In this document: positions 1-59,018 of the stretch, piece by piece
How positions within the stretch are numbered: the stretch's first letter is position 1
Layout: each line of letters starts with the position of its first letter
Notes under the pieces: model-generated
The model's input: the letters and a program-made list of their open reading frames with translations, nothing else
The model's database searches: none
What the model was told of the DNA's origin: nothing
IMG/VR virus record: IMGVR_UViG_3300027858_000006
Location: 1-59,018 of that record
Strand: one strand, 5' to 3'
DNA length: 59,018 nucleotides
Origin: a virus
Made by a program: the position numbers and the translations under genes

Positions 1-719
1 TAATATTGTGTTTTCCCAAACAGATTGATTCGCTTCACCAGGGTCTCACGTAATACTCCGTCTACTAACACCGATGCACCGCCAGGATGGAATGATAAAA
101 ACATTTGGTGGTCACCCGTATCAATTTTTAATGCGTCTGGTACCTCTTTTATTTGGTTCTGCTGCACATCAATTTTATAAAATCGTTTGAAATATCGTAT
201 AATATTTTTATTTCGCGTATATTCAGCAGAATCATGAGAAAATACAAAAATCTCGGGCACATATTGTAAAAACTCTTCATAGTTGCATTCAGCAATTAAC
301 ATGAACAGATTGAATCTAGGGTCCGATTCATACCTAGATATTTCACGATATAGGCGCTCTCTTCGTTCTTTATTCATTAATGTGCCATACAAATCCTCAC
401 GTGTCTTGCGCTCAACACAAAGGCCTACAAACATATCATAATCGTCAAGATATGCCACATAGTCCCCCGTTTGTCTATACTTCGTGTCCTTTTTCTGTTG
501 CATGGGGATGCAACGCAGCTTTATCTCAGATTCCAGCCATGGGGTGGTTTCATTGTTTGCGACCTGTACAGAAATGTTTAATAGATTTGACCACTTGGTC
601 AATTGCCGGGAAAGCCGGGCATTTGTTTTGTCATAATCTGGGTGACAGTCTATCAGCCCGTTCAGTTCATCGTGTGTCTGTAGTATGTCATCCGCATAAT
701 CTTTAATTCCTTTTGTCAC
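1..719 (-). CDS. ERCC4-type (XPF-like) nuclease, 3' end cut by window edge
   Basis: About 239 codons are visible and the gene runs off the left edge. Seen: a GD at residues 85-86 and a VERK at 102-105 followed by D109, matching the GD...ERKxxxD active-site pattern of XPF/ERCC4 nucleases, which cut branched DNA. A GTG start at 719 is chosen because a strong GAGGTG ribosome site sits about 6 bases upstream, inside the end of the preceding gene. It is the last visible gene of a minus-strand early operon with an SMC-like ATPase, so a role in recombination or repair is inferred. The C-terminal part (helix-hairpin-helix or helicase) cannot be seen. Confidence 0.72.
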   Translation of the reverse strand, partial: MTKGIKDYADDILQTHDELNGLIDCHPDYDKTNARLSRQLTKWSNLLNISVQVANNETTPWLESEIKLRCIPMQQKKDTKYRQTGDYVAYLDDYDMFVGLCVERKTREDLYGTLMNKERRERLYREISRYESDPRFNLFMLIAECNYEEFLQYVPEIFVFSHDSAEYTRNKNIIRYFKRFYKIDVQQNQIKEVPDALKIDTGDHQMFLSFHPGGASVLVDGVLRETLVKRINLFGKTQY

Positions 720-721
720 TA

Positions 722-901
722 TCAACACCTCAAAACTACATATTTAACTGGATTTTCAGGGTCATAGTTATCTATTGTTTCTTCTGCATAGCAGACATTG
801 CCTGCTATTTCGTCAATTTTATTATCCTGCATCGCAACACCGACCGGAAGGTGTTGTGGCATCGTTTTTAATTCAGATATCAATTCTTTTACAGTTACCA
901 T
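722..901 (-). CDS. small protein, unknown function (59 aa)
   Basis: Begins MVTVKELISELKTMP and ends KYVVLRC. The first half resembles the start of many small phage proteins of the type VKELIxxLxxMPxxxxV, but no catalytic motif is visible. ATG at 901 follows a GAGGCGAT ribosome site. The stop lies 2 bases from the GTG of the nuclease gene, and its last codons carry that gene's ribosome site, so translation is probably coupled. Confidence 0.6.
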   Translation of the reverse strand: MVTVKELISELKTMPQHLPVGVAMQDNKIDEIAGNVCYAEETIDNYDPENPVKYVVLRC

Positions 902-910
902 TATATCGCC

Positions 911-1072
911 TCAGTGCTGCGGTGTGCTGCAATCAGTTCCTAGATCGGTATGGTCTACCAACTCAAGTAAAAATCTTGATACATGTGTTTCAACAATTGA
1001 ATATGGTATGAATACCCTTTTACCAGTATCAAGATTTTTCAGTTCATATCCTTTTTTAGAAATCATCATCAT
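911..1072 (-). CDS. small protein, unknown function (53 aa)
   Basis: Begins with three in-frame ATG codons (1072, 1069, 1066) behind a very good TAGGAGGG ribosome site, so the exact start among the three is open. No recognisable domain; mixed charged and hydrophobic residues. Its start overlaps the end of the upstream gene by 17 bases, typical of this operon. Confidence 0.55.
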   Translation of the reverse strand: MMMISKKGYELKNLDTGKRVFIPYSIVETHVSRFLLELVDHTDLGTDCSTPQH

Positions 1073-1199
1073 CCCTCCTAAATTCAATAAAATAACTTGC
1101 GACTATGCATTCATGACAATTCCCATGTTCACATATCTTACCAGAAATCTCACATCTGAATACTGTTTCAGCAAAACACAAAAAGGGTATTTGTATCAT
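1056..1199 (-). CDS. small Cys/His-rich protein, possible zinc finger (47 aa)
   Basis: Contains C-x7-C, then CEH and C-x2-C (around residues 15-30), a cluster that could bind one zinc ion. The ATG overlaps the stop of the preceding gene (TAATG). Ends in a run of aspartates whose codons overlap the start of the next gene. Function unknown; nucleic-acid or protein binding is inference from the Cys/His cluster. Confidence 0.5.
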   Translation of the reverse strand: MIQIPFLCFAETVFRCEISGKICEHGNCHECIVASYFIEFRRDDDDF

Positions 1200-1360
1200 T
1201 ATGTTTCCTCCAGCTTTTCAATAATTTCTTTAAGCTGTTGCTTGCGTCCAGCCAGCTCTCCGCGTTGGAATTCAGTTAAAATAATGAATTCAGGTATTTT
1301 GGATTGAATATCTGTAATGTTGTTAGCTATTCGTTTTAGATCGGTTATCATGTCAACCAT
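1199..1360 (-). CDS. small helical protein, unknown (53 aa)
   Basis: Starts at ATG 1360 after GGTGGTG. The sequence is rich in heptad-like L/I positions and Lys/Glu, suggesting one long helix or a short coiled coil. It lies in the early operon with a TAATG overlap to the next gene. No known family recognised. Confidence 0.5.
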   Translation of the reverse strand: MVDMITDLKRIANNITDIQSKIPEFIILTEFQRGELAGRKQQLKEIIEKLEET

Positions 1361-1375
1361 GTGTTCACCACCAGT

Positions 1376-1558
1376 TCATTGTTGTTTAGGTTCAGGTAAC
1401 CCTTTGTCTATGTCCTTAGACAATTCTATAATTTCCTGTCTGTGCATTTCGTCTATATTTCTGGAAATCAGTTCATCTAATCCTATACAAATATGTTCTA
1501 TGTTTTTAAACGTTAGACCTGAAATTGTATATGTTATACTCTCTTCACATTTTACCAT
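1376..1558 (-). CDS. small protein, unknown (60 aa)
   Basis: ATG 1558 (MVKCEESITYTI) is preferred over the upstream in-frame ATG at 1585 because GGTGGTGA lies just before it. Acidic and probably soluble; no membrane segment and no clear motif. Separated by 15 bases from the next gene, which has its own ribosome site. Confidence 0.5.
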   Translation of the reverse strand: MVKCEESITYTISGLTFKNIEHICIGLDELISRNIDEMHRQEIIELSKDIDKGLPEPKQQ

Positions 1559-1563
1559 TGTTG

Positions 1564-1947
1564 TCACCACCGTATTATTATACATTCTACTGGTTCTTTT
1601 GGCACACCATTCAATCTGAACAATACATCCCGCAGTGCCTCTCCTGTGGCTGGGCTGATGTGGTCATATTCTGCCAATCTCGCTGGATACCAGGATGTCC
1701 ACGTATGTAATATCCCTTCAATGAACATTCCATCATTTGTGATCTCGGTCGGGATCACATCAGATACAGTAACTTCTTTTCGCCATGACCATTTAGAGCG
1801 ATATGGAAGTCCCACCCACCCGTGAAATGTAATTACATCTCCTGGATTGATTGGCCTGATCGTTCTTATTGTCTGTCGGCACTTACCGTTCTGTACTGCT
1901 GTGATCTTAGGCTCATATGTTATAGCCATCACATGTCGTCTGGCCAT
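1564..1947 (-). CDS. ASCH/PUA-like domain protein (127 aa)
   Basis: Start chosen at MARRHVMAI (1947), behind GAGGTGGTG. The N-terminal pattern ITYEPKITAVQNGKCRQTIR followed by PGD and FHGWVG is what phage ASCH-type (PUA-like beta-barrel) proteins show: a short beta strand, a T-R-R stretch and a GD turn. Such proteins bind nucleic acid or nucleotides; some are RNA-directed. The exact substrate is unknown. Its start overlaps a small upstream zinc-binding-like gene by 35 bases. Confidence 0.55.
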   Translation of the reverse strand: MARRHVMAITYEPKITAVQNGKCRQTIRTIRPINPGDVITFHGWVGLPYRSKWSWRKEVTVSDVIPTEITNDGMFIEGILHTWTSWYPARLAEYDHISPATGEALRDVLFRLNGVPKEPVECIIIRW

Positions 1948-2062
1948 GGTGTACCACCACCTCATTGTTTCGTCTGAATTCCAGGCAGGATAAAGGATCG
2001 TCCTGCTTGCTACATTCCTCACACGCCCACGTTACTCCGTGTGCGCTGCATCCTATGATCAT
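1913..2062 (-). CDS. tiny Cys-rich protein (49 aa)
   Basis: Begins MIIGCSAHGVTWACEECSK; the C5, H8, C14 and C17 pattern could form a zinc site. A G-rich stretch (GGGGGA) precedes the ATG. It overlaps the ASCH-like gene at its 3' end, and its start almost touches the stop of the 112-aa gene upstream, fitting the overlapping style of this operon. Real coding status is moderately certain. Confidence 0.45.
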   Translation of the reverse strand: MIIGCSAHGVTWACEECSKQDDPLSCLEFRRNNEVVVHHGQTTCDGYNI

Positions 2063-2064
2063 GT

Positions 2065-2403
2065 TTATTCCCCCATGTTTACCATTTCCAGGAATGCCCG
2101 ATTATATGCTATCCATAGCCCTGTCCGTGGATTCAATTTATCTGTATATGATTTTGTGGCCAGCCCCTGAAAGTGTCGCACAACCGGGCGGTTCTTTCTA
2201 TGTATGACTAGCACAATTTCAACTATTGTATATTTCTCAATAGTTGTAACGTTTGAGATTATAACAATAGACAACATATCAGGTACATTAGCTCCATATA
2301 GCTTCCTACACGTGTTGCACATGCCTGGCATTAGATTTTTATACCGCTTTTTGTGTGCATTGAATAATTTAGCATTCAGTGCTGGTGAAAGAGTGTGGCT
2401 CAT
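2065..2403 (-). CDS. unknown protein (112 aa)
   Basis: ATG at 2403 overlaps the TGA of the SMC-like ATPase gene (ATGA), implying translational coupling. N-terminal half is basic with a CNTC pair (around residues 29-32); the middle has alternating hydrophobic strands (SIVIISNVTTIEKYTIVEIVLVIH), suggesting a small beta sheet. No family recognised; a DNA-linked role is inferred only from its neighbours. Confidence 0.6.
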   Translation of the reverse strand: MSHTLSPALNAKLFNAHKKRYKNLMPGMCNTCRKLYGANVPDMLSIVIISNVTTIEKYTIVEIVLVIHRKNRPVVRHFQGLATKSYTDKLNPRTGLWIAYNRAFLEMVNMGE

Positions 2404-3662
2404 GTAACCACCCTCCCGTCTTCGATATGAATTGCCACGTTGTCCATATCATTTATTACTTCCATCCACAGTTGATATTCATGTTCCTCTGCAAGGTCCT
2501 TCATTTCCTGCATACTGGAATCATCAAGCAGACTGGCATCTTTCAACCACAATACTTTCAGGTCTGGGTTTAATGCCATACCGATTCTTGCTGATATCTT
2601 GCGTTTTTCACCGTCCGATCGCTGGGAAAGTGGGATGCCCTCGAAAGTCACTCCGTTTTCATCAAAGCCAAGTCCAGGCACAGGCATATTCGCCCCCTGG
2701 ATGGTCTTGTCTTTTAATTCATCAATGGCAGTCATATCTACAGTCAGCGCCAGGCTATTTGCCTTGGTTTCGTTGATCTGTGCTAGCAATCTCCTTCGCT
2801 CTTGCTTTTCCCTGACATGCTGGTTAATTATCTCAGCATCCTCTATCTGACATTTGAACTGTTCCAGGTCTGGGTCTATAAGTGAATCGACGGTTGTTTG
2901 TAGAACATCAACATCGTTGTGTATTTGTGCTACAGTCTCTTGCTGATTACCTATTGCCTCTTGCAAGCGTTTGATCTCATCTTCCATTGATGCCAGTGTT
3001 GCATTTGCTGTTTTTTCCGATTCAATGAGATAAGATAAATCGATTCTTTTGTTCTCATTCGCTGCGATCTGCTCTGATGCCGCTTTCATTTTATCTGTTA
3101 TGTCAGCAGTACTTATCTCGTCGTCAGGAACCCCGAGCCGGTCCTGTATCCCCTCCATCTGTCCGGTAAGCTGCTTGATATCCCGATTTACCAGGGTACG
3201 CGTATCATACAGTTCCTTTCGCTCTTTATCAAGCTCATCGATGTCAATCGGAAGATTGATTAAACTTAACAGCACCTCTTTCTGCTGTTTATCTGACAAA
3301 CTCGCATACTGCATTGGGTCAAATGATATTATCCCCATAAGCCCATCCAATAGTTTTTGGGGACTTTTGTACACCATTCCCCTGTTGTTTTCAACGACAA
3401 GAGAAGATTTTTCATTTGTGAATTTCCTGGTAACGATTATGTCACCAAGATCAATAACAATCTTCCCAGAATCTGCGCCCTGCCGCACAGGCAAATGGAT
3501 GGCGTTTAGTGCCTTGCCGCTCATCCCAACCACAAAAGAATCAATTACTGTGCTCTTGCCTGCGCCGTTTGGGCCTGATAGGATAATTGTGTTACCCTCT
3601 GGTGTGATCTCTGCCGCTTCAATCTTCATGAAGTTTGATACGTTGAGTGATACTATGTTCAT
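2400..3662 (-). CDS. SMC/Rad50/RecF-like ATPase (420 aa)
   Basis: Walker A GPNGAGKST lies at residues 30-38. A central coiled coil (about 125-280, rich in K/E/Q/L) is followed by a signature-like LSQRSDGEKRKISARIG and a hydrophobic Walker B-like strand (LKVLWLKD). This is the ABC-ATPase head of the SbcC/Rad50/SMC type, shortened to 420 aa as in several phage versions. The final acidic residue of Walker B is atypical (LKDASLLDD), so activity should be checked. GGAGATGA precedes the ATG at 3662, within the end of the upstream gene. Probably works with the ERCC4 nuclease and annealing-like protein in DNA end processing. Confidence 0.82.
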   Translation of the reverse strand: MNIVSLNVSNFMKIEAAEITPEGNTIILSGPNGAGKSTVIDSFVVGMSGKALNAIHLPVRQGADSGKIVIDLGDIIVTRKFTNEKSSLVVENNRGMVYKSPQKLLDGLMGIISFDPMQYASLSDKQQKEVLLSLINLPIDIDELDKERKELYDTRTLVNRDIKQLTGQMEGIQDRLGVPDDEISTADITDKMKAASEQIAANENKRIDLSYLIESEKTANATLASMEDEIKRLQEAIGNQQETVAQIHNDVDVLQTTVDSLIDPDLEQFKCQIEDAEIINQHVREKQERRRLLAQINETKANSLALTVDMTAIDELKDKTIQGANMPVPGLGFDENGVTFEGIPLSQRSDGEKRKISARIGMALNPDLKVLWLKDASLLDDSSMQEMKDLAEEHEYQLWMEVINDMDNVAIHIEDGRVVT

Positions 3663-4420
3663 ATATTCATCTCCTCCGCAGATACTTCTCCAGCAGCCAC
3701 CATGTCAGATATTGCTCGGTTCTTAGCCCGTGTGTGTGCTGTTGCATATGTATCATGCTCTAAATGAGCAAAATTGCGCTCAGAGGTCGAACACATCCCA
3801 ACACCCTCTGTGGACCTACCATTTGGAGCATGGCATACTACTTTTATCTTCCAGGTCCACCCGTTTCCTTCTGAGTGTTGTGTTTGTACTTCTTCAACAA
3901 TCTTATCATTTAGATTGAAGAATGTTGCAAATTTACGCCATGCGGACTTTTTCTTGAAATCTTTATTCCCTATTTTTTGGAAATCTGATGGTTGTAATAT
4001 TGCTTTTTGGAGTTCCTGAAATTCATTCCATGCGGCTATTGCATTAGACGCAGACACCGCCGGCCTTACAATATCTGTTGTTGTAAGGACAGGTATAATA
4101 TCAGTAGTTGATGTTTGCTCTTCTTCTGGTTGCTCTGCCTCCTTTTGATAGTGCATGTCAGGTTCCTGCTGCCCAGGCATGGCCCCGGTCTTGGCATCTG
4201 CAATTATCTCTTTAACTGACATGATGGCCGGGTCTTCTGGGTCATCCACTCGCCCTGAGCCATCTTTGAAATATACTGATGTGCCATCGACAACTAGTTT
4301 CATATCTCCATGTGATTTGAAATATACCCCATCCGTTGGAGTAGATTCAAAACCGGATAGCTCGAGTGCATCTCTTACCCATTCATTCTGCTGCCCTGCT
4401 GTTGGTTCTTGATTATCCAT
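3659..4420 (-). CDS. possible single-strand annealing (Rad52/Erf-type) protein (253 aa)
   Basis: The N-terminal third is acidic and low complexity. The C-terminal half has a phage pattern (VVCHAPNGRSTEGVGMCS, then a His/Thr-rich ATAHTRAKNRAISDMV and GEVSAEEM) that resembles the conserved tail of Rad52-like or related phage recombination proteins, where Ala/Arg-rich helix and AEEM motifs recur. Adjacent, ATGA-coupled to the SMC-like ATPase, which supports a recombination role. The family assignment is by resemblance only; an alternative is a single-strand-binding accessory protein. Confidence 0.45.
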   Translation of the reverse strand: MDNQEPTAGQQNEWVRDALELSGFESTPTDGVYFKSHGDMKLVVDGTSVYFKDGSGRVDDPEDPAIMSVKEIIADAKTGAMPGQQEPDMHYQKEAEQPEEEQTSTTDIIPVLTTTDIVRPAVSASNAIAAWNEFQELQKAILQPSDFQKIGNKDFKKKSAWRKFATFFNLNDKIVEEVQTQHSEGNGWTWKIKVVCHAPNGRSTEGVGMCSTSERNFAHLEHDTYATAHTRAKNRAISDMVAAGEVSAEEMNI

Positions 4421-4702
4421 TTATACCACCATCTCTCTTCTAAAATCTTTTGTGGTTTTAAAAACAACTTGTCCCTTACCAGATAGCAAAAGGCCGATCA
4501 TCAACGCCGCACAGTTCGGCATTGATCCAGATACCACAAATATTATCTCTTCGTCTAGTGATTCAATTGGGACTTTTGACAACACCCACTCTCTGAATTT
4601 TGTCATTGATTCTATATGCAGGGACTTATTCCCCTGATACTCTCTAATCTCTCCGACAGACGGAGGGATATTGTTTGTGTTTATACTTATTTCTAATGTC
4701 AT
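4421..4702 (-). CDS. unknown protein (93 aa)
   Basis: Soluble, mixed alpha/beta composition with a hydrophobic patch (AALMIGLLL) near residues 66-74. ATG 4702 follows AAGGAAATG. The last codons (ATGGTGGTATAA, ending MVV) double as the ribosome site of the next gene. First gene after the structured non-coding stretch; may be first of the operon. No family recognised. Confidence 0.6.
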   Translation of the reverse strand: MTLEISINTNNIPPSVGEIREYQGNKSLHIESMTKFREWVLSKVPIESLDEEIIFVVSGSMPNCAALMIGLLLSGKGQVVFKTTKDFRREMVV

Positions 4703-4727
4703 AATTTCATTTCCTTATATTATATGT

Positions 4728-4822
4728 TCGATGGCGCCGGATTTGAACCGGCTTCCCTTCACTCACTATCCTCAGCAGCAGATATCTACTGACTGAGTTG
4801 AAATATCAGTTATGTGCCATCG
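4728..4822 (-). tRNA. tRNA-like element, possibly degenerate tRNA
   Basis: On the minus strand a perfect 7-bp acceptor stem (CGATGGC with GCCATCG, then A) encloses a perfect 5-bp T arm (GCCGG/CCGGC) with the standard TTCAAAT loop. Total length about 95 nt, the size of a tRNA with a long variable arm. The D and anticodon arms fold only poorly: position 8 is A instead of T, no GG D-loop is seen, and one loose fold puts GCU in an 8-nt anticodon loop. It may be a decayed or structurally odd tRNA, or a tRNA mimic. No anticodon is assigned. Confidence 0.4.
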
Positions 4823-4828
4823 ATTGTG

Positions 4829-4852
4829 TGGGTGGTCTGCTGGCACCACCCA
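4829..4852. other. perfect hairpin (8-bp stem, 8-nt loop)
   Basis: TGGGTGGT pairs exactly with ACCACCCA. It sits 6 bases upstream (minus strand) of the tRNA-like element. It could be a processing signal, a terminator of upstream transcription, or part of one longer structured RNA covering 4728-5136. Confidence 0.5.
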
Positions 4853-5101
4853 AGCCATCATTGCGGAATGATGTGGTTTCTGCATTACGTCAAATCATTT
4901 GTTACCTCCTTGTTGTTTCGATTATTGCCGATCTGCTGGGGCTGGAGAATCACAGTGTATAAACTGAGCCATTATTTTCATTAGTTTTTGATACAGTATA
5001 TTCTAGTTCCAAATTATCACCACCGTTATTTATATCTACTTTGATTATGTGGAGGGGATCGCACCACCCCGGATTTGAACACGGGTGTGGTACATAGTGA
5101 G
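4853..5101. other. non-coding stretch with a second T-arm-like motif
   Basis: No convincing gene. The 10-mer GGATTTGAAC, which forms the T loop of the tRNA-like element (4739-4748), recurs at 5071-5080, flanked by partly complementary GCACCACCCC and GGGTGTGG, so a second, imperfect T-arm-like hairpin is possible at 5061-5090. The rest is unremarkable. Confidence 0.35.
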
Positions 5102-5136
5102 TGCTGGTATGCGGAAGAGAGAGACACATACCAGCA
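5102..5136 (-). terminator. hairpin terminator after the 63-aa gene
   Basis: TGCTGGTATG (5102-5111) and CATACCAGCA (5127-5136) form a perfect 10-bp stem with a 15-nt purine-rich loop. It lies 6 bases beyond the stop of the minus-strand gene at 5143-5334, the position expected of a terminator or RNA 3'-end stabiliser. There is no strong T run after it. Confidence 0.5.
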
Positions 5137-5142
5137 GATTGA

Positions 5143-5334
5143 TTATAACTCTAGGTCTGGTAAACCACTTACGATTCCCAGTACATAGTTTCGTTTCTCT
5201 TCAGATAGATTGAGTTCATCAGTGAGTGGCAGGCAGTCTGCTTTTGAGAGTCCCAACCCGACCGCAACATCACCGATCATAATGACGTATCCCCATGCGT
5301 TTCTTTTGTGGATTGTTGCCATTTCAATTGTCAT
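5143..5334 (-). CDS. unknown protein (63 aa)
   Basis: ATG 5334 overlaps the stop of a tiny upstream gene (ATGA) and has GGAGGGTGAC just before it, an excellent ribosome site. Sequence has a short alpha/beta feel (MIGDVAVGLGLSKADCLPLTDELNLSEEKRNYV) but no known motif. Ends at a 10-bp hairpin. Confidence 0.6.
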   Translation of the reverse strand: MTIEMATIHKRNAWGYVIMIGDVAVGLGLSKADCLPLTDELNLSEEKRNYVLGIVSGLPDLEL

Positions 5335-5441
5335 GTCACCCTCCTAGACTTTCTTATAGTCCATGTTGGTTTTCGTTCATTTGCGGCACTTGTACGTTCC
5401 CACCGCCTGTTTTTAACACCCTCGGTTCCAAGTGGCATCAT
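5331..5441 (-). CDS. tiny basic protein (36 aa)
   Basis: Strongly basic (multiple R and K), starting at one of two adjacent ATGs (5441 or 5438) after GGGTGGT. It overlaps the genes on both sides by a few bases and carries the GGAGGG ribosome site of the next gene in its last codons. It could be a real peptide or only a leader that delivers ribosomes. Confidence 0.4.
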   Translation of the reverse strand: MMPLGTEGVKNRRWERTSAANERKPTWTIRKSRRVT

Positions 5442-5716
5442 ACCACCCAGTTGAATCTGTTTAAATCCCAATCGCTGTTGTCATCAACACAACAGCTATT
5501 ATCACACACTGGAGTATCACAATAATAATGGTCCTGTATTGGCACCCCATATGGCCGTGATTCAAACATGGCAAATTCACCACATTTTGTGCATATACAA
5601 TGCACTGATTTTACACAGTAGTTTATTTTCTGTTTATGAAGGTACTCCTCCATCTCTGCCATAACCACATCAGAAAGACGTGGGTTTAACTTGAATATGT
5701 TGTTGTTGTTTGTCAT
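5438..5716 (-). CDS. Cys-rich, probable zinc-binding protein (92 aa)
   Basis: Start chosen at MTNNNNIFKL (5716), behind GGGTGGT. Contains C-x-C-x2-C (HCICTKCG) near residues 42-47 and a C-terminal Cys cluster (YYCDTPVCDNSCC). Two Cys groups separated by about 30 residues suggest one or two zinc sites. Ends in WVV, whose codons contain the ribosome site of the next gene. Function unknown. Confidence 0.6.
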   Translation of the reverse strand: MTNNNNIFKLNPRLSDVVMAEMEEYLHKQKINYCVKSVHCICTKCGEFAMFESRPYGVPIQDHYYCDTPVCDNSCCVDDNSDWDLNRFNWVV

Positions 5717-5717
5717 T

Positions 5718-5930
5718 TCATACCACCCATTGATGGATATAAGGATCATGTTTTTGTGGTTTCTTGCTTTCTAAACATTTCAACATTTTCATTAGTTTTT
5801 GATCAGATATTATATCTCCGTCTGAATACAGATTCCCCTTGCAGGAAAACTGATTCACCAAAATATCATTGTTATTTATAGATAAAATGATGTTTTTGTT
5901 TTTTCTCAATTGTTTGGTTCTGATTATCAT
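5718..5930 (-). CDS. small protein, first gene of the left operon (70 aa)
   Basis: Basic N-terminus (RTKQLRKNK) then Asn/Ile-rich. The ATG at 5930 follows AGGAATGATATGAA, and upstream lies a shared divergent promoter with a TATA box and hairpin. No family recognised. Ends in WVV with an embedded ribosome site for the next gene. Confidence 0.5.
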   Translation of the reverse strand: MIIRTKQLRKNKNIILSINNNDILVNQFSCKGNLYSDGDIISDQKLMKMLKCLESKKPQKHDPYIHQWVV

Positions 5931-5944
5931 TTCATATCATTCCT

Positions 5945-5982
5945 GGGCGTTGCGCATTATTTTTACTTATGCGCTTTCGCCC
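5945..5982. promoter_or_regulatory. long inverted repeat between divergent operons
   Basis: GGGCG-tt-GCGCAT (5945-5957) pairs with ATGCGC-ttt-CGCCC (5969-5982) around an 11-nt A/T loop, giving 11 base pairs with a small internal loop. It lies between the left minus operon and the regulator gene at 6075, so it is a good operator candidate, perhaps for that regulator; it could also fold in the RNA leader of the minus operon. Confidence 0.5.
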
Positions 5983-6003
5983 TATACTCTAATACAACTC
6001 AAT

Positions 6004-6015
6004 ACTATATATAGT
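6004..6015. promoter_or_regulatory. palindromic TATA box (divergent)
   Basis: ACTATATATAGT is a perfect 12-base palindrome in an archaeal TATA context and could serve both directions. For the plus strand it would place transcription start near 6035-6045, which argues against the ATG at 6018 and for the ATG at 6075 as the regulator's start. Confidence 0.55.
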
Positions 6016-6074
6016 TTATGCTTACACCCTATTACCTAAAGTATATAACAAATGAGTGTGTATATGTACCTATC

Positions 6075-6320
6075 ATGACGTTTGAAAAAAAATATGATGA
6101 TAAAGATGTAATTAAAGCGATTAAAGTTTACAGTGATACAGCCACTGTAGCACTCATAGCAAAAGAAATGGATTGTGCTAAACAAACCGTAACAAATCTA
6201 CTCAAAGAGATGATGGTCAATGGTTTGGTTAAACGGATAAACCGTGGATCACATAAAAAACCTCAGTGGCTATATCGCCGGACAGCGAAGGGGATTCAGA
6301 CAACAGAGGTGATGGAATGA
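6075..6320 (+). CDS. winged helix-turn-helix regulator (81 aa)
   Basis: Starts at MTFEKKYDD. Residues about 10-60 show a helix-turn-helix: A-x-x-A-KEMDCAKQTVTNLLKEM followed by a wing-like region (GLVKRINRGSHKKPQWLYRRT). This is the MarR/ArsR-like or phage-type wHTH layout. The upstream in-frame ATG at 6018 lies in the promoter and is rejected. Likely a local transcription regulator, possibly acting on the inverted repeat at 5945-5982 (inference). First gene of a plus-strand operon; ends with ATGA overlap. Confidence 0.72.
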   Translation: MTFEKKYDDKDVIKAIKVYSDTATVALIAKEMDCAKQTVTNLLKEMMVNGLVKRINRGSHKKPQWLYRRTAKGIQTTEVME

Positions 6321-6646
6321 GCGGAAGCAGGGAATATGCAATCGAGGATGCTGTGGATTTCAGGCACATGGTCAAAAACGGTATTGAGGCACAGGTAAAC
6401 TACCAGAACACTGTAATCAAGGCTGATACAGTGGGAAGTGTTGCTATGTTTTTAGGGATCAATATCAAAAAACACGTTATCCTGGTTGCCCAGGACAAGC
6501 GTGATAAGTTCCATGAGTATCCATTATTGGAATTGGTACTCGAAGGGCTTGACCTTGCGCCGCCAAGCAAGGTATACTATAAGTATAGGCGAGTGCTATT
6601 GGCTGATTTTGGTGATTTTGTGATCGGTATTGCTCCTGCGATTTAG
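6317..6646 (+). CDS. unknown protein (109 aa)
   Basis: ATG at 6317 overlaps the stop of the regulator gene (ATGA) and has GAGGTGATGG before it; an earlier in-frame ATG (6266) lies inside the regulator and is not used. The sequence is alpha/beta with a strand-rich centre (KHVILVAQDKRDKF) and a GGL-free C-terminus ending in IGIAPAI. No family recognised. Stop is TAG. Confidence 0.6.
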   Translation: MSGSREYAIEDAVDFRHMVKNGIEAQVNYQNTVIKADTVGSVAMFLGINIKKHVILVAQDKRDKFHEYPLLELVLEGLDLAPPSKVYYKYRRVLLADFGDFVIGIAPAI

Positions 6647-6670
6647 GTATATCCTATATATAACACAATC

Positions 6671-6678
6671 TATATATA
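6671..6678 (+). promoter_or_regulatory. TATA box for the small-protein operon
   Basis: TATATATA, 39-46 bases upstream of the ATG at 6717, in a gene-free A/T-rich gap. Spacing implies transcription start about 6698-6705 and a short leader containing GGAATG-type ribosome site (GAGAGGGTAGGA). Confidence 0.5.
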
Positions 6679-6716
6679 GAATAACATCATAGTAGTAATT
6701 ACCCGAGAGGGTAGGA

Positions 6717-6857
6717 ATGAAACAAAATATGATCAATGAAAAAAAAGCACACGAACTTCTTAGAATATATCAACGTTGCAAAAATAGAGAAGGGTTCGAG
6801 GGAGACCCGTATTGGGATGGTGCAATCCATGCAATATCGGAGGTTCTTGAAAAATGA
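6717..6857 (+). CDS. small protein, unknown (46 aa)
   Basis: Starts MKQNMINEKKAHELLRIYQ after GGGTAGGA. Helical, charged. Overlaps the next gene by ATGA, which supports it being real. No motif recognised. Confidence 0.6.
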   Translation: MKQNMINEKKAHELLRIYQRCKNREGFEGDPYWDGAIHAISEVLEK

Positions 6858-7204
6858 CAACTGAACAAGGTGATTTACTCCGCTGCCTCCGGTGCGGGAA
6901 AGAATGGCATCAGGGGGGGCAGAATCCTCCTAAGAACTGCCGGTGGTGTATATCTCCACTCTGGAATTCTAAACCCAGTCGGCCGGCCACAGTGCAGCGT
7001 ATCCCAAAAACACTTGAAAATTCCAGCCCAGTGGATTTCTTCCAGGGTGTGCGGGTTTTGCACAAAAACGGCAGATATGGAACAGTGATCAGTCCTAAAA
7101 CCGGGATCGAATCGACTACGCTTGTTACCTTGATTATAGACAATCGAAGTATCATGACAAAAGTTCCGATTGAAAAACTTAAAATTGTCCAGGCGGTGGA
7201 TTGA
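6854..7204 (+). CDS. zinc-ribbon protein (116 aa)
   Basis: CLRCG at residues 11-15 and CRWC at about 29-32 form a classic C-x2-C...C-x2-C zinc knuckle. The C-terminal part (FQGVRVLHKNGRYGTVISPKTG) resembles a small beta-barrel, possibly nucleic acid binding. Function unknown; sits in a run of six small genes, four of them with Cys pairs. Confidence 0.65.
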   Translation: MTTEQGDLLRCLRCGKEWHQGGQNPPKNCRWCISPLWNSKPSRPATVQRIPKTLENSSPVDFFQGVRVLHKNGRYGTVISPKTGIESTTLVTLIIDNRSIMTKVPIEKLKIVQAVD

Positions 7205-7205
7205 A

Positions 7206-7334
7206 ATGATAAAAAGAAAACCGTGGCGTGGTTGCTGTGGCAACTGTAATAGGGCGCCATCATTGGCCGGACCAATTGGGAAAGATGGTTTATGTAGCTG
7301 GTGTCGTAGGAGGGGGTATACAAATGACAGATAA
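7206..7334 (+). CDS. tiny zinc-finger protein (42 aa)
   Basis: Begins MIKRKPWRGCCGNCN and has a second pair LCSWCRRRG, giving C-x2-C and C-x2-C spacing suited to one zinc. GGCGGTGG precedes the ATG. Its 3' end overlaps the next gene by 11 bases. Confidence 0.6.
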   Translation: MIKRKPWRGCCGNCNRAPSLAGPIGKDGLCSWCRRRGYTNDR

Positions 7335-7473
7335 ATGCCCCAGATGTGGTAGACCTTTAGAGTATGAATCCCTGCCGGGTCCGATCCTAATACAAAAGGC
7401 GTGCCAGTGCGGCATGCCCGAGAAGATTATAACAGGAAAATCACAGATGAACAAGGCCCGGGTGGAAAGATGA
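7324..7473 (+). CDS. tiny zinc-ribbon protein (49 aa)
   Basis: Start at MTDKCPRCG (7324), with TAGGAGGGGG upstream; longer in-frame starts lie in the previous gene. Cys pairs CPRCG and CQCG define a small zinc ribbon. Stop TGA overlaps the next ATG. Confidence 0.6.
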   Translation: MTDKCPRCGRPLEYESLPGPILIQKACQCGMPEKIITGKSQMNKARVER

Positions 7474-7634
7474 AATGTAGATTTGAACTGTATTGCCACG
7501 CCTGCCATCACCAATGCCAGACCACAATGGTTATTGATTGTGATGGGGATGTTCCCGTCGATGCTCCGGATATATATAAAATGAATTGTATGCTAGGCGA
7601 CAGACCCGCCACCTGGGAATCTGATGATTTATGA
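7470..7634 (+). CDS. small Cys/His protein (54 aa)
   Basis: MKCRFELYCHACHHQCQT: four Cys and three His in the first 16 residues suggest a zinc site; the rest is acidic. ATG at 7470 overlaps the previous stop (ATGA) and its own stop overlaps the next ATG at 7631, so it is well integrated in the operon. Confidence 0.55.
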   Translation: MKCRFELYCHACHHQCQTTMVIDCDGDVPVDAPDIYKMNCMLGDRPATWESDDL

Positions 7635-7873
7635 ACATTGAAGATTTAACCCCGGGCAATGTAGTGGAGTACCTTCACCCATACACCCGTATGGGCAAAA
7701 AGATGGGCGCAGACGACGCCAAGTTCGGAACAGGCAGGTTTGTTTCAATTGATAATAAAAATAGAATCCTGCTTGAAAACACCTTAGGAGATCAGTGGAA
7801 AATCTCTGAACACTGGATCAGGTGGGACCGAACAGAATATTATAAAGCATGTGATTTAAATGAAAAAATTTGA
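7631..7873 (+). CDS. small SH3-like/DUF protein (80 aa)
   Basis: Begins MNIEDLTPGNVVEYL, then a basic-aromatic core (GTGRFVSIDNKNRILLENTLGDQWKISEHWIRWD), a pattern seen in small phage beta-barrel domains. Coupled to both neighbours by overlaps. No function can be given. Confidence 0.55.
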   Translation: MNIEDLTPGNVVEYLHPYTRMGKKMGADDAKFGTGRFVSIDNKNRILLENTLGDQWKISEHWIRWDRTEYYKACDLNEKI

Positions 7874-7994
7874 GACAGAACAGTATGGGGGATATCTACA
7901 TATTTATGTAGACGGGTGGTCTATAAAAACAAAAGACAAAGACATTTGCAAGCGTGAATATAGTAAATGGCTTGATGAATGTAATGAAGATTAA
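7860..7994 (+). CDS. small protein, last gene of the small-protein operon (44 aa)
   Basis: MKKFETEQYGGYLHIYVDGW then Lys/Asp-rich with one Cys. Overlaps the preceding gene by 14 bases and is followed by two hairpins. No family recognised. Confidence 0.5.
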   Translation: MKKFETEQYGGYLHIYVDGWSIKTKDKDICKREYSKWLDECNED

Positions 7995-8016
7995 TTATTG
8001 AATAAAAGTGAGAGGT

Positions 8017-8041
8017 TGGGGCAGAGGAATGAACTGCCCCA
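8017..8041 (+). terminator. hairpin terminator 1
   Basis: TGGGGCAG and CTGCCCCA form a perfect 8-bp GC-rich stem with a 9-nt loop, 22 bases after the last plus-strand stop. Followed by CTTGTTTG, a weak T-rich tail. Confidence 0.6.
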
Positions 8042-8059
8042 CTTGTTTGAAACAACTGT

Positions 8060-8080
8060 GGACGGGTAGTGACACCGTCC
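8060..8080 (+). terminator. hairpin terminator 2
   Basis: GGACGG and CCGTCC form a 6-bp stem with a 9-nt loop followed by TGATTTTC. Tandem with terminator 1, consistent with a transcript end between the plus small-protein operon and the convergent virion operon. Confidence 0.5.
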
Positions 8081-8158
8081 TGATTTTCAGGTTGGATGAA
8101 TCCAGTTGGATTACAATACCAAGTTGACACTGATCGGTTATATAGTTATTTATTCTAT

Positions 8159-8947
8159 TCAGTCTAACCCAGACGTAAGATGAATCCCTTTGTACCTCCG
8201 GAATTCATTATAATATTCCTCTGGCAGTATGTACATAAAATAAGGATAATTTGAAATAAACCCTAACTGCCTTCCTGTCAGTGCCACATCATATATCAAT
8301 ATCTCATAAATGTATCCTAGATATTGCTCTGGAACCCAAATATAATTAGGGTGCCCAATATAGTTTATCGCATTTGCCATTGACGTGGATACAGTATATG
8401 TTGTGCCACCTGCAACACCGTCTACATATCCTGAAATGGTGGTTCCGCTTCGCACCATTGCCACGCTGCTAATATCATTTGCTGCTGGACTGCAACCAAA
8501 ACTACCTTCTGTTGCTCCCCAATCAATCCCCAATTCACCCGAATTATTGTAATTATGTGAAAATATCGGACTACCATTATTTGAAATAATTGTTTTTGAT
8601 GTGGGTAGCCCACCAGCATCTGGTTTAATCACTGCAAAATATGTGAAATCACCAGTCACGATGTTGTGATTTAGTGTAGGTGTATCCACTCCTCCACCAT
8701 TGAAATATAATCCATCCTGTTTCCAGGTGGGATACGTTGAAGGCGAATCCACAAGATCACATGCAATCCTGTTGTTGCTCAAATCATGTGCTTTCAGCCC
8801 GGATCGCTCCCATAACGGCAATGCTAATACGGGCTGTGGCATCCCATACTTGCGACAGTTGAATGCCACTATCGAGCGCATGACACCAAGTGGCGCCTGC
8901 CATATGGGCTTGTTGTTAGGGTTCCAGGGCTGAGTAGGGATTATCAT
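8159..8947 (-). CDS. LamG-type (concanavalin-like) domain protein, fibre or receptor binding (262 aa)
   Basis: An N-terminal conserved start (MRSIVAFNCRKYGMPQPVLALPLWERSG) is followed by a LamG-like beta sandwich: LYFNGGGVD, FTYFAVIKPD, ASG-type loops, and a TGRQLGFISNYPYFMY C-terminus. Closely related to the protein at 15646-16476, sharing both ends but not all of the middle. LamG domains in viral fibres bind sugars or proteins, so host recognition is inferred. It is the last gene of the virion operon, ATGA-coupled to the previous one. Confidence 0.7.
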   Translation of the reverse strand: MIIPTQPWNPNNKPIWQAPLGVMRSIVAFNCRKYGMPQPVLALPLWERSGLKAHDLSNNRIACDLVDSPSTYPTWKQDGLYFNGGGVDTPTLNHNIVTGDFTYFAVIKPDAGGLPTSKTIISNNGSPIFSHNYNNSGELGIDWGATEGSFGCSPAANDISSVAMVRSGTTISGYVDGVAGGTTYTVSTSMANAINYIGHPNYIWVPEQYLGYIYEILIYDVALTGRQLGFISNYPYFMYILPEEYYNEFRRYKGIHLTSGLD

Positions 8948-9396
8948 GTAGTTACTGTATACGTTTTACACTTAAGTGTGTTTCCTGTTGCCGCCAGGGC
9001 CGCCCCTGTGCTGTTGACCACCACTGGAGTATATTTCACAGGATCAAGAAGGATGTGTGGTGATACCGCCAGGTGTGCTGCTGACGTTTCCGACACGCCC
9101 ATGGAGGCTACCAGATAATCAGATAATGGTAGGTCTGTTGTGCTCCCGTCCGTGCCGGTATCCGCATAGTTCGTGCCGTCGTAGCTCGGGACCAAATAGA
9201 CATCCACTGCTGGGTTGGTTTGAGATGACAGGTCTACAGACGCCAGGACTAATTCAAGTTCAACATATAAATATCGGTTCGTGCTGTTGTCTATTGCAGT
9301 CCCACCCACATTTACGGTTACATTAGCAAGTGAATTTAAGTCAGTATCCATGAGCGTCTGTTCATTGCCCGGGGCTGAGTATACCGAGTTAGTCAT
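8944..9396 (-). CDS. virion-associated protein, unknown (150 aa)
   Basis: Low in Lys and Arg, rich in Thr/Ser/Ala/Val, and beta-strand-like throughout, typical of tail or decoration proteins. Region VNVGGTAIDNSTNRYLYVELELVLASVD suggests a jelly-roll-like sheet. ATG 9396 overlaps the preceding stop (TAATG). Its function is not recognised; position suggests a fibre or baseplate part. Confidence 0.55.
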   Translation of the reverse strand: MTNSVYSAPGNEQTLMDTDLNSLANVTVNVGGTAIDNSTNRYLYVELELVLASVDLSSQTNPAVDVYLVPSYDGTNYADTGTDGSTTDLPLSDYLVASMGVSETSAAHLAVSPHILLDPVKYTPVVVNSTGAALAATGNTLKCKTYTVTT

Positions 9397-9761
9397 TAGT
9401 CTACATCACCTTCATAGCCATAGAATTCCAACTTAGCGGATAATTCAGTAGTTATTTTATCTCGCTCTGTTGCATATGCTGTTTCAACCTCTGATATGCG
9501 CTGTTGGTTTGTCAAATTAATACTGGAAAATTTGATAATAACTGCCTGCTCAACGATTGCACCAGATTTCATAGCTGCTATCTCAGGGCCCGGGATATTT
9601 ATCAAGTTGCTTTCGATTGCATCTGCACCGCCACTGTATGCTACAAGTGATTCCCTCCAGGTATTCCCGGCCGTGTTAGTTCCACCCGGAACGGGAATAT
9701 GGAATACAGCAGAAATTGTTTTATTGTCTGTTGCTACTTCTTGTATATGATAATCGCTCAT
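9396..9761 (-). CDS. virion-associated protein, unknown (121 aa)
   Basis: N-terminal beta-type part followed by a charged helical end (ISEVETAYATERDKITTELSAKLEFYG). AGGAGATAACCACC precedes ATG 9761. Likely structural by location between fibre and membrane genes; no family recognised. Confidence 0.55.
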   Translation of the reverse strand: MSDYHIQEVATDNKTISAVFHIPVPGGTNTAGNTWRESLVAYSGGADAIESNLINIPGPEIAAMKSGAIVEQAVIIKFSSINLTNQQRISEVETAYATERDKITTELSAKLEFYGYEGDVD

Positions 9762-9766
9762 GGTGG

Positions 9767-9877
9767 TTATCTCCTTCCTTTTGTTGACTGATTCCTACAA
9801 GTATCAGTTTGATTCCTGCCTCTCCCGCCAGACTTGCGGCCAGTCTGACTTCCGTCCTTTCGTCCGTGTGTTGTCAT
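9767..9877 (-). CDS. tiny strongly basic peptide (36 aa)
   Basis: MTTHGRKDGSQTGRKSGGRGRNQTDTC and more Arg/Lys follow. ATG at 9877 overlaps the stop of the upstream membrane gene (TAATG). Its 3' end carries AGGAGATAA, the ribosome site of the next gene, so it may be a leader or a real DNA/RNA-binding peptide. Low certainty. Confidence 0.4.
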   Translation of the reverse strand: MTTHGRKDGSQTGRKSGGRGRNQTDTCRNQSTKGRR

Positions 9878-10056
9878 TATTCGGTCCTCTGTATTGGTTT
9901 ATTGTTTCCAAAATACCAGCCGATTATGATCAAAGCCAATTCGTTTGGCATGGTTATTTCCTGCCCTATAATTGCTTGATATCCCGATACGAGGATGGTA
10001 GGTACCACCACAGACAGGGCGATTAGTTCATCAGTATTTTCAGATAGTATGCTCAT
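9877..10056 (-). CDS. small membrane protein, holin-like (59 aa)
   Basis: Start at MSILSENTDELIALS (10056) is preferred, since the longer version starts inside the previous gene. One clear hydrophobic segment (ALSVVVPTILVSGYQAII) and a second weaker one (ELALIIIGWYFG), then a basic tail. Small membrane proteins between fibre genes of head-tail viruses are often holins; here this is only a possibility. Confidence 0.5.
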   Translation of the reverse strand: MSILSENTDELIALSVVVPTILVSGYQAIIGQEITMPNELALIIIGWYFGNNKPIQRTE

Positions 10057-10060
10057 AATT

Positions 10061-10234
10061 TCACTTATCCCAGGGCTTAACATTGCTTAGATGCAAACCA
10101 GAATCTAAATTCATCATTGCATCTTCAGCAAATTTAACCCTATTATCAGACGATTCGATTATTTGATCCAATACTTTTCGTATATGGTCTACTGTTGCCC
10201 GTTGTATTAGCCACCAATCATTTGTTTCAGTCAT
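10061..10234 (-). CDS. small protein, unknown (57 aa)
   Basis: Start MTETNDWWLIQR (10234) chosen for the AAGGTGAAAAC upstream. Mostly helical and acidic; no membrane segment. The longer start at 10264 overlaps the preceding gene and is less likely. Confidence 0.5.
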   Translation of the reverse strand: MTETNDWWLIQRATVDHIRKVLDQIIESSDNRVKFAEDAMMNLDSGLHLSNVKPWDK

Positions 10235-10242
10235 ATGTGTTT

Positions 10243-10515
10243 TCACCTTAACCAGTTTCTCCAATCAGATAAATTTAAATCTTTCCATTGATGCCACTTC
10301 ATAGATAGAATGAATCCTGCGATTATCATTGCCAGCCCGTAATATTCATGGCCTGCCACGTCAAGCAGATCGTATCCATGATACTGGAACAAATGCTCAA
10401 TCAACAAAGCAGAACCACCTACTATAAGGACTAAAGATATCAGTTGCTTATAGTATGGATATGTCCTTTCTTTCTGTTCCTGAGACATCTCCCACGGAAG
10501 GGACGGGCCGGTCAT
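10243..10515 (-). CDS. membrane protein with two transmembrane segments (90 aa)
   Basis: Segments near residues 24-43 (QLISLVLIVGGSALLIEHLF) and 58-73 (YYGLAMIIAGFILSM) separated by a short acidic turn, with N-terminus and C-terminus charged. Consistent with a holin or phage-encoded envelope protein. Start 10515 has only a weak ribosome site; MSQEQK further in is a less good alternative. Confidence 0.55.
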   Translation of the reverse strand: MTGPSLPWEMSQEQKERTYPYYKQLISLVLIVGGSALLIEHLFQYHGYDLLDVAGHEYYGLAMIIAGFILSMKWHQWKDLNLSDWRNWLR

Positions 10516-10519
10516 GGTC

Positions 10520-12322
10520 TCAGTACTCTATGGTAGCCTCGTATTCCCCGTATGCCAAGCCCTCAAACACAACTACACCGTTGTCTCCTGTTGTGCCGGT
10601 AGTCATGTCATTTGTATCGTCTACCCGGGTCAGTGTCACCGAGCATCCCGCTTTTGGGGCGTCTGCGGTATCTACATATTCAAGTGATACCATGCCAACT
10701 GCATCGGGTACTACTATTCTCGTTTCTGTTACTTCGCTATCTACTGTGATTCTTGTTGTGTATTTCATTGTTTCTTCGTCTCCTGGGATTCCATCCCATA
10801 TCTGTATACGATCTAAAGCATAATATGTCATTTCGGTTGGGTGTTTTGCGCTGAAATTACCCTGGATTTTCATGTGATTTACTTTGGTACATGACCCTAT
10901 TTGCCCATCTTCTGCGATCCATTCTTTTGTTGTGTTTTCTGTAGTTTCATTTTCTACATCAAACCAAGCACGAATAATTCCATTATTGAAATCTATATAA
11001 AATGAAAACTTGTGCCATTCACCATCATATGCATTGTTTAGATCAACTGTTTCGCCTAACCACAGACCTTCATCCCCATGATAGAAAAACATCCTTGCTG
11101 AATCGCCGTTGCCATTATAGCCCAAATGCATAAATATTGAACCGTTTCCATCCGTGTTCATTACTATCCATTTACATCTACCCCCATCAGCAATTGTTTT
11201 AAAACCTTTGTTGAATCGAGCCCTGAACGTGGTGTATATTTCGCCTGTTGTAATGTCTCTACTCAGATATACGGAACCATCACCACACATATCTTCCCCC
11301 GCTCCGATGTTGTTAGCAGGCTGGACATGCCCTCGTGTAATTCCATCGACAGGTGGATTAAGTGGATATTCTGAACTGCACGATTGTAGCATGAACTTAG
11401 ATCCGGTTAATGGATGCCATCCATTGTACTCTTCAACTACTGTAGTAGCCTCTGCATGTTCTGTACAATATTCAGAGTACCCAGATGTGTAGATATATCC
11501 TGGCGTGCTATCAATGCTTCCGCCCCAGTCTTCAAAATCATAATCTAGTATTTTTTTCACACTGTTGGTTTCATCTGCATCAGGGATATCATCCCATATT
11601 TCCATGCTGTCCAGCCAAGTCATAGCTGTTCCTGTTCCACCCGTGCCGGATCGATTGCTTGGCCACCCTACCTGTACTAAACCAGGGCCGGGTGTGGGTG
11701 TTTTTCTATAACAAATCTCATTTTCTATTCGCTCGATCTGGCCATCTATTTTCAGCCAGAACACACCGGTTGATGTACAATCTGCAAATTCAGAACCACA
11801 TGTGCATTCAGTTGGTGTCCAATCCATAAATACTTCGAATGTATGCCATAGATTATCATCTAAATTTTTAGATGTTGGGAAGTATTTATTATATGTATAA
11901 CCATATGGATTTTGAGAGATAATTGAAAGCAACCAAGCTTGGGGTCCTAGTCTGGATAATGTAAGTACAAAATCCCCTTGATCTCGATAATTTACATATA
12001 ACTGTTTAGATAAATACCCACCCCAATTAATATCGGTCTCATATTTCTGTATCCATTTGAAATATGCTTTGGTTCCTATACCAGATTCCCTCAAATTGAA
12101 CCTGGATGTATTCCCTATGTTGGTCAAAACTCCAATTGTTCTTCCTGATGCAGATTTAAACAAATCTGTTGTTAGACTGTGCTGTCCGGTACAGGATTCA
12201 TCTGATTGAAAATTATTCAATAAGAATTTGTCCCTGTATTCCTGATAGTATGTTCCATACGATCTATCACCTACGCATTCGGTAAACGTTTCGAAATCTT
12301 CATTGAATATTAGATTTGCCAT
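10520..12322 (-). CDS. large LamG-like fibre protein with C-terminal beta domain (600 aa)
   Basis: Two concanavalin/LamG-like halves, each with the pattern F..WIQ..../W..YSYYID..G.I.AWFDVEN and ending with a (R)IQIWDGIPG-type strand (about residues 1-255 and 260-500). Several Cys residues may form disulfides. The last about 80 residues (GMVSLEYVDTADAPKAGCSVTLTRV, then GDNGVVVFEGLAYGEYEATI) resemble a carboxypeptidase-regulatory/SpaA-like Ig fold with GxV motifs. Probably a secreted virion adhesin. Internal duplication is visible by eye; family name is inferred. Confidence 0.62.
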   Translation of the reverse strand: MANLIFNEDFETFTECVGDRSYGTYYQEYRDKFLLNNFQSDESCTGQHSLTTDLFKSASGRTIGVLTNIGNTSRFNLRESGIGTKAYFKWIQKYETDINWGGYLSKQLYVNYRDQGDFVLTLSRLGPQAWLLSIISQNPYGYTYNKYFPTSKNLDDNLWHTFEVFMDWTPTECTCGSEFADCTSTGVFWLKIDGQIERIENEICYRKTPTPGPGLVQVGWPSNRSGTGGTGTAMTWLDSMEIWDDIPDADETNSVKKILDYDFEDWGGSIDSTPGYIYTSGYSEYCTEHAEATTVVEEYNGWHPLTGSKFMLQSCSSEYPLNPPVDGITRGHVQPANNIGAGEDMCGDGSVYLSRDITTGEIYTTFRARFNKGFKTIADGGRCKWIVMNTDGNGSIFMHLGYNGNGDSARMFFYHGDEGLWLGETVDLNNAYDGEWHKFSFYIDFNNGIIRAWFDVENETTENTTKEWIAEDGQIGSCTKVNHMKIQGNFSAKHPTEMTYYALDRIQIWDGIPGDEETMKYTTRITVDSEVTETRIVVPDAVGMVSLEYVDTADAPKAGCSVTLTRVDDTNDMTTGTTGDNGVVVFEGLAYGEYEATIEY

Positions 12323-12376
12323 GTTAGTTCCTTTGCCTATGTGTCAACTGGTACTTTCTGCATGTTTAACCCACCT

Positions 12377-12697
12377 TTACAGCCTGACTTTTTGCTCTAA
12401 ACATTTTTTGATCCAGTCAACTGCTTCTCGGGTGCGTTCCACATGTGATTTGATTTCGGAAATGTCTTCATCGGTTTTATCGATTTTTGTGAACAGGATA
12501 TCTATCTTTTCAACTTCTTTATCTATGCGATCTTGGGCCAGACATGCGTGTTTATCCACACGTTTATTTATCCTTTCGTGCTCCTGGCGATCCCACCAAA
12601 AATAAGCACCCCAAGCCGTCATAAGAGCACAAAAAACTAAAGCGGTAATAACTGACATGCCACTGTTTTCAATTGGAACAATATCATAGAAGCTCAT
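12377..12697 (-). CDS. membrane-anchored coiled-coil protein (106 aa)
   Basis: One transmembrane segment at residues 14-34 (MSVITALVFCALMTAWGAYFWW) followed by a long coiled coil (about 38-100, regular hydrophobic heptads with EK/DI pairs). Resembles phage XhlA-like or spanin-type lysis accessory proteins in layout, not in sequence. A TATA box 24 bases upstream implies its own promoter and a leaderless start. Confidence 0.55.
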   Translation of the reverse strand: MSFYDIVPIENSGMSVITALVFCALMTAWGAYFWWDRQEHERINKRVDKHACLAQDRIDKEVEKIDILFTKIDKTDEDISEIKSHVERTREAVDWIKKCLEQKVRL

Positions 12698-12720
12698 GGT
12701 CGTATAGATATGTTTTTTAT

Positions 12721-12728
12721 TTTATATA
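12721..12728 (-). promoter_or_regulatory. TATA box, leaderless promoter for the 106-aa gene
   Basis: On the minus strand TATATAAA, 24-31 bases upstream of ATG 12697. No ribosome site precedes that ATG, consistent with a leaderless message typical of archaea. Confidence 0.6.
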
Positions 12729-12752
12729 TTTTTCGAGATAACATTCAGACGC

Positions 12753-13034
12753 TTACTTATATTCGTTGTGGATTATGAACGATGCGGAATCGCCGGAACC
12801 ACTCCAGCCGGATATCGATAAGTTTGCCTGGACGGTATACACTCCCTCCTGGTCAAAATCTCCTGCCACGACTGTATATTGAAGATAATTTGTATCGTAG
12901 ATTGATGCAGTCCACTCTACTTCAGTGCCGTCCGGTTTTTCAACTTTCAATATCGTGTTAGTTGCGGCTGAGATGTCTTCTTCACAATCTACAGTGATTA
13001 CAGTTCCAATATCACCTACATAGTTTTTTGCCAT
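12753..13034 (-). CDS. BppU-type baseplate/fibre protein (93 aa)
   Basis: MAKNYVGDIGTVITVDC, TILKVEKPDGTEVEW, LQYTVVAGDFDQEGVYTVQANLS and SGDSASFII give the small beta-sandwich pattern typical of phage baseplate upper protein domains (about 95 aa). Short compared with full baseplate proteins, so probably a stand-alone adapter. CGAGGGCTGAAGC precedes ATG 13034. Confidence 0.65.
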   Translation of the reverse strand: MAKNYVGDIGTVITVDCEEDISAATNTILKVEKPDGTEVEWTASIYDTNYLQYTVVAGDFDQEGVYTVQANLSISGWSGSGDSASFIIHNEYK

Positions 13035-13037
13035 GCT

Positions 13038-13256
13038 TCAGCCCTCGAATGCGAAATCAGATGTTACCGAAATTGTTCGGCTAAGTGGAGATGATAATAC
13101 AATCTCGTTGAATGCTTCCACGCTTGGTGGTACTTGTGCCGCAATACCCCGGTATAGCTCTACTATATGCTGTTTATCTACTCCTGATATAGTTCCATCC
13201 GCAATGGGTAATACTCTCAGAACAGATCGCCGCTTATCTTCTGAATCAATAGCCAT
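13038..13256 (-). CDS. virion-associated small protein (72 aa)
   Basis: Starts MAIDSEDKRRSVLRVLPIADGTISGVDKQH. The MAIDS.xKR.SVL...PI.DG.I...D+ pattern is common in small tail proteins of head-tail viruses, though its role is not settled. TGAGGTGATTATCC gives a strong ribosome site. Placed between the fibre and BppU-like gene. Confidence 0.55.
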   Translation of the reverse strand: MAIDSEDKRRSVLRVLPIADGTISGVDKQHIVELYRGIAAQVPPSVEAFNEIVLSSPLSRTISVTSDFAFEG

Positions 13257-13267
13257 GGATAATCACC

Positions 13268-15643
13268 TCACGGACCGCTTACCATTTCCCCTTTCGTGAA
13301 CGTGGTTGCATCATCTGATACTGTAGCCTTTGCTATGACCGTTCCAGCATTGTTTTTCAAACTCAAAGTGGAGCTTGTCTGCGTTACCTCATTTCTGAAA
13401 TACATGTACATATACATTATAGCATCTTCAAGCGTGGGTGTGGCTGCGGGTGCGCCCTGTGCCATTTCGCTGATTGTATCGGTTTTGATCACATCAGATA
13501 CTTCTGCATTCACACTTGCCTTCATGGTTGCTGTGAGATCTCCACTAGATGGGGCATTAGTCAAATTTGTGACTGTAGCCAACGTACCAGCGGGAGCCAG
13601 TCTACTTGAAATAGTAGTATCTAGATTGGCAATTCTAGAATCACCCAGTGCTGTTAGTCCGGCCCCTGCAACCCCAATCTCTGTTGTATCTGTCTCGATA
13701 TCAGTTTGTTTATTTCTGATATGTTCTAAGGTGTCGGTTCCTGCTGCCCAGGTTGCGCCCTTTATCTCTGTAAAAGCTGCTACCATTTCTGTATTAGTAG
13801 GTGGGTCGTAGTCGGAGAGTGCTGTGTCAACTTCTGTATTTACATCTGCTGTGGATATGTTGTTTAGTGCCGCCACTGTGGCTTCAAGTGCGCAGGCATC
13901 AAGGATTGTGTCTAGTCTGCCAGCATTTGCCCAGTCTGTCTGTAATTTGTTGGTATCTATTAAGATAGCATCTACATTTGTATCAACCACGTCTACCTTG
14001 CCATCTGTTGTTGTATGGAGTGCTGCTGCTGTTCCAGCTACATCAGGAATTACTTTGTTTGGTGCATATAGAGCTTGTAAAGTGGCAAGTGTAACACCGT
14101 CTGCGCCCGTAATCGTGTCGAGGTCTGTCTGTGCTGTTGCCAGCGCTGCAGGTAATGTTGTCCCGGTGTCTGTAAGTACATCACTAACTGTTTTTGATAG
14201 TGATCCTGCTACAACGTGATCTGCAACCAACTCATCTAATACCGCATCAGCCACTTGTCCAGCGGTAGGTGCGGTTGTCCCTGGAGCAGTTACAAATGTT
14301 TTTACACCATCTCCTGCCAAAATTGTGAAGTCGGGAGCTGAATCAAGTGTTATTGTCTTTGTTGCACCCGTATAAGCCGAAACTTTCCGAACGCTAGGAT
14401 AATCGTTATTGGAAGCATCATATACCACAATTGCTTGATCTTTATATGCATCATCTATATCCGAACCTGCTGTTAATGTGAAGTGGGTTTGATCAGTTAC
14501 TGCCGCAATGGTTGTGTCTATCAACACATTCGGATTACTTGCAGCAGCACTCCATGCAGCATCTCCTCTATCTCTAATTGCTTGCAAGGAATCAGTAGTA
14601 TTAACAAATGTACTCCAGTCTGCAGTAGCTCCCAGAGATGCTAGCTTGGCAATAATAGAATTATCAACTACATCATCTGCATCTGCAACAGCTAAAAGAT
14701 GGTCAAGATTCAAAGCAACCATAGCATCATTACATTCACTCTGGATTTCTGTATCCCATGCACTATTCCAAGGCAATGCAGTAAGTCCAACACCAAGAGC
14801 CCCTATTCGAGCAAAAGAATCACCTGTTTGAACTGTATGACCAGTTAAGGTTGCTACATTCGTGACATTTGCCACCGTATCCGCTGCAGGATCGAAGTAT
14901 GAAGCAGCTACAAGCGTCCTGGCGTTGAACTCTGCTACAGTGGGTATATCTGCTATATCTGTAGGTAAGTTGGCAGCGTCAAGTTCTGCAAGCCTTGTTT
15001 CAGTGCATACAGATGCGAGTGCTACCGCGGCAGTAACCCTTGTAAGTAATGTATCAACGTTGGTGTCAACTGTTGAGATCGAATGGTCTAAAAATGCCGC
15101 TTTTGCATCAGTCCAAGTAACATCAGTAAGTGCAGTGGCCGCTAGAGCTGCGGAATCCGTCCCTCTCATGTCGGTATTAGTGGTAACGGTGTCGGTAAGG
15201 ACAACCCCCTGTACTTTATTGGTCGCAGGGTCATAACCAGCATCAGCAAAATCCTTTAGATCGGTTGCTGATTGGGCATCTCCGCCTATTTGCGTTATGT
15301 CTGCGGTAAGTACATCAGTTCCAAGAACGAGAGAATCATATACATTGGCAGGCACTATCATAAATTCTCTCCAAACTGCCAGGGCGCCAGATTCATGAAC
15401 GGAAACTCTTAGTTTTCCAAGTGTGCCTGTGTCTGTGGTATCAAGCGGCACTGAATAGTTTCCTACTTCCATATGCGTTGCGCCTGCTGCGTTGTTTGTC
15501 TGCGCAAATGCGCCCCCGTTTTTTGATAATCTTATATCTGCCTGGGAGATTGTAAGGCCGGTTTCTTGGGTATTGCCGTCTGTGCTATCCAGCATTGGAC
15601 CCATTACTATTGTTGCTGCTGTTGATTGTTTGAGAATGTCCAT
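13268..15643 (-). CDS. large tail fibre protein (791 aa)
   Basis: N-terminal module (about 1-110) looks like a virion-attachment domain (STAATIVMGPMLDSTDGN, then KNGGAFAQTNNA, then VGNYSVPLDTTDTGTLGKLRVSV). The rest is a long helical, Asp/Thr/Ala-rich repeat region (VDTNVDxLLxxxTxA, ADVxTEVDxALxDYDPP), as in trimeric fibres. Very low Lys/Arg/aromatic content. It lies between a LamG protein and BppU-like protein, consistent with a side-fibre assembly. Individual domains beyond this could not be named. Confidence 0.68.
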   Translation of the reverse strand: MDILKQSTAATIVMGPMLDSTDGNTQETGLTISQADIRLSKNGGAFAQTNNAAGATHMEVGNYSVPLDTTDTGTLGKLRVSVHESGALAVWREFMIVPANVYDSLVLGTDVLTADITQIGGDAQSATDLKDFADAGYDPATNKVQGVVLTDTVTTNTDMRGTDSAALAATALTDVTWTDAKAAFLDHSISTVDTNVDTLLTRVTAAVALASVCTETRLAELDAANLPTDIADIPTVAEFNARTLVAASYFDPAADTVANVTNVATLTGHTVQTGDSFARIGALGVGLTALPWNSAWDTEIQSECNDAMVALNLDHLLAVADADDVVDNSIIAKLASLGATADWSTFVNTTDSLQAIRDRGDAAWSAAASNPNVLIDTTIAAVTDQTHFTLTAGSDIDDAYKDQAIVVYDASNNDYPSVRKVSAYTGATKTITLDSAPDFTILAGDGVKTFVTAPGTTAPTAGQVADAVLDELVADHVVAGSLSKTVSDVLTDTGTTLPAALATAQTDLDTITGADGVTLATLQALYAPNKVIPDVAGTAAALHTTTDGKVDVVDTNVDAILIDTNKLQTDWANAGRLDTILDACALEATVAALNNISTADVNTEVDTALSDYDPPTNTEMVAAFTEIKGATWAAGTDTLEHIRNKQTDIETDTTEIGVAGAGLTALGDSRIANLDTTISSRLAPAGTLATVTNLTNAPSSGDLTATMKASVNAEVSDVIKTDTISEMAQGAPAATPTLEDAIMYMYMYFRNEVTQTSSTLSLKNNAGTVIAKATVSDDATTFTKGEMVSGP

Positions 15644-15645
15644 TA

Positions 15646-16476
15646 TTAAGCTCCCATCATTTGTTTATAATGCTGCATGAAAACTGGAATTGTAACACCA
15701 GCGGGTGCAGCCAGCGGCTGTCCGTAAAGTTCTTGCGGTACTTGATACATGAAATAAGGGTAAGTATTAAGAAATTGTACTTGATATGGTGTAAGGCACG
15801 CATTCCATAAAATCGGATTGTTTATCAAACCCCCGAAAAATCGTTCTAAATCACTTCTTACACCAACTGTAAGGTTACATGATGTAGATGCAATTCCATT
15901 TGAGTAAGCTAATGGGTTTGCATCTAATAAACCATCAACATACACCCTCATGTATATTCCATCGTATGTACACACACAACGGTGTAATTTTCCGTCAACA
16001 ATATCAGTATTTCCATACAAACTCGAATAATTAGTGCCATCAGATGATAACCATAATTTTAATCTCTCTCCATCGGAATCATCTATATCCATCCGGTATT
16101 GACGTTGGCTTGTATCGGGATTCCACTTTCCAAATATATCTTTATCCGCTATTATACTTGTCGTGCTATATTTTATCTCTGCTGACATAGATATATGCGT
16201 GTTCGTTCCAGATATATCAATCGAGCCATGATTAGGAACGGTGATATAATCACTACTCCCATTAAACTCTAACCCAGCAGCACCACCCACCCACTCAGGC
16301 ACACCTACAAGTGTTCCATTGTTTCCATGACCACTAACGTCAAATGCCTCGTCACCATTGCCTTCCCAGAACGGCAAAGCCATAACCGGGACGGGCATAT
16401 TATATTTTCGACAGTTATAAGCAACTATCCACGGGTCTATGTTCCAGAGTCCAGGTTTGACATTAGCAGAATGCAT
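15646..16476 (-). CDS. LamG-type fibre tip or receptor-binding protein (276 aa)
   Basis: After a conserved start (NVKPGLWNIDPWIVAYNCRKYNMPVPVMALPFWEGNG), a clear LamG domain: DVSGHGNNGTLVGVP, GLEFNGSSDYITVPN, TYDGIYMRVYVDG, and the ending PYFMYQVPQEL. Paralogue of 8159-8947 with shared N-terminal 35 residues and C-terminal PYFMY, but a different middle. Likely binds host surface glycans or proteins. Confidence 0.72.
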   Translation of the reverse strand: MHSANVKPGLWNIDPWIVAYNCRKYNMPVPVMALPFWEGNGDEAFDVSGHGNNGTLVGVPEWVGGAAGLEFNGSSDYITVPNHGSIDISGTNTHISMSAEIKYSTTSIIADKDIFGKWNPDTSQRQYRMDIDDSDGERLKLWLSSDGTNYSSLYGNTDIVDGKLHRCVCTYDGIYMRVYVDGLLDANPLAYSNGIASTSCNLTVGVRSDLERFFGGLINNPILWNACLTPYQVQFLNTYPYFMYQVPQELYGQPLAAPAGVTIPVFMQHYKQMMGA

Positions 16477-16482
16477 GTGGTT

Positions 16483-17127
16483 CTATAGTCCTGTGTTCAG
16501 AGTATATGCTGAGTATGTATAAACATCTGGGCCGTCCGTATCATAATCGGCATTGTATACTATCCGAAGCCGACTGAGTGATCGACAGTTGATATTAAGT
16601 TTCCACTGTGCCACTACCTCGGCCCTGGCATCGTCTATGTCCATGATTACGGATGCGGCTGCGGTCTGTTCGTTAGCAAGCCCGTCTAATATCGTAATAG
16701 TATCGCCAGCATCTCCCGAGTTCGCTGTCTGGAATACCACTTCCGAATTTGCAACAGTCGTATTTTTGATGAACTTGAACTTTCCATCATTGTCTATTCC
16801 CGCTGTTTCGGGGTTGGTACAAGCGATTACCGTTTCATCCGCCGGTTCTGTAGCATCGAGAGCTAAAGGCGTAACTGGCGTACCGACTGGCCCCACTAAC
16901 CTCAGTTCATTCACCCAATCATCCTTTGCTGGGGATGCCTCACCAGTGGACTGAATGATTATTTCTGGCTGGCCGGTGCTGGCGACTGCTTCACCAAGTA
17001 CCGCTTTGATTGCAAGCGTTACCTCGTATGCGGTTGATACATCCAGTTCTGTACCCAGCCGAACGGCTGCATTAGCGGTAAGCGCCCATTCATCCAGAAC
17101 GGTTTGAGAACCTTTTGTTAGTGCCAT
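16483..17127 (-). CDS. virion structural protein, unknown (214 aa)
   Basis: Ala/Thr-rich with a beta-strand look and no membrane segment; ends with NINCRSLSRLRIVYNADYD and YTYSAYTLNTGL. A TTGGTGGTCTAA sequence precedes ATG 17127. Co-operonic with head and tail proteins. It could be a tail or decoration protein. Confidence 0.5.
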   Translation of the reverse strand: MALTKGSQTVLDEWALTANAAVRLGTELDVSTAYEVTLAIKAVLGEAVASTGQPEIIIQSTGEASPAKDDWVNELRLVGPVGTPVTPLALDATEPADETVIACTNPETAGIDNDGKFKFIKNTTVANSEVVFQTANSGDAGDTITILDGLANEQTAAASVIMDIDDARAEVVAQWKLNINCRSLSRLRIVYNADYDTDGPDVYTYSAYTLNTGL

Positions 17128-17406
17128 TTAGACCACCAATCCTGCCTGTACATTTGTCACAGCATTGTCCAACGCAGGTGCAGTGAACAGGTTTTGCTCG
17201 GATTCATAGGCGTCAATGTCTGCTTGCATCAAAGCAATAAATTTATCGGTTTTATCTGCAACAGAATCCCCCGAACGATACTTGACTGAATAATCTTTAT
17301 TGATCAATTCCTCTGCCCCCTCACTTAGAACCATGTTCATAGTGATGTTCCACATTTTGTCCATGATTTTAGTAACTGATTTTTTTGTTACAGTTGCGAT
17401 CGCCAT
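17128..17406 (-). CDS. virion structural protein, unknown (92 aa)
   Basis: Short, mixed helical protein beginning MAIATVTKKSVTKIMDKMW; ends GLVV whose codons hold the next gene's ribosome site. Preceded by GAGGAATAATT. Unknown role; location between two structural genes. Confidence 0.5.
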   Translation of the reverse strand: MAIATVTKKSVTKIMDKMWNITMNMVLSEGAEELINKDYSVKYRSGDSVADKTDKFIALMQADIDAYESEQNLFTAPALDNAVTNVQAGLVV

Positions 17407-17430
17407 AATTATTCCTCATAATTCTATTGT

Positions 17431-18135
17431 CTACAGTCCGCCCATTTTATGAAAGTTCACATTACCGTGTCTGAGTGTATAATTACCAGTAGCTCCAACG
17501 TTTTTGATTATAAATGAAACTTTATCTCCTTCATTGATATCAAATATTGATGTTCCGGGCAAACATTCATATTGTGTTGCTGTTCCTAGTTTCTGCCTGG
17601 CCCTGCATTTATCACACGGTGTTTTGTTAATCATGAAACCCATTGTGAATATATGGCCGGTTGTGCCTGGCGTCAGTGTTGCAGACCAGTTGGACGGATA
17701 GTGACCGCTTGCGTTTGCACCGGCTGTTAGTGTCGCACCTCTGGCATACGTACCTGTGGCATCATCATTGGTATCCCATGCTTTGTCGATCTCGAAAGTG
17801 GTTGAGCTAGGTGCTGAAAGTACTTCATACAGATCGTTATAATTCGTAGTTCCGGTGATGCTTATATAGTCGCCTGCGGAGAGGTTATGTGCCGCTGTGG
17901 TGGTTACCAGTGTGGAGGCACCTCCATCATATGTCGCATATGCCGTTATGTCCGTTCCTCTCACACCGTCCGCAAACGTCCAGCCAAGATTTACCCCTGC
18001 TGTTATGTTGGCAGCATACAGGGCATGCCAGACGTCTGCTGTATCGATCACAGATTCAACCGTGTTAGAATATATGTACATCTCACCTGCTTTTTTCACT
18101 GTTGCAGGTGAGGCACGCTGGATAAAATCACCCAT
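17431..18135 (-). CDS. virion protein with FCCH-like beta module (234 aa)
   Basis: Contains the recurrent phage pattern TTTAAHNLSAGDYISITGT, NYNDLYEVLSAPSSTTFEID, similar to a small beta module often seen in tail and decoration proteins. A CDKC (about residue 175) and one more Cys are present late. Role unclear; likely a decoration or tail component. Confidence 0.5.
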   Translation of the reverse strand: MGDFIQRASPATVKKAGEMYIYSNTVESVIDTADVWHALYAANITAGVNLGWTFADGVRGTDITAYATYDGGASTLVTTTAAHNLSAGDYISITGTTNYNDLYEVLSAPSSTTFEIDKAWDTNDDATGTYARGATLTAGANASGHYPSNWSATLTPGTTGHIFTMGFMINKTPCDKCRARQKLGTATQYECLPGTSIFDINEGDKVSFIIKNVGATGNYTLRHGNVNFHKMGGL

Positions 18136-18141
18136 GATTAT

Positions 18142-18525
18142 CTACTCCGAGTATGTCACCATCAATGTTCCGCTTGTGGCCCCGACACGGATGGCTTTGA
18201 AATTTGCAATGTCTGAGGCACTGTTCAAAGTGATTACATCCCCCGCCTCTATCAGGTGTCCCTCGGTTGTAGTGGGATCTGAACCGTCTTTCCAGATACG
18301 GATTTGTGCGGTCTCAAGCGTCATTGTGGCTTTTGTGGCGTCACCGTATGTCCCAGATGTCAAGCCTATGGCAGAATCAGCAACGGTGACAATCTCGTTT
18401 GCGCTCGCTTCATTCCCTGTGGCGCCAACCCCTACATATAAGGGTTTGTCAGCGCTACCACCAAGGATATACCCATCGTTATCTATATTTTGAACTCTTC
18501 CTGCTTTTGTTGCTTCTACTACCAT
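18142..18525 (-). CDS. head decoration-like protein (127 aa)
   Basis: Small Gly/Ala/Thr-rich beta protein (GSADKPLYVGVGATGNEASANEIV, TMTLETAQIRIWKDG, LMVTYSE), the size and position of DUF2190-like decoration proteins. AAGGTGATTAAAT precedes ATG 18525. Not proven. Confidence 0.45.
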   Translation of the reverse strand: MVVEATKAGRVQNIDNDGYILGGSADKPLYVGVGATGNEASANEIVTVADSAIGLTSGTYGDATKATMTLETAQIRIWKDGSDPTTTEGHLIEAGDVITLNSASDIANFKAIRVGATSGTLMVTYSE

Positions 18526-18579
18526 ATTTAATCACCTTAATAATAATAAAATGTGGTGAGTTTTCACCCACCAGTACGC

Positions 18580-19071
18580 TCATGTCTTTGTCAATTCAAG
18601 CTGAAGGAGTACTTCTCCTGTGCCTGTTTTACCGCCTGCGCTAACAATGGTTATCACATCCCCCTCTGCTACCGCCGTTAGTAGTAATGTTCCTACTTGC
18701 CTGTATCCTGTTTCTTTACTGGCTTCTGATGCCACTTCATTCACAAAATAATCTACATCGTCAGTTCCTATGAACACTTTGCCGACACTGAGATTACTTC
18801 CTGCATCTGCGCTCGATGCTTCTGTGAACACGAAATTTGCAGCGGTTAGAGTATACGCCCTATCTGCTACGAAAACATGCTGTGTGACACCTGCGCCAGA
18901 CAAATCAACGGGGACCTGTGATGATACGACAACCGTTTCAAGGTCTGTCTGCATGGCATCTAGAACATCTTTTATTGTGGTATGACTTCCATCCACATTA
19001 CCGATAAGTGGGCAGGGTGCATTCGTCCCTACCTGCCTATCCAATAAGGTTATTCCACCTGCGTCTGCCAT
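18580..19071 (-). CDS. virion structural protein (163 aa)
   Basis: A beta-rich 160-aa protein with motif CPLIGNVDGSHTTIKDVLDAM and TLTAANFVFTEASSADAGSNLSVGKVFIGTDD, a pattern found in a number of phage capsid-associated proteins. Strong ribosome site GGGGGTATTTCAC. Near MCP; function unknown. Confidence 0.5.
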   Translation of the reverse strand: MADAGGITLLDRQVGTNAPCPLIGNVDGSHTTIKDVLDAMQTDLETVVVSSQVPVDLSGAGVTQHVFVADRAYTLTAANFVFTEASSADAGSNLSVGKVFIGTDDVDYFVNEVASEASKETGYRQVGTLLLTAVAEGDVITIVSAGGKTGTGEVLLQLELTKT

Positions 19072-19084
19072 GTGAAATACCCCC

Positions 19085-19564
19085 TTAGCTCACTGCTCTG
19101 GTTGCAACAATGATATTCACTTTATTAACAGTTGCATCCCCGAGAATGATACTATTCAATACATACAGCGCCTGTCCATCTGCGTGTGTGGCTGCGGTTG
19201 TGCCCATTGCACCCCTCCGGACCACCATGGTTGTATCAGTGTACTCCGATACTTCCATAATTTCATCATCGACACGGATATAAAACGGTGTCCCTGTTGC
19301 GGGCCACTGGGTTTTAGTCGATGTTGTTATGGTAACAGCCGTTTCGGTTGCTGTGACAGTTGCACCATGATTTATGGTAGTTGTAGGATACAGTGCTGCC
19401 GCTTCAGCCACGCCAGTAAGGTCCATTGTTGCGAACCACAATGCTGGATAACTCAACTCAATCCAGTCTGCCTGGGTGACTTTGTTCACTTCGAGTAAGT
19501 GTATAGACACATTGTCATTAGCTGAATCAAAATCAGATACGGGTGTTATCTGTGCTGCTGCCAT
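19085..19564 (-). CDS. virion protein with RGxxGTTAATHADG motif (159 aa)
   Basis: ATG 19564 is favoured over 19570 because of GATGTGATTGATC just upstream. The segment IRVDDEIMEVSEYTDTTMVV then RGAMGTTAATHADG recurs in many phage structural proteins near the capsid gene (RG..GT.AA.H...G.A..). Exact role unclear; probably decoration or baseplate. Confidence 0.5.
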   Translation of the reverse strand: MAAAQITPVSDFDSANDNVSIHLLEVNKVTQADWIELSYPALWFATMDLTGVAEAAALYPTTTINHGATVTATETAVTITTSTKTQWPATGTPFYIRVDDEIMEVSEYTDTTMVVRRGAMGTTAATHADGQALYVLNSIILGDATVNKVNIIVATRAVS

Positions 19565-19566
19565 GA

Positions 19567-20616
19567 TCAATCACATCCGTAAAGCATACCCATTCCTTCT
19601 GGGAACTTGTTCACCAAAGTCATGTAGACCTTCAAGAAGAACTTGTTAGAGTCGGTTGTCTGTGCAAGCCTCTGGAAAGTGATATCCTGTAATACCCGCT
19701 GTTCCAGGAAGTTTGTATTGATACACAGAATCCTTCTTGCGTCTGTGGTTGTCGGCATGAACTGACTTACAATCAATGGGAGCTCACCCACGACTGTATT
19801 TATCGAGAGTGCCTGCAAACCCCATGCAACTTTCGTATATGGATTACTATACCGAATGTTGTTGATGATCTGGTTTTTAAGATTGGAGGCCGTATACGGG
19901 TCTGTGATCAGCAGGTTCGGAGCGCCCTTATCGACAAAACAGTCATTTACCAGCGTGTCCACGTCTTCAAGTGTTGGAACTGCGCCGCTCATATTTGTGG
20001 TGTTCGCAGTCAATAGCTGAATCAGGCCGTCTGGCTGGTACTGGTTGGTGCCATTGTCGCCGTTGATCAGTGCTTCTTCAATTGTTTCATTGAGTTCCTG
20101 GGTTTTGGTCATCACGGCTCTGCGCATTGTGCTTTCAAAGTGCGCACCGCCGATCTCTGCTACACCGGTAACTCTGCCTGTGATCCTACAGTACCGTATT
20201 GTTGAAGATGCCAGTTCCTCGGTATCATCAGTTTCGGTGAGTGTCGGGTCTTCTGAACCCCATGCTGCTGCACCCCTTGCGGTCAATCTGAAGTAGTTGG
20301 CTGTAAGTCCGGTGTTGGTCACTTTGGGAATCAGGGCCTTGATTGGAGTGAATCTGCGTGTGATATCGATCACGCCAGAATCATATGCAAGTGGCATAGG
20401 CACATATCCCGCTGCTCCACTGGCCGCACCGACATTGGCCGCTTTCCCGAATGTGTTTTGTCTCCAGTCCTGTACTGCCTTGACCATATCAGGATAGTAG
20501 TCCTGTGCTGGCTGCATCGGGCCTTCGTACATTGTTTCGTTTGGAATGTCACCGAATGAAGATTTATAGACACTTGCTTCGTCTATCTCCCCGGGTGACA
20601 TGAATTGTCCGCCCAT
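19567..20616 (-). CDS. major capsid protein, HK97 fold (349 aa)
   Basis: Start at MGGQFMSPGE (20616), preceded by AGGGGGTAGATAAC; the longer frame starts inside the scaffold gene. Length, order after scaffold and protease, and internal features (AFNTQELNETIEEALINGDNG-like E-loop region, GTNQYQPDGLIQLLT, DTLVNDCF, FLEQRVLQDITFQRLAQTTDSNKFFLKVYM near the end) fit HK97-type capsids. Residues 58-79 repeat a motif found in the portal C-terminus (see findings), suggesting a protease or scaffold interaction. The N-terminal about 80 residues are probably cleaved as a delta-domain, though the site is not visible. Confidence 0.78.
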   Translation of the reverse strand: MGGQFMSPGEIDEASVYKSSFGDIPNETMYEGPMQPAQDYYPDMVKAVQDWRQNTFGKAANVGAASGAAGYVPMPLAYDSGVIDITRRFTPIKALIPKVTNTGLTANYFRLTARGAAAWGSEDPTLTETDDTEELASSTIRYCRITGRVTGVAEIGGAHFESTMRRAVMTKTQELNETIEEALINGDNGTNQYQPDGLIQLLTANTTNMSGAVPTLEDVDTLVNDCFVDKGAPNLLITDPYTASNLKNQIINNIRYSNPYTKVAWGLQALSINTVVGELPLIVSQFMPTTTDARRILCINTNFLEQRVLQDITFQRLAQTTDSNKFFLKVYMTLVNKFPEGMGMLYGCD

Positions 20617-20617
20617 G

Positions 20618-21016
20618 TTATCTACCCCCTGCTTCAGGGAAAGAGGTATGGAATACACCCTTCATTACATCATACTTTCCAGGTTCGATCGTGCCGATGT
20701 CCTGTATACCTTTCAACATTGGCATGGATTCTATTGTTTCTACCTGCTTTTGAACTGTTTCCAGCTTCTTGGTTAGTTCATCTACAGTGCTCTTTTCAAC
20801 CAGGTCCGGCTTATCGGCTTCTGCCATCTTTTTGAACTCAGGGGCCATCTCATCTATCTGTCCCTTTAGTTCGGTGACGGCATCTGCCATCTTGTCAAAG
20901 TCTGCCTGCGGTACGGTAGGAACTTGTTCTTTTAACAGTCCCTCTACATTTGCCAATTTCTCAAAGAGAGCATTGTATTCATCTCTGGAAATCGGCTCTT
21001 TGTTTTCTGTTCCCAT
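20618..21016 (-). CDS. scaffold protein (132 aa)
   Basis: Highly helical, Glu/Lys-rich with heptad-like L/V/M positions (about 10-100), typical of capsid scaffolds or of the delta domain. Between protease and capsid genes, the standard order. AAGGAGCATAAAC precedes ATG 21016. Ends adjacent to the capsid start. Confidence 0.65.
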   Translation of the reverse strand: MGTENKEPISRDEYNALFEKLANVEGLLKEQVPTVPQADFDKMADAVTELKGQIDEMAPEFKKMAEADKPDLVEKSTVDELTKKLETVQKQVETIESMPMLKGIQDIGTIEPGKYDVMKGVFHTSFPEAGGR

Positions 21017-21072
21017 ATGTTTATGCTCCTTGGTAGGATATCAGCCCGCACTTGCGGGTGTGAATGTGAAAT

Positions 21073-22143
21073 TCAGTCATCATAATCACCGAGCGTTTCA
21101 GTGATCTTTCTCAAACGATCGTTAACTTTCCCCATACGACTCGACAATGTGGAATAAATTGCCTTGTCTGCTTTGACTGTTTCTGTAATTTTACTCCCAG
21201 CACTTTTGTAATCCTTGTCCAGTTTCAGGTCCATCTTGATCATTTGGTCTGATATTTCGTGTTGTGCCGCATATAGCGATTTTCGTTCTAAGTTGAGTTT
21301 GTCTGTGAGTGTTTTATTTGCAGCAGTTTTGTGTCCCTTTACACCACTGCCCGGGCCACCCTTTAAGAAATCATCTGCTGCCTTACAAAAACCGTTAACT
21401 CCATTTTCATTACTTGATATATTACCACCTTCAAAACTATCTACTGCATCAATGAATTTCAGAACTGCTGGGTTTGGTTCTTTCTTATAATCCGGCTCAC
21501 CATCTGTTTCTACTTCATCATCCTGCGATATTGGGCAATTATCACCAACACAAGCAGCCTTCAATACCTGGAAAAACGAACCTTTTGCACTGGGTACATC
21601 TACAATAGAGGTTTCAAGCCATGATTTTACCACAATCTTACCGTCTTTGGATATTGTTTTGGCTTTACCGCCGATTGAAAAACCACGGAACAGACCTTCG
21701 TCTATCATACCCCTAAGCCATTCAAGTTTAGGACTTTTGCTGAGTTTGACCACAAGGAACGGTTTGGCTCCGAAGTTTGTAAGCCATTCCTTACCATCAG
21801 AATCTACATATTTCTCTACAACTTTCCCTATCGCACCTTTCCATTGTGGTGTGGTATCATGTAGGAGTTTGACTACAGGATTTTTCATATAGGTATCGAA
21901 CACGGCTTTGAGTGATTCCATATCCATGTTTTGTGAATCTTCATCCGTATCCCCATTGGACGCAAAACCAGCAAGATATAAGTGTCCGCCTTTATCTCCT
22001 ACTTTCTCAAATGTCATGTCATACTGCCAATCTATCATCTTTTCCACCTTGTTTTTGATTGAGGCACAGTACGCCTCTGGGTCATCCTTGTTTTGGTTCT
22101 TTTTCACACAATCATCGAAATTTGTATATTCTCCAAATGGCAT
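21073..22143 (-). CDS. prohead protease with XkdF-like N-terminus (356 aa)
   Basis: N-terminal 35 residues (MPFGEYTNFDDCVKKNQNKDDPEAYCAS) are a short motif often found in front of phage head proteases. The middle (about 45-190) has a strand with LLHDTTPQWKGAIGKV and GLFRGFSIGGKA, then SIVDVPSAKGSF, as in XkdF/U35-type serine proteases: H-x-S-type catalysis would use the histidine near residue 90 and a serine around 158. C-terminal (about 275-295) contains GGPGSG, a motif seen also at the ends of MuF proteins. Assignment by context plus motifs; catalytic residues are inferred. Confidence 0.66.
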   Translation of the reverse strand: MPFGEYTNFDDCVKKNQNKDDPEAYCASIKNKVEKMIDWQYDMTFEKVGDKGGHLYLAGFASNGDTDEDSQNMDMESLKAVFDTYMKNPVVKLLHDTTPQWKGAIGKVVEKYVDSDGKEWLTNFGAKPFLVVKLSKSPKLEWLRGMIDEGLFRGFSIGGKAKTISKDGKIVVKSWLETSIVDVPSAKGSFFQVLKAACVGDNCPISQDDEVETDGEPDYKKEPNPAVLKFIDAVDSFEGGNISSNENGVNGFCKAADDFLKGGPGSGVKGHKTAANKTLTDKLNLERKSLYAAQHEISDQMIKMDLKLDKDYKSAGSKITETVKADKAIYSTLSSRMGKVNDRLRKITETLGDYDD

Positions 22144-22156
22144 TCAGTAGCCCCCA

Positions 22157-22816
22157 TTATCTTGCATAGTTTAACCCGCCCCTCTGTACATATTCAGGTA
22201 ATTCAAATAGTGGTATCTCAAAACAACGGTCATTGGGGCGAATATGAGGAATCATGTATTTGTCGCCTGTTTTAGGGTCGGTATACGGCTCATCAATCGC
22301 TGTAATTTGCCCGTCCATGCGTTTGCTGTCTTCGGCTGTCTTGTTGTCGAAATGTGCTTTCCATTGTCGGTATTTTGCGCCGCCTTCCTGCCAGCCGTCC
22401 CGCCTGCCTTCTTTCGTAGCAACCAATACTTGATCCCTGACTAATCGCTCAAGTTCCCATTCTTGGAATGAATCTGTGAATAGTGCTTTTACCCGTGTTT
22501 CGATCTGTGAAAGTGCTTCTTGCTCGGTCATTCCTGACTTGATAGCGGCATCCATCTCCTGGTATAGCTTGTCTGCATTGAATGCCAGATCGCCTTTTGC
22601 TCTGGCGATTGTACTCTCAGATAGTGCATGTGTGCGAAGCCCAATTGAAGCCAGTGCGTTTATATCTGGTTCGGGTGGTATTGTCATTTTCATATCGGCT
22701 GCGCCTGTGGCAAGTCCGAGTGAATATGCTTTGATTGCTGCGGATTCCATAAACTGGCTTAGTCTTGTGCCAATGATTTTATTGAGGATTGTACGGATTG
22801 TATCAAGTAGTGTCAT
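22157..22816 (-). CDS. MuF-like head morphogenesis protein (219 aa)
   Basis: Helical N-terminus, then the MuF signature QWKAHFDNKTAEDSKRMDGQ, PYTDPKTGDKYMIPHIRPNDRCFEIP near the C-terminus (residues about 150-205). Overlaps the end of the portal gene by 14 bases and follows an AAGGAGGTGG ribosome site. These proteins bind portal and capsid early in head assembly. Confidence 0.7.
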   Translation of the reverse strand: MTLLDTIRTILNKIIGTRLSQFMESAAIKAYSLGLATGAADMKMTIPPEPDINALASIGLRTHALSESTIARAKGDLAFNADKLYQEMDAAIKSGMTEQEALSQIETRVKALFTDSFQEWELERLVRDQVLVATKEGRRDGWQEGGAKYRQWKAHFDNKTAEDSKRMDGQITAIDEPYTDPKTGDKYMIPHIRPNDRCFEIPLFELPEYVQRGGLNYAR

Positions 22817-24392
22817 ACAGTCGGTCCACCTCCTTCTTTGCCTGCTCCTGGAGTTCGGCTAACCAGTCCATAACCTCATCCATGGTTTTATCTTCAAGTT
22901 TTTTGGTCTTGATTGGCGTTTTTGGGCCGTCATATGCTGGTGGTTTAGGAACATATCCTGGTGTGCCTGAGAGTGCGCCCACATTTGCGGCTTTTAATGC
23001 TTCATCATCACCAAACAACGATTCCCAACCATTCTCTACATCTATGGCATCGTCACCGGTATCTCCATCTTCATCCTGTGATTCGCTGTCACCACTTGGA
23101 AGACTATACTTTTTATCTTCCCAGGTATCCAAGCCATCCCGTAACCGCAATTCATTTACTGAATCCAGGCCAGCCCCTAGCCTTGCGATATCGATGTCTG
23201 TTTGAACTTTCTTATCAGCAAGATCAATCTCATTAACAAACTCAAATTTCACATCGTCTGTAAAGTCAGACCAGACAACATGCCTGTTTAGCATGTCTTC
23301 AACAAGTTTTAGCCAAGGTCTTATCCCAGTAGACTTATGAATTTCCATTTGCTGGATACCTGTGGCTTTATTCAACTCTTCTGTAAATCCTAGTTCAGAA
23401 GGCGTTAAAGCAAACACCGCAAATACCATTTTAGCAAACCATCGCTGTGAATCAATAAACTGCATTTGCTGAGAAGTGAACGGCATGCTCTGAACCTTTG
23501 CACCGCCGCCGGTGACTATCCATTTGTTGTATTTTCGTGGACCCCGAAGTTTTGCTTCAAAGTATGCCTGTTGTCGTTTGAGTTCGTCCAGGTCCCGGAC
23601 GTCGGGTAAATCTATCTGGCCACCCACAAATAGCCCGTTCTTCCAGTATTTAGATTGTGCCAGCGTGGAATCCATCATATAATCTATAATCTGCTCTATG
23701 ATTTCTAAGAGTGCGATACCATATGGTCCCCTGCTCTGCGGGCTTTTCTGGAAATAGATAATTTCATCTGGACTGAATTCTATCGGTTTACCCTGTGGAT
23801 TAATCCAGGAGTACTGCCAGTATGTTTTTATCTGGCCAAACAGATTCGTATCCAGCATAAAGCTCCTACCATCCCGTGCGTATAATTGAACCGGCGGGAG
23901 TTTGGTACTTTTGAGCCTGTTGTTTTCTTTATCGTATGCGATTACTGGGTATGATTTTAGAATTACTCCAGCATCGTACTGGATGGCATCGGGTAATAAC
24001 ATTCTCAATACTTGTGAGAGTGGGTTATCCCACTGTTTACTATTAAAAAATTCTGTCGGTGTATCAATGTGTTCTTGCGGCACATCATCACCATTTTTCA
24101 CAGGTACGATGTTCCAATCTGCGCCTGCCAGCCGATCAACTATATGTTGTACGCACATGCGGACCCATACTGACTTTTCTAATGATTCCAGTCTATCAAA
24201 ATCAATATCCCGTGGTCTACCATATGGGGGAGCAAGCCAAAACGCATCTGTGAATACTGCCTTTCGCTTTATGCCGTCTTCATCGCCTGAATCCCACCAT
24301 GCACCGCCTGTGGTTTCCATGGAATCAAAGTCATACATCTTGATTCCCATTGCTGAACTGGCTTTTTGGATTAGTTTTTGGCGGAAATTCAT
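22803..24392 (-). CDS. portal protein (529 aa)
   Basis: Contains features of portal families: PLSQVLRMLLPDAIQYDAGVILKSYPV, then FSPDEIIYFQKSPQSRGPYGIALLEIIEQII, a long helix (TLAQSKYWKNGLFVGG) and LNKATGIQQMEIHKSTGIRPWLKLVEDMLN in the crown-to-stem region. Residues 467-488 carry the AANVGA.SG..GYVP motif shared with the capsid protein. ATG 24392 overlaps the stop of a DUF1540-like gene. The portal ring is the DNA entry point and the docking site for terminase. Confidence 0.8.
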   Translation of the reverse strand: MNFRQKLIQKASSAMGIKMYDFDSMETTGGAWWDSGDEDGIKRKAVFTDAFWLAPPYGRPRDIDFDRLESLEKSVWVRMCVQHIVDRLAGADWNIVPVKNGDDVPQEHIDTPTEFFNSKQWDNPLSQVLRMLLPDAIQYDAGVILKSYPVIAYDKENNRLKSTKLPPVQLYARDGRSFMLDTNLFGQIKTYWQYSWINPQGKPIEFSPDEIIYFQKSPQSRGPYGIALLEIIEQIIDYMMDSTLAQSKYWKNGLFVGGQIDLPDVRDLDELKRQQAYFEAKLRGPRKYNKWIVTGGGAKVQSMPFTSQQMQFIDSQRWFAKMVFAVFALTPSELGFTEELNKATGIQQMEIHKSTGIRPWLKLVEDMLNRHVVWSDFTDDVKFEFVNEIDLADKKVQTDIDIARLGAGLDSVNELRLRDGLDTWEDKKYSLPSGDSESQDEDGDTGDDAIDVENGWESLFGDDEALKAANVGALSGTPGYVPKPPAYDGPKTPIKTKKLEDKTMDEVMDWLAELQEQAKKEVDRLYDTT

Positions 24393-24523
24393 TTAGGCAC
24401 CGCCTTATAGTCCAAGCAGTGTGTAGTCTCATCTATTTCAATCGATTCTTTTATACACCTGAAATTAAGGTTGTGTACACAATCGGCTGCACCACAACCC
24501 ATGCGTTTAGCCATTTTGGTCAT
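24389..24523 (-). CDS. DUF1540-like small zinc-binding protein (44 aa)
   Basis: Sequence C-GAADCVHN-LNFRCIK-ESIEIDETTHCLDY: spacing of four Cys (residues 10, 15, 23, 36) and the VHN/IKESI pattern match small DUF1540 proteins, which have a Cys4 zinc site. Starts MTKM like its upstream neighbour. Role in phage unknown. ATGA overlaps on both sides. Confidence 0.55.
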   Translation of the reverse strand: MTKMAKRMGCGAADCVHNLNFRCIKESIEIDETTHCLDYKAVPK

Positions 24524-24657
24524 ACAGACTCCTCATCTTTTTCTTGGTGCAACCACGCCATGTCAAAATGTGGGCATGACGGTGTACATTTTTTACCTAC
24601 TAAAAAACAATCATTGTCTGGTATTAACAGACCATGCCAATTTACCATTTTGGTCAT
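24520..24657 (-). CDS. small Cys/His protein (45 aa)
   Basis: MTKMVNWHGLLIPDNDCF then GKKCTPSCPHF and a later His. C17, C24, C28 and H30 could coordinate zinc. Overlaps the terminase stop (ATGA) and the next gene's start. Paralogue-like N-terminus to the 44-aa neighbour (MTKM), otherwise different. Confidence 0.5.
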   Translation of the reverse strand: MTKMVNWHGLLIPDNDCFLVGKKCTPSCPHFDMAWLHQEKDEESV

Positions 24658-26282
24658 GCTGACACCCCGATTAATTCAGTTGGGAATGTCTGAATTTTCT
24701 TATGGCAAACATCACAATATCCGTTCTTTGCAGGCATCCGGTTGGAGATTATACCATACTCTTCTCCACATTCACAGAATACATAATCGTAATCCTCTAC
24801 TGGTTTAATGGAATCCAATGGTGAATCTGAATTTATCAAACCGATTGTACTTACACTACCCAATGCAAGCCTGGTAACTGCAATTGCCACAGAATCAAGC
24901 ATATCATCATGTTCTGCAAATGGGAATTGCGCCCATTGCTGCCTAAACCCAGGCATACCTAGCATCTCAGTTTTCCTTAGAAGTACGCTTCCATTCTCAA
25001 AGTGTGGCGCTAGTGCGGTTAATTTCGTAATCTTGTCTTTGACTGTGAGTACACCAACAGCAGGAATCCATGTACTATCAGCTATGTGCTGCGCCATGGC
25101 TGCTTGATAGACATTATTCTCGATGAGTACCTCGGTAGCTCGCATCCCTGCGGCTGCCCACTCTTCATATGACGTGCAGATTTTATCATATGCTGTCGGA
25201 AAGTCCCATTTACCATGCCTAATCTCAATTATGTATAGCTTGCGCCTGTTGGCCTGATAGCCCACCAGAGCAATACATGTTTCATCAGCGTGTTCCTTTT
25301 CACTGATTGCCAGGTCTACACCTATATAGTATGTCAATTCATCCGGCAGGTCTGCCCAATCATAATACTGAAGCCAGTCAACATTCAAGTATTGGCCTTT
25401 CATGCCGGACGGGTCGTTCTGTTTTTCCCTGTCAAACATGATAGAACCGGCCTGTTGTCGATCAATCAATAGCTTCTTGATATCCCATACCTCTGGCCAA
25501 AGTACTTTTGAATCGCCAACAACTTCTACATCGCTTATGACTTCATTACCGTCTGAATCCGTGGTATAGATATATTCGTATGATTCCGGCCATTCTATAA
25601 TTGCTCTATCAATAGACCGGTGCCAGAGAGCATTATCTATCAACTGTTGATATAAGTCTGCGTAATGCTTTCTTGTACCAATTACAAACATCTGTGTGGT
25701 TGGCTCCACCAACTGCCCAATAGTCCCATAAAACCAGTTATTCATTGTTTCCATACGGGACTCTGTTTTTGTGTTTTCATCGTCGAGCATATCATCAATG
25801 ATGATTATATCAAAGTGCCCGCCAGTGATTGCTCCTAGTGCGCCAACTGCCTCAACAGTAGGGTCTTTGAGTTTACGCCCTGCGCTGTTCCTTTTACACC
25901 AGATCGCTCCGCCGTCACCTTTGTTGGTTATAAGCTCTCCATAATCATGTATAATAAGTTCATTGTGTTTGAGTTCGGTTCGGATTGTACCTAGTAGTTT
26001 GTTGGCCTGCCCTGATGTCTTACTGACCATCAAGACACGCACGTTTTGAATATTACATATTGCCCACACAGGTAAGGCATGGCAGAACACTGTAGTTTTT
26101 CCGTGGTCCCTAGGGCTCAATTGTAAGTGCCGATCTCTATCACAATATTTGTACCATCTGCCCTGGTGTGATGGAATGTTTAAGTCAAGATAATGTTTTG
26201 CAAAAAAAGCCTTTGAGTGCCTGGCAATGGTTTTTGGTGGTATGCTCTCAAGTGTTTTCAATTCTTGGGGACTTAAGGGCAT
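24654..26282 (-). CDS. terL: terminase large subunit (542 aa)
   Basis: ATPase half: SPRDHGKT (residues 56-63) is the Walker A, FDIIIIDD (157-164) the Walker B, followed by a short motif MLDDEN. Nuclease half: YIGVDLAISE (about 310) and AEHDDMLDSVAIAV (about 465) give the RNase H-like acidic residues. The last 45 residues form an unusual CECG...CDVC zinc ribbon, beyond the normal nuclease. Motor for DNA packaging into the procapsid via the portal. RBS GAGGTTCACA before ATG 26282. The small subunit lies on the same strand 1.9 kb upstream, separated by a plus-strand cassette. Confidence 0.9.
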   Translation of the reverse strand: MPLSPQELKTLESIPPKTIARHSKAFFAKHYLDLNIPSHQGRWYKYCDRDRHLQLSPRDHGKTTVFCHALPVWAICNIQNVRVLMVSKTSGQANKLLGTIRTELKHNELIIHDYGELITNKGDGGAIWCKRNSAGRKLKDPTVEAVGALGAITGGHFDIIIIDDMLDDENTKTESRMETMNNWFYGTIGQLVEPTTQMFVIGTRKHYADLYQQLIDNALWHRSIDRAIIEWPESYEYIYTTDSDGNEVISDVEVVGDSKVLWPEVWDIKKLLIDRQQAGSIMFDREKQNDPSGMKGQYLNVDWLQYYDWADLPDELTYYIGVDLAISEKEHADETCIALVGYQANRRKLYIIEIRHGKWDFPTAYDKICTSYEEWAAAGMRATEVLIENNVYQAAMAQHIADSTWIPAVGVLTVKDKITKLTALAPHFENGSVLLRKTEMLGMPGFRQQWAQFPFAEHDDMLDSVAIAVTRLALGSVSTIGLINSDSPLDSIKPVEDYDYVFCECGEEYGIISNRMPAKNGYCDVCHKKIQTFPTELIGVSA

Positions 26283-26402
26283 TGTGAACCTCTAACAATT
26301 ATTGAAATAATAGTTAACAATTCTAATTGTATATATTTAAAGTTTAGTTAAAATTTAAAAATACAAAAGCCTTTTATATTTTTAAAATTAATTATATTGG
26401 AT
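26283..26402. promoter_or_regulatory. divergent promoter region, A/T-rich
   Basis: On the minus strand TTTAAATATATAC (about 26327-26339) lies about 45-55 bases upstream of the terminase ATG. On the plus strand TTTTATATTT (about 26371-26380) sits 23-32 bases before the ATG at 26403, giving a leaderless start for the first gene of the plus cassette. No stable hairpin seen. Confidence 0.5.
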
Positions 26403-26882
26403 ATGATAAATTATGAATCCCCACTGGTGGGATATCTTTGTAACTTCTGTAACCACGCTCTTAGGTTGGTTGCAACCGATAAAGGTGATATGTGTTTTGA
26501 ATGTGATAATTGTCATTTTAATGAAGGCAGGATTAAGATCACAAATGATGTCCACAGGCAAGTAAATTGGACTAATGTGCACTTAAATTCGGTGCCCGAA
26601 GACAACGATATCAATATTGATTGTGACGCAATACTATCAAAAATAAAACAACTCGATATAGAAATAAAATATCTAAATCAACAATATGATATACATCGTG
26701 ACATACTGGTCTACTGTGACAAAACAAATGACGAATGGCTTAAAATCAATAAAACAGATTTTGATGAATTAAAAACACATATATATAATTATGGAAAAGC
26801 TGACTCTTATAAATTAGCGGTGCAAGAAGCACTCCGTATACAAAAAATTATTGAGACTTGTTTCTATGATTCCAATCAATGA
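26403..26882 (+). CDS. zinc-ribbon and coiled-coil protein (159 aa)
   Basis: Start ATG 26403 (TTG 26397 is an alternative). First 45 residues: CNFCNHAL...CFECDNCHF gives C-x2-C and C-x2-C-x2-C, a zinc ribbon. Residues about 75-150 are a helical, possibly coiled-coil region. Leads a five-gene plus-strand cassette of similar small Zn proteins. Possible nucleic-acid binding; not known. Confidence 0.6.
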   Translation: MINYESPLVGYLCNFCNHALRLVATDKGDMCFECDNCHFNEGRIKITNDVHRQVNWTNVHLNSVPEDNDINIDCDAILSKIKQLDIEIKYLNQQYDIHRDILVYCDKTNDEWLKINKTDFDELKTHIYNYGKADSYKLAVQEALRIQKIIETCFYDSNQ

Positions 26883-27138
26883 AACCCAATACACCCGTAA
26901 TGAAATACCAACCAGCAAGCAAGCGGTATTTACATCTAAACTATCAAGCACCGGCCAGGGAATTGTACCCGCATCAATCAGGTCAGGAAAAGACACGGCT
27001 CCACAATTCAAACTGCCGCCTGGGTGCAAGGTCGAATTACAGATTAAGGCAGTGTACTATATGGTACGAAAGTGTTCAAAGTGTGGTGAAGATATTATAA
27101 TAGACGGACAACCGTATAATCATGAATGCAAGGAATGA
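26866..27138 (+). CDS. zinc-ribbon protein (90 aa)
   Basis: Start at MIPINETQY (26866), overlapping the previous stop. Beta-like centre and a C-terminal VRKCSKCGEDI...HEC zinc knuckle (residues 66-88). Function unknown. Confidence 0.58.
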   Translation: MIPINETQYTRNEIPTSKQAVFTSKLSSTGQGIVPASIRSGKDTAPQFKLPPGCKVELQIKAVYYMVRKCSKCGEDIIIDGQPYNHECKE

Positions 27139-27144
27139 ACAATA

Positions 27145-27612
27145 ATGGAAATATCTTATACATGTGAAAACTGTGGGTGTGTGGTTAAAGATGCCAACCA
27201 TACAATTAAACCACAGACAGATTTTAAGAAAAAAACATTGTTTGAAAAACAGTTGAAAGAAAACTATAAATCATTGTATGAATACACCAAGTGTAAACAT
27301 TATTTTGAATCGGTTGTTGATAATTTCAACAAAAACAAGCGAATATTTGATAAAAAATATACACTTGACGTAAATGTTTCTAATTCCGGTAATTTTTTGT
27401 CAATCATGCAAAACGGGGAAATAATAGATAATATATGGTATATTTTTAATTCAAATGTAATATTAATTGATTCTATGAATTATTTGTATATAGAGTGTCC
27501 TGTATGTAACAATAGAAAATATTTTAAACCTGTTTGTAATACAACTGATGATATAAAAGAGCCAGACCGTTCACAATCATATAATCATGAACTGGAGGAC
27601 GATTCAAAATGA
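27145..27612 (+). CDS. zinc-ribbon-flanked protein (155 aa)
   Basis: Cys pairs CENCG at the N-terminus and CPVCNNRKYF near residue 118 may fold together into one zinc ribbon, with an inserted charged helical and beta section (EYTKCKHYFESVVDNFNKNK). Overlaps the next ATG. No known family. Confidence 0.55.
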   Translation: MEISYTCENCGCVVKDANHTIKPQTDFKKKTLFEKQLKENYKSLYEYTKCKHYFESVVDNFNKNKRIFDKKYTLDVNVSNSGNFLSIMQNGEIIDNIWYIFNSNVILIDSMNYLYIECPVCNNRKYFKPVCNTTDDIKEPDRSQSYNHELEDDSK

Positions 27613-27791
27613 ATATTAAAAAACAATGCAAACAATGTGGAAGCAATATTGAAGGAAATGAAGACGAAATGCGCTTGTTGTATACAAATGATAAAAAAGA
27701 AGGTTTTTTTAAATGCCCGATGTGTGGTCACCACGAACAATTCAATATATTTATTCCTTGGTTTATGCAGAGAGATGGAGATAAAATATGA
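27609..27791 (+). CDS. small zinc-ribbon protein (60 aa)
   Basis: CKQCGSN and CPMCGHHEQF, spaced about 30 residues, give a standard Cys4 zinc ribbon. ATG overlaps the previous stop (ATGA) and the next ATG overlaps its TGA. Function unknown, probably part of the cassette with its neighbours. Confidence 0.6.
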   Translation: MNIKKQCKQCGSNIEGNEDEMRLLYTNDKKEGFFKCPMCGHHEQFNIFIPWFMQRDGDKI

Positions 27792-28150
27792 ACATTCAAG
27801 AACTAATCAGCCTATTGTACACCATTGACCCAGATGAAATACTCTACTGCTTTCCGGAAACAGACGATGACGCCCAGGCACTAGCGGATGAATTCCCATC
27901 GATTCGTATAATTCAGGAACTTGGACGGTGGCTACCAGGTGGAACACGCACACCAGTTACAACCGCACTAAGTATCAAGTTTGATGTGGTGTGCATCCCA
28001 TCTGAACTATTAAATGAAATGTTGCCATTTGGCATAACCTGCTTAAAAAGAGGAGGGTATCTACTGTCTGACGGGTCAATAGAAACAAGAGGAAGTAAAC
28101 TTAAAACCGGTATTAAACAAAACGGGATATTCCAGTATAAAAATAAGTGA
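27788..28150 (+). CDS. unknown protein (120 aa)
   Basis: Soluble alpha/beta protein; no Cys ribbon. Contains ALSIKFDVVCIPSELLNEMLPFGITCLKRGG that could be a beta-alpha unit. Last gene of the plus cassette; its 3' end is 5 bases from the convergent stop of the small terminase gene. Confidence 0.55.
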   Translation: MNIQELISLLYTIDPDEILYCFPETDDDAQALADEFPSIRIIQELGRWLPGGTRTPVTTALSIKFDVVCIPSELLNEMLPFGITCLKRGGYLLSDGSIETRGSKLKTGIKQNGIFQYKNK

Positions 28151-28155
28151 TGTGG

Positions 28156-28689
28156 TTACTCAACTGCATCATCTGCTTTATCCCCTTGGTCTGGTTGTGA
28201 TGCCAGCCAGTCCCCAAACACACCTACTATTTTTTTATCGATATTAACATCATTGTGTTCAATTGTGCCCCGTAAGTCCACTTTCTGGATATCTTCACCA
28301 AGTACTTTTAATTTACTATCTATTATCTTAAGTTTCAATCCAAGCATGTCAACAAGGTCTTTTAATTTTTCAATGTGGATTATTGGAACCATTTTTCCAG
28401 ATTTATCTTTAGTAAATGCTGTGATAACTTCCTGGTCAATCATCATATCTAATTTACCAAGATCGATTAACATCTCTGCTTTTTTATCCACTACACCTGC
28501 AACATATTTTTCATCTATACCTGCAGCAATGTCATTCTCACGAATGGCACAACGCTCATCCCATTTAAAATTCTTTTTCCAAGCCTGAAGAGATTGTCTA
28601 CTCACTTTCATCTCTTTAGATATTTGTGAAATTGAACGATACTCATAATATAATTCGAATGCCTTTTCGTGTTTTTCTTGTAATTTCAT
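28156..28689 (-). CDS. terS: terminase small subunit (177 aa)
   Basis: N-terminal helix-turn-helix (YRSISQISKEMKVSRQSLQAWKKNFKWDER), followed by helices and a central amphipathic region and an acidic C-terminus. This is the layout of small terminase subunits that bind packaging sites. The leaderless start is supported by a TATA box on the minus strand about 30 bases upstream. It is separated from terL by an inserted plus-strand cassette, which is odd. Confidence 0.6.
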   Translation of the reverse strand: MKLQEKHEKAFELYYEYRSISQISKEMKVSRQSLQAWKKNFKWDERCAIRENDIAAGIDEKYVAGVVDKKAEMLIDLGKLDMMIDQEVITAFTKDKSGKMVPIIHIEKLKDLVDMLGLKLKIIDSKLKVLGEDIQKVDLRGTIEHNDVNIDKKIVGVFGDWLASQPDQGDKADDAVE

Positions 28690-28806
28690 TAATATTTACA
28701 TGTGTTAAGAATATATAATGTTTTTTGACAGGGTGTAAACCTATATTCAAATAAATTTTTAAACAATGACATTAATATTAAAGTATAAATTTATGGACTG
28801 GTCATA
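28690..28806. promoter_or_regulatory. divergent promoters, terS and tail operon
   Basis: Minus strand: ATTATATATT about 30 bases before the terS ATG. Plus strand: AAGTATAAATTT (about 28780-28791) about 20-26 bases before ATG 28807. Both starts would be nearly leaderless. No obvious operator beyond A/T tracts. Confidence 0.55.
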
Positions 28807-29436
28807 ATGAGTTATTGTACAAATGAGGATGTATATCGTAAAGCTGGAATTGATAGCACCGTAGTTTCAGAACTCGATGTAGAACGATTTAAAAAAGAAT
28901 CCGATGCTGAAATAGACGCAATGTATCAGAAATCATTTGGAAATGCTCAGTCTGAAACAGAATGGTTAGATGTCGAAAACCTGGATGAAGACGAAGACAT
29001 AGATACTATTTTTTTGGAGAAGCGCCCAGTACAGTCAATAACCTCTCTTGAATCTTATGATGTGACTGATACACTAGCTATCACTTGGACCACAGACGAT
29101 TATTGGTTAGATACGGGCATGGGGCGCATCCGGTTAAAATCTAAAACATTCTCACATCAGAATCACAGGATCAAGGCAGTGTATACGTATGGATATAGTG
29201 ATGTGCCTGTGAATATTGCTGCGCTGTCTGCTACAATTTGCGCTATGCGGGTGATGATTAATCAGATTGGCGGGACATATGATGATGTGACCTCATACTC
29301 ATTACCATCGGGTGTGACTATTGGCGTGGGCGAGCCGTACATGAACATGACCCGTGCTATTGAAAAACTCAAAAATGAAAGGGATGAACTTAAGAAAAAC
29401 ATCGGACAATTACGCACAAACCTACTGGCGGTATAA
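28807..29436 (+). CDS. head-tail connector (adaptor-type) protein (209 aa)
   Basis: Starts MSYCTNEDVYRKAGI; the NEDVxxKAG, V.EL....RF..ESDAEIDA.Y pattern followed by a beta region (YGYSDVPVNIAALSATICAMRVM) matches gp6/adaptor-like connector proteins. C-terminus is a long charged helix (KLKNERDELKKNIGQL). First gene of the plus tail operon. Confidence 0.68.
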   Translation: MSYCTNEDVYRKAGIDSTVVSELDVERFKKESDAEIDAMYQKSFGNAQSETEWLDVENLDEDEDIDTIFLEKRPVQSITSLESYDVTDTLAITWTTDDYWLDTGMGRIRLKSKTFSHQNHRIKAVYTYGYSDVPVNIAALSATICAMRVMINQIGGTYDDVTSYSLPSGVTIGVGEPYMNMTRAIEKLKNERDELKKNIGQLRTNLLAV

Positions 29437-29844
29437 ATGACAACCAGCACCCAGATTAAAGGCCTATCAAAGCACATAACGCAGATATGGGGGCGCTGGG
29501 AGGGGATTGATATGACACTCCGTAAGGAGGTTGTTACCCTTGATCCAAACGGCCACCCCATAGGAGTTTCCCCCACAGACAGCACTATAAAGGGTGTAAT
29601 ATCTGCTGTGCCATTTGAACTGGATAACAAATTTGCAGGTCGGTTGGAAGACAGACAGATAAGGGGTGTGTTCCTATGGACCGGCGACAGCGCCACCATG
29701 CCGGAAGTTGATAACAAGATCATCGATACATCAGACGGCAGCAATGATATGTATGTCGTGGTTCGTATATTGTTCGTTGATAGGGATATCGATAACCCTG
29801 TGCTAATTACATGTGAACTAAGAGAAGTTCCATATGAGGCTTGA
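29437..29844 (+). CDS. head closure / stopper-type protein (135 aa)
   Basis: Small beta protein following the connector (YDMTLRKEVVTLDPNGHPIGV, GVFLWTGDSATMPEVDNKIID), as in phage head-closure/gp16-like genes. Position immediately after the adaptor supports the call. Sequence similarity is weak. Confidence 0.5.
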   Translation: MTTSTQIKGLSKHITQIWGRWEGIDMTLRKEVVTLDPNGHPIGVSPTDSTIKGVISAVPFELDNKFAGRLEDRQIRGVFLWTGDSATMPEVDNKIIDTSDGSNDMYVVVRILFVDRDIDNPVLITCELREVPYEA

Positions 29845-29845
29845 T

Positions 29846-30394
29846 ATGCAACTAGAAGCTAATTTATTTGAACTTGAACAGAATGTAAAAACATACTCCC
29901 TGGGTGCACAACTACACATACAGGATTCGATGGGGCGCCTTGGTATTGAATCAGAAGCCGATGCCAAGAATACTATAAACACTTTCGTAAGCAGCAAAGG
30001 GCATAAACAAGGGGTCAATAGCGGATTGTTCCGTGATAGTGTACATTCCACACCAATTGAAGATGGTTATGGATTCAGGTTAAACGATGGTGTCCCATAC
30101 GGCATATATCATGAATTTGGAACCCAAGAACATTTTGTGCCGTTTGTGGATGCGTCAGGAAGCTTAACGGCCCTGGGTAAGTGGGCTGTCCTGCACTTTG
30201 ATGATTTAGGATTTAGTGTAATCGGGACATCAGGTAAAAAACTAAAGCGACCATCCCGGCAATCTCGGGAAGATGCTGTAAAGTCCAGGGGCGGCATGAA
30301 AGTAAGCCTGGATGAAATGGCACCGTTTAGAAAGGCACTTGAGCACGCTCAGAACATCGCACCGGACATCTTTAAAGAGGAGTTGGCTAAGTGA
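29846..30394 (+). CDS. HK97 gp10-like neck/tail-completion protein (182 aa)
   Basis: MQLEANLFELEQNVK, then GLFRDSVHSTPIEDGYGFRLNDGVPYGIYHEFGTQEHFVPF; the G..Y..YHEFGT...PF motif is typical of gp10-like neck proteins. Start at 29846 has GAGGCTTGAT upstream; 29834 is an alternative. C-terminal helix is basic. Confidence 0.7.
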   Translation: MQLEANLFELEQNVKTYSLGAQLHIQDSMGRLGIESEADAKNTINTFVSSKGHKQGVNSGLFRDSVHSTPIEDGYGFRLNDGVPYGIYHEFGTQEHFVPFVDASGSLTALGKWAVLHFDDLGFSVIGTSGKKLKRPSRQSREDAVKSRGGMKVSLDEMAPFRKALEHAQNIAPDIFKEELAK

Positions 30395-31131
30395 CTGATA
30401 CAAGAGTATCACCCCAGGAGTTCATAACAGGTCTGCTTAGAGCAAACCTAACTGACTATAACGCAACAGCTAGGGCATCTGCGGGTTTATCTTCTAACTG
30501 GATATACCCAGACAGGCCGCTATTGGCTGCCATGATAGATAATGAAAACAACTTCCCTAGACTGTCAGTAACCCGTATGGATACCTCATCAAAGGGGGAT
30601 ATTGGTATGGGTGGCACTGAAACCGAGGACACCGTGATCCTGCTGGTAAACGCATATACTATCAAGACAAAGCTGTGTACGGTTCGTACTGAAACAAATG
30701 AATCTCATACTTTTGCAAGCGGTACGGATGAGTATACACTGGATGTCACGCCGGCCACCAACATCACTGAAGTAACAGGGACATTATCAAGCAGCGCACA
30801 CACGTTTATACTTGATACGGATTATCAATTGATTGATGCTGATTCAGACGGACGATTTGATTCTATCGACTGGGGGTTAGGTGGTGATGTACCAGATGAT
30901 ACCACCGACTTCTATGTAGATTATGTCAGGAAACTCGAAGGGGATATTTTAGCTGAGTACATCATAGACGATGTAAATATCTATTTACGGGATAACTGGC
31001 GGGATGATACAGTTCCAACGCTGTTTGACTATATCAACGTGCGGAAGTCTGCAATTGCTGATGAAATGAGCGGACGGATCAAGCGATGTGAGTTACAGAT
31101 TAGGTTGGGTGGCGTAAATATCAATGATTAA
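30391..31131 (+). CDS. tail-terminator-like protein (246 aa)
   Basis: GTG start at 30391 overlaps the previous stop (GTGA). Follows the gp10-like gene, the place of tail terminator/completion proteins; contains a long beta part (LSVTRMDTSSKG, TVILLVNAYTIKTKL) and later DVNIYLRDNWRD. Larger than typical terminators (about 130-150 aa), maybe with an inserted domain (NESHTFASGTDEY). Confidence 0.5.
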   Translation: MTDTRVSPQEFITGLLRANLTDYNATARASAGLSSNWIYPDRPLLAAMIDNENNFPRLSVTRMDTSSKGDIGMGGTETEDTVILLVNAYTIKTKLCTVRTETNESHTFASGTDEYTLDVTPATNITEVTGTLSSSAHTFILDTDYQLIDADSDGRFDSIDWGLGGDVPDDTTDFYVDYVRKLEGDILAEYIIDDVNIYLRDNWRDDTVPTLFDYINVRKSAIADEMSGRIKRCELQIRLGGVNIND

Positions 31132-31174
31132 GCCAAGTGGCTGATAAATAGATTAAACCAAGAGGTACAACAAC

Positions 31175-32173
31175 ATGGCAGGAACAGAATACTTTTTAGG
31201 CAGGCGGTCTGTCTTTAACTATGCGGTTGAAGACGTTTCATATGGCACAAAAAACACAGCCACAACATGGGCATGGCCCGGTTTAGTCCAAAAGTGGACA
31301 CCCGGACCAGATTCACAAACATTAGAACCATTGGATCCAATGGATGGGGTAGATGAACGCACCGTAGGTGAATATTATCCAACAGTCCCAAAGTTTGGAG
31401 GCACCATAGAAATGTTAGTCCAACATATGCGATTCACAATGCTATGTATGGGGATGACTGATACGATCACAGGTGCTGGAGACCCATACACACACACAAT
31501 GTCTCTGGATAATGTGATGCAGTCGATGAGCTTCCAGACAGGACACCTACATACAGGAACCAACTTCGGGAAAGAATATACTGGATTAGTTTGCGGTAAG
31601 GGTGATTTCGCATTCACAAAAGGCGACTGGATGCGATTCAATGCGGACTTTGTGGCACAGAACGCAGTTAAGATCACATCATATAATAGTTATCAGGCGG
31701 CTGCATCTGGACTTAAGAAGTATACATCATCTGATATCAGGCCATACAGGAGCTCTGACCTCACATTAAAAATAAACGATGTGGATATCTGCGCTGATGT
31801 TACCCAGGCACGCTTAGGTTTTGATAATCAACTACAAGTAGATGAAGGTATGTGCCAGGCAGCCGGGGAACTCATTGCAGAACCAGCACCACAAGTTCAG
31901 TTATGGGACGCAGGCATAACAGTAAAAATGCATGAATCCGCATTATGGGATTTGTTTAAAGCCGGCGCAACGGTGAGCAACTGTTCATTTAAAGTGACCA
32001 ACGGCACACACTCGATTACATGGACCTTAAACGGCGTCAAAGTTGAGAAAGCCAGCGAGCCGATAGATATTACTCAAGGGCTTGTTATCCAGGATATAGC
32101 GCTCAAGGTTACAAGCGTGGATATCGTAGAGCTTGCTGAAACGTCAGTGGACTATGACGTGGTGTGTGCATAA
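31175..32173 (+). CDS. major tail (tube) protein (332 aa)
   Basis: Beta-rich tube protein: LGRRSVFNYAVEDVSYG, GTIEMLVQHMRFTMLCMG, YTHTMSLDNVMQSMSFQTGHLHTGTNF; duplicated tube-like motifs with C-terminal ITWTLNGVKVEKASEPID, LVIQDIALKVTSVDIVELAE. AGAGGTACAACAAC before ATG. Its size, abundance-type sequence and position before the chaperone and tape measure genes fit a tail tube. Confidence 0.66.
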   Translation: MAGTEYFLGRRSVFNYAVEDVSYGTKNTATTWAWPGLVQKWTPGPDSQTLEPLDPMDGVDERTVGEYYPTVPKFGGTIEMLVQHMRFTMLCMGMTDTITGAGDPYTHTMSLDNVMQSMSFQTGHLHTGTNFGKEYTGLVCGKGDFAFTKGDWMRFNADFVAQNAVKITSYNSYQAAASGLKKYTSSDIRPYRSSDLTLKINDVDICADVTQARLGFDNQLQVDEGMCQAAGELIAEPAPQVQLWDAGITVKMHESALWDLFKAGATVSNCSFKVTNGTHSITWTLNGVKVEKASEPIDITQGLVIQDIALKVTSVDIVELAETSVDYDVVCA

Positions 32174-32180
32174 TAAAATT

Positions 32181-32200
32181 ATGGGTGTACCCACACCCAT
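32181..32200. terminator. hairpin terminator between tail tube and HNH gene
   Basis: ATGGGTGT and ACACCCAT form an 8-bp stem with a 4-nt loop, followed on the plus strand by TTTATTTTATA and on the minus strand by an A/T stretch (bidirectional). It ends the connector-tube transcript and the convergent HNH gene. Confidence 0.7.
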
Positions 32201-32638
32201 TTATTTTATATTAATATAATACAGTTTATGATTATTGTCTGCATAAAAACGAGAACATACGTTAACAAGCCGTCCTTGATCATATATTATAATATCCTCT
32301 GTTAACCTAACATTTGGTGACATGGTTTCTGTGAAATTAAAAAATTGCCTATTATGAACTTTGTGATATTTTCGTGTGGCTTTGTTATGCGATTTTTTAC
32401 CAATGTCGGTTTTCTGATATTCTAATATCAAATTTAATCTGTTTTTTGATGCATTTGATTTATCCCTTAACTTTTGAGGGGACGTGGTACACACACCAGA
32501 TTTACGCAGGATTTTATGTAATTTTTGATGGCATGACCAGCACACCATCACAATTTCTTCGGGTTCATAACTTTTATGATGGTGAATTAACTTTTTATCA
32601 GTACATCCACACTTATAGCATTTGGTAATTTCGTTCAT
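32201..32638 (-). CDS. HNH endonuclease, free-standing (145 aa)
   Basis: CYKCGCTDKKLIHHHK at residues about 7-22 and CWSCHQKLHKIL at 33-44 form the typical CxxC-HHH-CxxC-H HNH nuclease core. Opposite in direction to surrounding tail genes, with its own promoter and repeat region upstream. Likely homing-type and mobile. Acts on DNA; target unknown. Confidence 0.78.
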   Translation of the reverse strand: MNEITKCYKCGCTDKKLIHHHKSYEPEEIVMVCWSCHQKLHKILRKSGVCTTSPQKLRDKSNASKNRLNLILEYQKTDIGKKSHNKATRKYHKVHNRQFFNFTETMSPNVRLTEDIIIYDQGRLVNVCSRFYADNNHKLYYINIK

Positions 32639-32712
32639 GAGATATCAACAAATATTAATATGATGCGTTTGTATAAATATATATGCCCGTCCATAAATTG
32701 AGATATCAACAA
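32638..32712 (-). promoter_or_regulatory. HNH gene promoter with direct repeats TGAGATATCAACAA
   Basis: TGAGATATCAACAA occurs at 32638-32651, next to the HNH start, and again at 32699-32712, flanking a TATA-rich segment (GTATAAATATATAT, 32671-32684). The first copy would lie at the RNA start, the second upstream of the TATA box, as expected for an autoregulatory operator pair. A similar architecture is upstream of the HNH at 48178. Confidence 0.5.
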
Positions 32713-32733
32713 TCTGTTTTTTTTTGGATGGGC
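32685..32733. other. imperfect inverted repeat around T run
   Basis: GCCCGTCCA (32685-32693) pairs, with one G-T, to TGGATGGGC (32725-32733). The second direct repeat and a T10-type run are inside the loop. Confidence 0.4.
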
Positions 32734-32743
32734 ACAATATTTG

Positions 32744-32805
32744 CGCTTAAGCGGTGTATGGGTTGGTATTCTTTCCTTCCCTATACACTTTCCAATTAAT
32801 ACCAA
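32744..32805 (+). promoter_or_regulatory. structured leader RNA of the tail chaperone gene (possible switch or pseudoknot)
   Basis: A palindrome CGCTTAAGCG (32744-32753) precedes GTGTATGGG (32754-32762), which pairs with CCCTATACAC (32779-32788, one bulge). The loop contains TTGGTATT (32763-32770), which pairs perfectly with AATACCAA (32798-32805), adjoining the AAGAGG ribosome site. The two stems interleave, so they are either a pseudoknot or alternative folds controlling translation of the chaperone at 32818. Confidence 0.45.
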
Positions 32806-32817
32806 GAGGTAAATAAA

Positions 32818-33216
32818 ATGCCAAGAGATAAAATAAACACAGTACCAGAGAACCTGCTTTTCGTGCCAAGAGGCGAAGTCGAAAAGGTTATAATGTTCCA
32901 AGGTGCAGAACTAAATCTAATACTCAAAATAATGACTAACAAGGAAGCCGATAAACTCAAAGAAGGGTTTATATCCATGGTTGGCCAGGATGTTGAAGTT
33001 GATACACCCGGACTTGCTGAAGAGATACTCAAAGTAGGTTTATTAGACATCAACACAACATTTAACGGTAAAACATGGCCGATCTTATCAGATCAAGAAA
33101 AACTTGATGCCATATCTTCAATGCATCCAGACCTCAGAGATAAAATATCCCAAGAAGTTATGGCAAAATCCTATATTTCCAGAGATGAAAAGGGTTTTTT
33201 ATCGAAGCGGTCTTAA
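32818..33216 (+). CDS. tail assembly chaperone, frame-0 product (132 aa)
   Basis: Small acidic protein (MPRDKINTVPENLLFVPRG, LILKIMTNKEADKLKEGF) directly before the tape measure gene, the position of G-type chaperones. Near its end, T-TTT-TTA (33195-33201) is a canonical -1 slippery heptamer in the right frame, allowing an extended GT-like form (next entry). Ribosome site AAGAGG at 32804-32809. Confidence 0.7.
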   Translation: MPRDKINTVPENLLFVPRGEVEKVIMFQGAELNLILKIMTNKEADKLKEGFISMVGQDVEVDTPGLAEEILKVGLLDINTTFNGKTWPILSDQEKLDAISSMHPDLRDKISQEVMAKSYISRDEKGFLSKRS

Positions 33217-33389
33217 CCGATTTCGTACACCCGAGTATATTTCATTTGGTCAGGGTTGCCATGCTGGCATACCAACAAAAGAAATTACCATCTGAGATTG
33301 AGCAAGAACCTAACAGGAACATAGAAGCGTTAGAAGTTGTAATCAACGCTATAAAAGCAGAGGAACGGAGGCAATCAAAACATGGTTGA
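33195..33389 (+). CDS. -1 frameshift extension of the tail chaperone
   Basis: From the slippery site, reading one frame back, an open frame continues for 62 codons (ATC at 33201-33203 up to the TGA at 33387-33389), ending inside the start of the tape measure gene. The shifted product would be about 190 aa, with a helical extension (RVAMLAYQQKKLPSEIEQEP and so on). An internal ATG at 33261-33263 (MLAYQQKK) could give a separate 42-aa product if frameshift does not occur. Known from lambda-like phages; here it is inferred from the heptamer and open frame. Confidence 0.65.
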   Translation, partial: FFIEAVLTDFVHPSIFHLVRVAMLAYQQKKLPSEIEQEPNRNIEALEVVINAIKAEERRQSKHG

Positions 33390-34389
33390 AGTAGGAAGTA
33401 TGGAAATTGTGGGGTTGTTCAAAGACATGAATTTGTTTTCAAGCCTGACAAAACTTAAGACTGAATTAAATACCGTATCATCACATGTGAAGAGCACCAC
33501 CACTGAAATGTTAAGGATGTCTAAACAAACTCAAATTTTATCTGGTATTCTCGGGGCCATTGGGGTGGGTGGTTTTGCTGCTTTGCTTATGTCCATGCCA
33601 CGGGTTAGCACACAACTTGAGATTATAAGAATGTATCTTGAATTGATCGCTATGATTATGGATGAAACATTGGGGCCTGCTGTTGCGTGGGTGGCTGAAC
33701 AGTTTGGTAAATTATATAATTGGTTCAAAGCGCTTAGTCCAGAAGCACAAGGACTTATAACATGGCTTACGGTTATCGGCGGTGCGTTAATTAGCGGGTT
33801 GGGTATATCTGCGTTGTTAGGTAAACTTGGGTTATTAAAAGATGGATTTGTTTGGTTGCTGGGGGTACTGAAGCCGGTGGTCTTATGGGCTGGTAGGTTA
33901 TTGTCTGGTTTTGTTTCGTCTGCTGCCGGACCAATTATACTCACTGCCGCAATTGGTTTATTGATTAGTAAATTAACTATACTTTTATTAAAAAAAACAG
34001 GGCTGCTCGACTGGGCAACTGATATAGGAACCAAATTTGGGGGTATGATCAAAAATATAAAAGGAGCTGAAACAGCATTAAGGGGGTTGTTATCTGCTTT
34101 GGAAATGTTCCCAACTGGTAAGATATCTTCCATTTTACTTAAACAAGAATTCGCTCAACATGCAACAGGTGGTATTGCATCATATACAGGATTGCATCAC
34201 CTTGAAGCAGGCGAAACGGTTAGTATGAAAGGCACAGAATCATCCATATCTGCCAGCGGCGGAGACACAACAATCAATAATAATTACGATGGCGCCACGT
34301 TTGTACTTACCAATGGCCTGGATATTGACGACTTTATAGAACTTACCAGTCGCAAACAGTCACAAAAGGCCGCATGGAGTGGGTTTTAG
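33382..34389 (+). CDS. tape measure protein (335 aa)
   Basis: N-terminal coiled-coil (SLTKLKTELNTVSSHVKSTTTEM) and several hydrophobic helices (residues about 55-215), typical of tape measures. Follows the chaperone with frameshift. At about 1.5 angstrom per residue the tail tube would be near 50 nm long (estimate from a general rule). Stop is TAG, and an HNH gene follows directly. Start MVEVGSMEIVG overlaps the chaperone frameshift extension. Confidence 0.76.
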   Translation: MVEVGSMEIVGLFKDMNLFSSLTKLKTELNTVSSHVKSTTTEMLRMSKQTQILSGILGAIGVGGFAALLMSMPRVSTQLEIIRMYLELIAMIMDETLGPAVAWVAEQFGKLYNWFKALSPEAQGLITWLTVIGGALISGLGISALLGKLGLLKDGFVWLLGVLKPVVLWAGRLLSGFVSSAAGPIILTAAIGLLISKLTILLLKKTGLLDWATDIGTKFGGMIKNIKGAETALRGLLSALEMFPTGKISSILLKQEFAQHATGGIASYTGLHHLEAGETVSMKGTESSISASGGDTTINNNYDGATFVLTNGLDIDDFIELTSRKQSQKAAWSGF

Positions 34390-35226
34390 ATGTTGCACAA
34401 AGAAGCCACAATAAAATATAAGGGATACGATCCTACTTTATTAAAACCAAAATCACAAAAACGGGTGTGTCGTGTGTGTGATATATGTGGCAACATAAGT
34501 TATGTTGTAATGGCATATTATAGCGATATATGTGTGTCGTGTGCGAGGAAGATATCTAAAAACATCGATGAATCAAACGGAATGTATGGAACAACGGGCG
34601 AAAAAAGCACGATGTGGGGTAAAACACACACACCAGAAACAAAACTGAAAATTAGTATTGCAAACAAAGGCAAACTAACTGGTGATAAAAACCCAGCAAA
34701 ACGTGTAGAAGTAAGACAAAAAATATCAGAGACAAAAAAAGGAGTGCCAAGACCCAACATGACTGGAGCAAACAGCCCGTGTTTCATCGCTGAACGACAC
34801 ACATTTTTAGATGAAAACCAAGGTAAATATTTTTGTAAATATTGTGGGGGCCAAATTGATATAAAGATTTGGCATTATACTTATGGGATTCCAAACTATT
34901 GTTCAAAAGAATGTCGTGGTAAAGATGGTGTTGGCGATAAAAACCCAAACTGGAAGGGGGGAATATCATCAGAACCATACTGTTTTAAATTTAATTATAA
35001 AGTAAAAGAAGAAGTAAGGGATCGACATAATCGGATGTGTTGTATTTGTGGTAAAAGTGAAAAAGAGAGTGGTGAAAAACTATGTGTTCACCACATAGAT
35101 TATAATAAAAACCAAGGATGTGATGATCATAAATGGATGCTTATTCCATTGTGTAGAATTTGCCATTCAAAAACAAATAGTAATAGAGACTATTGGGAGA
35201 AACATTTAATGGGGGTGTTGTCTTGA
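34390..35226 (+). CDS. HNH homing endonuclease with NUMOD3 repeats (278 aa)
   Basis: N-terminal EATIKYKGYDPTLLKPKS, then C-x2-C pairs (CDICG, CVSC), NUMOD3-like WGKTHTPETKLKIS and ETKKGVPRPN repeats (about 75-125), and a C-terminal HNH: CCICGKSEKES, KLCVHHIDYNK and LCRICHS (about residues 217-262). Clearly related to the HNH protein at 48178-48852 in its first 40 residues and HNH. Inserted exactly between the tape measure gene stop and the distal tail protein gene, with the downstream gene's ribosome site formed by its last codons. Confidence 0.8.
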   Translation: MLHKEATIKYKGYDPTLLKPKSQKRVCRVCDICGNISYVVMAYYSDICVSCARKISKNIDESNGMYGTTGEKSTMWGKTHTPETKLKISIANKGKLTGDKNPAKRVEVRQKISETKKGVPRPNMTGANSPCFIAERHTFLDENQGKYFCKYCGGQIDIKIWHYTYGIPNYCSKECRGKDGVGDKNPNWKGGISSEPYCFKFNYKVKEEVRDRHNRMCCICGKSEKESGEKLCVHHIDYNKNQGCDDHKWMLIPLCRICHSKTNSNRDYWEKHLMGVLS

Positions 35227-35996
35227 GTAGTTGGAAGTTGGGCTATCCAAATGGGCTTGACACTGTCGCAAATGAAGCCGCTGGAACAGCCCTTTACGCG
35301 CCTTGGTCTGTAGAAGCACTGACATTATCCACTAAAACCACTACAGAGCGGTTTGGTGGTAAAATCACAGGTATAGCAGAAACCATTTTAACCGACACGG
35401 GCTCATTCTCAGCAAACCAGTTTGATGGCGGGTTTGTCAAAATACTATCTGGATCGGCAAAGGGCAACGCATATAAAGTCACAGCAACATCCACAGACAC
35501 CCTTACTGTAAAAGATATGGACGGGACCGCAGCAACCATGGTAACTGATGGCATGGCTGTAGACGATTATTATGAAGTAGTCACGGGTAGTACGTTATTT
35601 ACATTCCCAGCACAGCGTAACCCAGTGCGCAAAGATATTAAGATTGTTCCGCGTGGGAAATATAAACGGTTTCCTAGATATCAAGGTGGAGTTAATGTAT
35701 CGACTGGTAAGAATCCTGATGATATGGTTATTCTTGGGTATCTCACATCTAAGGCGGACCTATCAGAACTAATGATCATATGTAATCTTAAAATGGATTA
35801 TGCTGGATATGATGGTTCATACACTCAAGATGATTTAGCACCACTTGTCTTGGAAATGGGTGTAAACGACGCAGACCACCAGTATCTTGTTCATCTTATT
35901 GATATCAAAAAGATTGGCGCAGGAAAAAAAGCATCTATCATTGAAGTTATGATGCATTTCCAGCAGACTGCCATTATCTCATACAGAGGCGATTGA
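35223..35996 (+). CDS. tail protein downstream of tape measure (distal tail-like) (257 aa)
   Basis: No ATG exists in the right place; TTG at 35223 (MSSWKLGYPNG) has GGGGGTGT at 35211-35218 upstream and is proposed. Beta-rich with a central inserted beta module (FGGKITGIAETILTDTGSFSANQFDGGFVKILSG, NAYKVTATSTDTLTVKD), then DKIVPRGKYKRFPRYQGG. Position before the hub gene suggests a distal tail protein. The HNH insertion may have changed the original start. Confidence 0.5.
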   Translation: MSSWKLGYPNGLDTVANEAAGTALYAPWSVEALTLSTKTTTERFGGKITGIAETILTDTGSFSANQFDGGFVKILSGSAKGNAYKVTATSTDTLTVKDMDGTAATMVTDGMAVDDYYEVVTGSTLFTFPAQRNPVRKDIKIVPRGKYKRFPRYQGGVNVSTGKNPDDMVILGYLTSKADLSELMIICNLKMDYAGYDGSYTQDDLAPLVLEMGVNDADHQYLVHLIDIKKIGAGKKASIIEVMMHFQQTAIISYRGD

Positions 35997-37727
35997 ATGC
36001 CTGAATCATTCTCATATAACGGCACCACATATACAGTTACAGATATGAAAGTTGAAAGTGAAAACAACATGTTTGATATGTTCACATGCCGATTAAACGC
36101 ACCAAATGATACTGTACGGACTGCAATAGGACATGGCGGACACTTGATTGGATCACATGAAGTACTAATTAACGACAAAGACAATACCGAGATATTCGGC
36201 GGGTTCCTTGAGTGGGTAGAACAAGATGAAACCGACCTGACACTAAAAGGAAGAGATTATAAAGTATTATTATTAGATGAACGCACACCAAGAAACACTG
36301 AATGGATTAACCAGACTGGGTCCACCATCATCAATGCACTTTTGGGATACAGTACAAAAGTATCCGCTGGTACAATCACGTATACTGAGACAATTTCTGG
36401 CACTGCCAGATTCTCACATGAAAACCTGTTGCGTGCTGTTGCTACCATTTGCGAGCAGAACGATAAAGATTTTTGGGTGTGGAATGATTCTGGCACTCTT
36501 AAACTAAACGTTGGTGAAAGAGGCGCCGGGACGGTGGGATCACCAAACGCAACATACACCGCAGGTAAACAGATCGAGGTGGCGGCCGAAACAAAAACCA
36601 CAAACAAGGTTGTCAATCGCCAGCGGGTGTTCGGCGCAGGTGACGGGATCAACCAGATACAGGTTTGTGTACCTTGGATTGATATTAATGAGGTAGATAG
36701 TGACCGAAGTCAGGGGTTTGACGGGTCAAATGTTGATTGTGTACATGCCGCTGCAACTACAAGCCAGGGTGATGTTGGTATCATGGAAGGTAAGCCATAT
36801 ATTGATACTGGGATTGTCTCTACCGATATAGCAATTGCTACAGCGAAGGCAATATTGGATATTGCCGCACCCGTGGCAGATGTAAAAACATTAGATGTAG
36901 TATTCCTAAAATATGTTACTGGGGACAGTCTCGGCGACTGGATCAACATTATAGACCGGAAACAGGGCATTAATTCAACACTAAGAGTTAAAAAAATTAT
37001 CCGAAGTTACGAACAGTCTAACATCAGGATGGAATTTTACACCCCAGAAGAGGATATGTCACAGGCACTTGCACGCATCGAGAGAGATTCTGACCTGTCC
37101 AACCTCAACGGCATAGGCGCAACCAACCTCATCGAAATCAACTTCCCTGATATCTGTGACAACACACACCCATATGAGATGTGGTTTGAACTTCCTACTG
37201 AAGTTGAATTTATCAATAGAATTAAATTAACGTATATCGTGGATGACTACAGGGCATTCAGTGGGACTACAAGCGCAGGAACATCACACTCTCATACAAT
37301 CCCAATCTCTGTTGCCAAGACAGCAGCAGAGGGGGGTTCTGCTATAGGTAATTTAGGGGTGCAAACATGGAGCGGCACATCAAATAACATTGTATGCAAC
37401 ACTAACGTATCCAATCCTCCTACTGGTGCCGCTGAGGCAGCCCATACACACGATGTAGACTTTTCTATAACCACTCAGGCAGATTCGCTTACAGATGTGG
37501 CAATTTGGATAGATGATGGGTCTGGATATGTTGACCAAACTGTAGCCATTGAAACTGCTATTGGGCACGCATTAGGGACCACAGGTGAAACGGATATTCC
37601 TGTACAGGATTATATCAGCGCCACTGCTGGAATAAAGAAAATAAAGATTGTACCAACTGGCAGCAATAATGGGGAATGTAGGATCACAGGACTGGCAATG
37701 GTTATGTTCTATTTACAAAGCATTTAA
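35997..37727 (+). CDS. tail hub / gp27- or gpD-like protein (576 aa)
   Basis: N-terminal beta domain (SYNGTTYTVTDMKVESENNMFDMFTCRLNA, EIFGGFLEWVE) and NALLGYSTKVS, SGTLKLNVGERG are typical of hub proteins. The C-terminal third has two HxH-type loops (SHSHTIPI, AAHTHDVDF), as in trimeric fibre parts that bind iron. This suggests a hub with an attached fibre-like tip. Starts 1 base after the previous stop. Confidence 0.66.
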   Translation: MPESFSYNGTTYTVTDMKVESENNMFDMFTCRLNAPNDTVRTAIGHGGHLIGSHEVLINDKDNTEIFGGFLEWVEQDETDLTLKGRDYKVLLLDERTPRNTEWINQTGSTIINALLGYSTKVSAGTITYTETISGTARFSHENLLRAVATICEQNDKDFWVWNDSGTLKLNVGERGAGTVGSPNATYTAGKQIEVAAETKTTNKVVNRQRVFGAGDGINQIQVCVPWIDINEVDSDRSQGFDGSNVDCVHAAATTSQGDVGIMEGKPYIDTGIVSTDIAIATAKAILDIAAPVADVKTLDVVFLKYVTGDSLGDWINIIDRKQGINSTLRVKKIIRSYEQSNIRMEFYTPEEDMSQALARIERDSDLSNLNGIGATNLIEINFPDICDNTHPYEMWFELPTEVEFINRIKLTYIVDDYRAFSGTTSAGTSHSHTIPISVAKTAAEGGSAIGNLGVQTWSGTSNNIVCNTNVSNPPTGAAEAAHTHDVDFSITTQADSLTDVAIWIDDGSGYVDQTVAIETAIGHALGTTGETDIPVQDYISATAGIKKIKIVPTGSNNGECRITGLAMVMFYLQSI

Positions 37728-37777
37728 ATAGTATAATAGTAATGTTTTATATACATATAAATAAAGGACTGATATAT

Positions 37778-38554
37778 ATGGTATTTGAAACACGGTTTAC
37801 AAACGATTTATTAATTTCAGAACTTCGCCGTTTCGTGAAAGAACATGGCCATACACCACGATATATTGACGTTGGTCGAAAGCACGGGTACCCATCAAAT
37901 GGCACATATGTGAAACGCTTTGGGTCATGGAATAATGCACTTGTTGCAGCAGACATAACCATTAATAACCTTCATAAAAGTAGTTTAGATGGTGAAGAGG
38001 TGTGTTTTGTTTGCGGCGGCCCAAAAAAACACCAGTGGTGTTATAATGTTGATGGTAACAGACTTTGTTCGAAGTGTTATAACACATCCAAAACAAAACA
38101 CAAAAATGGCAATTTAGATAGTATGTCTGGGGTCGGAAAAGGATTCATAAGTCAAAGAATTGTTGCAAAAACACTAAACATCCCATTAATAAACGATTGC
38201 AACTGTTCTATAGATTTCAAAGCACCATATGATTTATTCCATGATAAATATGGCAAAATCGACGTGAAAGCATCTGGTTTACGTACCAAATATAACAACT
38301 GGCAGTTTTATTTTAAAGCAAAAACAGACGCAGACATATATTTTTGTTTGGCATTCGACGAAGAATGGAAAAAAATAATGCGTGTGTGGGCCATCCCAAA
38401 CACTGGTAGATATCAAAGCTTAACTGGAATAACAATTACAAATAATATATCACCAATTTTAAAATATTCAAAATATGAAGCCAGTGCAGACAAATATGAT
38501 AAAGTGTTTCATTCTATGAGTATTGAACGGTGCACAGTTTTAAAAAACAGGTGA
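37778..38554 (+). CDS. homing-type nuclease with HNH-associated repeat and PD-(D/E)XK-like end (258 aa)
   Basis: Residues about 8-60 (LRRFVKEHGHTPRYIDVGRK, HGYPSNGTYVKRFGSWNNAL) match the homing-endonuclease-associated repeat W..AL..A. A C-x2-C/C-x2-C knuckle follows (CFVCGGPKK, CSKCYN). The C-terminal half contains YGKIDVKASG followed by a strand NWQFYFKAK, a likely PD-(D/E)XK core. It has its own TATA box (TTTATATAC, about 37746-37754), so it is a separate, inserted gene between hub and fibre. Confidence 0.6.
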   Translation: MVFETRFTNDLLISELRRFVKEHGHTPRYIDVGRKHGYPSNGTYVKRFGSWNNALVAADITINNLHKSSLDGEEVCFVCGGPKKHQWCYNVDGNRLCSKCYNTSKTKHKNGNLDSMSGVGKGFISQRIVAKTLNIPLINDCNCSIDFKAPYDLFHDKYGKIDVKASGLRTKYNNWQFYFKAKTDADIYFCLAFDEEWKKIMRVWAIPNTGRYQSLTGITITNNISPILKYSKYEASADKYDKVFHSMSIERCTVLKNR

Positions 38555-38561
38555 TTATTCA

Positions 38562-39020
38562 ATGGTTACCACAGATACCAATTGGTTAGATTATGATAAT
38601 GCTCTAAATTTCGGGATTACTGTTTGTACATCAGGTACCAGACCTACTGCTGTAGATGGGCGGGCAATATATGAGACTGATACTGATAAGTTTTTGATAT
38701 ATGATGGTGCAGCCTGGGAAGAGATTGGTGGTTCCGGTAGTGGTGATTTTTATGCTGATGGATCTGTGCCCATGACTGGAAACCTACAGATGGGAACAAA
38801 CAAGATTACCGGGTTAGCAGCAGCGACAGCTAATGGGGATGCTCTTAAATATGAGCAATTGATAGGTGCTTATTTACCACTTGCTGGTGGAACTATGTCT
38901 GGAAATATTGTGATGGGTGATAATGACATCACCGGAGCAAACGACATTCAAGCTACGGCAAGCCAAGATTTAACATTAAAAGTATCAAGTGGTCGAAGTA
39001 TTGTTTTTGAGGCGGTATAA
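38562..39020 (+). CDS. tail fibre-like protein (152 aa)
   Basis: N-terminal DTNWLDYDNALNFGITVCTS, then fibre-type repeats (TDTDKFLIYDGAAWEEIG, PLAGGTMSGNIVMGDNDITG). GGTMSG-type repeats are known from trimeric phage fibres. Short, perhaps a tip or adaptor attached to the hub. Confidence 0.62.
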   Translation: MVTTDTNWLDYDNALNFGITVCTSGTRPTAVDGRAIYETDTDKFLIYDGAAWEEIGGSGSGDFYADGSVPMTGNLQMGTNKITGLAAATANGDALKYEQLIGAYLPLAGGTMSGNIVMGDNDITGANDIQATASQDLTLKVSSGRSIVFEAV

Positions 39021-40094
39021 ATGGTATCATTGAAATTCCTTCCTACAAAAGATGTATACATCAAAGAAGACACACCAGACACAAATATGAATAGTGTAGC
39101 TGGGCTTTATGTACAGGTTGGTGTATCATCTGGTGGAATCAGGCGGTCATTACTTGAGTTCAGTTTATCTTCTTTGATCGATGTACCAATTGAAAATATT
39201 AATACTGCAAAATTAACTATGTTTGTTAGTGGAAGCACACATCGTATTGTAGATATACAGCGCATTGACAATGACACTTGGACCGAAACTGGTGTAACTT
39301 GGAATAATCAACCAACAAGTTCAGATTATAATATTGAAAAAACATTTACAGACGGCTTTGATGAGAAATCAATAATGTCAATCATACAAAGTGCACTTAA
39401 AGACGGACATAATTATGTGGGCATTTTGATGAGATATATAAATGAAACTGCAAATGGAACACAATCACATACTCACTTTTATACAAAAGAATGGGAGTAT
39501 GCACCAAACAGAACATATTTAGAAGTTGAATATGACACATATTCACAGTCATTGACTTTCTATGGGTGCTGTCAAAATATTCTGAGAAAGGATGGCTGGG
39601 GTGAAATCACAATGACCGATCACAACTGCGCAGGCGGTGGATCGTGTGATGCTTGTACGTTCACATTTAAAACTAAATGGGGTTCGACTTATACAACAGT
39701 CTTGTTAAGTGAAGGTGATACACAACAATATGATAGTGGGGTAATGCACCACAGCTTCAAATTAGTGTCTGTTGTGGCAAGTTCGGCGTTTTGTGATTCG
39801 TTGGCATCTGCTACAGTGGAAGAAAGCTACTGGGAAGATGATTGTTATGTTAAAACATCAGGAGACAACGACCGTAACGGCAGAAGCTGGGCAGAAGCAT
39901 GGTCAACAGTAAATCAAGCAGCCAATGAAGCATTTGATGGTCAAGAGGCACATATCGGCTTCGGAACTTACAACTCAGAACCTGCCAATAATGAGATTGC
40001 GCCTGTGAATTTTGGAACAACAGGAATTAAATATACTCCTGAAACAGAAACCACAGGCGGAGGAACAGGATCAGCAACAGTGGAGAAAAATTAA
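39021..40094 (+). CDS. fibre protein with DNRLRE-type carbohydrate-binding domain (357 aa)
   Basis: First about 165 residues (KDVYIKEDTPDTNMNSVAGLYV, RSLLEFSLSSL, AKLTMFVSG, WTETGVTWNNQP) fit a DNRLRE/CBM96-type beta-sandwich, found in archaeal surface proteins and fibres. The rest has Cys-rich beta stretches (YGCCQNIL, GGGSCDACTF). ATG overlaps previous gene's end. Inferred receptor binding. Confidence 0.6.
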   Translation: MVSLKFLPTKDVYIKEDTPDTNMNSVAGLYVQVGVSSGGIRRSLLEFSLSSLIDVPIENINTAKLTMFVSGSTHRIVDIQRIDNDTWTETGVTWNNQPTSSDYNIEKTFTDGFDEKSIMSIIQSALKDGHNYVGILMRYINETANGTQSHTHFYTKEWEYAPNRTYLEVEYDTYSQSLTFYGCCQNILRKDGWGEITMTDHNCAGGGSCDACTFTFKTKWGSTYTTVLLSEGDTQQYDSGVMHHSFKLVSVVASSAFCDSLASATVEESYWEDDCYVKTSGDNDRNGRSWAEAWSTVNQAANEAFDGQEAHIGFGTYNSEPANNEIAPVNFGTTGIKYTPETETTGGGTGSATVEKN

Positions 40095-40095
40095 A

Positions 40096-40263
40096 ATGAC
40101 ACAAATCAACCTATACGAACAACTAGGAAGCATCCAATTTCAGATAGATAAACTCCAGGAACAGAAAACACATATCATCAGGCAGATAGAAATACAAATG
40201 ACCATCAACTCAACTAAAGCGGAGTTATCAAAAGATACCGACACGCTCAATGCACAATTATGA
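40096..40263 (+). CDS. small coiled-coil protein (55 aa)
   Basis: MTQINLYEQLGSIQFQIDKLQEQK with regular heptads through the end. Last gene of the plus tail operon; its TGA overlaps the stop of the convergent gene at 40258. Could be a fibre chaperone. Longer in-frame starts upstream lie in the previous gene. Confidence 0.5.
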   Translation: MTQINLYEQLGSIQFQIDKLQEQKTHIIRQIEIQMTINSTKAELSKDTDTLNAQL

Positions 40264-40383
40264 GATTTGCTTTAGTGTACCTGTGCACGGTTCTCTGTGT
40301 GTTTGCTTTCCGTCGTTTTCAAAAGTTCCATGCGCCGGGACTTTATATTTAAATTCCCGACCACATTTGGTACATTTCCACAT
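40258..40383 (-). CDS. tiny zinc-ribbon protein (41 aa)
   Basis: MWKCTKCGREFKY and a later EPC; ATG at 40383 overlaps the stop of the upstream gene (TGATG) and GAGGGATATT precedes it. Cys count (3) plus His suggests a zinc site. Last gene of the minus operon, convergent to the tail block, overlapping by 6 bases. Confidence 0.5.
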   Translation of the reverse strand: MWKCTKCGREFKYKVPAHGTFENDGKQTHREPCTGTLKQIS

Positions 40384-40640
40384 CAATATCCCTCAGGATA
40401 TTCTGGTTCATATGTTTGCTTGAATTTCGCATCTTTCACAGGGTAAAACTCACATTGTACGCCCTTAACAATCCAATCACTTGGTATTGCTGTCATATCT
40501 CCTTCTAAGGTTGGAATCTTGATTGTGGGAATATCTAAATCCACTTTGGCTTTTCCCATGGTGAATTCAAAAATCTCTTTTTTGTTTGATCCGGTGTACT
40601 GCACCGCATCTATCACCACTGGTTTTTTCCTAAATTTCAT
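40383..40640 (-). CDS. PGDYG-type phage protein (85 aa)
   Basis: Start at MKFRKKPVVIDAVQYTG (40640), with GAGGTGGATAGA upstream. Pattern MKFRKKPVVI-AVQ, then ITTLEGDMTAIPSDWIVKGV-CEFYP and F..TYEP, is a widespread small phage protein family of unknown function. 85 aa is typical length. Confidence 0.65.
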   Translation of the reverse strand: MKFRKKPVVIDAVQYTGSNKKEIFEFTMGKAKVDLDIPTIKIPTLEGDMTAIPSDWIVKGVQCEFYPVKDAKFKQTYEPEYPEGY

Positions 40641-40641
40641 T

Positions 40642-40785
40642 CTATCCACCTCGCATTTCATCGTCTACTATATTTGAGATGTGTAAATATGGGCATTTCT
40701 CAAACGACCCATCATCTTTTCTATATACACATCTGTATCCGATACACTTTACCAAGGAAGTGCACACAAAATTATCACATGGCAT
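40642..40785 (-). CDS. tiny Cys-rich protein (47 aa)
   Basis: MPCDNFVCTSLVKCIGYRCVYR and a later KCPYLH give C3, C8, C14, C19, C30 and H34, enough for a zinc site. AAGGAAATATGAATA precedes ATG 40785; its stop is 1 base from the next start. Confidence 0.5.
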   Translation of the reverse strand: MPCDNFVCTSLVKCIGYRCVYRKDDGSFEKCPYLHISNIVDDEMRGG

Positions 40786-40798
40786 TATTCATATTTCC

Positions 40799-41200
40799 TT
40801 ATACTACACATAAATCTCCTTCTTCCATACAGCCCAATTGGTCAGCAATGCATTCTGCAATTGCTTCTTTGTCATTGTTATACTGCTCTGCAAAATACAC
40901 ATAAAGTTCCATATCTTCTTCTTTTTGATTTGCAATTAGACAATCCGTTGCACCACAAATCCAATATCGTTCCAAATTACACATGGCATCATTAAATGGG
41001 TTATCTGAATTACATACATTGAAACATATACACTCCATCGTTTTGCCACATATGTGACATTTGGTACGGATTCTGTATTCAGTGTATGGGGTTGAATCTT
41101 CACCGTCAGAGTTATAGGTAATGATTTTTAGCAGCGTACCGTGTTCTGTGTGTATTTTGGTTTTCGTTGACGTTTCAAATCTGCCTGTTTCACATGACAT
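40799..41200 (-). CDS. Cys-rich acidic protein (133 aa)
   Basis: Start at MSCETG (41200) favoured over MIMS (41206) because of distance to GGAGGGA. Centre has CHICGKTMECICFNVC, a dense Cys group (about 45-60), and later C-x8-C. The C-terminus is acidic. Likely zinc binding; unknown function. Confidence 0.55.
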   Translation of the reverse strand: MSCETGRFETSTKTKIHTEHGTLLKIITYNSDGEDSTPYTEYRIRTKCHICGKTMECICFNVCNSDNPFNDAMCNLERYWICGATDCLIANQKEEDMELYVYFAEQYNNDKEAIAECIADQLGCMEEGDLCVV

Positions 41201-41202
41201 TA

Positions 41203-41352
41203 TCATTCCCTCCTGGATTCACCTGATACATATAGATTGCCTAGTCTAATATTTCCTGTCATTACCCGGCATTCCCGGCAGACTGGTAGACCGTTGTGGA
41301 TGCATCTTTGATCTCTATCATAGCATACATTCTGTTTTATCGTTACTGACAT
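41203..41352 (-). CDS. tiny Cys-rich protein (49 aa)
   Basis: MSVTIKQNVCYDRDQRCIHNGLPVCRECRV: four Cys and one His with regular spacing, like a DUF1540-type or short zinc ribbon. GAGGAGTGAATC precedes ATG 41352. Carries the GGAGGGAA ribosome site of the next gene in its end. Confidence 0.5.
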   Translation of the reverse strand: MSVTIKQNVCYDRDQRCIHNGLPVCRECRVMTGNIRLGNLYVSGESRRE

Positions 41353-41355
41353 GAT

Positions 41356-41604
41356 TCACTCCTCTGCGGGCATGAGCCATAATTCATGCATGGTTTCTGT
41401 ATCATAGCTACCTGGTTTCAATTCAAATGTTACCCGGTGTCCATTCACCCAAACAACACGTCCGCCTTGTGTTGTTATACCAATTGTTGGTTTTTTTGGT
41501 GATTGTTTTACCATATCACCAACTTTGAACCCGAATATTGGTGTAACATTTCCGTTGATTTTATCCTTATATTCCTTTGTAATCTCATATACTGTTTTAC
41601 TCAT
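41356..41604 (-). CDS. small SH3-like protein (82 aa)
   Basis: Start MSKTVYEITK (41604) with AGAGGAATGAAC upstream. Contains GFKVGDMVKQSPKKPTIGITTQGGRVVWVNGHRVTFELKPG, a beta-barrel pattern typical of small phage regulatory or nucleic-acid proteins. Unknown function. Confidence 0.5.
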   Translation of the reverse strand: MSKTVYEITKEYKDKINGNVTPIFGFKVGDMVKQSPKKPTIGITTQGGRVVWVNGHRVTFELKPGSYDTETMHELWLMPAEE

Positions 41605-41675
41605 GTTCATTCCTCTGCTGTGTTTATATTCCTATTTTGGTTTATGTCATATAATAATACTTTGTATAGTTTTTT

Positions 41676-42068
41676 TTATTGTTCTTCAAACACGTTTCCA
41701 ATTATTTCATAACAATTCATGTTTGATCTGTAGAGATTGTATATTTTAATGTTGAGATCTTCTACAGAAATTCCACACCAATTTCCATCAAAACACACTT
41801 TAAAGTTGAAGCCTGTGTGTAAAGATTTTAAAATATCACTTTCATATATTTCGACGTTGTTTTTGTCTTTTATTCCTGTGAACTGCATTGGGATGAACCT
41901 TTCCGGATATATGCCAATATTCGCTTCTGAATGTGGGTCATATTCATTGAATTCATCAAATCCTATGACTGTCCCATTGAGCATCATTCCCATCTTATAT
42001 CCGCTCGTTAATTCATCATAAATCATTTTTTTGAATGATGTATCCCACAATCTAAATTTTAGATTCAT
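41676..42068 (-). CDS. YopX family protein (130 aa)
   Basis: FRLWDTSFKKMIYDE at the N-terminus, MQFTGIKDKNNVEIYESDIL in the middle and YEIIGNVFEE at the end are the YopX/DUF1642 signature. YopX proteins occur in many phages with no defined role. RBS CAGAGGAATAAAAT. Confidence 0.75.
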   Translation of the reverse strand: MNLKFRLWDTSFKKMIYDELTSGYKMGMMLNGTVIGFDEFNEYDPHSEANIGIYPERFIPMQFTGIKDKNNVEIYESDILKSLHTGFNFKVCFDGNWCGISVEDLNIKIYNLYRSNMNCYEIIGNVFEEQ

Positions 42069-42071
42069 ATT

Positions 42072-42281
42072 TTATTCCTCTGTTTCGTTTATATTCTTGT
42101 CTTGGTTTTCCTCGATTTTATCTAACGCACCCATCAGCCTAATAAAAGTAGACATGTGCGGGTCCACCCTCCCAGATTCAAATCTTGATACATACGATTG
42201 AAACACATACGCTGCTTTAGCCAATTCTGCCTGGGTGACACCAAGCGATTCCCTGCGCTCTTTTATGTCTGCTGTGTTCAT
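42072..42281 (-). CDS. XRE-family DNA-binding regulator A (69 aa)
   Basis: ERRESLGVTQAELAKAAYVFQSYVSRFESGRVDPHMSTFIRLM is a Cro/C1-type helix-turn-helix. Nearly the whole protein is this domain. Tandem to a closely similar gene (42303-42518). Probable repressor or antitoxin-like regulator; start ATG 42281 (GTG 42287 possible). Confidence 0.75.
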   Translation of the reverse strand: MNTADIKERRESLGVTQAELAKAAYVFQSYVSRFESGRVDPHMSTFIRLMGALDKIEENQDKNINETEE

Positions 42282-42302
42282 ATTCACTCATCTGCTGTGT
42301 TT

Positions 42303-42518
42303 CTATTTGTAACAATTTAATAATACTAGTTTCAATATTCGGTTCTCTTCTATCTGATCCAGCGCATCCATCAACCTATTCATAGTTGACAAGTGTGGAT
42401 CAATCTTTCCAGATTCAACCCTGGACACGAACGATGGGAACACTCCAGCAACTCTGGCCAATTCTGCCTGGGTAACACCAAGTTCTTCTCTCCGGTTTTT
42501 TATTTCATTTATATTCAT
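42303..42518 (-). CDS. XRE-family DNA-binding regulator B (71 aa)
   Basis: NRREELGVTQAELARVAGVFPSFVSRVESGKIDPHLSTMNRLM is a Cro/C1-type helix-turn-helix, about two-thirds identical to its tandem copy, differing in the recognition helix (VFQSYVSRF versus VFPSFVSRV) and the tail. Strong RBS GAGGAATAACG. Likely arose by duplication. Confidence 0.75.
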   Translation of the reverse strand: MNINEIKNRREELGVTQAELARVAGVFPSFVSRVESGKIDPHLSTMNRLMDALDQIEENRILKLVLLNCYK

Positions 42519-42520
42519 CG

Positions 42521-42871
42521 TTATTCCTCTGTTTTACCCGGCCAAATTTGGTCATATATAGCCTGCACAACCTCTGTTGGTTGTGTTCTCATGTCCAAAT
42601 TATTGATCATATTCTGCATGATTCTTAAGTGCGCCTTTTCTTCAAGCTCAATCTCAAGTTCTGGTGTCCACTGCACCAGCTTTAATTTATGATATGAATC
42701 AATAATTCTACGATATCCATCTAAGTATAAAGAATCATCATCAAGCCTGACATATCCTTTTGGTGTGATTTTCTTTACTGTATGTAAAACATATATGCTA
42801 TTGTTAAAACCATCCTTTTTTGTGTATACTTTATCACCCTGTTTCAATGCTTTAATCCATTCATCATTCAT
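42521..42871 (-). CDS. unknown protein (116 aa)
   Basis: Starts MNDEWIKALKQGDKVYTKKDG (GDKVY turn), followed by a beta region and an acidic helical end. AAGGTGATATTAA precedes ATG 42871, with a TATA-like TTATATAAC further up on the minus strand. Family not recognised; GDxV pattern suggests a small barrel. Confidence 0.55.
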   Translation of the reverse strand: MNDEWIKALKQGDKVYTKKDGFNNSIYVLHTVKKITPKGYVRLDDDSLYLDGYRRIIDSYHKLKLVQWTPELEIELEEKAHLRIMQNMINNLDMRTQPTEVVQAIYDQIWPGKTEE

Positions 42872-42926
42872 TTAATATCACCTTATAGTTATACAATAAC
42901 GTTTAAGTTATATAACTCTTCCGATA

Positions 42927-43121
42927 TCATCTTTGTCTATACCCCGGTCGCACACATTCAATCATCTTGTATCCACTCGACGGTATGCAGCCTTTATACA
43001 ATTTACATGATTGCCTCATACACAAATCACAGCCAACCACCCAGTGGATAAAAGGACAGTGGCATTTCCCATGGTTGTCGAGTTTGGTTAGAGTGGTTGG
43101 TGGTCCGGCTGGGGTTGTCAT
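42927..43121 (-). CDS. small Cys-rich protein (64 aa)
   Basis: Cys-rich core CHCPFIHWVVGCDLCMRQSCKLYKGC (about residues 20-45) with seven Cys in the protein in total could bind one or two zincs. The ribosome site is weak. Moderately uncertain that it is coding. Confidence 0.42.
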   Translation of the reverse strand: MTTPAGPPTTLTKLDNHGKCHCPFIHWVVGCDLCMRQSCKLYKGCIPSSGYKMIECVRPGYRQR

Positions 43122-43161
43122 CGTTTACCATATAAGTGTGCAGTGGTTATCTTTAGACACT

Positions 43162-43374
43162 TCAATCATAAAAACCACGTTTCACTTTCCAGATTGTACT
43201 TAGTGCTGCGCCTGTTGTCTCATGTATCTCTTTTGGTTTCATACCAGCCACACACAACCGTTTTATTTCATTAACTTTGCGTGTCTCCAGTCGTGGGCCG
43301 CCCGCACGTGAGTTCATTTTTAATCTTACTACCCAGTCGTTAAATCCCTCTGCGTTCACTTCTATATTTACCAT
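43162..43374 (-). CDS. helix-turn-helix protein (70 aa)
   Basis: C-terminal half KVNEIKRLCVAGMKPKEIHETTGAALSTIWKVKRG is a resolvase/Hin-like helix-turn-helix (turn in the E/T-G positions, then S-T-I-W). N-terminus is short and basic. Could be a transcriptional regulator. No catalytic domain, so not a recombinase. Confidence 0.6.
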   Translation of the reverse strand: MVNIEVNAEGFNDWVVRLKMNSRAGGPRLETRKVNEIKRLCVAGMKPKEIHETTGAALSTIWKVKRGFYD

Positions 43375-43389
43375 TTGATATCACCATAT

Positions 43390-43947
43390 TCAATCTAACA
43401 AATCATCAAATTCAATCCATCCTCTTTGAATCATTAGTAATGCTACATATCCGAAAACATCAGACACGTCGTTCTTTTTTAACTCGCTTGATTGTTCGAT
43501 TCGTCCTAGCTTGTCATCTATCCTGTTACATATCTGGCTGTCGGCTGGCATGTTCGAGAATATCTGTTTTGGATATAGTGCGGAGTCGCCGTATCTTTTG
43601 TTTTTTTCTATTAAAAACTTTGAGAAATTACTAAACAGTGTGATTATATGTTGTTCAGTTGATGTCATTTTACCTTCTTTGATATCACCTTCTGGTTTCC
43701 ATTCTTCACAGTCTTGGCAATCATCACATGGAGTATATCCAGGATAATCGCCGCGGTATTTACATGTGTTACAATTCATTCTTTCTTGTTCCATTGTTTC
43801 CTCCATAGATGCGTTAGAATCGCCGTTTGTATGGTCATAGGTATGTTGACTTGCCATTATGTGTGTTTTGCCAGTGGTGGGCGTCTGAGGGGCTATGGTG
43901 CCCATGTGGTGGTATGAATTGAATTGCATCCCCGTCCACATTCCCAT
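43390..43947 (-). CDS. MazG/DUF1599-like nucleotide-associated protein with zinc knuckle (185 aa)
   Basis: The second half (FLIEKNKRYGDSALYPKQIFSNMPADSQICNRIDDKLGRIEQSSELKKNDVSDVFGYVALLMIQRG) matches the phage DUF1599 / nucleotide-modification domain 1 signature (K..RYGDSA.....F..., IDDKL.RI, ND.SDV.GY.LL). Before it CNTCKYRGDYPGYTPCDDC gives a zinc knuckle. The N-terminal 30 residues (from ATG 43947) are low quality; a later start such as MNCNTC is possible. Likely acts on nucleotides. Confidence 0.65.
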   Translation of the reverse strand: MGMWTGMQFNSYHHMGTIAPQTPTTGKTHIMASQHTYDHTNGDSNASMEETMEQERMNCNTCKYRGDYPGYTPCDDCQDCEEWKPEGDIKEGKMTSTEQHIITLFSNFSKFLIEKNKRYGDSALYPKQIFSNMPADSQICNRIDDKLGRIEQSSELKKNDVSDVFGYVALLMIQRGWIEFDDLLD

Positions 43948-44468
43948 TATACATACTTCAACAGCCCCCCGGGTTGCTCGAATATCGTACCATCCTGCTT
44001 CATCCTCAAGAGCATCTGTATAAGCTGCTCATGTGAGATGTCAATCCCTTTTGCGTAGATTGTCAAGTCCTGCTCGGTGATCCCAGGCAAGCAGGCATTC
44101 CGGATTAGTTTCATGTTATCTCGCTGGTTGTTGGTGCCGGGAATCCAATAATTCCAATCTATAGAAGGAACTGGCAGTTCATTTTGGATTAAGTATTCTC
44201 TTGTTGCCTGCAACACATCTTTTATATCTATCATAAGTATATCTTCAACTGCGCAGACTGCTATCCAGAATGCCCGTTCAGTCCATTTAGGATTACAGTA
44301 CAATTTATTAATATATGGTTCGTGAAATTGTTTGTGAATTTCGTTATTAAGTTTATATTGTAATATCTGGTATTTGTTACTATCAACTGAACATGAACAA
44401 CCATTTTCGGGTTGCTTAGGCATTGATATCACATCAATTTTAGAAAATATTTGGTCAAATTTACTCAT
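43947..44468 (-). CDS. unknown protein near the origin (173 aa)
   Basis: Start at MSKFDQIFSK (44468), which lies at the last iteron; longer in-frame starts overlap the iteron zone. Helical with two Cys (CSCS), and near the end a helix-turn-helix-like ITEQDLTIYAKGIDISHEQLIQMLLRMKQDG. Could be a replication or partition accessory (inferred from place). Confidence 0.55.
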   Translation of the reverse strand: MSKFDQIFSKIDVISMPKQPENGCSCSVDSNKYQILQYKLNNEIHKQFHEPYINKLYCNPKWTERAFWIAVCAVEDILMIDIKDVLQATREYLIQNELPVPSIDWNYWIPGTNNQRDNMKLIRNACLPGITEQDLTIYAKGIDISHEQLIQMLLRMKQDGTIFEQPGGLLKYV

Positions 44469-44809
44469 TGTAACCACTCTTGTAACCATTTGTATCCACC
44501 ATGTAACCACCTAATAATTTATCAAAAACAGGCACAGAAGGCACTTTGTATCCATGTAACCCATGTAACCACCGAAAATGAACATATACTATAGAATTAT
44601 AAGAAAATATTTTCTCATGCGTGTGTATTGTTTTATTGGTTACAGTGGTTACATGGATACATATTATTATATTATATATTATATATATATATACCGCTAT
44701 CGCTTCTGTCTCTATTCTAACTGTCAAAAAGTGTAACCACCTGTAACCACTTACAAAGTTAGACAGTACCGTAGCATCGTGTTTTTGTGTGTTTGTCATT
44801 GTGGTTACA
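44469..44809. other. iteron cluster with A/T-rich core, likely replication origin
   Basis: At least ten copies of TGTAACCAC or its complement GTGGTTACA (several with one change, e.g. TGTATCCAT): 44469-44477, 44481-44489, 44491-44499, 44502-44510, 44547-44555, 44564-44572, 44637-44644, 44645-44653, 44653-44661, 44732-44740, 44742-44750 and 44801-44809. An uninterrupted A/T stretch (about 44661-44695) lies in the middle, suited to unwinding. It is flanked by a primase-helicase gene and an unknown gene, as origins often are. Another copy is at 48041-48049. Confidence 0.62.
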
Positions 44810-47636
44810 CGCCTCCTGATAGTGAATATTTTATACGAATCACACGAATTGGGTTTTTACTCCCCTTTAATCTTGCTGTTGTTGTGTTTCTATTTTTAGA
44901 TGTTTCGATCCAACCAAATCTATTCCAATCTTTAAGAACTCGCTCTTTCTCAAATCCTTCAACTTCACAGAAATATTTATTAAATACGGTTGGCAATATA
45001 TCAATATGATTAATATGAATGTCTCCATAATAATCAAAGGTTTTTTGTGATATTTCCATCCCGTCAGCATAAAAATATTTTTCCTTTTCATGAACCCATG
45101 AAATAAAAGAATCCCACGCTTTTTGACCATACCCTTTATCTGACATCATCTCAAGCATATCTCTCATGATACTAACACAAACCTCTCCTGGGTCCACAGG
45201 AGAGTAATTAGAATCAATTTCATGTAATACTGATTCAAACAGGTATCCAGCAGTACAGATTACCGCAAATGTATCACTTAATCTACCTCCAACATTTTTC
45301 ATATCTGCGCCAAGATGAACCTCTTTTGACAGGTCGTTGAATTTAATTTTTAATTTGGTATATGTTTTAATCCATTCATCTAAATTTAAAATAATATCTT
45401 TGATAATATACGGACCTATTGATCCATCACACCCAATTATATTTCTTTCAAATGATTTTACTATTTTTTCACTTTTATCATCATTTGCATCAAGACCATT
45501 AAATAATTGAATTACTCTGACATCAGCACCAGCAAATGTCGTATCTGATGTAACTGAATCCTCTCCAGATGTAAGACCAACCACTTTCCATTTGCGTGTT
45601 GTCCTGGTCCCCCCAGTTGCTTTGGCTCTGCCTTTTCCTGTTTCATTTGCTAACATATAGATTATTTTAATAATATCTTCTTTTTTAGACATTTGTGTTT
45701 CATCAAATGCAACAGGCAAGTCCTTACAAAACTGACTAAATTCTTCAGCATAATTTACAGTTACATTTCCAGAATTAGATAGTTTTAGTATATCTCCCCA
45801 TATTGATAATGCAAAGTTTACTAAAGTAGATTTGCCAGTACTGGTTTCTCCCCATTGATGAACTACAAAAGATTTAGCACCAAGTTTTTTAAGCAGTGGA
45901 GCCACAACAGATACATAACACATAAATCTTGCACGAGGATATGTCAATAGTTGTTCTGATGTCTTTACCCATTTTTTTGCGTTTTTGCATTGTGATGTAT
46001 CTAGCGCAGACATAACATTTTCATCACCGTTTAACAGAGTCACAGGCTTATAGGTAATTTTACCAGTGATGTTTTGCTCTATTATGTGGTCCCCATATAC
46101 AAACTTTTGATCATACCAACCCAACTGAGGAAACGCATGTGTGGTCTTAATCACAGACATATTATTAACTAAGAAACTTTTTAAATACATACAAATGTTT
46201 TTTGTTGTGCTTTCTTCAAAAAGAGCACCTTTATTAACCAGTTCTAAAACCCCTCTTTTTTGGAATGCATCGACCTGTGGAATTTCACAAGATACTAATC
46301 CATTGATATCATCTTCAAAACATATCTTTAATAATGTCGTATCATCACTAATATTTTTAATTCTTTCTTTTATCCATATTTTCGATGAAGATATTGGAGT
46401 ACATGTTTCAGTACCTTCTTTATCAAATTTTTGTAGAAACATTCCGTTATCTGAATGTATATAGCCTTCTGGAATGTCATATACAAAATCTCCCTCTAGT
46501 GTTTCAGTTTGTACCATCAGATCCCGTAGATCATCAGCAGAATTGTCCTTTAAAAAATCGGCAAGGTCTATTTTTTCAGTACCGGTTGGTTTAGGTAATT
46601 CAACCATACAAACATCTATACCTCGTCCTACAAGGTAATCTACGGTTGCAAGTGCGCCTTTAGAACCTGCACCGCTTTCATCATTATCATTACAAATATA
46701 AACTGTTTCAAGTCCTTTAACAAGCGAGTATATTTTATCATAATCCGATTTTTTGAACTGAACTGTAACAGGAGATACACACGGGAACCCTTCTTGAATT
46801 GCCATGATGCAATCAGTAACGCCCTCTGTTATAATACAGTTTTTTGCACCTCTCAGGCTGTTTTCGCCGTAAAAAACATCATTTTTCACACTCTGACTGA
46901 TGTATTCGCGTCCTCTGCCGTCTTCATTGTTTTGTTTATAAAGTATGTGCTTTTTATATTTGCCCAATTCATATGGCTTGTCTGGGGTTATCCCATCTAT
47001 TTTTCTGGCTATTGTATATTCCACTTTACCGTTTTTCCAATATGGAAATATATAACGCCCTTGATAAAAATCAAACCACCCATTGGTTGTTTTTATAACT
47101 AGCCCCGACTTTTCTATAATATCTCGGTGGAATATGCCATCCATAGCAGATTGCAATGACTTTCCATCAACTGGAGCAAATCCTATTTTTAATTGGTCAA
47201 TAGTTTCGTTTGATATACCCCATGTTTTTGTGATTTCATAGCGCATATCTTCGGTTAATTGAGTATGATAATATCCTGCTGCTGCCGCTAAAAACGAATA
47301 AATCTCATATGCTTCAGTATCGTATGTTTCATTTTCAAGAGTTACCCCGGCCATTTCAGCAGCAATCTTTAAGATTTGTTTAAAATCTTTTTTGACATCA
47401 AGGTTTTTATTATATGCAATCCAGTCATAAACATCCCCACCAATTCCTGATGCCCAGTCGTTCCATAATTGGATATTTTTATTTATGTTTAGTGATTTGC
47501 CTGACTTGCTTCCTGAGTTTATAGCCCCTGTATATTCCCCATTACCATGAGCAGTCAGATCAATAGTTTCCCCTATTAAGTCAACTATATCTAGCCTGTC
47601 TTTGATTTTGTCAATATTTGAGCGGTCTGCTGTCAT
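44805..47636 (-). CDS. primase-helicase: TOPRIM primase fused to DUF927-type helicase (943 aa)
   Basis: Start at MTADRSNIDKIK (47636) with a GGGGGGTT ribosome site; the longer frame reads through other genes. N-terminal 60 residues (IDKIKDRLDIVDLIGETIDLTAHGNGEYTG) resemble the CHC2 entry but lack the Cys pattern. TOPRIM-like centre (about 260-380): NCIITEGVTDC and YICNDNDESGAG. Helicase domain: WGETSTGKST Walker A (about 593-602), FDETQMSKKEDI, then sensor-like SGEDSVTSDTTFAGADVRVI. The stop codon lies within an origin iteron. It likely opens and primes the origin. Confidence 0.8.
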   Translation of the reverse strand: MTADRSNIDKIKDRLDIVDLIGETIDLTAHGNGEYTGAINSGSKSGKSLNINKNIQLWNDWASGIGGDVYDWIAYNKNLDVKKDFKQILKIAAEMAGVTLENETYDTEAYEIYSFLAAAAGYYHTQLTEDMRYEITKTWGISNETIDQLKIGFAPVDGKSLQSAMDGIFHRDIIEKSGLVIKTTNGWFDFYQGRYIFPYWKNGKVEYTIARKIDGITPDKPYELGKYKKHILYKQNNEDGRGREYISQSVKNDVFYGENSLRGAKNCIITEGVTDCIMAIQEGFPCVSPVTVQFKKSDYDKIYSLVKGLETVYICNDNDESGAGSKGALATVDYLVGRGIDVCMVELPKPTGTEKIDLADFLKDNSADDLRDLMVQTETLEGDFVYDIPEGYIHSDNGMFLQKFDKEGTETCTPISSSKIWIKERIKNISDDTTLLKICFEDDINGLVSCEIPQVDAFQKRGVLELVNKGALFEESTTKNICMYLKSFLVNNMSVIKTTHAFPQLGWYDQKFVYGDHIIEQNITGKITYKPVTLLNGDENVMSALDTSQCKNAKKWVKTSEQLLTYPRARFMCYVSVVAPLLKKLGAKSFVVHQWGETSTGKSTLVNFALSIWGDILKLSNSGNVTVNYAEEFSQFCKDLPVAFDETQMSKKEDIIKIIYMLANETGKGRAKATGGTRTTRKWKVVGLTSGEDSVTSDTTFAGADVRVIQLFNGLDANDDKSEKIVKSFERNIIGCDGSIGPYIIKDIILNLDEWIKTYTKLKIKFNDLSKEVHLGADMKNVGGRLSDTFAVICTAGYLFESVLHEIDSNYSPVDPGEVCVSIMRDMLEMMSDKGYGQKAWDSFISWVHEKEKYFYADGMEISQKTFDYYGDIHINHIDILPTVFNKYFCEVEGFEKERVLKDWNRFGWIETSKNRNTTTARLKGSKNPIRVIRIKYSLSGGV

Positions 47637-47766
47637 TACGAACCCCCCTGATATATAGACTGTGCTCGCACTCCACACAACACGGCATTTCTGGTAGACT
47701 GTCCGGATCAGGCACAGGGTAATTATTAGATAGCCTAACCTCACACGAAATGCACAAGTCGGCCAT
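47611..47766 (-). CDS. small zinc-ribbon protein upstream of the primase (51 aa)
   Basis: MADLCISCEVRLSNN...CCVECEH: Cys4 ribbon. GTGGTGATAAC precedes ATG 47766. The last 26 bases overlap the primase start, carrying its ribosome site. Function unknown, could assist the primase. Confidence 0.55.
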   Translation of the reverse strand: MADLCISCEVRLSNNYPVPDPDSLPEMPCCVECEHSLYIRGVRNDSRPLKY

Positions 47767-47770
47767 GTTA

Positions 47771-47956
47771 TCACCACTTAGGAAATGTAACAGATATGTG
47801 ATTTGTATCAGTGTCTTCTATTTTACAATCTGGGTCGTTTTCGTCTATTTCCGCGCGTCTGATTTTTTCTTTGAGTTTATAATATTCCACTAAAGCTGGC
47901 GGAATCCTAACATATACGCTACCATTAAAACTTCGAAACGTGGTGGTGAGTTTCAT
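47771..47956 (-). CDS. AbrB-like DNA-binding protein (61 aa)
   Basis: MKLTTTFRSFNGSVYVRIPPALVEYYKL is a swapped-hairpin AbrB/MazE-type start (K..T..R...S..VRIPP.L...Y.L..G-like). The acidic C-terminus (NDPDCKIEDTD) completes a small dimer. Likely a regulator or antitoxin, here with no toxin next to it. Confidence 0.65.
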   Translation of the reverse strand: MKLTTTFRSFNGSVYVRIPPALVEYYKLKEKIRRAEIDENDPDCKIEDTDTNHISVTFPKW

Positions 47957-48177
47957 AATATACTCATAAATAACTCATAAGTATATAAGAGTTTACATTA
48001 TTAAAAATTACTACTTTATTACGGCCATTGAATTACTATTGTGGTTACATAAACACCAACATCCACCATATTGCCGACGGCAGCAACATGGTATTATCAT
48101 AAATACCGTATCACATAAAAATCTGTAACTGATAACATCAAAAAATAAAGAGTAATTGGAAAAGTCACCCGAACGTA
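47957..48177. other. non-coding gap with one iteron copy and promoter-like A/T stretch
   Basis: Contains TATA-like AAGTATATAAG near 47980-47991, two ACTCATAA repeats in front of the AbrB-like gene, one origin-type GTGGTTACA (48041-48049), and GGTATT/AATACC (48090-48107). No gene seen. The rest has no clear structure. Confidence 0.4.
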
Positions 48178-48852
48178 TCATGTTTTGTCATTCAGTAGAT
48201 ATGTAATTCTACAATTCCACAAATCCATGTGTACCATTCCGTGGCAGTGAATGCACACCGGGATTAATTTCCAGCGTATTCCTTCACATCCTTGGTTTTT
48301 GTCCATGTCAATATGATGGACGGACAGTTTTTTATACTGTCCATTTGAAGTTATATTTAGATGTTCTGGCAATCCACATATAAAGCACATTCGATCATAT
48401 TTCTCACGGTTAGATTCTTTACATGAATAATTGAATTGTGGACAATATGGTGAATCTGTTATATAACCTTCCCACTCATCATAAGATATGCCTTGTTTTG
48501 CTGCACTCATCCTTTTCTTTGATTTTTCAGTAAGTTTTTTGCCTTTTTTTGCATCACTTAGTTTCTTTCGTGTTTCTGTAGAAGTATGTTTTTTTATATC
48601 CCTCATTGTCTGCCTAAATTCGTCGGAACGTTTTTTACCTTTATTTGCTTCACTTATTTTATGTTTATGTTCTTTAGTAAGAATCCTACCTTTTTTTGCA
48701 CATGATCCACATAATTTTTTATGATATCTATATTGTGTCCAACGGCCGTTGCCACAACTATTACAATTGGTCCACACCATTTTACCCGATTGTGGTTTTA
48801 AATTATTTGGGTTATAGCCTTTATATTTGATAGTAGCTTCAATATTAATCAT
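48178..48852 (-). CDS. HNH homing endonuclease with NUMOD3 repeats (224 aa)
   Basis: Begins INIEATIKYKGYNPNNLKPQSGK, paralogous to the HNH at 34390. Zinc knuckle CNSCG/CGSC, then NUMOD3-like repeats (LTKEHKHKISEANKGKKRS, TRKKLSDAKKGKK, SKKRMSAAKQG), and HNH: CFICGLPEHLN, SVHHIDMDKNQGC, PVCIHCHG (about 155-205). Free-standing on the minus strand between the AbrB-like and NrdD-like regions. Preceded by repeats and an inverted repeat (48855-48960). Confidence 0.8.
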   Translation of the reverse strand: MINIEATIKYKGYNPNNLKPQSGKMVWTNCNSCGNGRWTQYRYHKKLCGSCAKKGRILTKEHKHKISEANKGKKRSDEFRQTMRDIKKHTSTETRKKLSDAKKGKKLTEKSKKRMSAAKQGISYDEWEGYITDSPYCPQFNYSCKESNREKYDRMCFICGLPEHLNITSNGQYKKLSVHHIDMDKNQGCEGIRWKLIPVCIHCHGMVHMDLWNCRITYLLNDKT

Positions 48853-48854
48853 AT

Positions 48855-48960
48855 TATCAACTTCTTAGCAATGATATATATGCGTTGAAGATTAATATAG
48901 TTTTTGACGACTGGTATAATATCATCTTCTTAGCAAAGACTACTATTTTTCCAGTCGTCA
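48855..48960 (-). promoter_or_regulatory. HNH gene leader with direct repeats and a 10-bp inverted repeat
   Basis: TATCAACTTCTTAGCAA (48855-48871) and TATCATCTTCTTAGCAA (48920-48936) match at 16 of 17 bases; TGACGACTGG (48905-48914) and CCAGTCGTCA (48951-48960) are perfect inverted repeats around the second copy plus a T run. TATA-like ATGATATATATG lies between. Layout matches that upstream of the HNH at 32201. Confidence 0.5.
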
Positions 48961-48973
48961 TTCTTAATTGAAT

Positions 48974-49327
48974 TTACTCAAAACTGTTGTTCTTTACGCG
49001 ATCAGCCAGCTCTTGCTTTTTTCCTGCGTTCCATCCGGCGATGTCCTGAATATATCCGGTAACTCTGGACAACTGAGTTACACCATGATTTGAACAATCA
49101 GGACACATGGGCTGGCCGCAAATAGGACAATTGAGAATTCCACCTACTAAATCCCGGCCGCATGCATGATGATTATATTCCACCCATTTACTTAAAGGAC
49201 ATTTTACAGGATCGTCTATGTTTATTTGCTCACCATCATTGAACTCATCCATCCATGCCAGGCATCTGTCGATAAACTCCTGTTTTGGTAATGCCATTGA
49301 TTCTTCGTGTGTGATTGGTTTATACAT
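48974..49327 (-). CDS. stand-alone glycyl-radical domain resembling the NrdD C-terminus (117 aa)
   Basis: After about 40 residues of unfamiliar N-terminus there are Cys C43 and C56, then CPIC (67-70) and CPDC (75-78) as in the NrdD zinc site, followed by SRVTGY (87-92, radical Gly 91), WNAGK (99-103) and DR (109-110). The order RVxGYx6WNxGKxxExxDR matches the end of anaerobic ribonucleotide reductase NrdD. The 500+ residue barrel is absent, so it cannot be a full reductase alone. It may be a spare-part subunit that restores a damaged host NrdD, like GrcA for pyruvate formate-lyase (known principle; here inference). GGTGAAAAATA precedes ATG 49327. Confidence 0.7.
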   Translation of the reverse strand: MYKPITHEESMALPKQEFIDRCLAWMDEFNDGEQINIDDPVKCPLSKWVEYNHHACGRDLVGGILNCPICGQPMCPDCSNHGVTQLSRVTGYIQDIAGWNAGKKQELADRVKNNSFE

Positions 49328-49333
49328 TATTTT

Positions 49334-49486
49334 TCACCAATATAGCATTTGAATTAATATGATAATACTGTTCGTATTACTAAAAATATAAAAATCTGTA
49401 ACCAGCAATAACCAAAAACAAAAAGTAGACCAAACGATGTACGCACACACCGCTATGAACTTAGCAATTTTACTTGAACCCTTCAC
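49334..49486 (-). CDS. small membrane protein (50 aa, GTG start)
   Basis: GTG 49486 overlaps the stop of the upstream gene (GTGA). One transmembrane segment (IAKFIAVCAYIVWSTFCFWLLL). Ends TGG TGA whose bases form the ribosome site of the NrdD-like gene. Found only in this operon; function unknown. Confidence 0.5.
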   Translation of the reverse strand: MKGSSKIAKFIAVCAYIVWSTFCFWLLLVTDFYIFSNTNSIIILIQMLYW

Positions 49487-49629
49487 TCAATCCACCGGAC
49501 TTTCATTGGAGCAATTATTTTCACAAACCACCACCTGAGGCGGTTCATGTCTGTATACTGCTCGGGAAATTCCATTGTTTGTATTGATTTGTTTCGCTCT
49601 ATTTTTAACTGTATATAATTCTGTATCAT
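49483..49629 (-). CDS. small protein, unknown (48 aa)
   Basis: ATG 49629 overlaps the stop of the lipoprotein gene (ATGA). Basic and aromatic at its end (RLRWWFVKIIAPMKVRWIE). No known family. Part of the chain lipoprotein, this gene, membrane peptide and NrdD-like gene. Confidence 0.5.
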   Translation of the reverse strand: MIQNYIQLKIERNKSIQTMEFPEQYTDMNRLRWWFVKIIAPMKVRWIE

Positions 49630-49916
49630 TTGCTCCACAGGTCCCCGTCCTTATCTACCAGAGTTTTACCATCCCTCTCTAGTCGCAGGGCGCCCATAAC
49701 AGCTTCTAGATACACATATTCATTATCATATGTGTAATGCCCGACGTACAAATAATCATTTTCCTGTAGCGTGTACAGGCTATTTTCATCCAATCGCAAG
49801 AAAGAATCTGGATTTTTTTCTGACACGTATTTTCCTTGCGGTCCGTTGTCTGTACAGCCCATTGTTAGCGTTAACAACAGGATTATCAATATTGGTGTAA
49901 TGATCTTTTTATTCAT
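49626..49916 (-). CDS. lipoprotein (96 aa)
   Basis: Signal peptide MNKKIITPILIILLLTLTMGC with a lipobox (LTMGC, Cys about residue 21); the mature part is acidic with repeated Tyr/Asp/Glu (LRLDENSLYTLQENDYLYVGHYTYD), suggesting a small beta domain. Outer surface location is expected in archaea with lipid-anchored proteins. First gene of a four-gene chain with the NrdD-like domain. Confidence 0.65.
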   Translation of the reverse strand: MNKKIITPILIILLLTLTMGCTDNGPQGKYVSEKNPDSFLRLDENSLYTLQENDYLYVGHYTYDNEYVYLEAVMGALRLERDGKTLVDKDGDLWSK

Positions 49917-49919
49917 GGT

Positions 49920-50084
49920 TCATAGCTCCTGTATAGTCAAAACCCGTGTTTCAGTGTTATATTCAACAAGTAAACTTTCCTTAACTGGTAACTTTACTTG
50001 TTTCGCAAACGATTCCTTTAATGTGATCTGTTTGTTGCCGGATTTTCCATCATGCATCCGGCATGTCTCCTTGATAATTGTCAT
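49920..50084 (-). CDS. AbrB-like small DNA-binding protein (54 aa)
   Basis: Starts MTIIKETCRMHDG; ITLKESFAKQVKLPVKESLLVEYNTETRVLTIQEL has the beta-hairpin feel of AbrB/MazE-type domains with LP..L. A leaderless start is supported by a TATA box (about 50112-50122) about 30 bases upstream on the minus strand. Confidence 0.5.
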   Translation of the reverse strand: MTIIKETCRMHDGKSGNKQITLKESFAKQVKLPVKESLLVEYNTETRVLTIQEL

Positions 50085-50104
50085 ATAATCTATATAGTTA
50101 TACA

Positions 50105-50157
50105 AACCAATATATATATTTATGTGTGGTATCCAATAATTATATATATATCTATAA
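50105..50157. promoter_or_regulatory. divergent TATA-rich promoter region
   Basis: Minus strand AATATATATATT (about 50111-50122) serves the AbrB-like gene; plus strand TTATATATATATC (about 50139-50152) serves the secretion cluster from ATG 50172. Both give near-leaderless starts. Confidence 0.55.
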
Positions 50158-50171
50158 CAATATAGAATACT

Positions 50172-50525
50172 ATGAAGTCTATTATAATTGTATTGGTTTT
50201 ATCTATATTGTTAATGTGTATCGCTCCAGCATCCGCAGCATATAATATGTCTGATTTTATGCCCGAAGATCCGATACAGGATATGCAGGACATGGGGGTA
50301 TGGGAATATATAATTTTAATAATAGGGGTATTGTTTGTACTGGCGGTTGTGTCTTCTGCTGGGGCTATACTCATCGGGATGACACAGGGTAACATCGGTA
50401 GTATTATGAAATCAACCACAATGGCAAACCATGGGAGTTTTACAATCCTCAGAACTATCATAATGGTTATCGTGGCATTCATGGCGCTTGGTGTCATATT
50501 CTATTTCATCAATGGTGGAATATGA
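50172..50525 (+). CDS. VirB2-like pilin (117 aa)
   Basis: N-terminal signal peptide MKSIIIVLVLSILLMCIAPASA, then a short acidic stretch and two transmembrane segments (YIILIIGVLFVLAVVSSAGAIL; TILRTIIMVIVAFMALGVIFYFI). Signal peptide plus two-TM architecture fits VirB2/TrbC pilins of type IV secretion systems. First gene of the cluster; ATGA overlap with the next. Confidence 0.65.
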   Translation: MKSIIIVLVLSILLMCIAPASAAYNMSDFMPEDPIQDMQDMGVWEYIILIIGVLFVLAVVSSAGAILIGMTQGNIGSIMKSTTMANHGSFTILRTIIMVIVAFMALGVIFYFINGGI

Positions 50526-51468
50526 AAACCATTGTTTTTTTTTTCTGATTCTTTTTTTACCTTACATGGCTTCTGCTGAGTTTGATGATATATTTGATAT
50601 TCTTAATGAATCGATCTTAGATGAAGATTGGAATGTTACAATGGAATATCCCACCGCGATCCACGAAACTCAATCACATGAACATATCAGGGGGTGGGTT
50701 GATATTATAGGCTTTAATCAAACTGTTGAGATAAATGGAATTGAATATTATAACCAATCAGAACCCATTGTGGAATATAACGTATGGGGGGATGGTTTTG
50801 GATTTAATGATAATTTAGATTGGGTTGTAGTTGAAGACGACAGGACATATACAACCGGAAACATGACAACAGCAGATATCGATATTCATATGCTCTGGCA
50901 TGAATCCAGTCTGAGATGCAGGACTGTGATGGGCCATACATATTGCTGGATTCATAAAGATTATCATCATGAAAATACAACATTTTCAACAACCGAGCCC
51001 ACCCCACAAGCATATCCAAAGATTGAATCACCACAATGCTATATCACTATTTACAATAATTCATTTAATTCACATATAGAGGTTTTTGTACCCGTTGATA
51101 AATGGCAGAGTAAAGTAAAATACCAGTACAAAAATGAAACGATCATACGATTTAACCAGATCGGGATTATTGAAACCGGCGCAGCAAACATTTCATATAC
51201 AACTCAGTGGAGCCCACCAACAGACAATTTAAAATTCCTAAAAGACAGCATGATTATAACCTGCACCAACACCAGTCAGTTTAATCTATCTCATCTCAAT
51301 GTCACGATATACACACCATATGATAAAAAAAACATAACCGAGTACAATGTAACTGAAATTACTCATGTTCCCGGGAAAGAATTCTATCCATTCTTTTGGC
51401 CGTTCATTGCAATTCTGTTGGTTTATGGAATATGGATTAAATCAAATTTAAAGGGGTTGATGTTATAA
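50522..51468 (+). CDS. surface protein with C-terminal membrane anchor, frame break in signal peptide
   Basis: ATG 50522 overlaps the previous stop (ATGA, GGTGGA ribosome site) and starts a good signal peptide MKTIVFFF; but a T10 run (50535-50544) puts the frame into a TGA, and the rest (LILFLPYMASAEFDD...) is one or two Ts out of frame (11 or 8 Ts would fix it). The mature part (about 280 aa) has many N-x-S/T sites, beta type, and a C-terminal TM (FFWPFIAILLVYGIWI). An in-frame GTG/ATG start (50488 or 50509) also exists without a clean signal. See findings. Confidence 0.55.
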
Positions 51469-52403
51469 AACTTATATATTTCATAGTAATTTTATTGATG
51501 CTAATCCCAGTTAGTTCTGCTGATATCTCTGATCTAATCCCATCAGCAGGCGCCCAGATGATCCACGATGGAATAATGTTCACATTGGTATCCATAGGTG
51601 ATTCGTGTATGGATGCCGGATTCGAAATCAATAATGTCACGAGTGGAGACGCATCAAACAGTACAACAATGAACGCTGTGTTCGGCGTTGCTACATGGAC
51701 ATACGACCCCTATGAAAACGAAGGCATCCGGGATATTATCAAATTGGTAATGTCTGTTTGGTTGATCTTGACAATAATACAGATATTAGCAGGGATCACG
51801 TGGGTAAACATCCATGATACACACCCCAATGCAGCAGAATCACTCTCATTTATAGCAGGAATTAACCACAATTCAACATTTAATAATTATATGACTGGAA
51901 TAAAAGATAATATATTCATAACAATGTTCTCGTATATTGGAATTTATTTAATATTATCATTAAATCTTGTTTTTACAAACATGATAATGTTTTCAATGCT
52001 TGATGTGATAGCTCCAACACCGGATAACATCATGCTGTATACAATGATGGGATTTACATATCTGGTAATGGCGTTCTTTTTCTTGATCCGGTTTCTGGTG
52101 ATCAATATCTTCGCTGCATTTGCTCCGATCCTTGGGGTGATGTACGGGAGTAATTATTTTACCAGGGCGATAGCAGTCAAATCATTTATATTTTTCTGCG
52201 CAATGGTATTCATGCAGACCGTGATTGTATTTTTTACATCAGTAGGACTCATAGCTATAAACGGAATGGGATTTGGATTCGCTTCTAGACCGGGTCCATA
52301 TATCGCATTGTGTATCCTGCTTGTTATAATTGCAGTGGTAATGATGGTCGGCTGGGCATTTATACGCAGATCAAGCAGAACAGTTATAAATTTAGTTGCA
52401 TGA
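51465..52403 (+). CDS. VirB6/TrbL-like polytopic membrane protein (about 312 aa)
   Basis: Signal-peptide-like start IKLIYFIVILLMLIPVSSADIS has no ATG/GTG/TTG in front; GGGG (51453-51456) lies about 8 bases before an ATA (51465), which is proposed; the next canonical starts are TTG 51495 or ATG 51498 inside the hydrophobic stretch. About six transmembrane segments (e.g. KLVMSVWLILTIIQILAGI, YIGIYLILSLNLVFTNMIMF, TMMGFTYLVMAFFFLIRFLV, IFAAFAPILGVMYGSNYF, IFFCAMVFMQTVIVFFTSVG and ILLVIIAVVMMVGWAFI). This is the layout of VirB6-like channel components. Confidence 0.55.
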   Translation: MKLIYFIVILLMLIPVSSADISDLIPSAGAQMIHDGIMFTLVSIGDSCMDAGFEINNVTSGDASNSTTMNAVFGVATWTYDPYENEGIRDIIKLVMSVWLILTIIQILAGITWVNIHDTHPNAAESLSFIAGINHNSTFNNYMTGIKDNIFITMFSYIGIYLILSLNLVFTNMIMFSMLDVIAPTPDNIMLYTMMGFTYLVMAFFFLIRFLVINIFAAFAPILGVMYGSNYFTRAIAVKSFIFFCAMVFMQTVIVFFTSVGLIAINGMGFGFASRPGPYIALCILLVIIAVVMMVGWAFIRRSSRTVINLVA

Positions 52404-52413
52404 GGTTAAAAAT

Positions 52414-53274
52414 ATGTCAAAACATGAAAACAAAAGCGTTCCAAAATCATTAATCTATCACAGTAAAAATACAATTAGCATGTTCTCAAAACAGTGGCTA
52501 ACAGTAACATTATTATGGGCTTTTGTAATTGTGATTGTCTCGGGAATAATCATTAATTTTGTGCATAACCGAATTTGTCTTATATTGTTGTTGTGTGTGC
52601 TGATTGTGTGGATTATGCTATGGGTTAAATTGTTCAGGTCAGAGGCTGTGATCACTCGCACTATTTTAACAGTGAAGTACTATCTGCGCAAGGACGCAGG
52701 CATGACCTACCTGCCAAAATTCACAATGCAGCCGAAGGTCATTGAGAAATATTTCCCTGTGTTACATGTGCATGAAGGCGGAGTAATTGAATACACACAA
52801 AACCGATTTGGGGTGCTCATGGATATGGATACCCCACGGGTGGATAAAAACAACCTGGATACACATTTACATGGCATTACATCTACATTAAATTCATTAA
52901 ATCCAGGTGATGTTTTCAAAACGTTTGCGTGCTCTCGTTTGGTAACTCAAAAACCCATCCTGTCTGATATACTAGACTCCACCAATGACCCGGACAAATC
53001 ACAAACACAAAGAGATCATCTTTATTCAATGTATGACCAGCTCACTGATGAAAAAGAACATAATGATGTAGTACACTGGCATTCGTCAGCATCATTGAGT
53101 TTTAATAATTCTGTAAAATCTATTGAAGATGCCAGGATTGTATCACAAAACACCATCCCGGGTCTCACCAAAATCATTAAAAAATCCGGTGTGCGCTTAT
53201 ACCCACTCGAGGACCCAACTGATATCACTATGACATACTATCAAACAATCATGCAAAAGGAAGTGAAAATCTAA
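52414..53274 (+). CDS. PrgI/VirB3-like membrane protein (286 aa)
   Basis: Start MSKHENKSV (52414), RBS GAGGTTAAAAAT. Two adjacent transmembrane segments (about 29-48 and 52-70: WLTVTLLWAFVIVIVSGI, ICLILLLCVLIVWIMLWV), followed by a soluble half that resembles the N-terminal part of VirB4 (VIEYTQNRFGVLMDMDTPRV, LDTHLHGITSTLNSLNPGD). The PrgI-VirB4 gene order is common in Firmicute and archaeal systems. The last base overlaps the VirB4-like ATG. Confidence 0.6.
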   Translation: MSKHENKSVPKSLIYHSKNTISMFSKQWLTVTLLWAFVIVIVSGIIINFVHNRICLILLLCVLIVWIMLWVKLFRSEAVITRTILTVKYYLRKDAGMTYLPKFTMQPKVIEKYFPVLHVHEGGVIEYTQNRFGVLMDMDTPRVDKNNLDTHLHGITSTLNSLNPGDVFKTFACSRLVTQKPILSDILDSTNDPDKSQTQRDHLYSMYDQLTDEKEHNDVVHWHSSASLSFNNSVKSIEDARIVSQNTIPGLTKIIKKSGVRLYPLEDPTDITMTYYQTIMQKEVKI

Positions 53275-55694
53275 TGTGGATCACAGATAAGATACGGAAT
53301 GTTCAGCACCAGCACGGCAATGCAGTGGCCGCAGCAAAAACAGAGATATACTGGGATTCAATAGCCAAACAAATTGAACCCGAGCTCATCGAGGAGCTCC
53401 CTGGATATCTAGTGATCAACCAAGACACTTTTGTAAAATCTATCGTCGTTGGTATTCCAATTTCCAAAGCGGACGGCTGGCCTGCTGGTTTGTCTCCTGA
53501 ATTTCAGGACCAAATACTCGACACCGGTATGTCTGAAGGCTGCACAATATCGATATCTAGTACATTTATCCAAGTGCCACAAGATGAAGCCCTTGCATTG
53601 TTAGAGGGGGTTATGTTCAACAATAGCAGCAACAGAGAGATTAGTGCTACAAGGAACCCAGACGGCACCGCATCTCAATATTTAGAAGTAGATAAAAAAG
53701 GATATCTATATGACTATGAACAAATCAAACTAGGAACACAAAAAATGTTTCATGTTGCATACATCATCACGATATGGGCAGACGATATGGATACAATGTA
53801 TAGAGCAACATCACATATAGAATCCGTACTGGGTAGCCATAATATTTTAAAACAATATCCAATCCACAGGATGCTAGATGCGTTCCTGGCATCACTCCCG
53901 TTCCCAACCGTTGTTGATTTTGCATTTACTCAAATGTTATCGGGGTATGCCAGTATGTTGCCGTGCACCCGCAACCCCAACTCAAGAACGGACGACACCG
54001 GATTGTTGTTTGGGCACGACACCAAAACTAAAAACGAAGTCGTGGTTGACATAGACCAATTACCAGCAGGGCACATGATGTTGGTTGGCCCAACCGGCGC
54101 CGGAAAAACATATCTATTGTACCTGCTGCTTATGCGGTCATTTAGCCAACAAGGGAACCGGGTAATCCTTGTAAATCCCAAGAAAGACACAGGCACATCT
54201 TGTGAATCTATTGTGGAATATTTCAACAAAGATCAACAGATCGCATCGTTTATAAATATAGGACCAGGGTACAATAATATAAATATATTACAAATTCTTT
54301 TTGATGAAAATATTATATCATCTGGTACTTGGGACTCAATAAGCATGTATGATTATCAGAAAGTATTGATCTCTCAGTTTTTTCAAGTCTGGTTTAAGGA
54401 TACCTTTTCACCCAACATGGATAATTATCTTGATAAAACACTTACAGAAGTATGGAACGCACATGGGATATACAGAGAGAACCCTGAATCCTGGAATGGC
54501 GCAGACTGGCCGACCCTCTCAGACCTGCGGGCCAGGTGGGAACTGGACCTCAAAAACAAATCGAGAGATTATGTTACAGCCGAAGCCATGCTGAATAAAA
54601 CATTTATCCTTGGTCCAGATGGCCGCTTATCATACATGAACCAAAAAACCGATATCGACATCTCAAAAGATTTTATTGTATTAGATATCAGTAATGTTCC
54701 TGATGATATCCAGGACGCAATGAATATCTTTTTAACGGGAGTTATGGCCCTAAGATTCAAAACAGATGCAATGAAAAAAACCATCATTGCTATTGATGAA
54801 GCAGGGGTATTTTTCAGGAATCCCAAACTATCCAATTTTATATTGAAATTGATAACACAGGGAAGAAGTTTTAATATTTCACTTTGGTTGGCAACTCAGC
54901 AAATGGTCGACTTGAAAAAGGCCGACCTTATGGAAGAGGTCAGGACAAATATCTTCTTAGATGTAATCCTTGGAGCTAATTTAAAGGACGATACTATGAA
55001 ATATGTCCAGACATACTTCAACTTATCACAGAATGATGTGTCTAACCTGCTCGATGCTGACGTTGGTGAAGGTATCTTAAAAGTAGATGGTGAGAGTACC
55101 CCAGTCACCTTTAAATCTACATCACTTGAACATTCAATTATCAAAGGAAATTATCAAGAAAAAACATCTACTGATAGTGTTATCGTTACATTGCCCGAAG
55201 TTACAAAAATCACAAAAGATCAAGGTTTTTATGTTGATGATTGGATCGTGGGTAACTCACTTGAGATCATGCCAACACATGGATTTGAGCCACTTAAAGC
55301 ACAGAATCCCGTCGGTGCTGGTCAAGTGCGAGTATGGGTTCCAGCCGGCGCCGTGACCAACAACAAGATCATGAATCAATCGTTTGATCATTTCGCTACA
55401 GTGGTTATCATTGCTGGATACCTAGCGCAAAAAGGTTACACTATTGAGATAAATCACTGGAACGATGCAGACATTATAGCTACAAAAGATGATTATAAAT
55501 TAGCTATAGAGTACGAACGACCGGGCAGCCACACCGAGAAGGAACTTGTTGATAAGAAAATGCGAGCTGAAAAGCAACATGGGGCGGTGTTATTTGTTGG
55601 CCAATCCAGCAATATTAAACAACTTCGTTCAGTCGGAATCGCTGTGCAGCGAGGGGCTGAACTTGTAGAATACATAGATGAGATAAAAACATGA
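53274..55694 (+). CDS. VirB4-like ATPase with nuclease-like C-terminal domain (806 aa)
   Basis: The N-terminal about 200 residues are of VirB4-type. Walker A GPTGAGKT at about residues 272-279, Walker B IIAIDEAGVFF at about 504-514, and later GRSFNISLWLATQQ and DVILGANLKDDTMKYV fit VirB4/TraC-type T4SS ATPases. The last about 110 residues (ITKDQGFYVDD... to the end) add a module with IEINHWNDADIIATKDD and LAIEYERPGSHTEKELVDKK, reminiscent of PD-(D/E)XK nucleases (D about 731, E-x-E about 743-745). This would be an unusual fusion; activity is not established. Confidence 0.75.
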   Translation: MWITDKIRNVQHQHGNAVAAAKTEIYWDSIAKQIEPELIEELPGYLVINQDTFVKSIVVGIPISKADGWPAGLSPEFQDQILDTGMSEGCTISISSTFIQVPQDEALALLEGVMFNNSSNREISATRNPDGTASQYLEVDKKGYLYDYEQIKLGTQKMFHVAYIITIWADDMDTMYRATSHIESVLGSHNILKQYPIHRMLDAFLASLPFPTVVDFAFTQMLSGYASMLPCTRNPNSRTDDTGLLFGHDTKTKNEVVVDIDQLPAGHMMLVGPTGAGKTYLLYLLLMRSFSQQGNRVILVNPKKDTGTSCESIVEYFNKDQQIASFINIGPGYNNINILQILFDENIISSGTWDSISMYDYQKVLISQFFQVWFKDTFSPNMDNYLDKTLTEVWNAHGIYRENPESWNGADWPTLSDLRARWELDLKNKSRDYVTAEAMLNKTFILGPDGRLSYMNQKTDIDISKDFIVLDISNVPDDIQDAMNIFLTGVMALRFKTDAMKKTIIAIDEAGVFFRNPKLSNFILKLITQGRSFNISLWLATQQMVDLKKADLMEEVRTNIFLDVILGANLKDDTMKYVQTYFNLSQNDVSNLLDADVGEGILKVDGESTPVTFKSTSLEHSIIKGNYQEKTSTDSVIVTLPEVTKITKDQGFYVDDWIVGNSLEIMPTHGFEPLKAQNPVGAGQVRVWVPAGAVTNNKIMNQSFDHFATVVIIAGYLAQKGYTIEINHWNDADIIATKDDYKLAIEYERPGSHTEKELVDKKMRAEKQHGAVLFVGQSSNIKQLRSVGIAVQRGAELVEYIDEIKT

Positions 55695-55719
55695 ATCATG
55701 CAATCGGAGATGTTATTAC

Positions 55720-55803
55720 ATGTTATTTTTAGAAAACAAGGGTTGTTTGGGCTGGAATCGCAGCGGTACATATATCATATCAGGGGACTGGAACAATGAC
55801 TGA
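55720..55803 (+). CDS. possible tiny protein (27 aa)
   Basis: MLFLENKGCLGWNRSGTYII, ending overlapping the next ATG (ATGA); GGAGATGTTATTAC precedes it. Coding status weak; may be a coupling leader. Confidence 0.3.
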   Translation: MLFLENKGCLGWNRSGTYIISGDWNND

Positions 55804-55981
55804 AGCTATAAAAAATGTTAATACAAAACTACCGCTTATCATACTGATACTGGTATGTATTTGTGTATGTGCATGTCTGTGTTATTTTATTTCGTGTGTA
55901 TTACATCTACCACAATTTACGGTTGTTCTGGGTGGTATATTGGCATCGTGGATGTTAGGAGTATATCTGATAACACGGTGA
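55796..55981 (+). CDS. small membrane protein with two transmembrane segments (61 aa)
   Basis: LPLIILILVCICVCACLCYFIS and FTVVLGGILASWMLGVYLI are hydrophobic. The second is similar to YSVIGGILTTWILIMLL of the minus-strand protein at 56218-56403, so they may be related. Last gene of the secretion cluster. Confidence 0.55.
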   Translation: MTEAIKNVNTKLPLIILILVCICVCACLCYFISCVLHLPQFTVVLGGILASWMLGVYLITR

Positions 55982-56005
55982 CTTGTGTGGTTAAAAAAAA
56001 ACAAT

Positions 56006-56263
56006 TTAAATAATAATTTGTATGATTGATATTATCATACCTACTATTATTATAATCAAACCCAGCCAATGACACAGATTTGATCCCAGCGGCATGTCAA
56101 ATATATTGAATGTCATTCCCATTAAAAATAATATTAGTGCAGCTGGTAACCAATAATAAAACAAAACCAATGCTAGGAAATATATATTTACCAGTATAAT
56201 ATATTTCAAAAATGATATTATTGGCCAAATGGATTGTATTTTAACAACATAATTAAAATCCAT
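56006..56263 (-). CDS. small membrane protein (85 aa)
   Basis: Three likely hydrophobic helices (IISFLKYIILVNIYFLALVLFYY, PAALILFLMGMTF, WLGLIIIIVGMIISIIQIII). GGAGGGATTTTAACGAC precedes ATG 56263 inside the upstream gene, which it overlaps by 46 bases. Function unknown. Confidence 0.55.
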   Translation of the reverse strand: MDFNYVVKIQSIWPIISFLKYIILVNIYFLALVLFYYWLPAALILFLMGMTFNIFDMPLGSNLCHWLGLIIIIVGMIISIIQIII

Positions 56264-56403
56264 GTCGTTAAAATCCCTCCGATAACCGAATATATGAGTT
56301 GGATATCATATAAATCAGTTATAATAGTCCCCAACCCCACACCAAATATAATCATAATCAATCCAAAGATTAATTCGGTGGCTATGTCTATTTCGTCGAT
56401 CAT
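56218..56403 (-). CDS. small membrane protein, possible paralogue of 55796 gene (61 aa)
   Basis: Two hydrophobic segments (ELIFGLIMIIFGVGLGTII and IYSVIGGILTTWILIML). The GGIL-T/S-W motif is shared with the plus-strand 61-aa protein. Its 3' end overlaps the 85-aa gene in a different frame. Confidence 0.55.
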   Translation of the reverse strand: MIDEIDIATELIFGLIMIIFGVGLGTIITDLYDIQLIYSVIGGILTTWILIMLLKYNPFGQ

Positions 56404-56426
56404 TTTATTTTACACCTCTGTTTTAA

Positions 56427-56570
56427 CTAATCAGGTTGCAATACTTGTAACTCTAGGCAAAAATTATCATATTTATGCCCTTTATACAATGGACATTCCC
56501 GGCACTCGATTCCATAACATCCATTTTTCATAATCAGCTCTATTGCTGCTATGATTTTTTCTTTACTCAT
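56427..56570 (-). CDS. tiny Cys-rich protein (47 aa)
   Basis: NGCYGIECRECPLYKG...FCLE: C18, C23, C26 and C38 form a DUF1540-like or small zinc-type spacing. GGAGGAAAACA precedes ATG 56570, which overlaps the end of the upstream gene. Confidence 0.55.
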   Translation of the reverse strand: MSKEKIIAAIELIMKNGCYGIECRECPLYKGHKYDNFCLELQVLQPD

Positions 56571-56691
56571 TGTTTTCCTCCTTGTATTTGATTAAATCAT
56601 TAATCACATCTGAGACGCTCATTAGTTTTGATGTGCGGTGATCCAATATCCACTCCCTCACAATGTCGTCAATTCTTACAACCTTTGACAT
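56563..56691 (-). CDS. possible ribbon-helix-helix/VapB-like protein (42 aa)
   Basis: MSKVVRIDDIVREWILDHRTSKLMSVSDVINDLIK: a beta strand with alternating V/V/I, then helix-turn-helix with SVSDVINDLI, as in RHH regulators and VapB-type antitoxins. GAGGTGATACTA before ATG 56691. No toxin-like partner is seen. Confidence 0.55.
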   Translation of the reverse strand: MSKVVRIDDIVREWILDHRTSKLMSVSDVINDLIKYKEENNE

Positions 56692-56696
56692 TAGTA

Positions 56697-56861
56697 TCAC
56701 CTCTTACGGGAATATACAGCATACCCGCCCTTGATTTTAATCACTCTTGCCCGGTATCCCTTGTTTCTGAATTCTTTGGCTTCATCTCTTGCATCTGTCT
56801 TCTTACCGAATTCATCTTCCCAGGTATACTCAAGTCCGTTGATTACTTTTTTTATTGCCAT
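56697..56861 (-). CDS. small basic protein of a common archaeal/phage type (54 aa)
   Basis: MAIKKVINGLEYTWEDEFGKKTDARDEAKEFRNKGYRARVIKIKGGYAVYSRKR. The A.EFR..GYRARV.K.KGGYAVY motif is common in short archaeal proteins of unknown function. Start 56861 with a GAAATGAAT-type ribosome site. Confidence 0.55.
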   Translation of the reverse strand: MAIKKVINGLEYTWEDEFGKKTDARDEAKEFRNKGYRARVIKIKGGYAVYSRKR

Positions 56862-56863
56862 AT

Positions 56864-57130
56864 TCATTTCTCCATTTTTTTTAACATATCCTCGTGTGAT
56901 ATGCTCATTGTTTTTTTCACTGCGTCGTCTTTTTTCTGTCTTGCCTGTGCAACCTCATCAATTTGATCTTGTGTAATTCCTAGTTTGATGTTTGCAGACA
57001 TCGCAGACAGTTTGATGTCAAGGTTGTGTTTTACCCTGTACATCTTTTTAGCGTCGGTGGATGTATCCGCTTCAATAATCTCTGCTGTGTGCTTTTTGCC
57101 CTTTTCCATCACTTTCCATTGTTTAACCAT
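56864..57130 (-). CDS. unknown helical protein (88 aa)
   Basis: Start at MVKQWKVMEKGKKHTAE (57130) with AGAGGAATGAAA upstream. An N-terminal beta part then Lys/Asp-rich helices (GITQDQIDEVAQARQKKDDAVKK). First gene downstream of a regulated promoter (57142-57190). Confidence 0.55.
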   Translation of the reverse strand: MVKQWKVMEKGKKHTAEIIEADTSTDAKKMYRVKHNLDIKLSAMSANIKLGITQDQIDEVAQARQKKDDAVKKTMSISHEDMLKKMEK

Positions 57131-57141
57131 TTTCATTCCTC

Positions 57142-57190
57142 TTGTAGTATTTGACTACAATGTATACTATGTTATAATACTATATATAGA
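57142..57190 (-). promoter_or_regulatory. promoter with TATA box and TTGTAGT inverted repeat
   Basis: TTGTAGT (57142-57148) and ACTACAA (57154-57160) form a 7-bp inverted repeat just before the gene at 57130, at or after the likely RNA start; TATATAGAT-type TATA (about 57181-57190) lies further up. The ACATTGTAGT half site recurs at the 58800-58860 promoter. Confidence 0.55.
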
Positions 57191-57219
57191 TACCGTCACC
57201 TTTGCGTAGCGTTTATGGT

Positions 57220-57251
57220 AAAAAAGGCACATCAGCACAATATCATGTGCC
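57220..57251 (-). terminator. classic intrinsic-type terminator (minus strand)
   Basis: On the minus strand GGCACAT ... ATGTGCC (57251-57245 with 57232-57226) is a 7-bp stem with a 12-nt loop directly followed by TTTTTT. It lies 5 bases after the stop of the gene at 57256-57396. The strongest terminator of the window. Confidence 0.75.
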
Positions 57252-57255
57252 CATG

Positions 57256-57396
57256 TCAATCTTCTAGTTTAAATCTGGTTTTACAATCAATACACTCAAC
57301 TTCATCATCACTTTCTGATATTGTAAAAACCAGACCACCACATAGACAACAGTAATCTATGTGTTCTAAATAATATCTAGATGTGTGTGGTGCCAT
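57256..57396 (-). CDS. zinc-ribbon protein (46 aa)
   Basis: MAPHTSRYYLEHIDYCCLCGGLVFTISESDDEVECIDCK: C-x2-C and C-x2-C spacing with a short beta hairpin. A standard Cys4 ribbon. No ribosome site seen; directly after the 117-aa gene. Confidence 0.55.
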   Translation of the reverse strand: MAPHTSRYYLEHIDYCCLCGGLVFTISESDDEVECIDCKTRFKLED

Positions 57397-57413
57397 ATTA
57401 ATTATTCTATATA

Positions 57414-57767
57414 TTATTCAAAAACAAGCGGCTTGTTGATTTTAATAGCGTGGTTGATCAACTTGATATATTTATCTGACTGATCCAAATAATCTATTCC
57501 AAATCGTTTGATTTCATGAATTTCTTTTAACAGTTTGTGTAACTGATTAACAGTATACAATCCATCACAATCGGAATGACATAATATCAACTGAAATGGT
57601 TCATCAGTCCAAGGAGTTACCCCTCCAAATCCAACCATCTCGTTTAGATTAAAACCTACGGATTTTGCTATTTGTTCCCTCCAGTGGTGGTAACCACCAT
57701 ATGAGCCCATTTCTTCGCACATATACTCAGCAGATTCGTATTCACCGACACGTATATTCAATCCCAT
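57414..57767 (-). CDS. unknown protein (117 aa)
   Basis: MGLNIRVGEYESAEYMCEEMG, GYHHWREQIAKSVGFNLNEMVGFGGVTPWTD, LILCHSDCDGLYTVNQLHKL. Aromatic- and His-rich with L.HSDCDG. This overall pattern is seen in small phage or bacterial proteins of unknown function. RBS AAGGAGGAATGAAAC. Confidence 0.6.
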   Translation of the reverse strand: MGLNIRVGEYESAEYMCEEMGSYGGYHHWREQIAKSVGFNLNEMVGFGGVTPWTDEPFQLILCHSDCDGLYTVNQLHKLLKEIHEIKRFGIDYLDQSDKYIKLINHAIKINKPLVFE

Positions 57768-57770
57768 GTT

Positions 57771-57875
57771 TCATTCCTCCTTTTCTCTTTCTACTTCTAG
57801 TTCCTGATCAAGTATTTGCAGTGCTTCATAGTGATAGTCTATTCTATCAATAACCGCCTGTGGTATTCTTGCCAT
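57771..57875 (-). CDS. tiny acidic protein (34 aa)
   Basis: MARIPQAVIDRIDYHYEALQILDQELEVEREKEE: helical, Glu-rich. Ends AAGGAGGAATGA which is the ribosome site of the next gene, 3 bases away. Possibly a leader. Confidence 0.4.
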   Translation of the reverse strand: MARIPQAVIDRIDYHYEALQILDQELEVEREKEE

Positions 57876-57877
57876 AT

Positions 57878-58135
57878 TCATTCCCCAATCTCAATCACAT
57901 AAGCCCGCACCCACTTTCCAGCGAACCTCCTGCCTATTGAGATCTGTCCGTTTGTGGACACCGGGGTTTGTGATTCGGCCACTGTTAACAGGTCTGAGTT
58001 GGGGATATACACAGTGGTCCACGGTTCTCTAATTTCAACCGCACAGCGGTAATCAATCCTGTGTGCAATGTCTCGCTGCAGTCTTGCGAGCTCTTTTTTG
58101 CTTTGTGTTTCATCTGCTTCGATTATAATCTTCAT
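57878..58135 (-). CDS. unknown protein (85 aa)
   Basis: Start MKIIIEADETQSKKELARLQ (58135), RBS TTGGTGATATTT. N-terminal helix then beta-like RCAVEIREPWTTVYIPNSD, GQISIGRRFAGKWVRAYVIEIG. No motif recognised. Confidence 0.55.
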   Translation of the reverse strand: MKIIIEADETQSKKELARLQRDIAHRIDYRCAVEIREPWTTVYIPNSDLLTVAESQTPVSTNGQISIGRRFAGKWVRAYVIEIGE

Positions 58136-58170
58136 AAATATCACCAAAAAAATTTAGTTTGTATCATAAA

Positions 58171-58536
58171 TTATGACATGCAAACAGCACCCCATAGATA
58201 TTCCGCAATGAATTCTTGAATAATCTCCGTGGCATCTTCCGAATATTGATCCCACTCGTCGGGATTATCAACGTGAGTGTACCATATACCGCTGCCAATG
58301 TGAAACACATCTATCAATGAGTATATTTGATCAACATACATGTTGTACTTGTCCACCACATCTTGGTCATCTGGCTCCATATCATCACAATATGGCCTCA
58401 TGCCCGCCACCTCAGTTGTAGTGGTTTGATTGGGGTAAGGACAGCCGTACTTATTCCATATGTTGTTTATTTTTTCAACACATGAACTTAAAATTTCATC
58501 ATCCATTCCATGTTCAAATTCTGATTCCATGCTCAT
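58171..58536 (-). CDS. unknown acidic protein (121 aa)
   Basis: Highly acidic (many D/E), with two Cys early, IYSLIDVFHIGSGIWYTHVDNPDEWDQYSEDATEIIQEFI. GGAGTGAAACAAT precedes ATG 58536. No family recognised; acidity suggests protein or DNA mimic roles are conceivable but there is no evidence. Confidence 0.55.
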   Translation of the reverse strand: MSMESEFEHGMDDEILSSCVEKINNIWNKYGCPYPNQTTTTEVAGMRPYCDDMEPDDQDVVDKYNMYVDQIYSLIDVFHIGSGIWYTHVDNPDEWDQYSEDATEIIQEFIAEYLWGAVCMS

Positions 58537-58542
58537 ATTGTT

Positions 58543-58776
58543 TCACTCCTGGACTGCAAAACCATATACAATATCTATCAGTTCATCCCGTTTATACATT
58601 AGATAGTGTTCTCCCGTGATCTCTGTTACTTGTCTTTCCAATTCTTGGTTGGTCATTTTACTGACCTGATTATATAATTCTTCATTATTCATATTCATTT
58701 CATCAAACATTCCAGATTCGATGTCCCTGATTGCCGTTTCGGCTAGGACATCGATTTTTGTTATGATTTCGTTCAT
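58543..58776 (-). CDS. unknown protein (77 aa)
   Basis: Start MNEIITKIDVLAETAIRDIESG (58776), AGGAATGAAATTAC before it. Helical and acidic. Downstream of the promoter at 58800-58862. No motif recognised. Confidence 0.5.
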   Translation of the reverse strand: MNEIITKIDVLAETAIRDIESGMFDEMNMNNEELYNQVSKMTNQELERQVTEITGEHYLMYKRDELIDIVYGFAVQE

Positions 58777-58792
58777 TGTAATTTCATTCCTA

Positions 58793-58862
58793 GGACATTG
58801 TCCCATATACTACATTGTTTCATATCTATATATAGTTGTCGGACATTGTAGTATATTATGAA
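58793..58862 (-). promoter_or_regulatory. promoter with repeated operator-like motifs
   Basis: GGACATTGT occurs at 58793-58801 and 58841-58849, ATACTACATTGT at 58807-58818 and ACATTGTAGTATA at 58843-58855, around a palindromic TATA (CTATATATAG, about 58827-58836). Inverted ACTACA/TGTAGT sites flank the TATA box, as at 57142-57190, suggesting one regulator for both. Confidence 0.5.
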
Positions 58863-58863
58863 T

Positions 58864-59018
58864 TTATTTGTCGGTATCCAATATCTTTACATAGTTCCTG
58901 CGGCACCACTGCCGAACAAACCCAGAATACTTCTCAACAGCCCTACCCCTGCTTCCAACAAAAGATACCTGTATCCTGTTTTCTAATGAATTCATAGTTT
59001 CAATCTTAGATGCCTCAC
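58864..59018 (-). CDS. unknown gene, 3' part only (cut by right edge)
   Basis: Frame open from 59018 down to TAA at 58864: EASKIETMNSLENRIQV... ends RRNYVKILDTDK. About 50 codons, Arg-rich C-terminus with one Cys. No domain can be named from this part. Confidence 0.55.
   Translation of the reverse strand, partial: EASKIETMNSLENRIQVSFVGSRGRAVEKYSGFVRQWCRRNYVKILDTDK

Follow-up and report, generated by a model that had tools for sequence, protein, structure and literature searches.

A free-standing NrdD-type glycyl-radical protein in a virus record, and its relatives in methanogens with fused and split class III ribonucleotide reductases

Class III ribonucleotide reductase (RNR) is described as one polypeptide, NrdD, together with an activase. 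With SAM, the activase NrdG installs a radical on a glycine of NrdD, and it is at this glycine that oxygen cuts the chain (PMC3019208). In pyruvate formate-lyase (PFL), the domain lost after oxygen cleavage is replaced by GrcA/YfiD or, in phage T4, by Y06I; only YfiD and Y06I have been validated, spare parts for other glycyl-radical enzymes being a possibility (PMC8683613). The host genes nrdHDG co-cluster in expression with the replication genes of a Methanosarcina virus, and such viruses therefore appear to lean on class III RNR (PMC9694453). An RNR that is divided over two polypeptides is known in NrdJa/NrdJb, which is, however, a class II, B12-dependent enzyme (PMC9669993). The nrdD coding regions of phages can be interrupted by introns, inteins and homing endonucleases, but the pieces are then those of one gene and lie together (PMC3653736). 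Neither a split class III RNR with a separate radical subunit nor a spare part for NrdD was found in the open-access literature searched, and we regard the novelty of both as provisional.

In this paper we describe P0001, a gene in the virus record IMGVR_UViG_3300027858_000006, and compare its product with stand-alone and fused radical domains of viruses and methanogens. The window, that is, the whole stretch of DNA analysed, comprises 59,018 nucleotides and is identical with the record. A sequence-only reading had proposed here a 117-aa gene with the motifs RVTGY, WNAGK and DR, which encodes a free-standing NrdD-type radical domain without a catalytic barrel. Both proposals were borne out; the strand, which had been left unstated, is minus, and DR occupies residues 109-110, after WNAGK (Table 1).

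Table 1. Positions of P0001, its parts and two neighbouring genes in the window
Feature	Position	Strand	Basis or remark
P0001, gene for a free-standing NrdD-type glycyl-radical protein, 117 aa	48974..49327	minus	ORF, Pfam and NCBIfam profiles, relatives
Putative RBS-like GGTGA	49334..49338	minus	Shortly 5' of the P0001 ATG; function inferred
N-terminal helical part, residues 1-42 (LPKQEFIDRC..W.DEFNDG)	49202..49327	minus	Alignments and model helices
Family-specific element, residues 43-66 (CPL..WVEYNHHACGRDLVGGIL)	49130..49201	minus	CP..C.H(D/E).(V/I)..I kept in most stand-alone members
Compact four-Cys site, likely zinc, residues 67-78, C-x2-C-x4-C-x2-C	49094..49129	minus	Alignment A3
RVTGY, residues 88-92, with Gly91 the predicted radical site	49052..49066	minus	ORF, PDB match, alignment
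WNAGK, residues 99-103, canonical NrdD C-terminal motif	49019..49033	minus	ORF, PDB match, alignment
NUMOD3-motif gene, homing-endonuclease-like	48178..48852	minus	121 bp downstream of P0001
Primase-helicase-like protein (CHC2, TOPRIM, DUF927)	44805..47774	minus, as P0001	Used in host inference

The profile of the NrdD C-terminus agreed with this assignment. Pfam NRDD matched P0001 with an E value of 4.1e-11 and 42.7 bits, over the curated cut-off of 26.2, and the match covered positions 511-561 of 562 only; the catalytic barrel with its finger-loop cysteines is missing. The NCBIfam model TIGR02487 (NrdD) matched residues 74-112 (E 1.5e-12, 46.8 bits), and a score below its full-length cut-off of 326 is expected, since P0001 is one domain of the full-length model. 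The nearest solved chain is an NrdD (PDB 8p23, E 2.7e-5), Pfam NRDD is matched as well by each of the 19 relatives in the alignment, and no match to a YfiD or PFL family was obtained in Pfam, NCBIfam or PHROGs. Profile-profile comparison of the stand-alone family with the tail of fused NrdD gave a homology probability of 99.7%. A profile scan of all 59,018 bases found neither a barrel nor any other piece of NrdD.

The claim of a complete NrdD signature held in part. The glycine loop and WNAGK are canonical, and P0001 shares RVTGY...WNAGK...DR with the C-terminal domain of fused NrdD (PF13597). The zinc-type spacing of the cysteine pairs is not that of fused NrdD, although four cysteines are present: the pairs are 4 residues apart in P0001 and roughly 10-14 in fused NrdD, whereas the distance from the second pair to the glycine is the same in both. 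C67, C70, C75 and C78 are invariant in the alignment of the stand-alone family (A3), as are S87, R88, T90, G91 and Y92, and across 19 diverse members the glycine loop, WN.GK and the cysteine site do not vary. A structure model of the lone domain placed helices at residues 7-11 and 15-29; from residue 81 onward the block mean pLDDT was ~48-62, so that the glycine loop has low confidence, and a structure search with this model, uncertain in that loop, gave no structural match.

Stand-alone copies were found in other viral contigs (L002, at 66% identity, L003/L004, L011, L012 and L013) and in MAG contigs (L014, at 72% identity, L015 and L016), and none of the six family-bearing viral records searched contained a barrel. 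Two features mark this family: a compact C-x2-C-x4-C-x2-C site and an upstream CP...C.H(D/E).(V/I)..I element, the latter in most members. Their N-termini are of two kinds: the helical residues 1-42 of P0001 are common to the stand-alone copies of Methanosarcinaceae, and in their place the Methanomicrobiales copies have a zinc ribbon, which P0001 lacks and which the related viral copies L011, L012 and L013 keep. In a tree of 50 radical domains every stand-alone copy fell on one side of a branch and every fused NrdD on the other (99/100), with the copies from viruses, Methanomicrobiales and Methanosarcinaceae forming one branch against the fused NrdDs. Because the tree rests on 52 columns only, its inner order is unsure, including which cellular group supplied the viral copy. 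In its core P0001 is 44-48% identical to fused tails and 62-78% to most stand-alone copies, and over its whole length it is 50-53% identical to the Methanosarcinaceae copies compared and 38-42% to Methanomicrobiales copies. The idea that P0001 is a fragment of a fused Methanosarcina NrdD was rejected, given its own branch in the tree and the lower core identity to fused tails. By these sequence comparisons P0001 is a member of the stand-alone family and not a fused-NrdD tail; it differs from fused NrdD in being a separate polypeptide with a different upstream region and a branch of its own.

The stand-alone family is under purifying selection. Between viral-type copies pN/pS was 0.23-0.35, dN/dS was 0.16-0.19 in the two viral-type pairs that allowed an estimate of dS, and two pairs of Methanosarcinaceae stand-alone copies gave 0.05-0.09. 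Two of the MAG contigs call for separate mention. On L014, from the Dehalococcoidia MAG CSMAG_200, a terminase-like gene adjoins a radical-domain gene of archaeal-virus type, and the contig is probably a virus contig mis-binned in a bacterial MAG; a Chloroflexota host, which L014 had suggested, was rejected on account of this terminase-like gene. On L015 (MAG GLR112), positions 1348-2100 encode a fusion of the N-terminal part of a relative of the 3659-4420 protein of the virus record with a radical domain behind it.

A separate radical-domain gene is present in 169 of the 199 Methanomicrobiales genomes searched. Among the matches listed, the NrdD match ends at profile position 500-516 in ~130 genomes, a count made from those matches (105 contiguous and 24 starting only at ~39-58), with the exceptions of G138, in which it reaches 524, and of G017, the only one with an additional NrdD to 560. 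The contig L016 itself lies in a Methanomicrobiales genome, and the NrdD match there stops at position 514. At the 29 Methanomicrobiales loci examined the barrel C-termini stop soon after a conserved YFAFTRD, and no radical-domain motif occurs in the ORFs that flank these 29 barrels. The finger-loop cysteines, CYQCC, are retained in the split barrels. The cysteine just before the radical domain, which is invariant in fused NrdD, is kept in only 5 of the 29 and is Ser or another residue in 24, as would be expected if the metal site had moved to the other polypeptide.

G025, a genome in a single contig, has NrdG2 at 0.86 Mb, the barrel at 2.01 Mb and the radical gene at 2.36 Mb, and at L053 the next gene overlaps the stop of the barrel, as seen when three frames past the stop were read. 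An assembly break or frameshift behind the split was rejected on the strength of the 29 consistent C-termini, the gene overlap at L053 and the G025 loci, which are hundreds of kb apart. The split NrdD is an order-wide arrangement in Methanomicrobiales and not an assembly fault. As NrdD in this order ends before the radical domain, the stand-alone protein is apparently an obligate subunit of the split enzyme there, and, to judge from these sequences, its domain can evidently serve in trans. About 25 Methanomicrobiales genomes have no NrdD match at all, and these may use a class II reductase or be incomplete. Several others (G068, G078, G123 and G131 among them) have NrdD frames of 1,160-1,740 aa in which the match is interrupted near profile positions 53 and 259, which suggests inteins in the split barrel.

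NrdD has also been divided elsewhere. A small radical-domain gene adjoins the barrel in two Chloroflexota genomes (L047/L063 and L048/L064) and in the archaeal MAG CSMAG_438 (L052), and in the virus L006 a barrel, an NrdG-like gene and a radical domain follow each other, with the NrdG-like gene between the other two and all on one strand. In the Chloroflexota genomes and CSMAG_438 the cysteine region stays on the barrel and the cut falls just before the glycine loop, a different site from that in Methanomicrobiales, which suggests independent split events.

Methanosarcinaceae carry the stand-alone protein beside a fused enzyme. The remaining matches in the phylum, over 393 genomes, were mostly fused NrdDs of ~760-820 aa. 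An intact stand-alone copy was found in 10 of 112 Methanosarcinaceae genomes and a decayed one in a further genome, G268. Nine of these ten genomes were checked together with G268; each had a full-length NrdD (1-562), and none had a barrel lacking the radical domain. At the N-terminus these copies are built like the viral protein (LP...F..RC..W..EFN.G...CP...WV..N). A second full-length NrdD, of ~610-624 aa, accompanies the stand-alone copy in seven of nine genomes with an intact one, and is missing in G381 and G536. In G268, the radical-domain gene (L154, 6834-7163) has decayed after the glycine loop (TVAGWLERVKKAGIEG) and lies just upstream of a class II gene at 7403-9802; perhaps this B12-dependent, oxygen-tolerant class II reductase made the spare part dispensable.

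A stand-alone domain beside an intact fused enzyme is, by analogy, the genomic layout of GrcA and PFL, and in this the Methanosarcinaceae members of the family resemble GrcA/YfiD and Y06I. Unlike those proteins, the P0001 family is NrdD-type and not PFL-type, carries a four-Cys site and is apparently obligate in Methanomicrobiales; unlike the interrupted nrdD genes of phages, it constitutes a gene family in its own right, with no linkage to a barrel. The GrcA-like spare role put forward in the sequence-only reading is plausible insofar as the nearest cellular homologues, those of Methanosarcinaceae, stand beside intact fused NrdD. "Spare" is not the sole cellular role, however, because the same family forms a separate subunit of split NrdD across Methanomicrobiales.

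The host of the virus was inferred from homology and composition. Genome searches took in positions 39019-59018 of the record and, in Methanomicrobiales only, also 1-20000. Proteins 40-47% identical to the primase occur in five Methanosarcinaceae genomes, and a VirB4-like ATPase is 39% identical over its full length to one Methanosarcinaceae relative (L199). Against Methanomicrobiales, nearly all DNA matches of 39019-59018 were to the P0001 gene alone, and over both segments the matches were to that gene or to short fragments. The GC content of the record is 0.40 and that of the Methanosarcinaceae loci with stand-alone copies 0.41; of four Methanomicrobiales loci measured, three had 0.60-0.63 and one (L159) 0.42. 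A CRISPR link to Methanomicrobiales, considered for six loci with short matches to 1-20000, was not supported: repeated 20-mers were absent from five, and at the sixth (L129) there was only a three-copy repeat with 63-base spacing, ~660 bases away. The host is likely a member of the Methanosarcinaceae. Barrels without a radical domain of their own were seen in Methanomicrobiales genomes, and the likely host is probably of the fused type.

We propose, with a probability of about 0.6, that P0001 is a viral trans-acting glycyl-radical cofactor for the class III NrdD of the host, charged by host NrdG. The virus would supply the radical domain only; NrdG2 scored over cut-off in 10 of 10 host genomes tested, and none was found in the 59-kb record or in four related virus records. 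The host activase would place the radical on Gly91; once docked on the barrel of host NrdD, the viral domain would hand the radical on to the finger-loop cysteine, so that dNTP synthesis could continue during infection. In a Methanosarcinaceae host, with its fused and intact NrdD, the protein might stand in for a C-terminal domain that had been lost or cleaved by oxygen, much as GrcA does in PFL, and so restore or supplement NrdD; a Methanomicrobiales host would gain more of the radical subunit. Several points count against this proposal. Methanogens live mostly without oxygen, and the need for rescue is thus not obvious; most Methanosarcinaceae have no stand-alone copy; and the spacing of the zinc site differs from that of fused NrdD. 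A broader claim, which we hold only tentatively and put at somewhat under even odds, is that a viral spare part for NrdD would be the first glycyl-radical rescue protein outside PFL, in a family that also provides an obligate subunit of the split RNR in Methanomicrobiales.

The oxygen-damage element would fall away if the virus infected a Methanomicrobiales-type host with split NrdD, in which an extra radical subunit would raise the amount of active reductase. The family is centred on that order, where the split is nearly universal, and the zinc ribbon of L011, L012 and L013 is of the Methanomicrobiales type; but the N-terminus of P0001 and its whole-length identities are on the side of Methanosarcinaceae, and other genes of the record match Methanosarcinaceae, with Methanomicrobiales matches confined, in the two stretches tested (1-20000 and 39019-59018), to the P0001 gene or short fragments. 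We consider such a host unlikely. It is less probable still that P0001 acts as a decoy or regulator, either restraining the host reductase by competition for NrdG or the barrel or altering its regulation through an exchange of radical domains. Inhibition is conceivable for a free domain with the same binding partners, and a change of role would be compatible with the altered zinc site and the new N-terminus. A pure decoy, on the other hand, would have no need of the invariance seen at Gly91 and its surrounding residues, and a lower dNTP supply would be of little gain to a DNA virus.

The cofactor might also be meant for a different target, either some other host glycyl-radical enzyme or the shorter second NrdD of ~610-624 aa. 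The frequent presence of that NrdD beside intact stand-alone copies is in keeping with this, but G381 and G536 have a stand-alone copy without it, P0001 is NrdD-like in sequence and its significant family matches are to NrdD models, and we regard a different target as very improbable. That P0001 is a decaying, functionless fragment of an acquired nrdD hardly deserves credence: the chromosomal relative in G268 is visibly decayed, but the low pN/pS of viral-type copies, the invariant motifs and the recurrence of one consistent architecture in several copies all speak against decay. The evidence bears on the description of class III RNR. Instead of a single NrdD with its activase, most Methanomicrobiales seem to use a barrel and, encoded apart from it at scattered loci, a glycyl-radical subunit and an activase, and viruses carry the radical subunit. 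If true, this would be a natural system with the glycyl radical on a detachable part, in which it becomes directly testable whether other glycyl-radical enzymes have spare parts, and an unusually cheap form of viral support for host dNTP supply without oxygen.

The record encodes a portal protein, an SU10-type major capsid protein and a terminase, genes that mark it as a head-tail virus. No end repeat of at least 10 bases was present, and the record may therefore be incomplete. Homing-endonuclease-like genes are found at 48178-48852, 37742-38554 (matches to NUMOD3 and HNH repeats), 32201-32638 and 34390-35226 (by sequence judgement only). The first of these directly adjoins P0001 and is not part of the proposed mechanism. 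Positions 50172-55694 hold a block of membrane-protein genes with a VirB4/TraG-like ATPase, a conjugation-type module that is unusual in a virus. A 152-aa gene with no Pfam match is common to the record (1564-2022), L002 (4821-5219) and L003 (9225-9686), and in L002 and L003 it lies close to the radical-domain gene.
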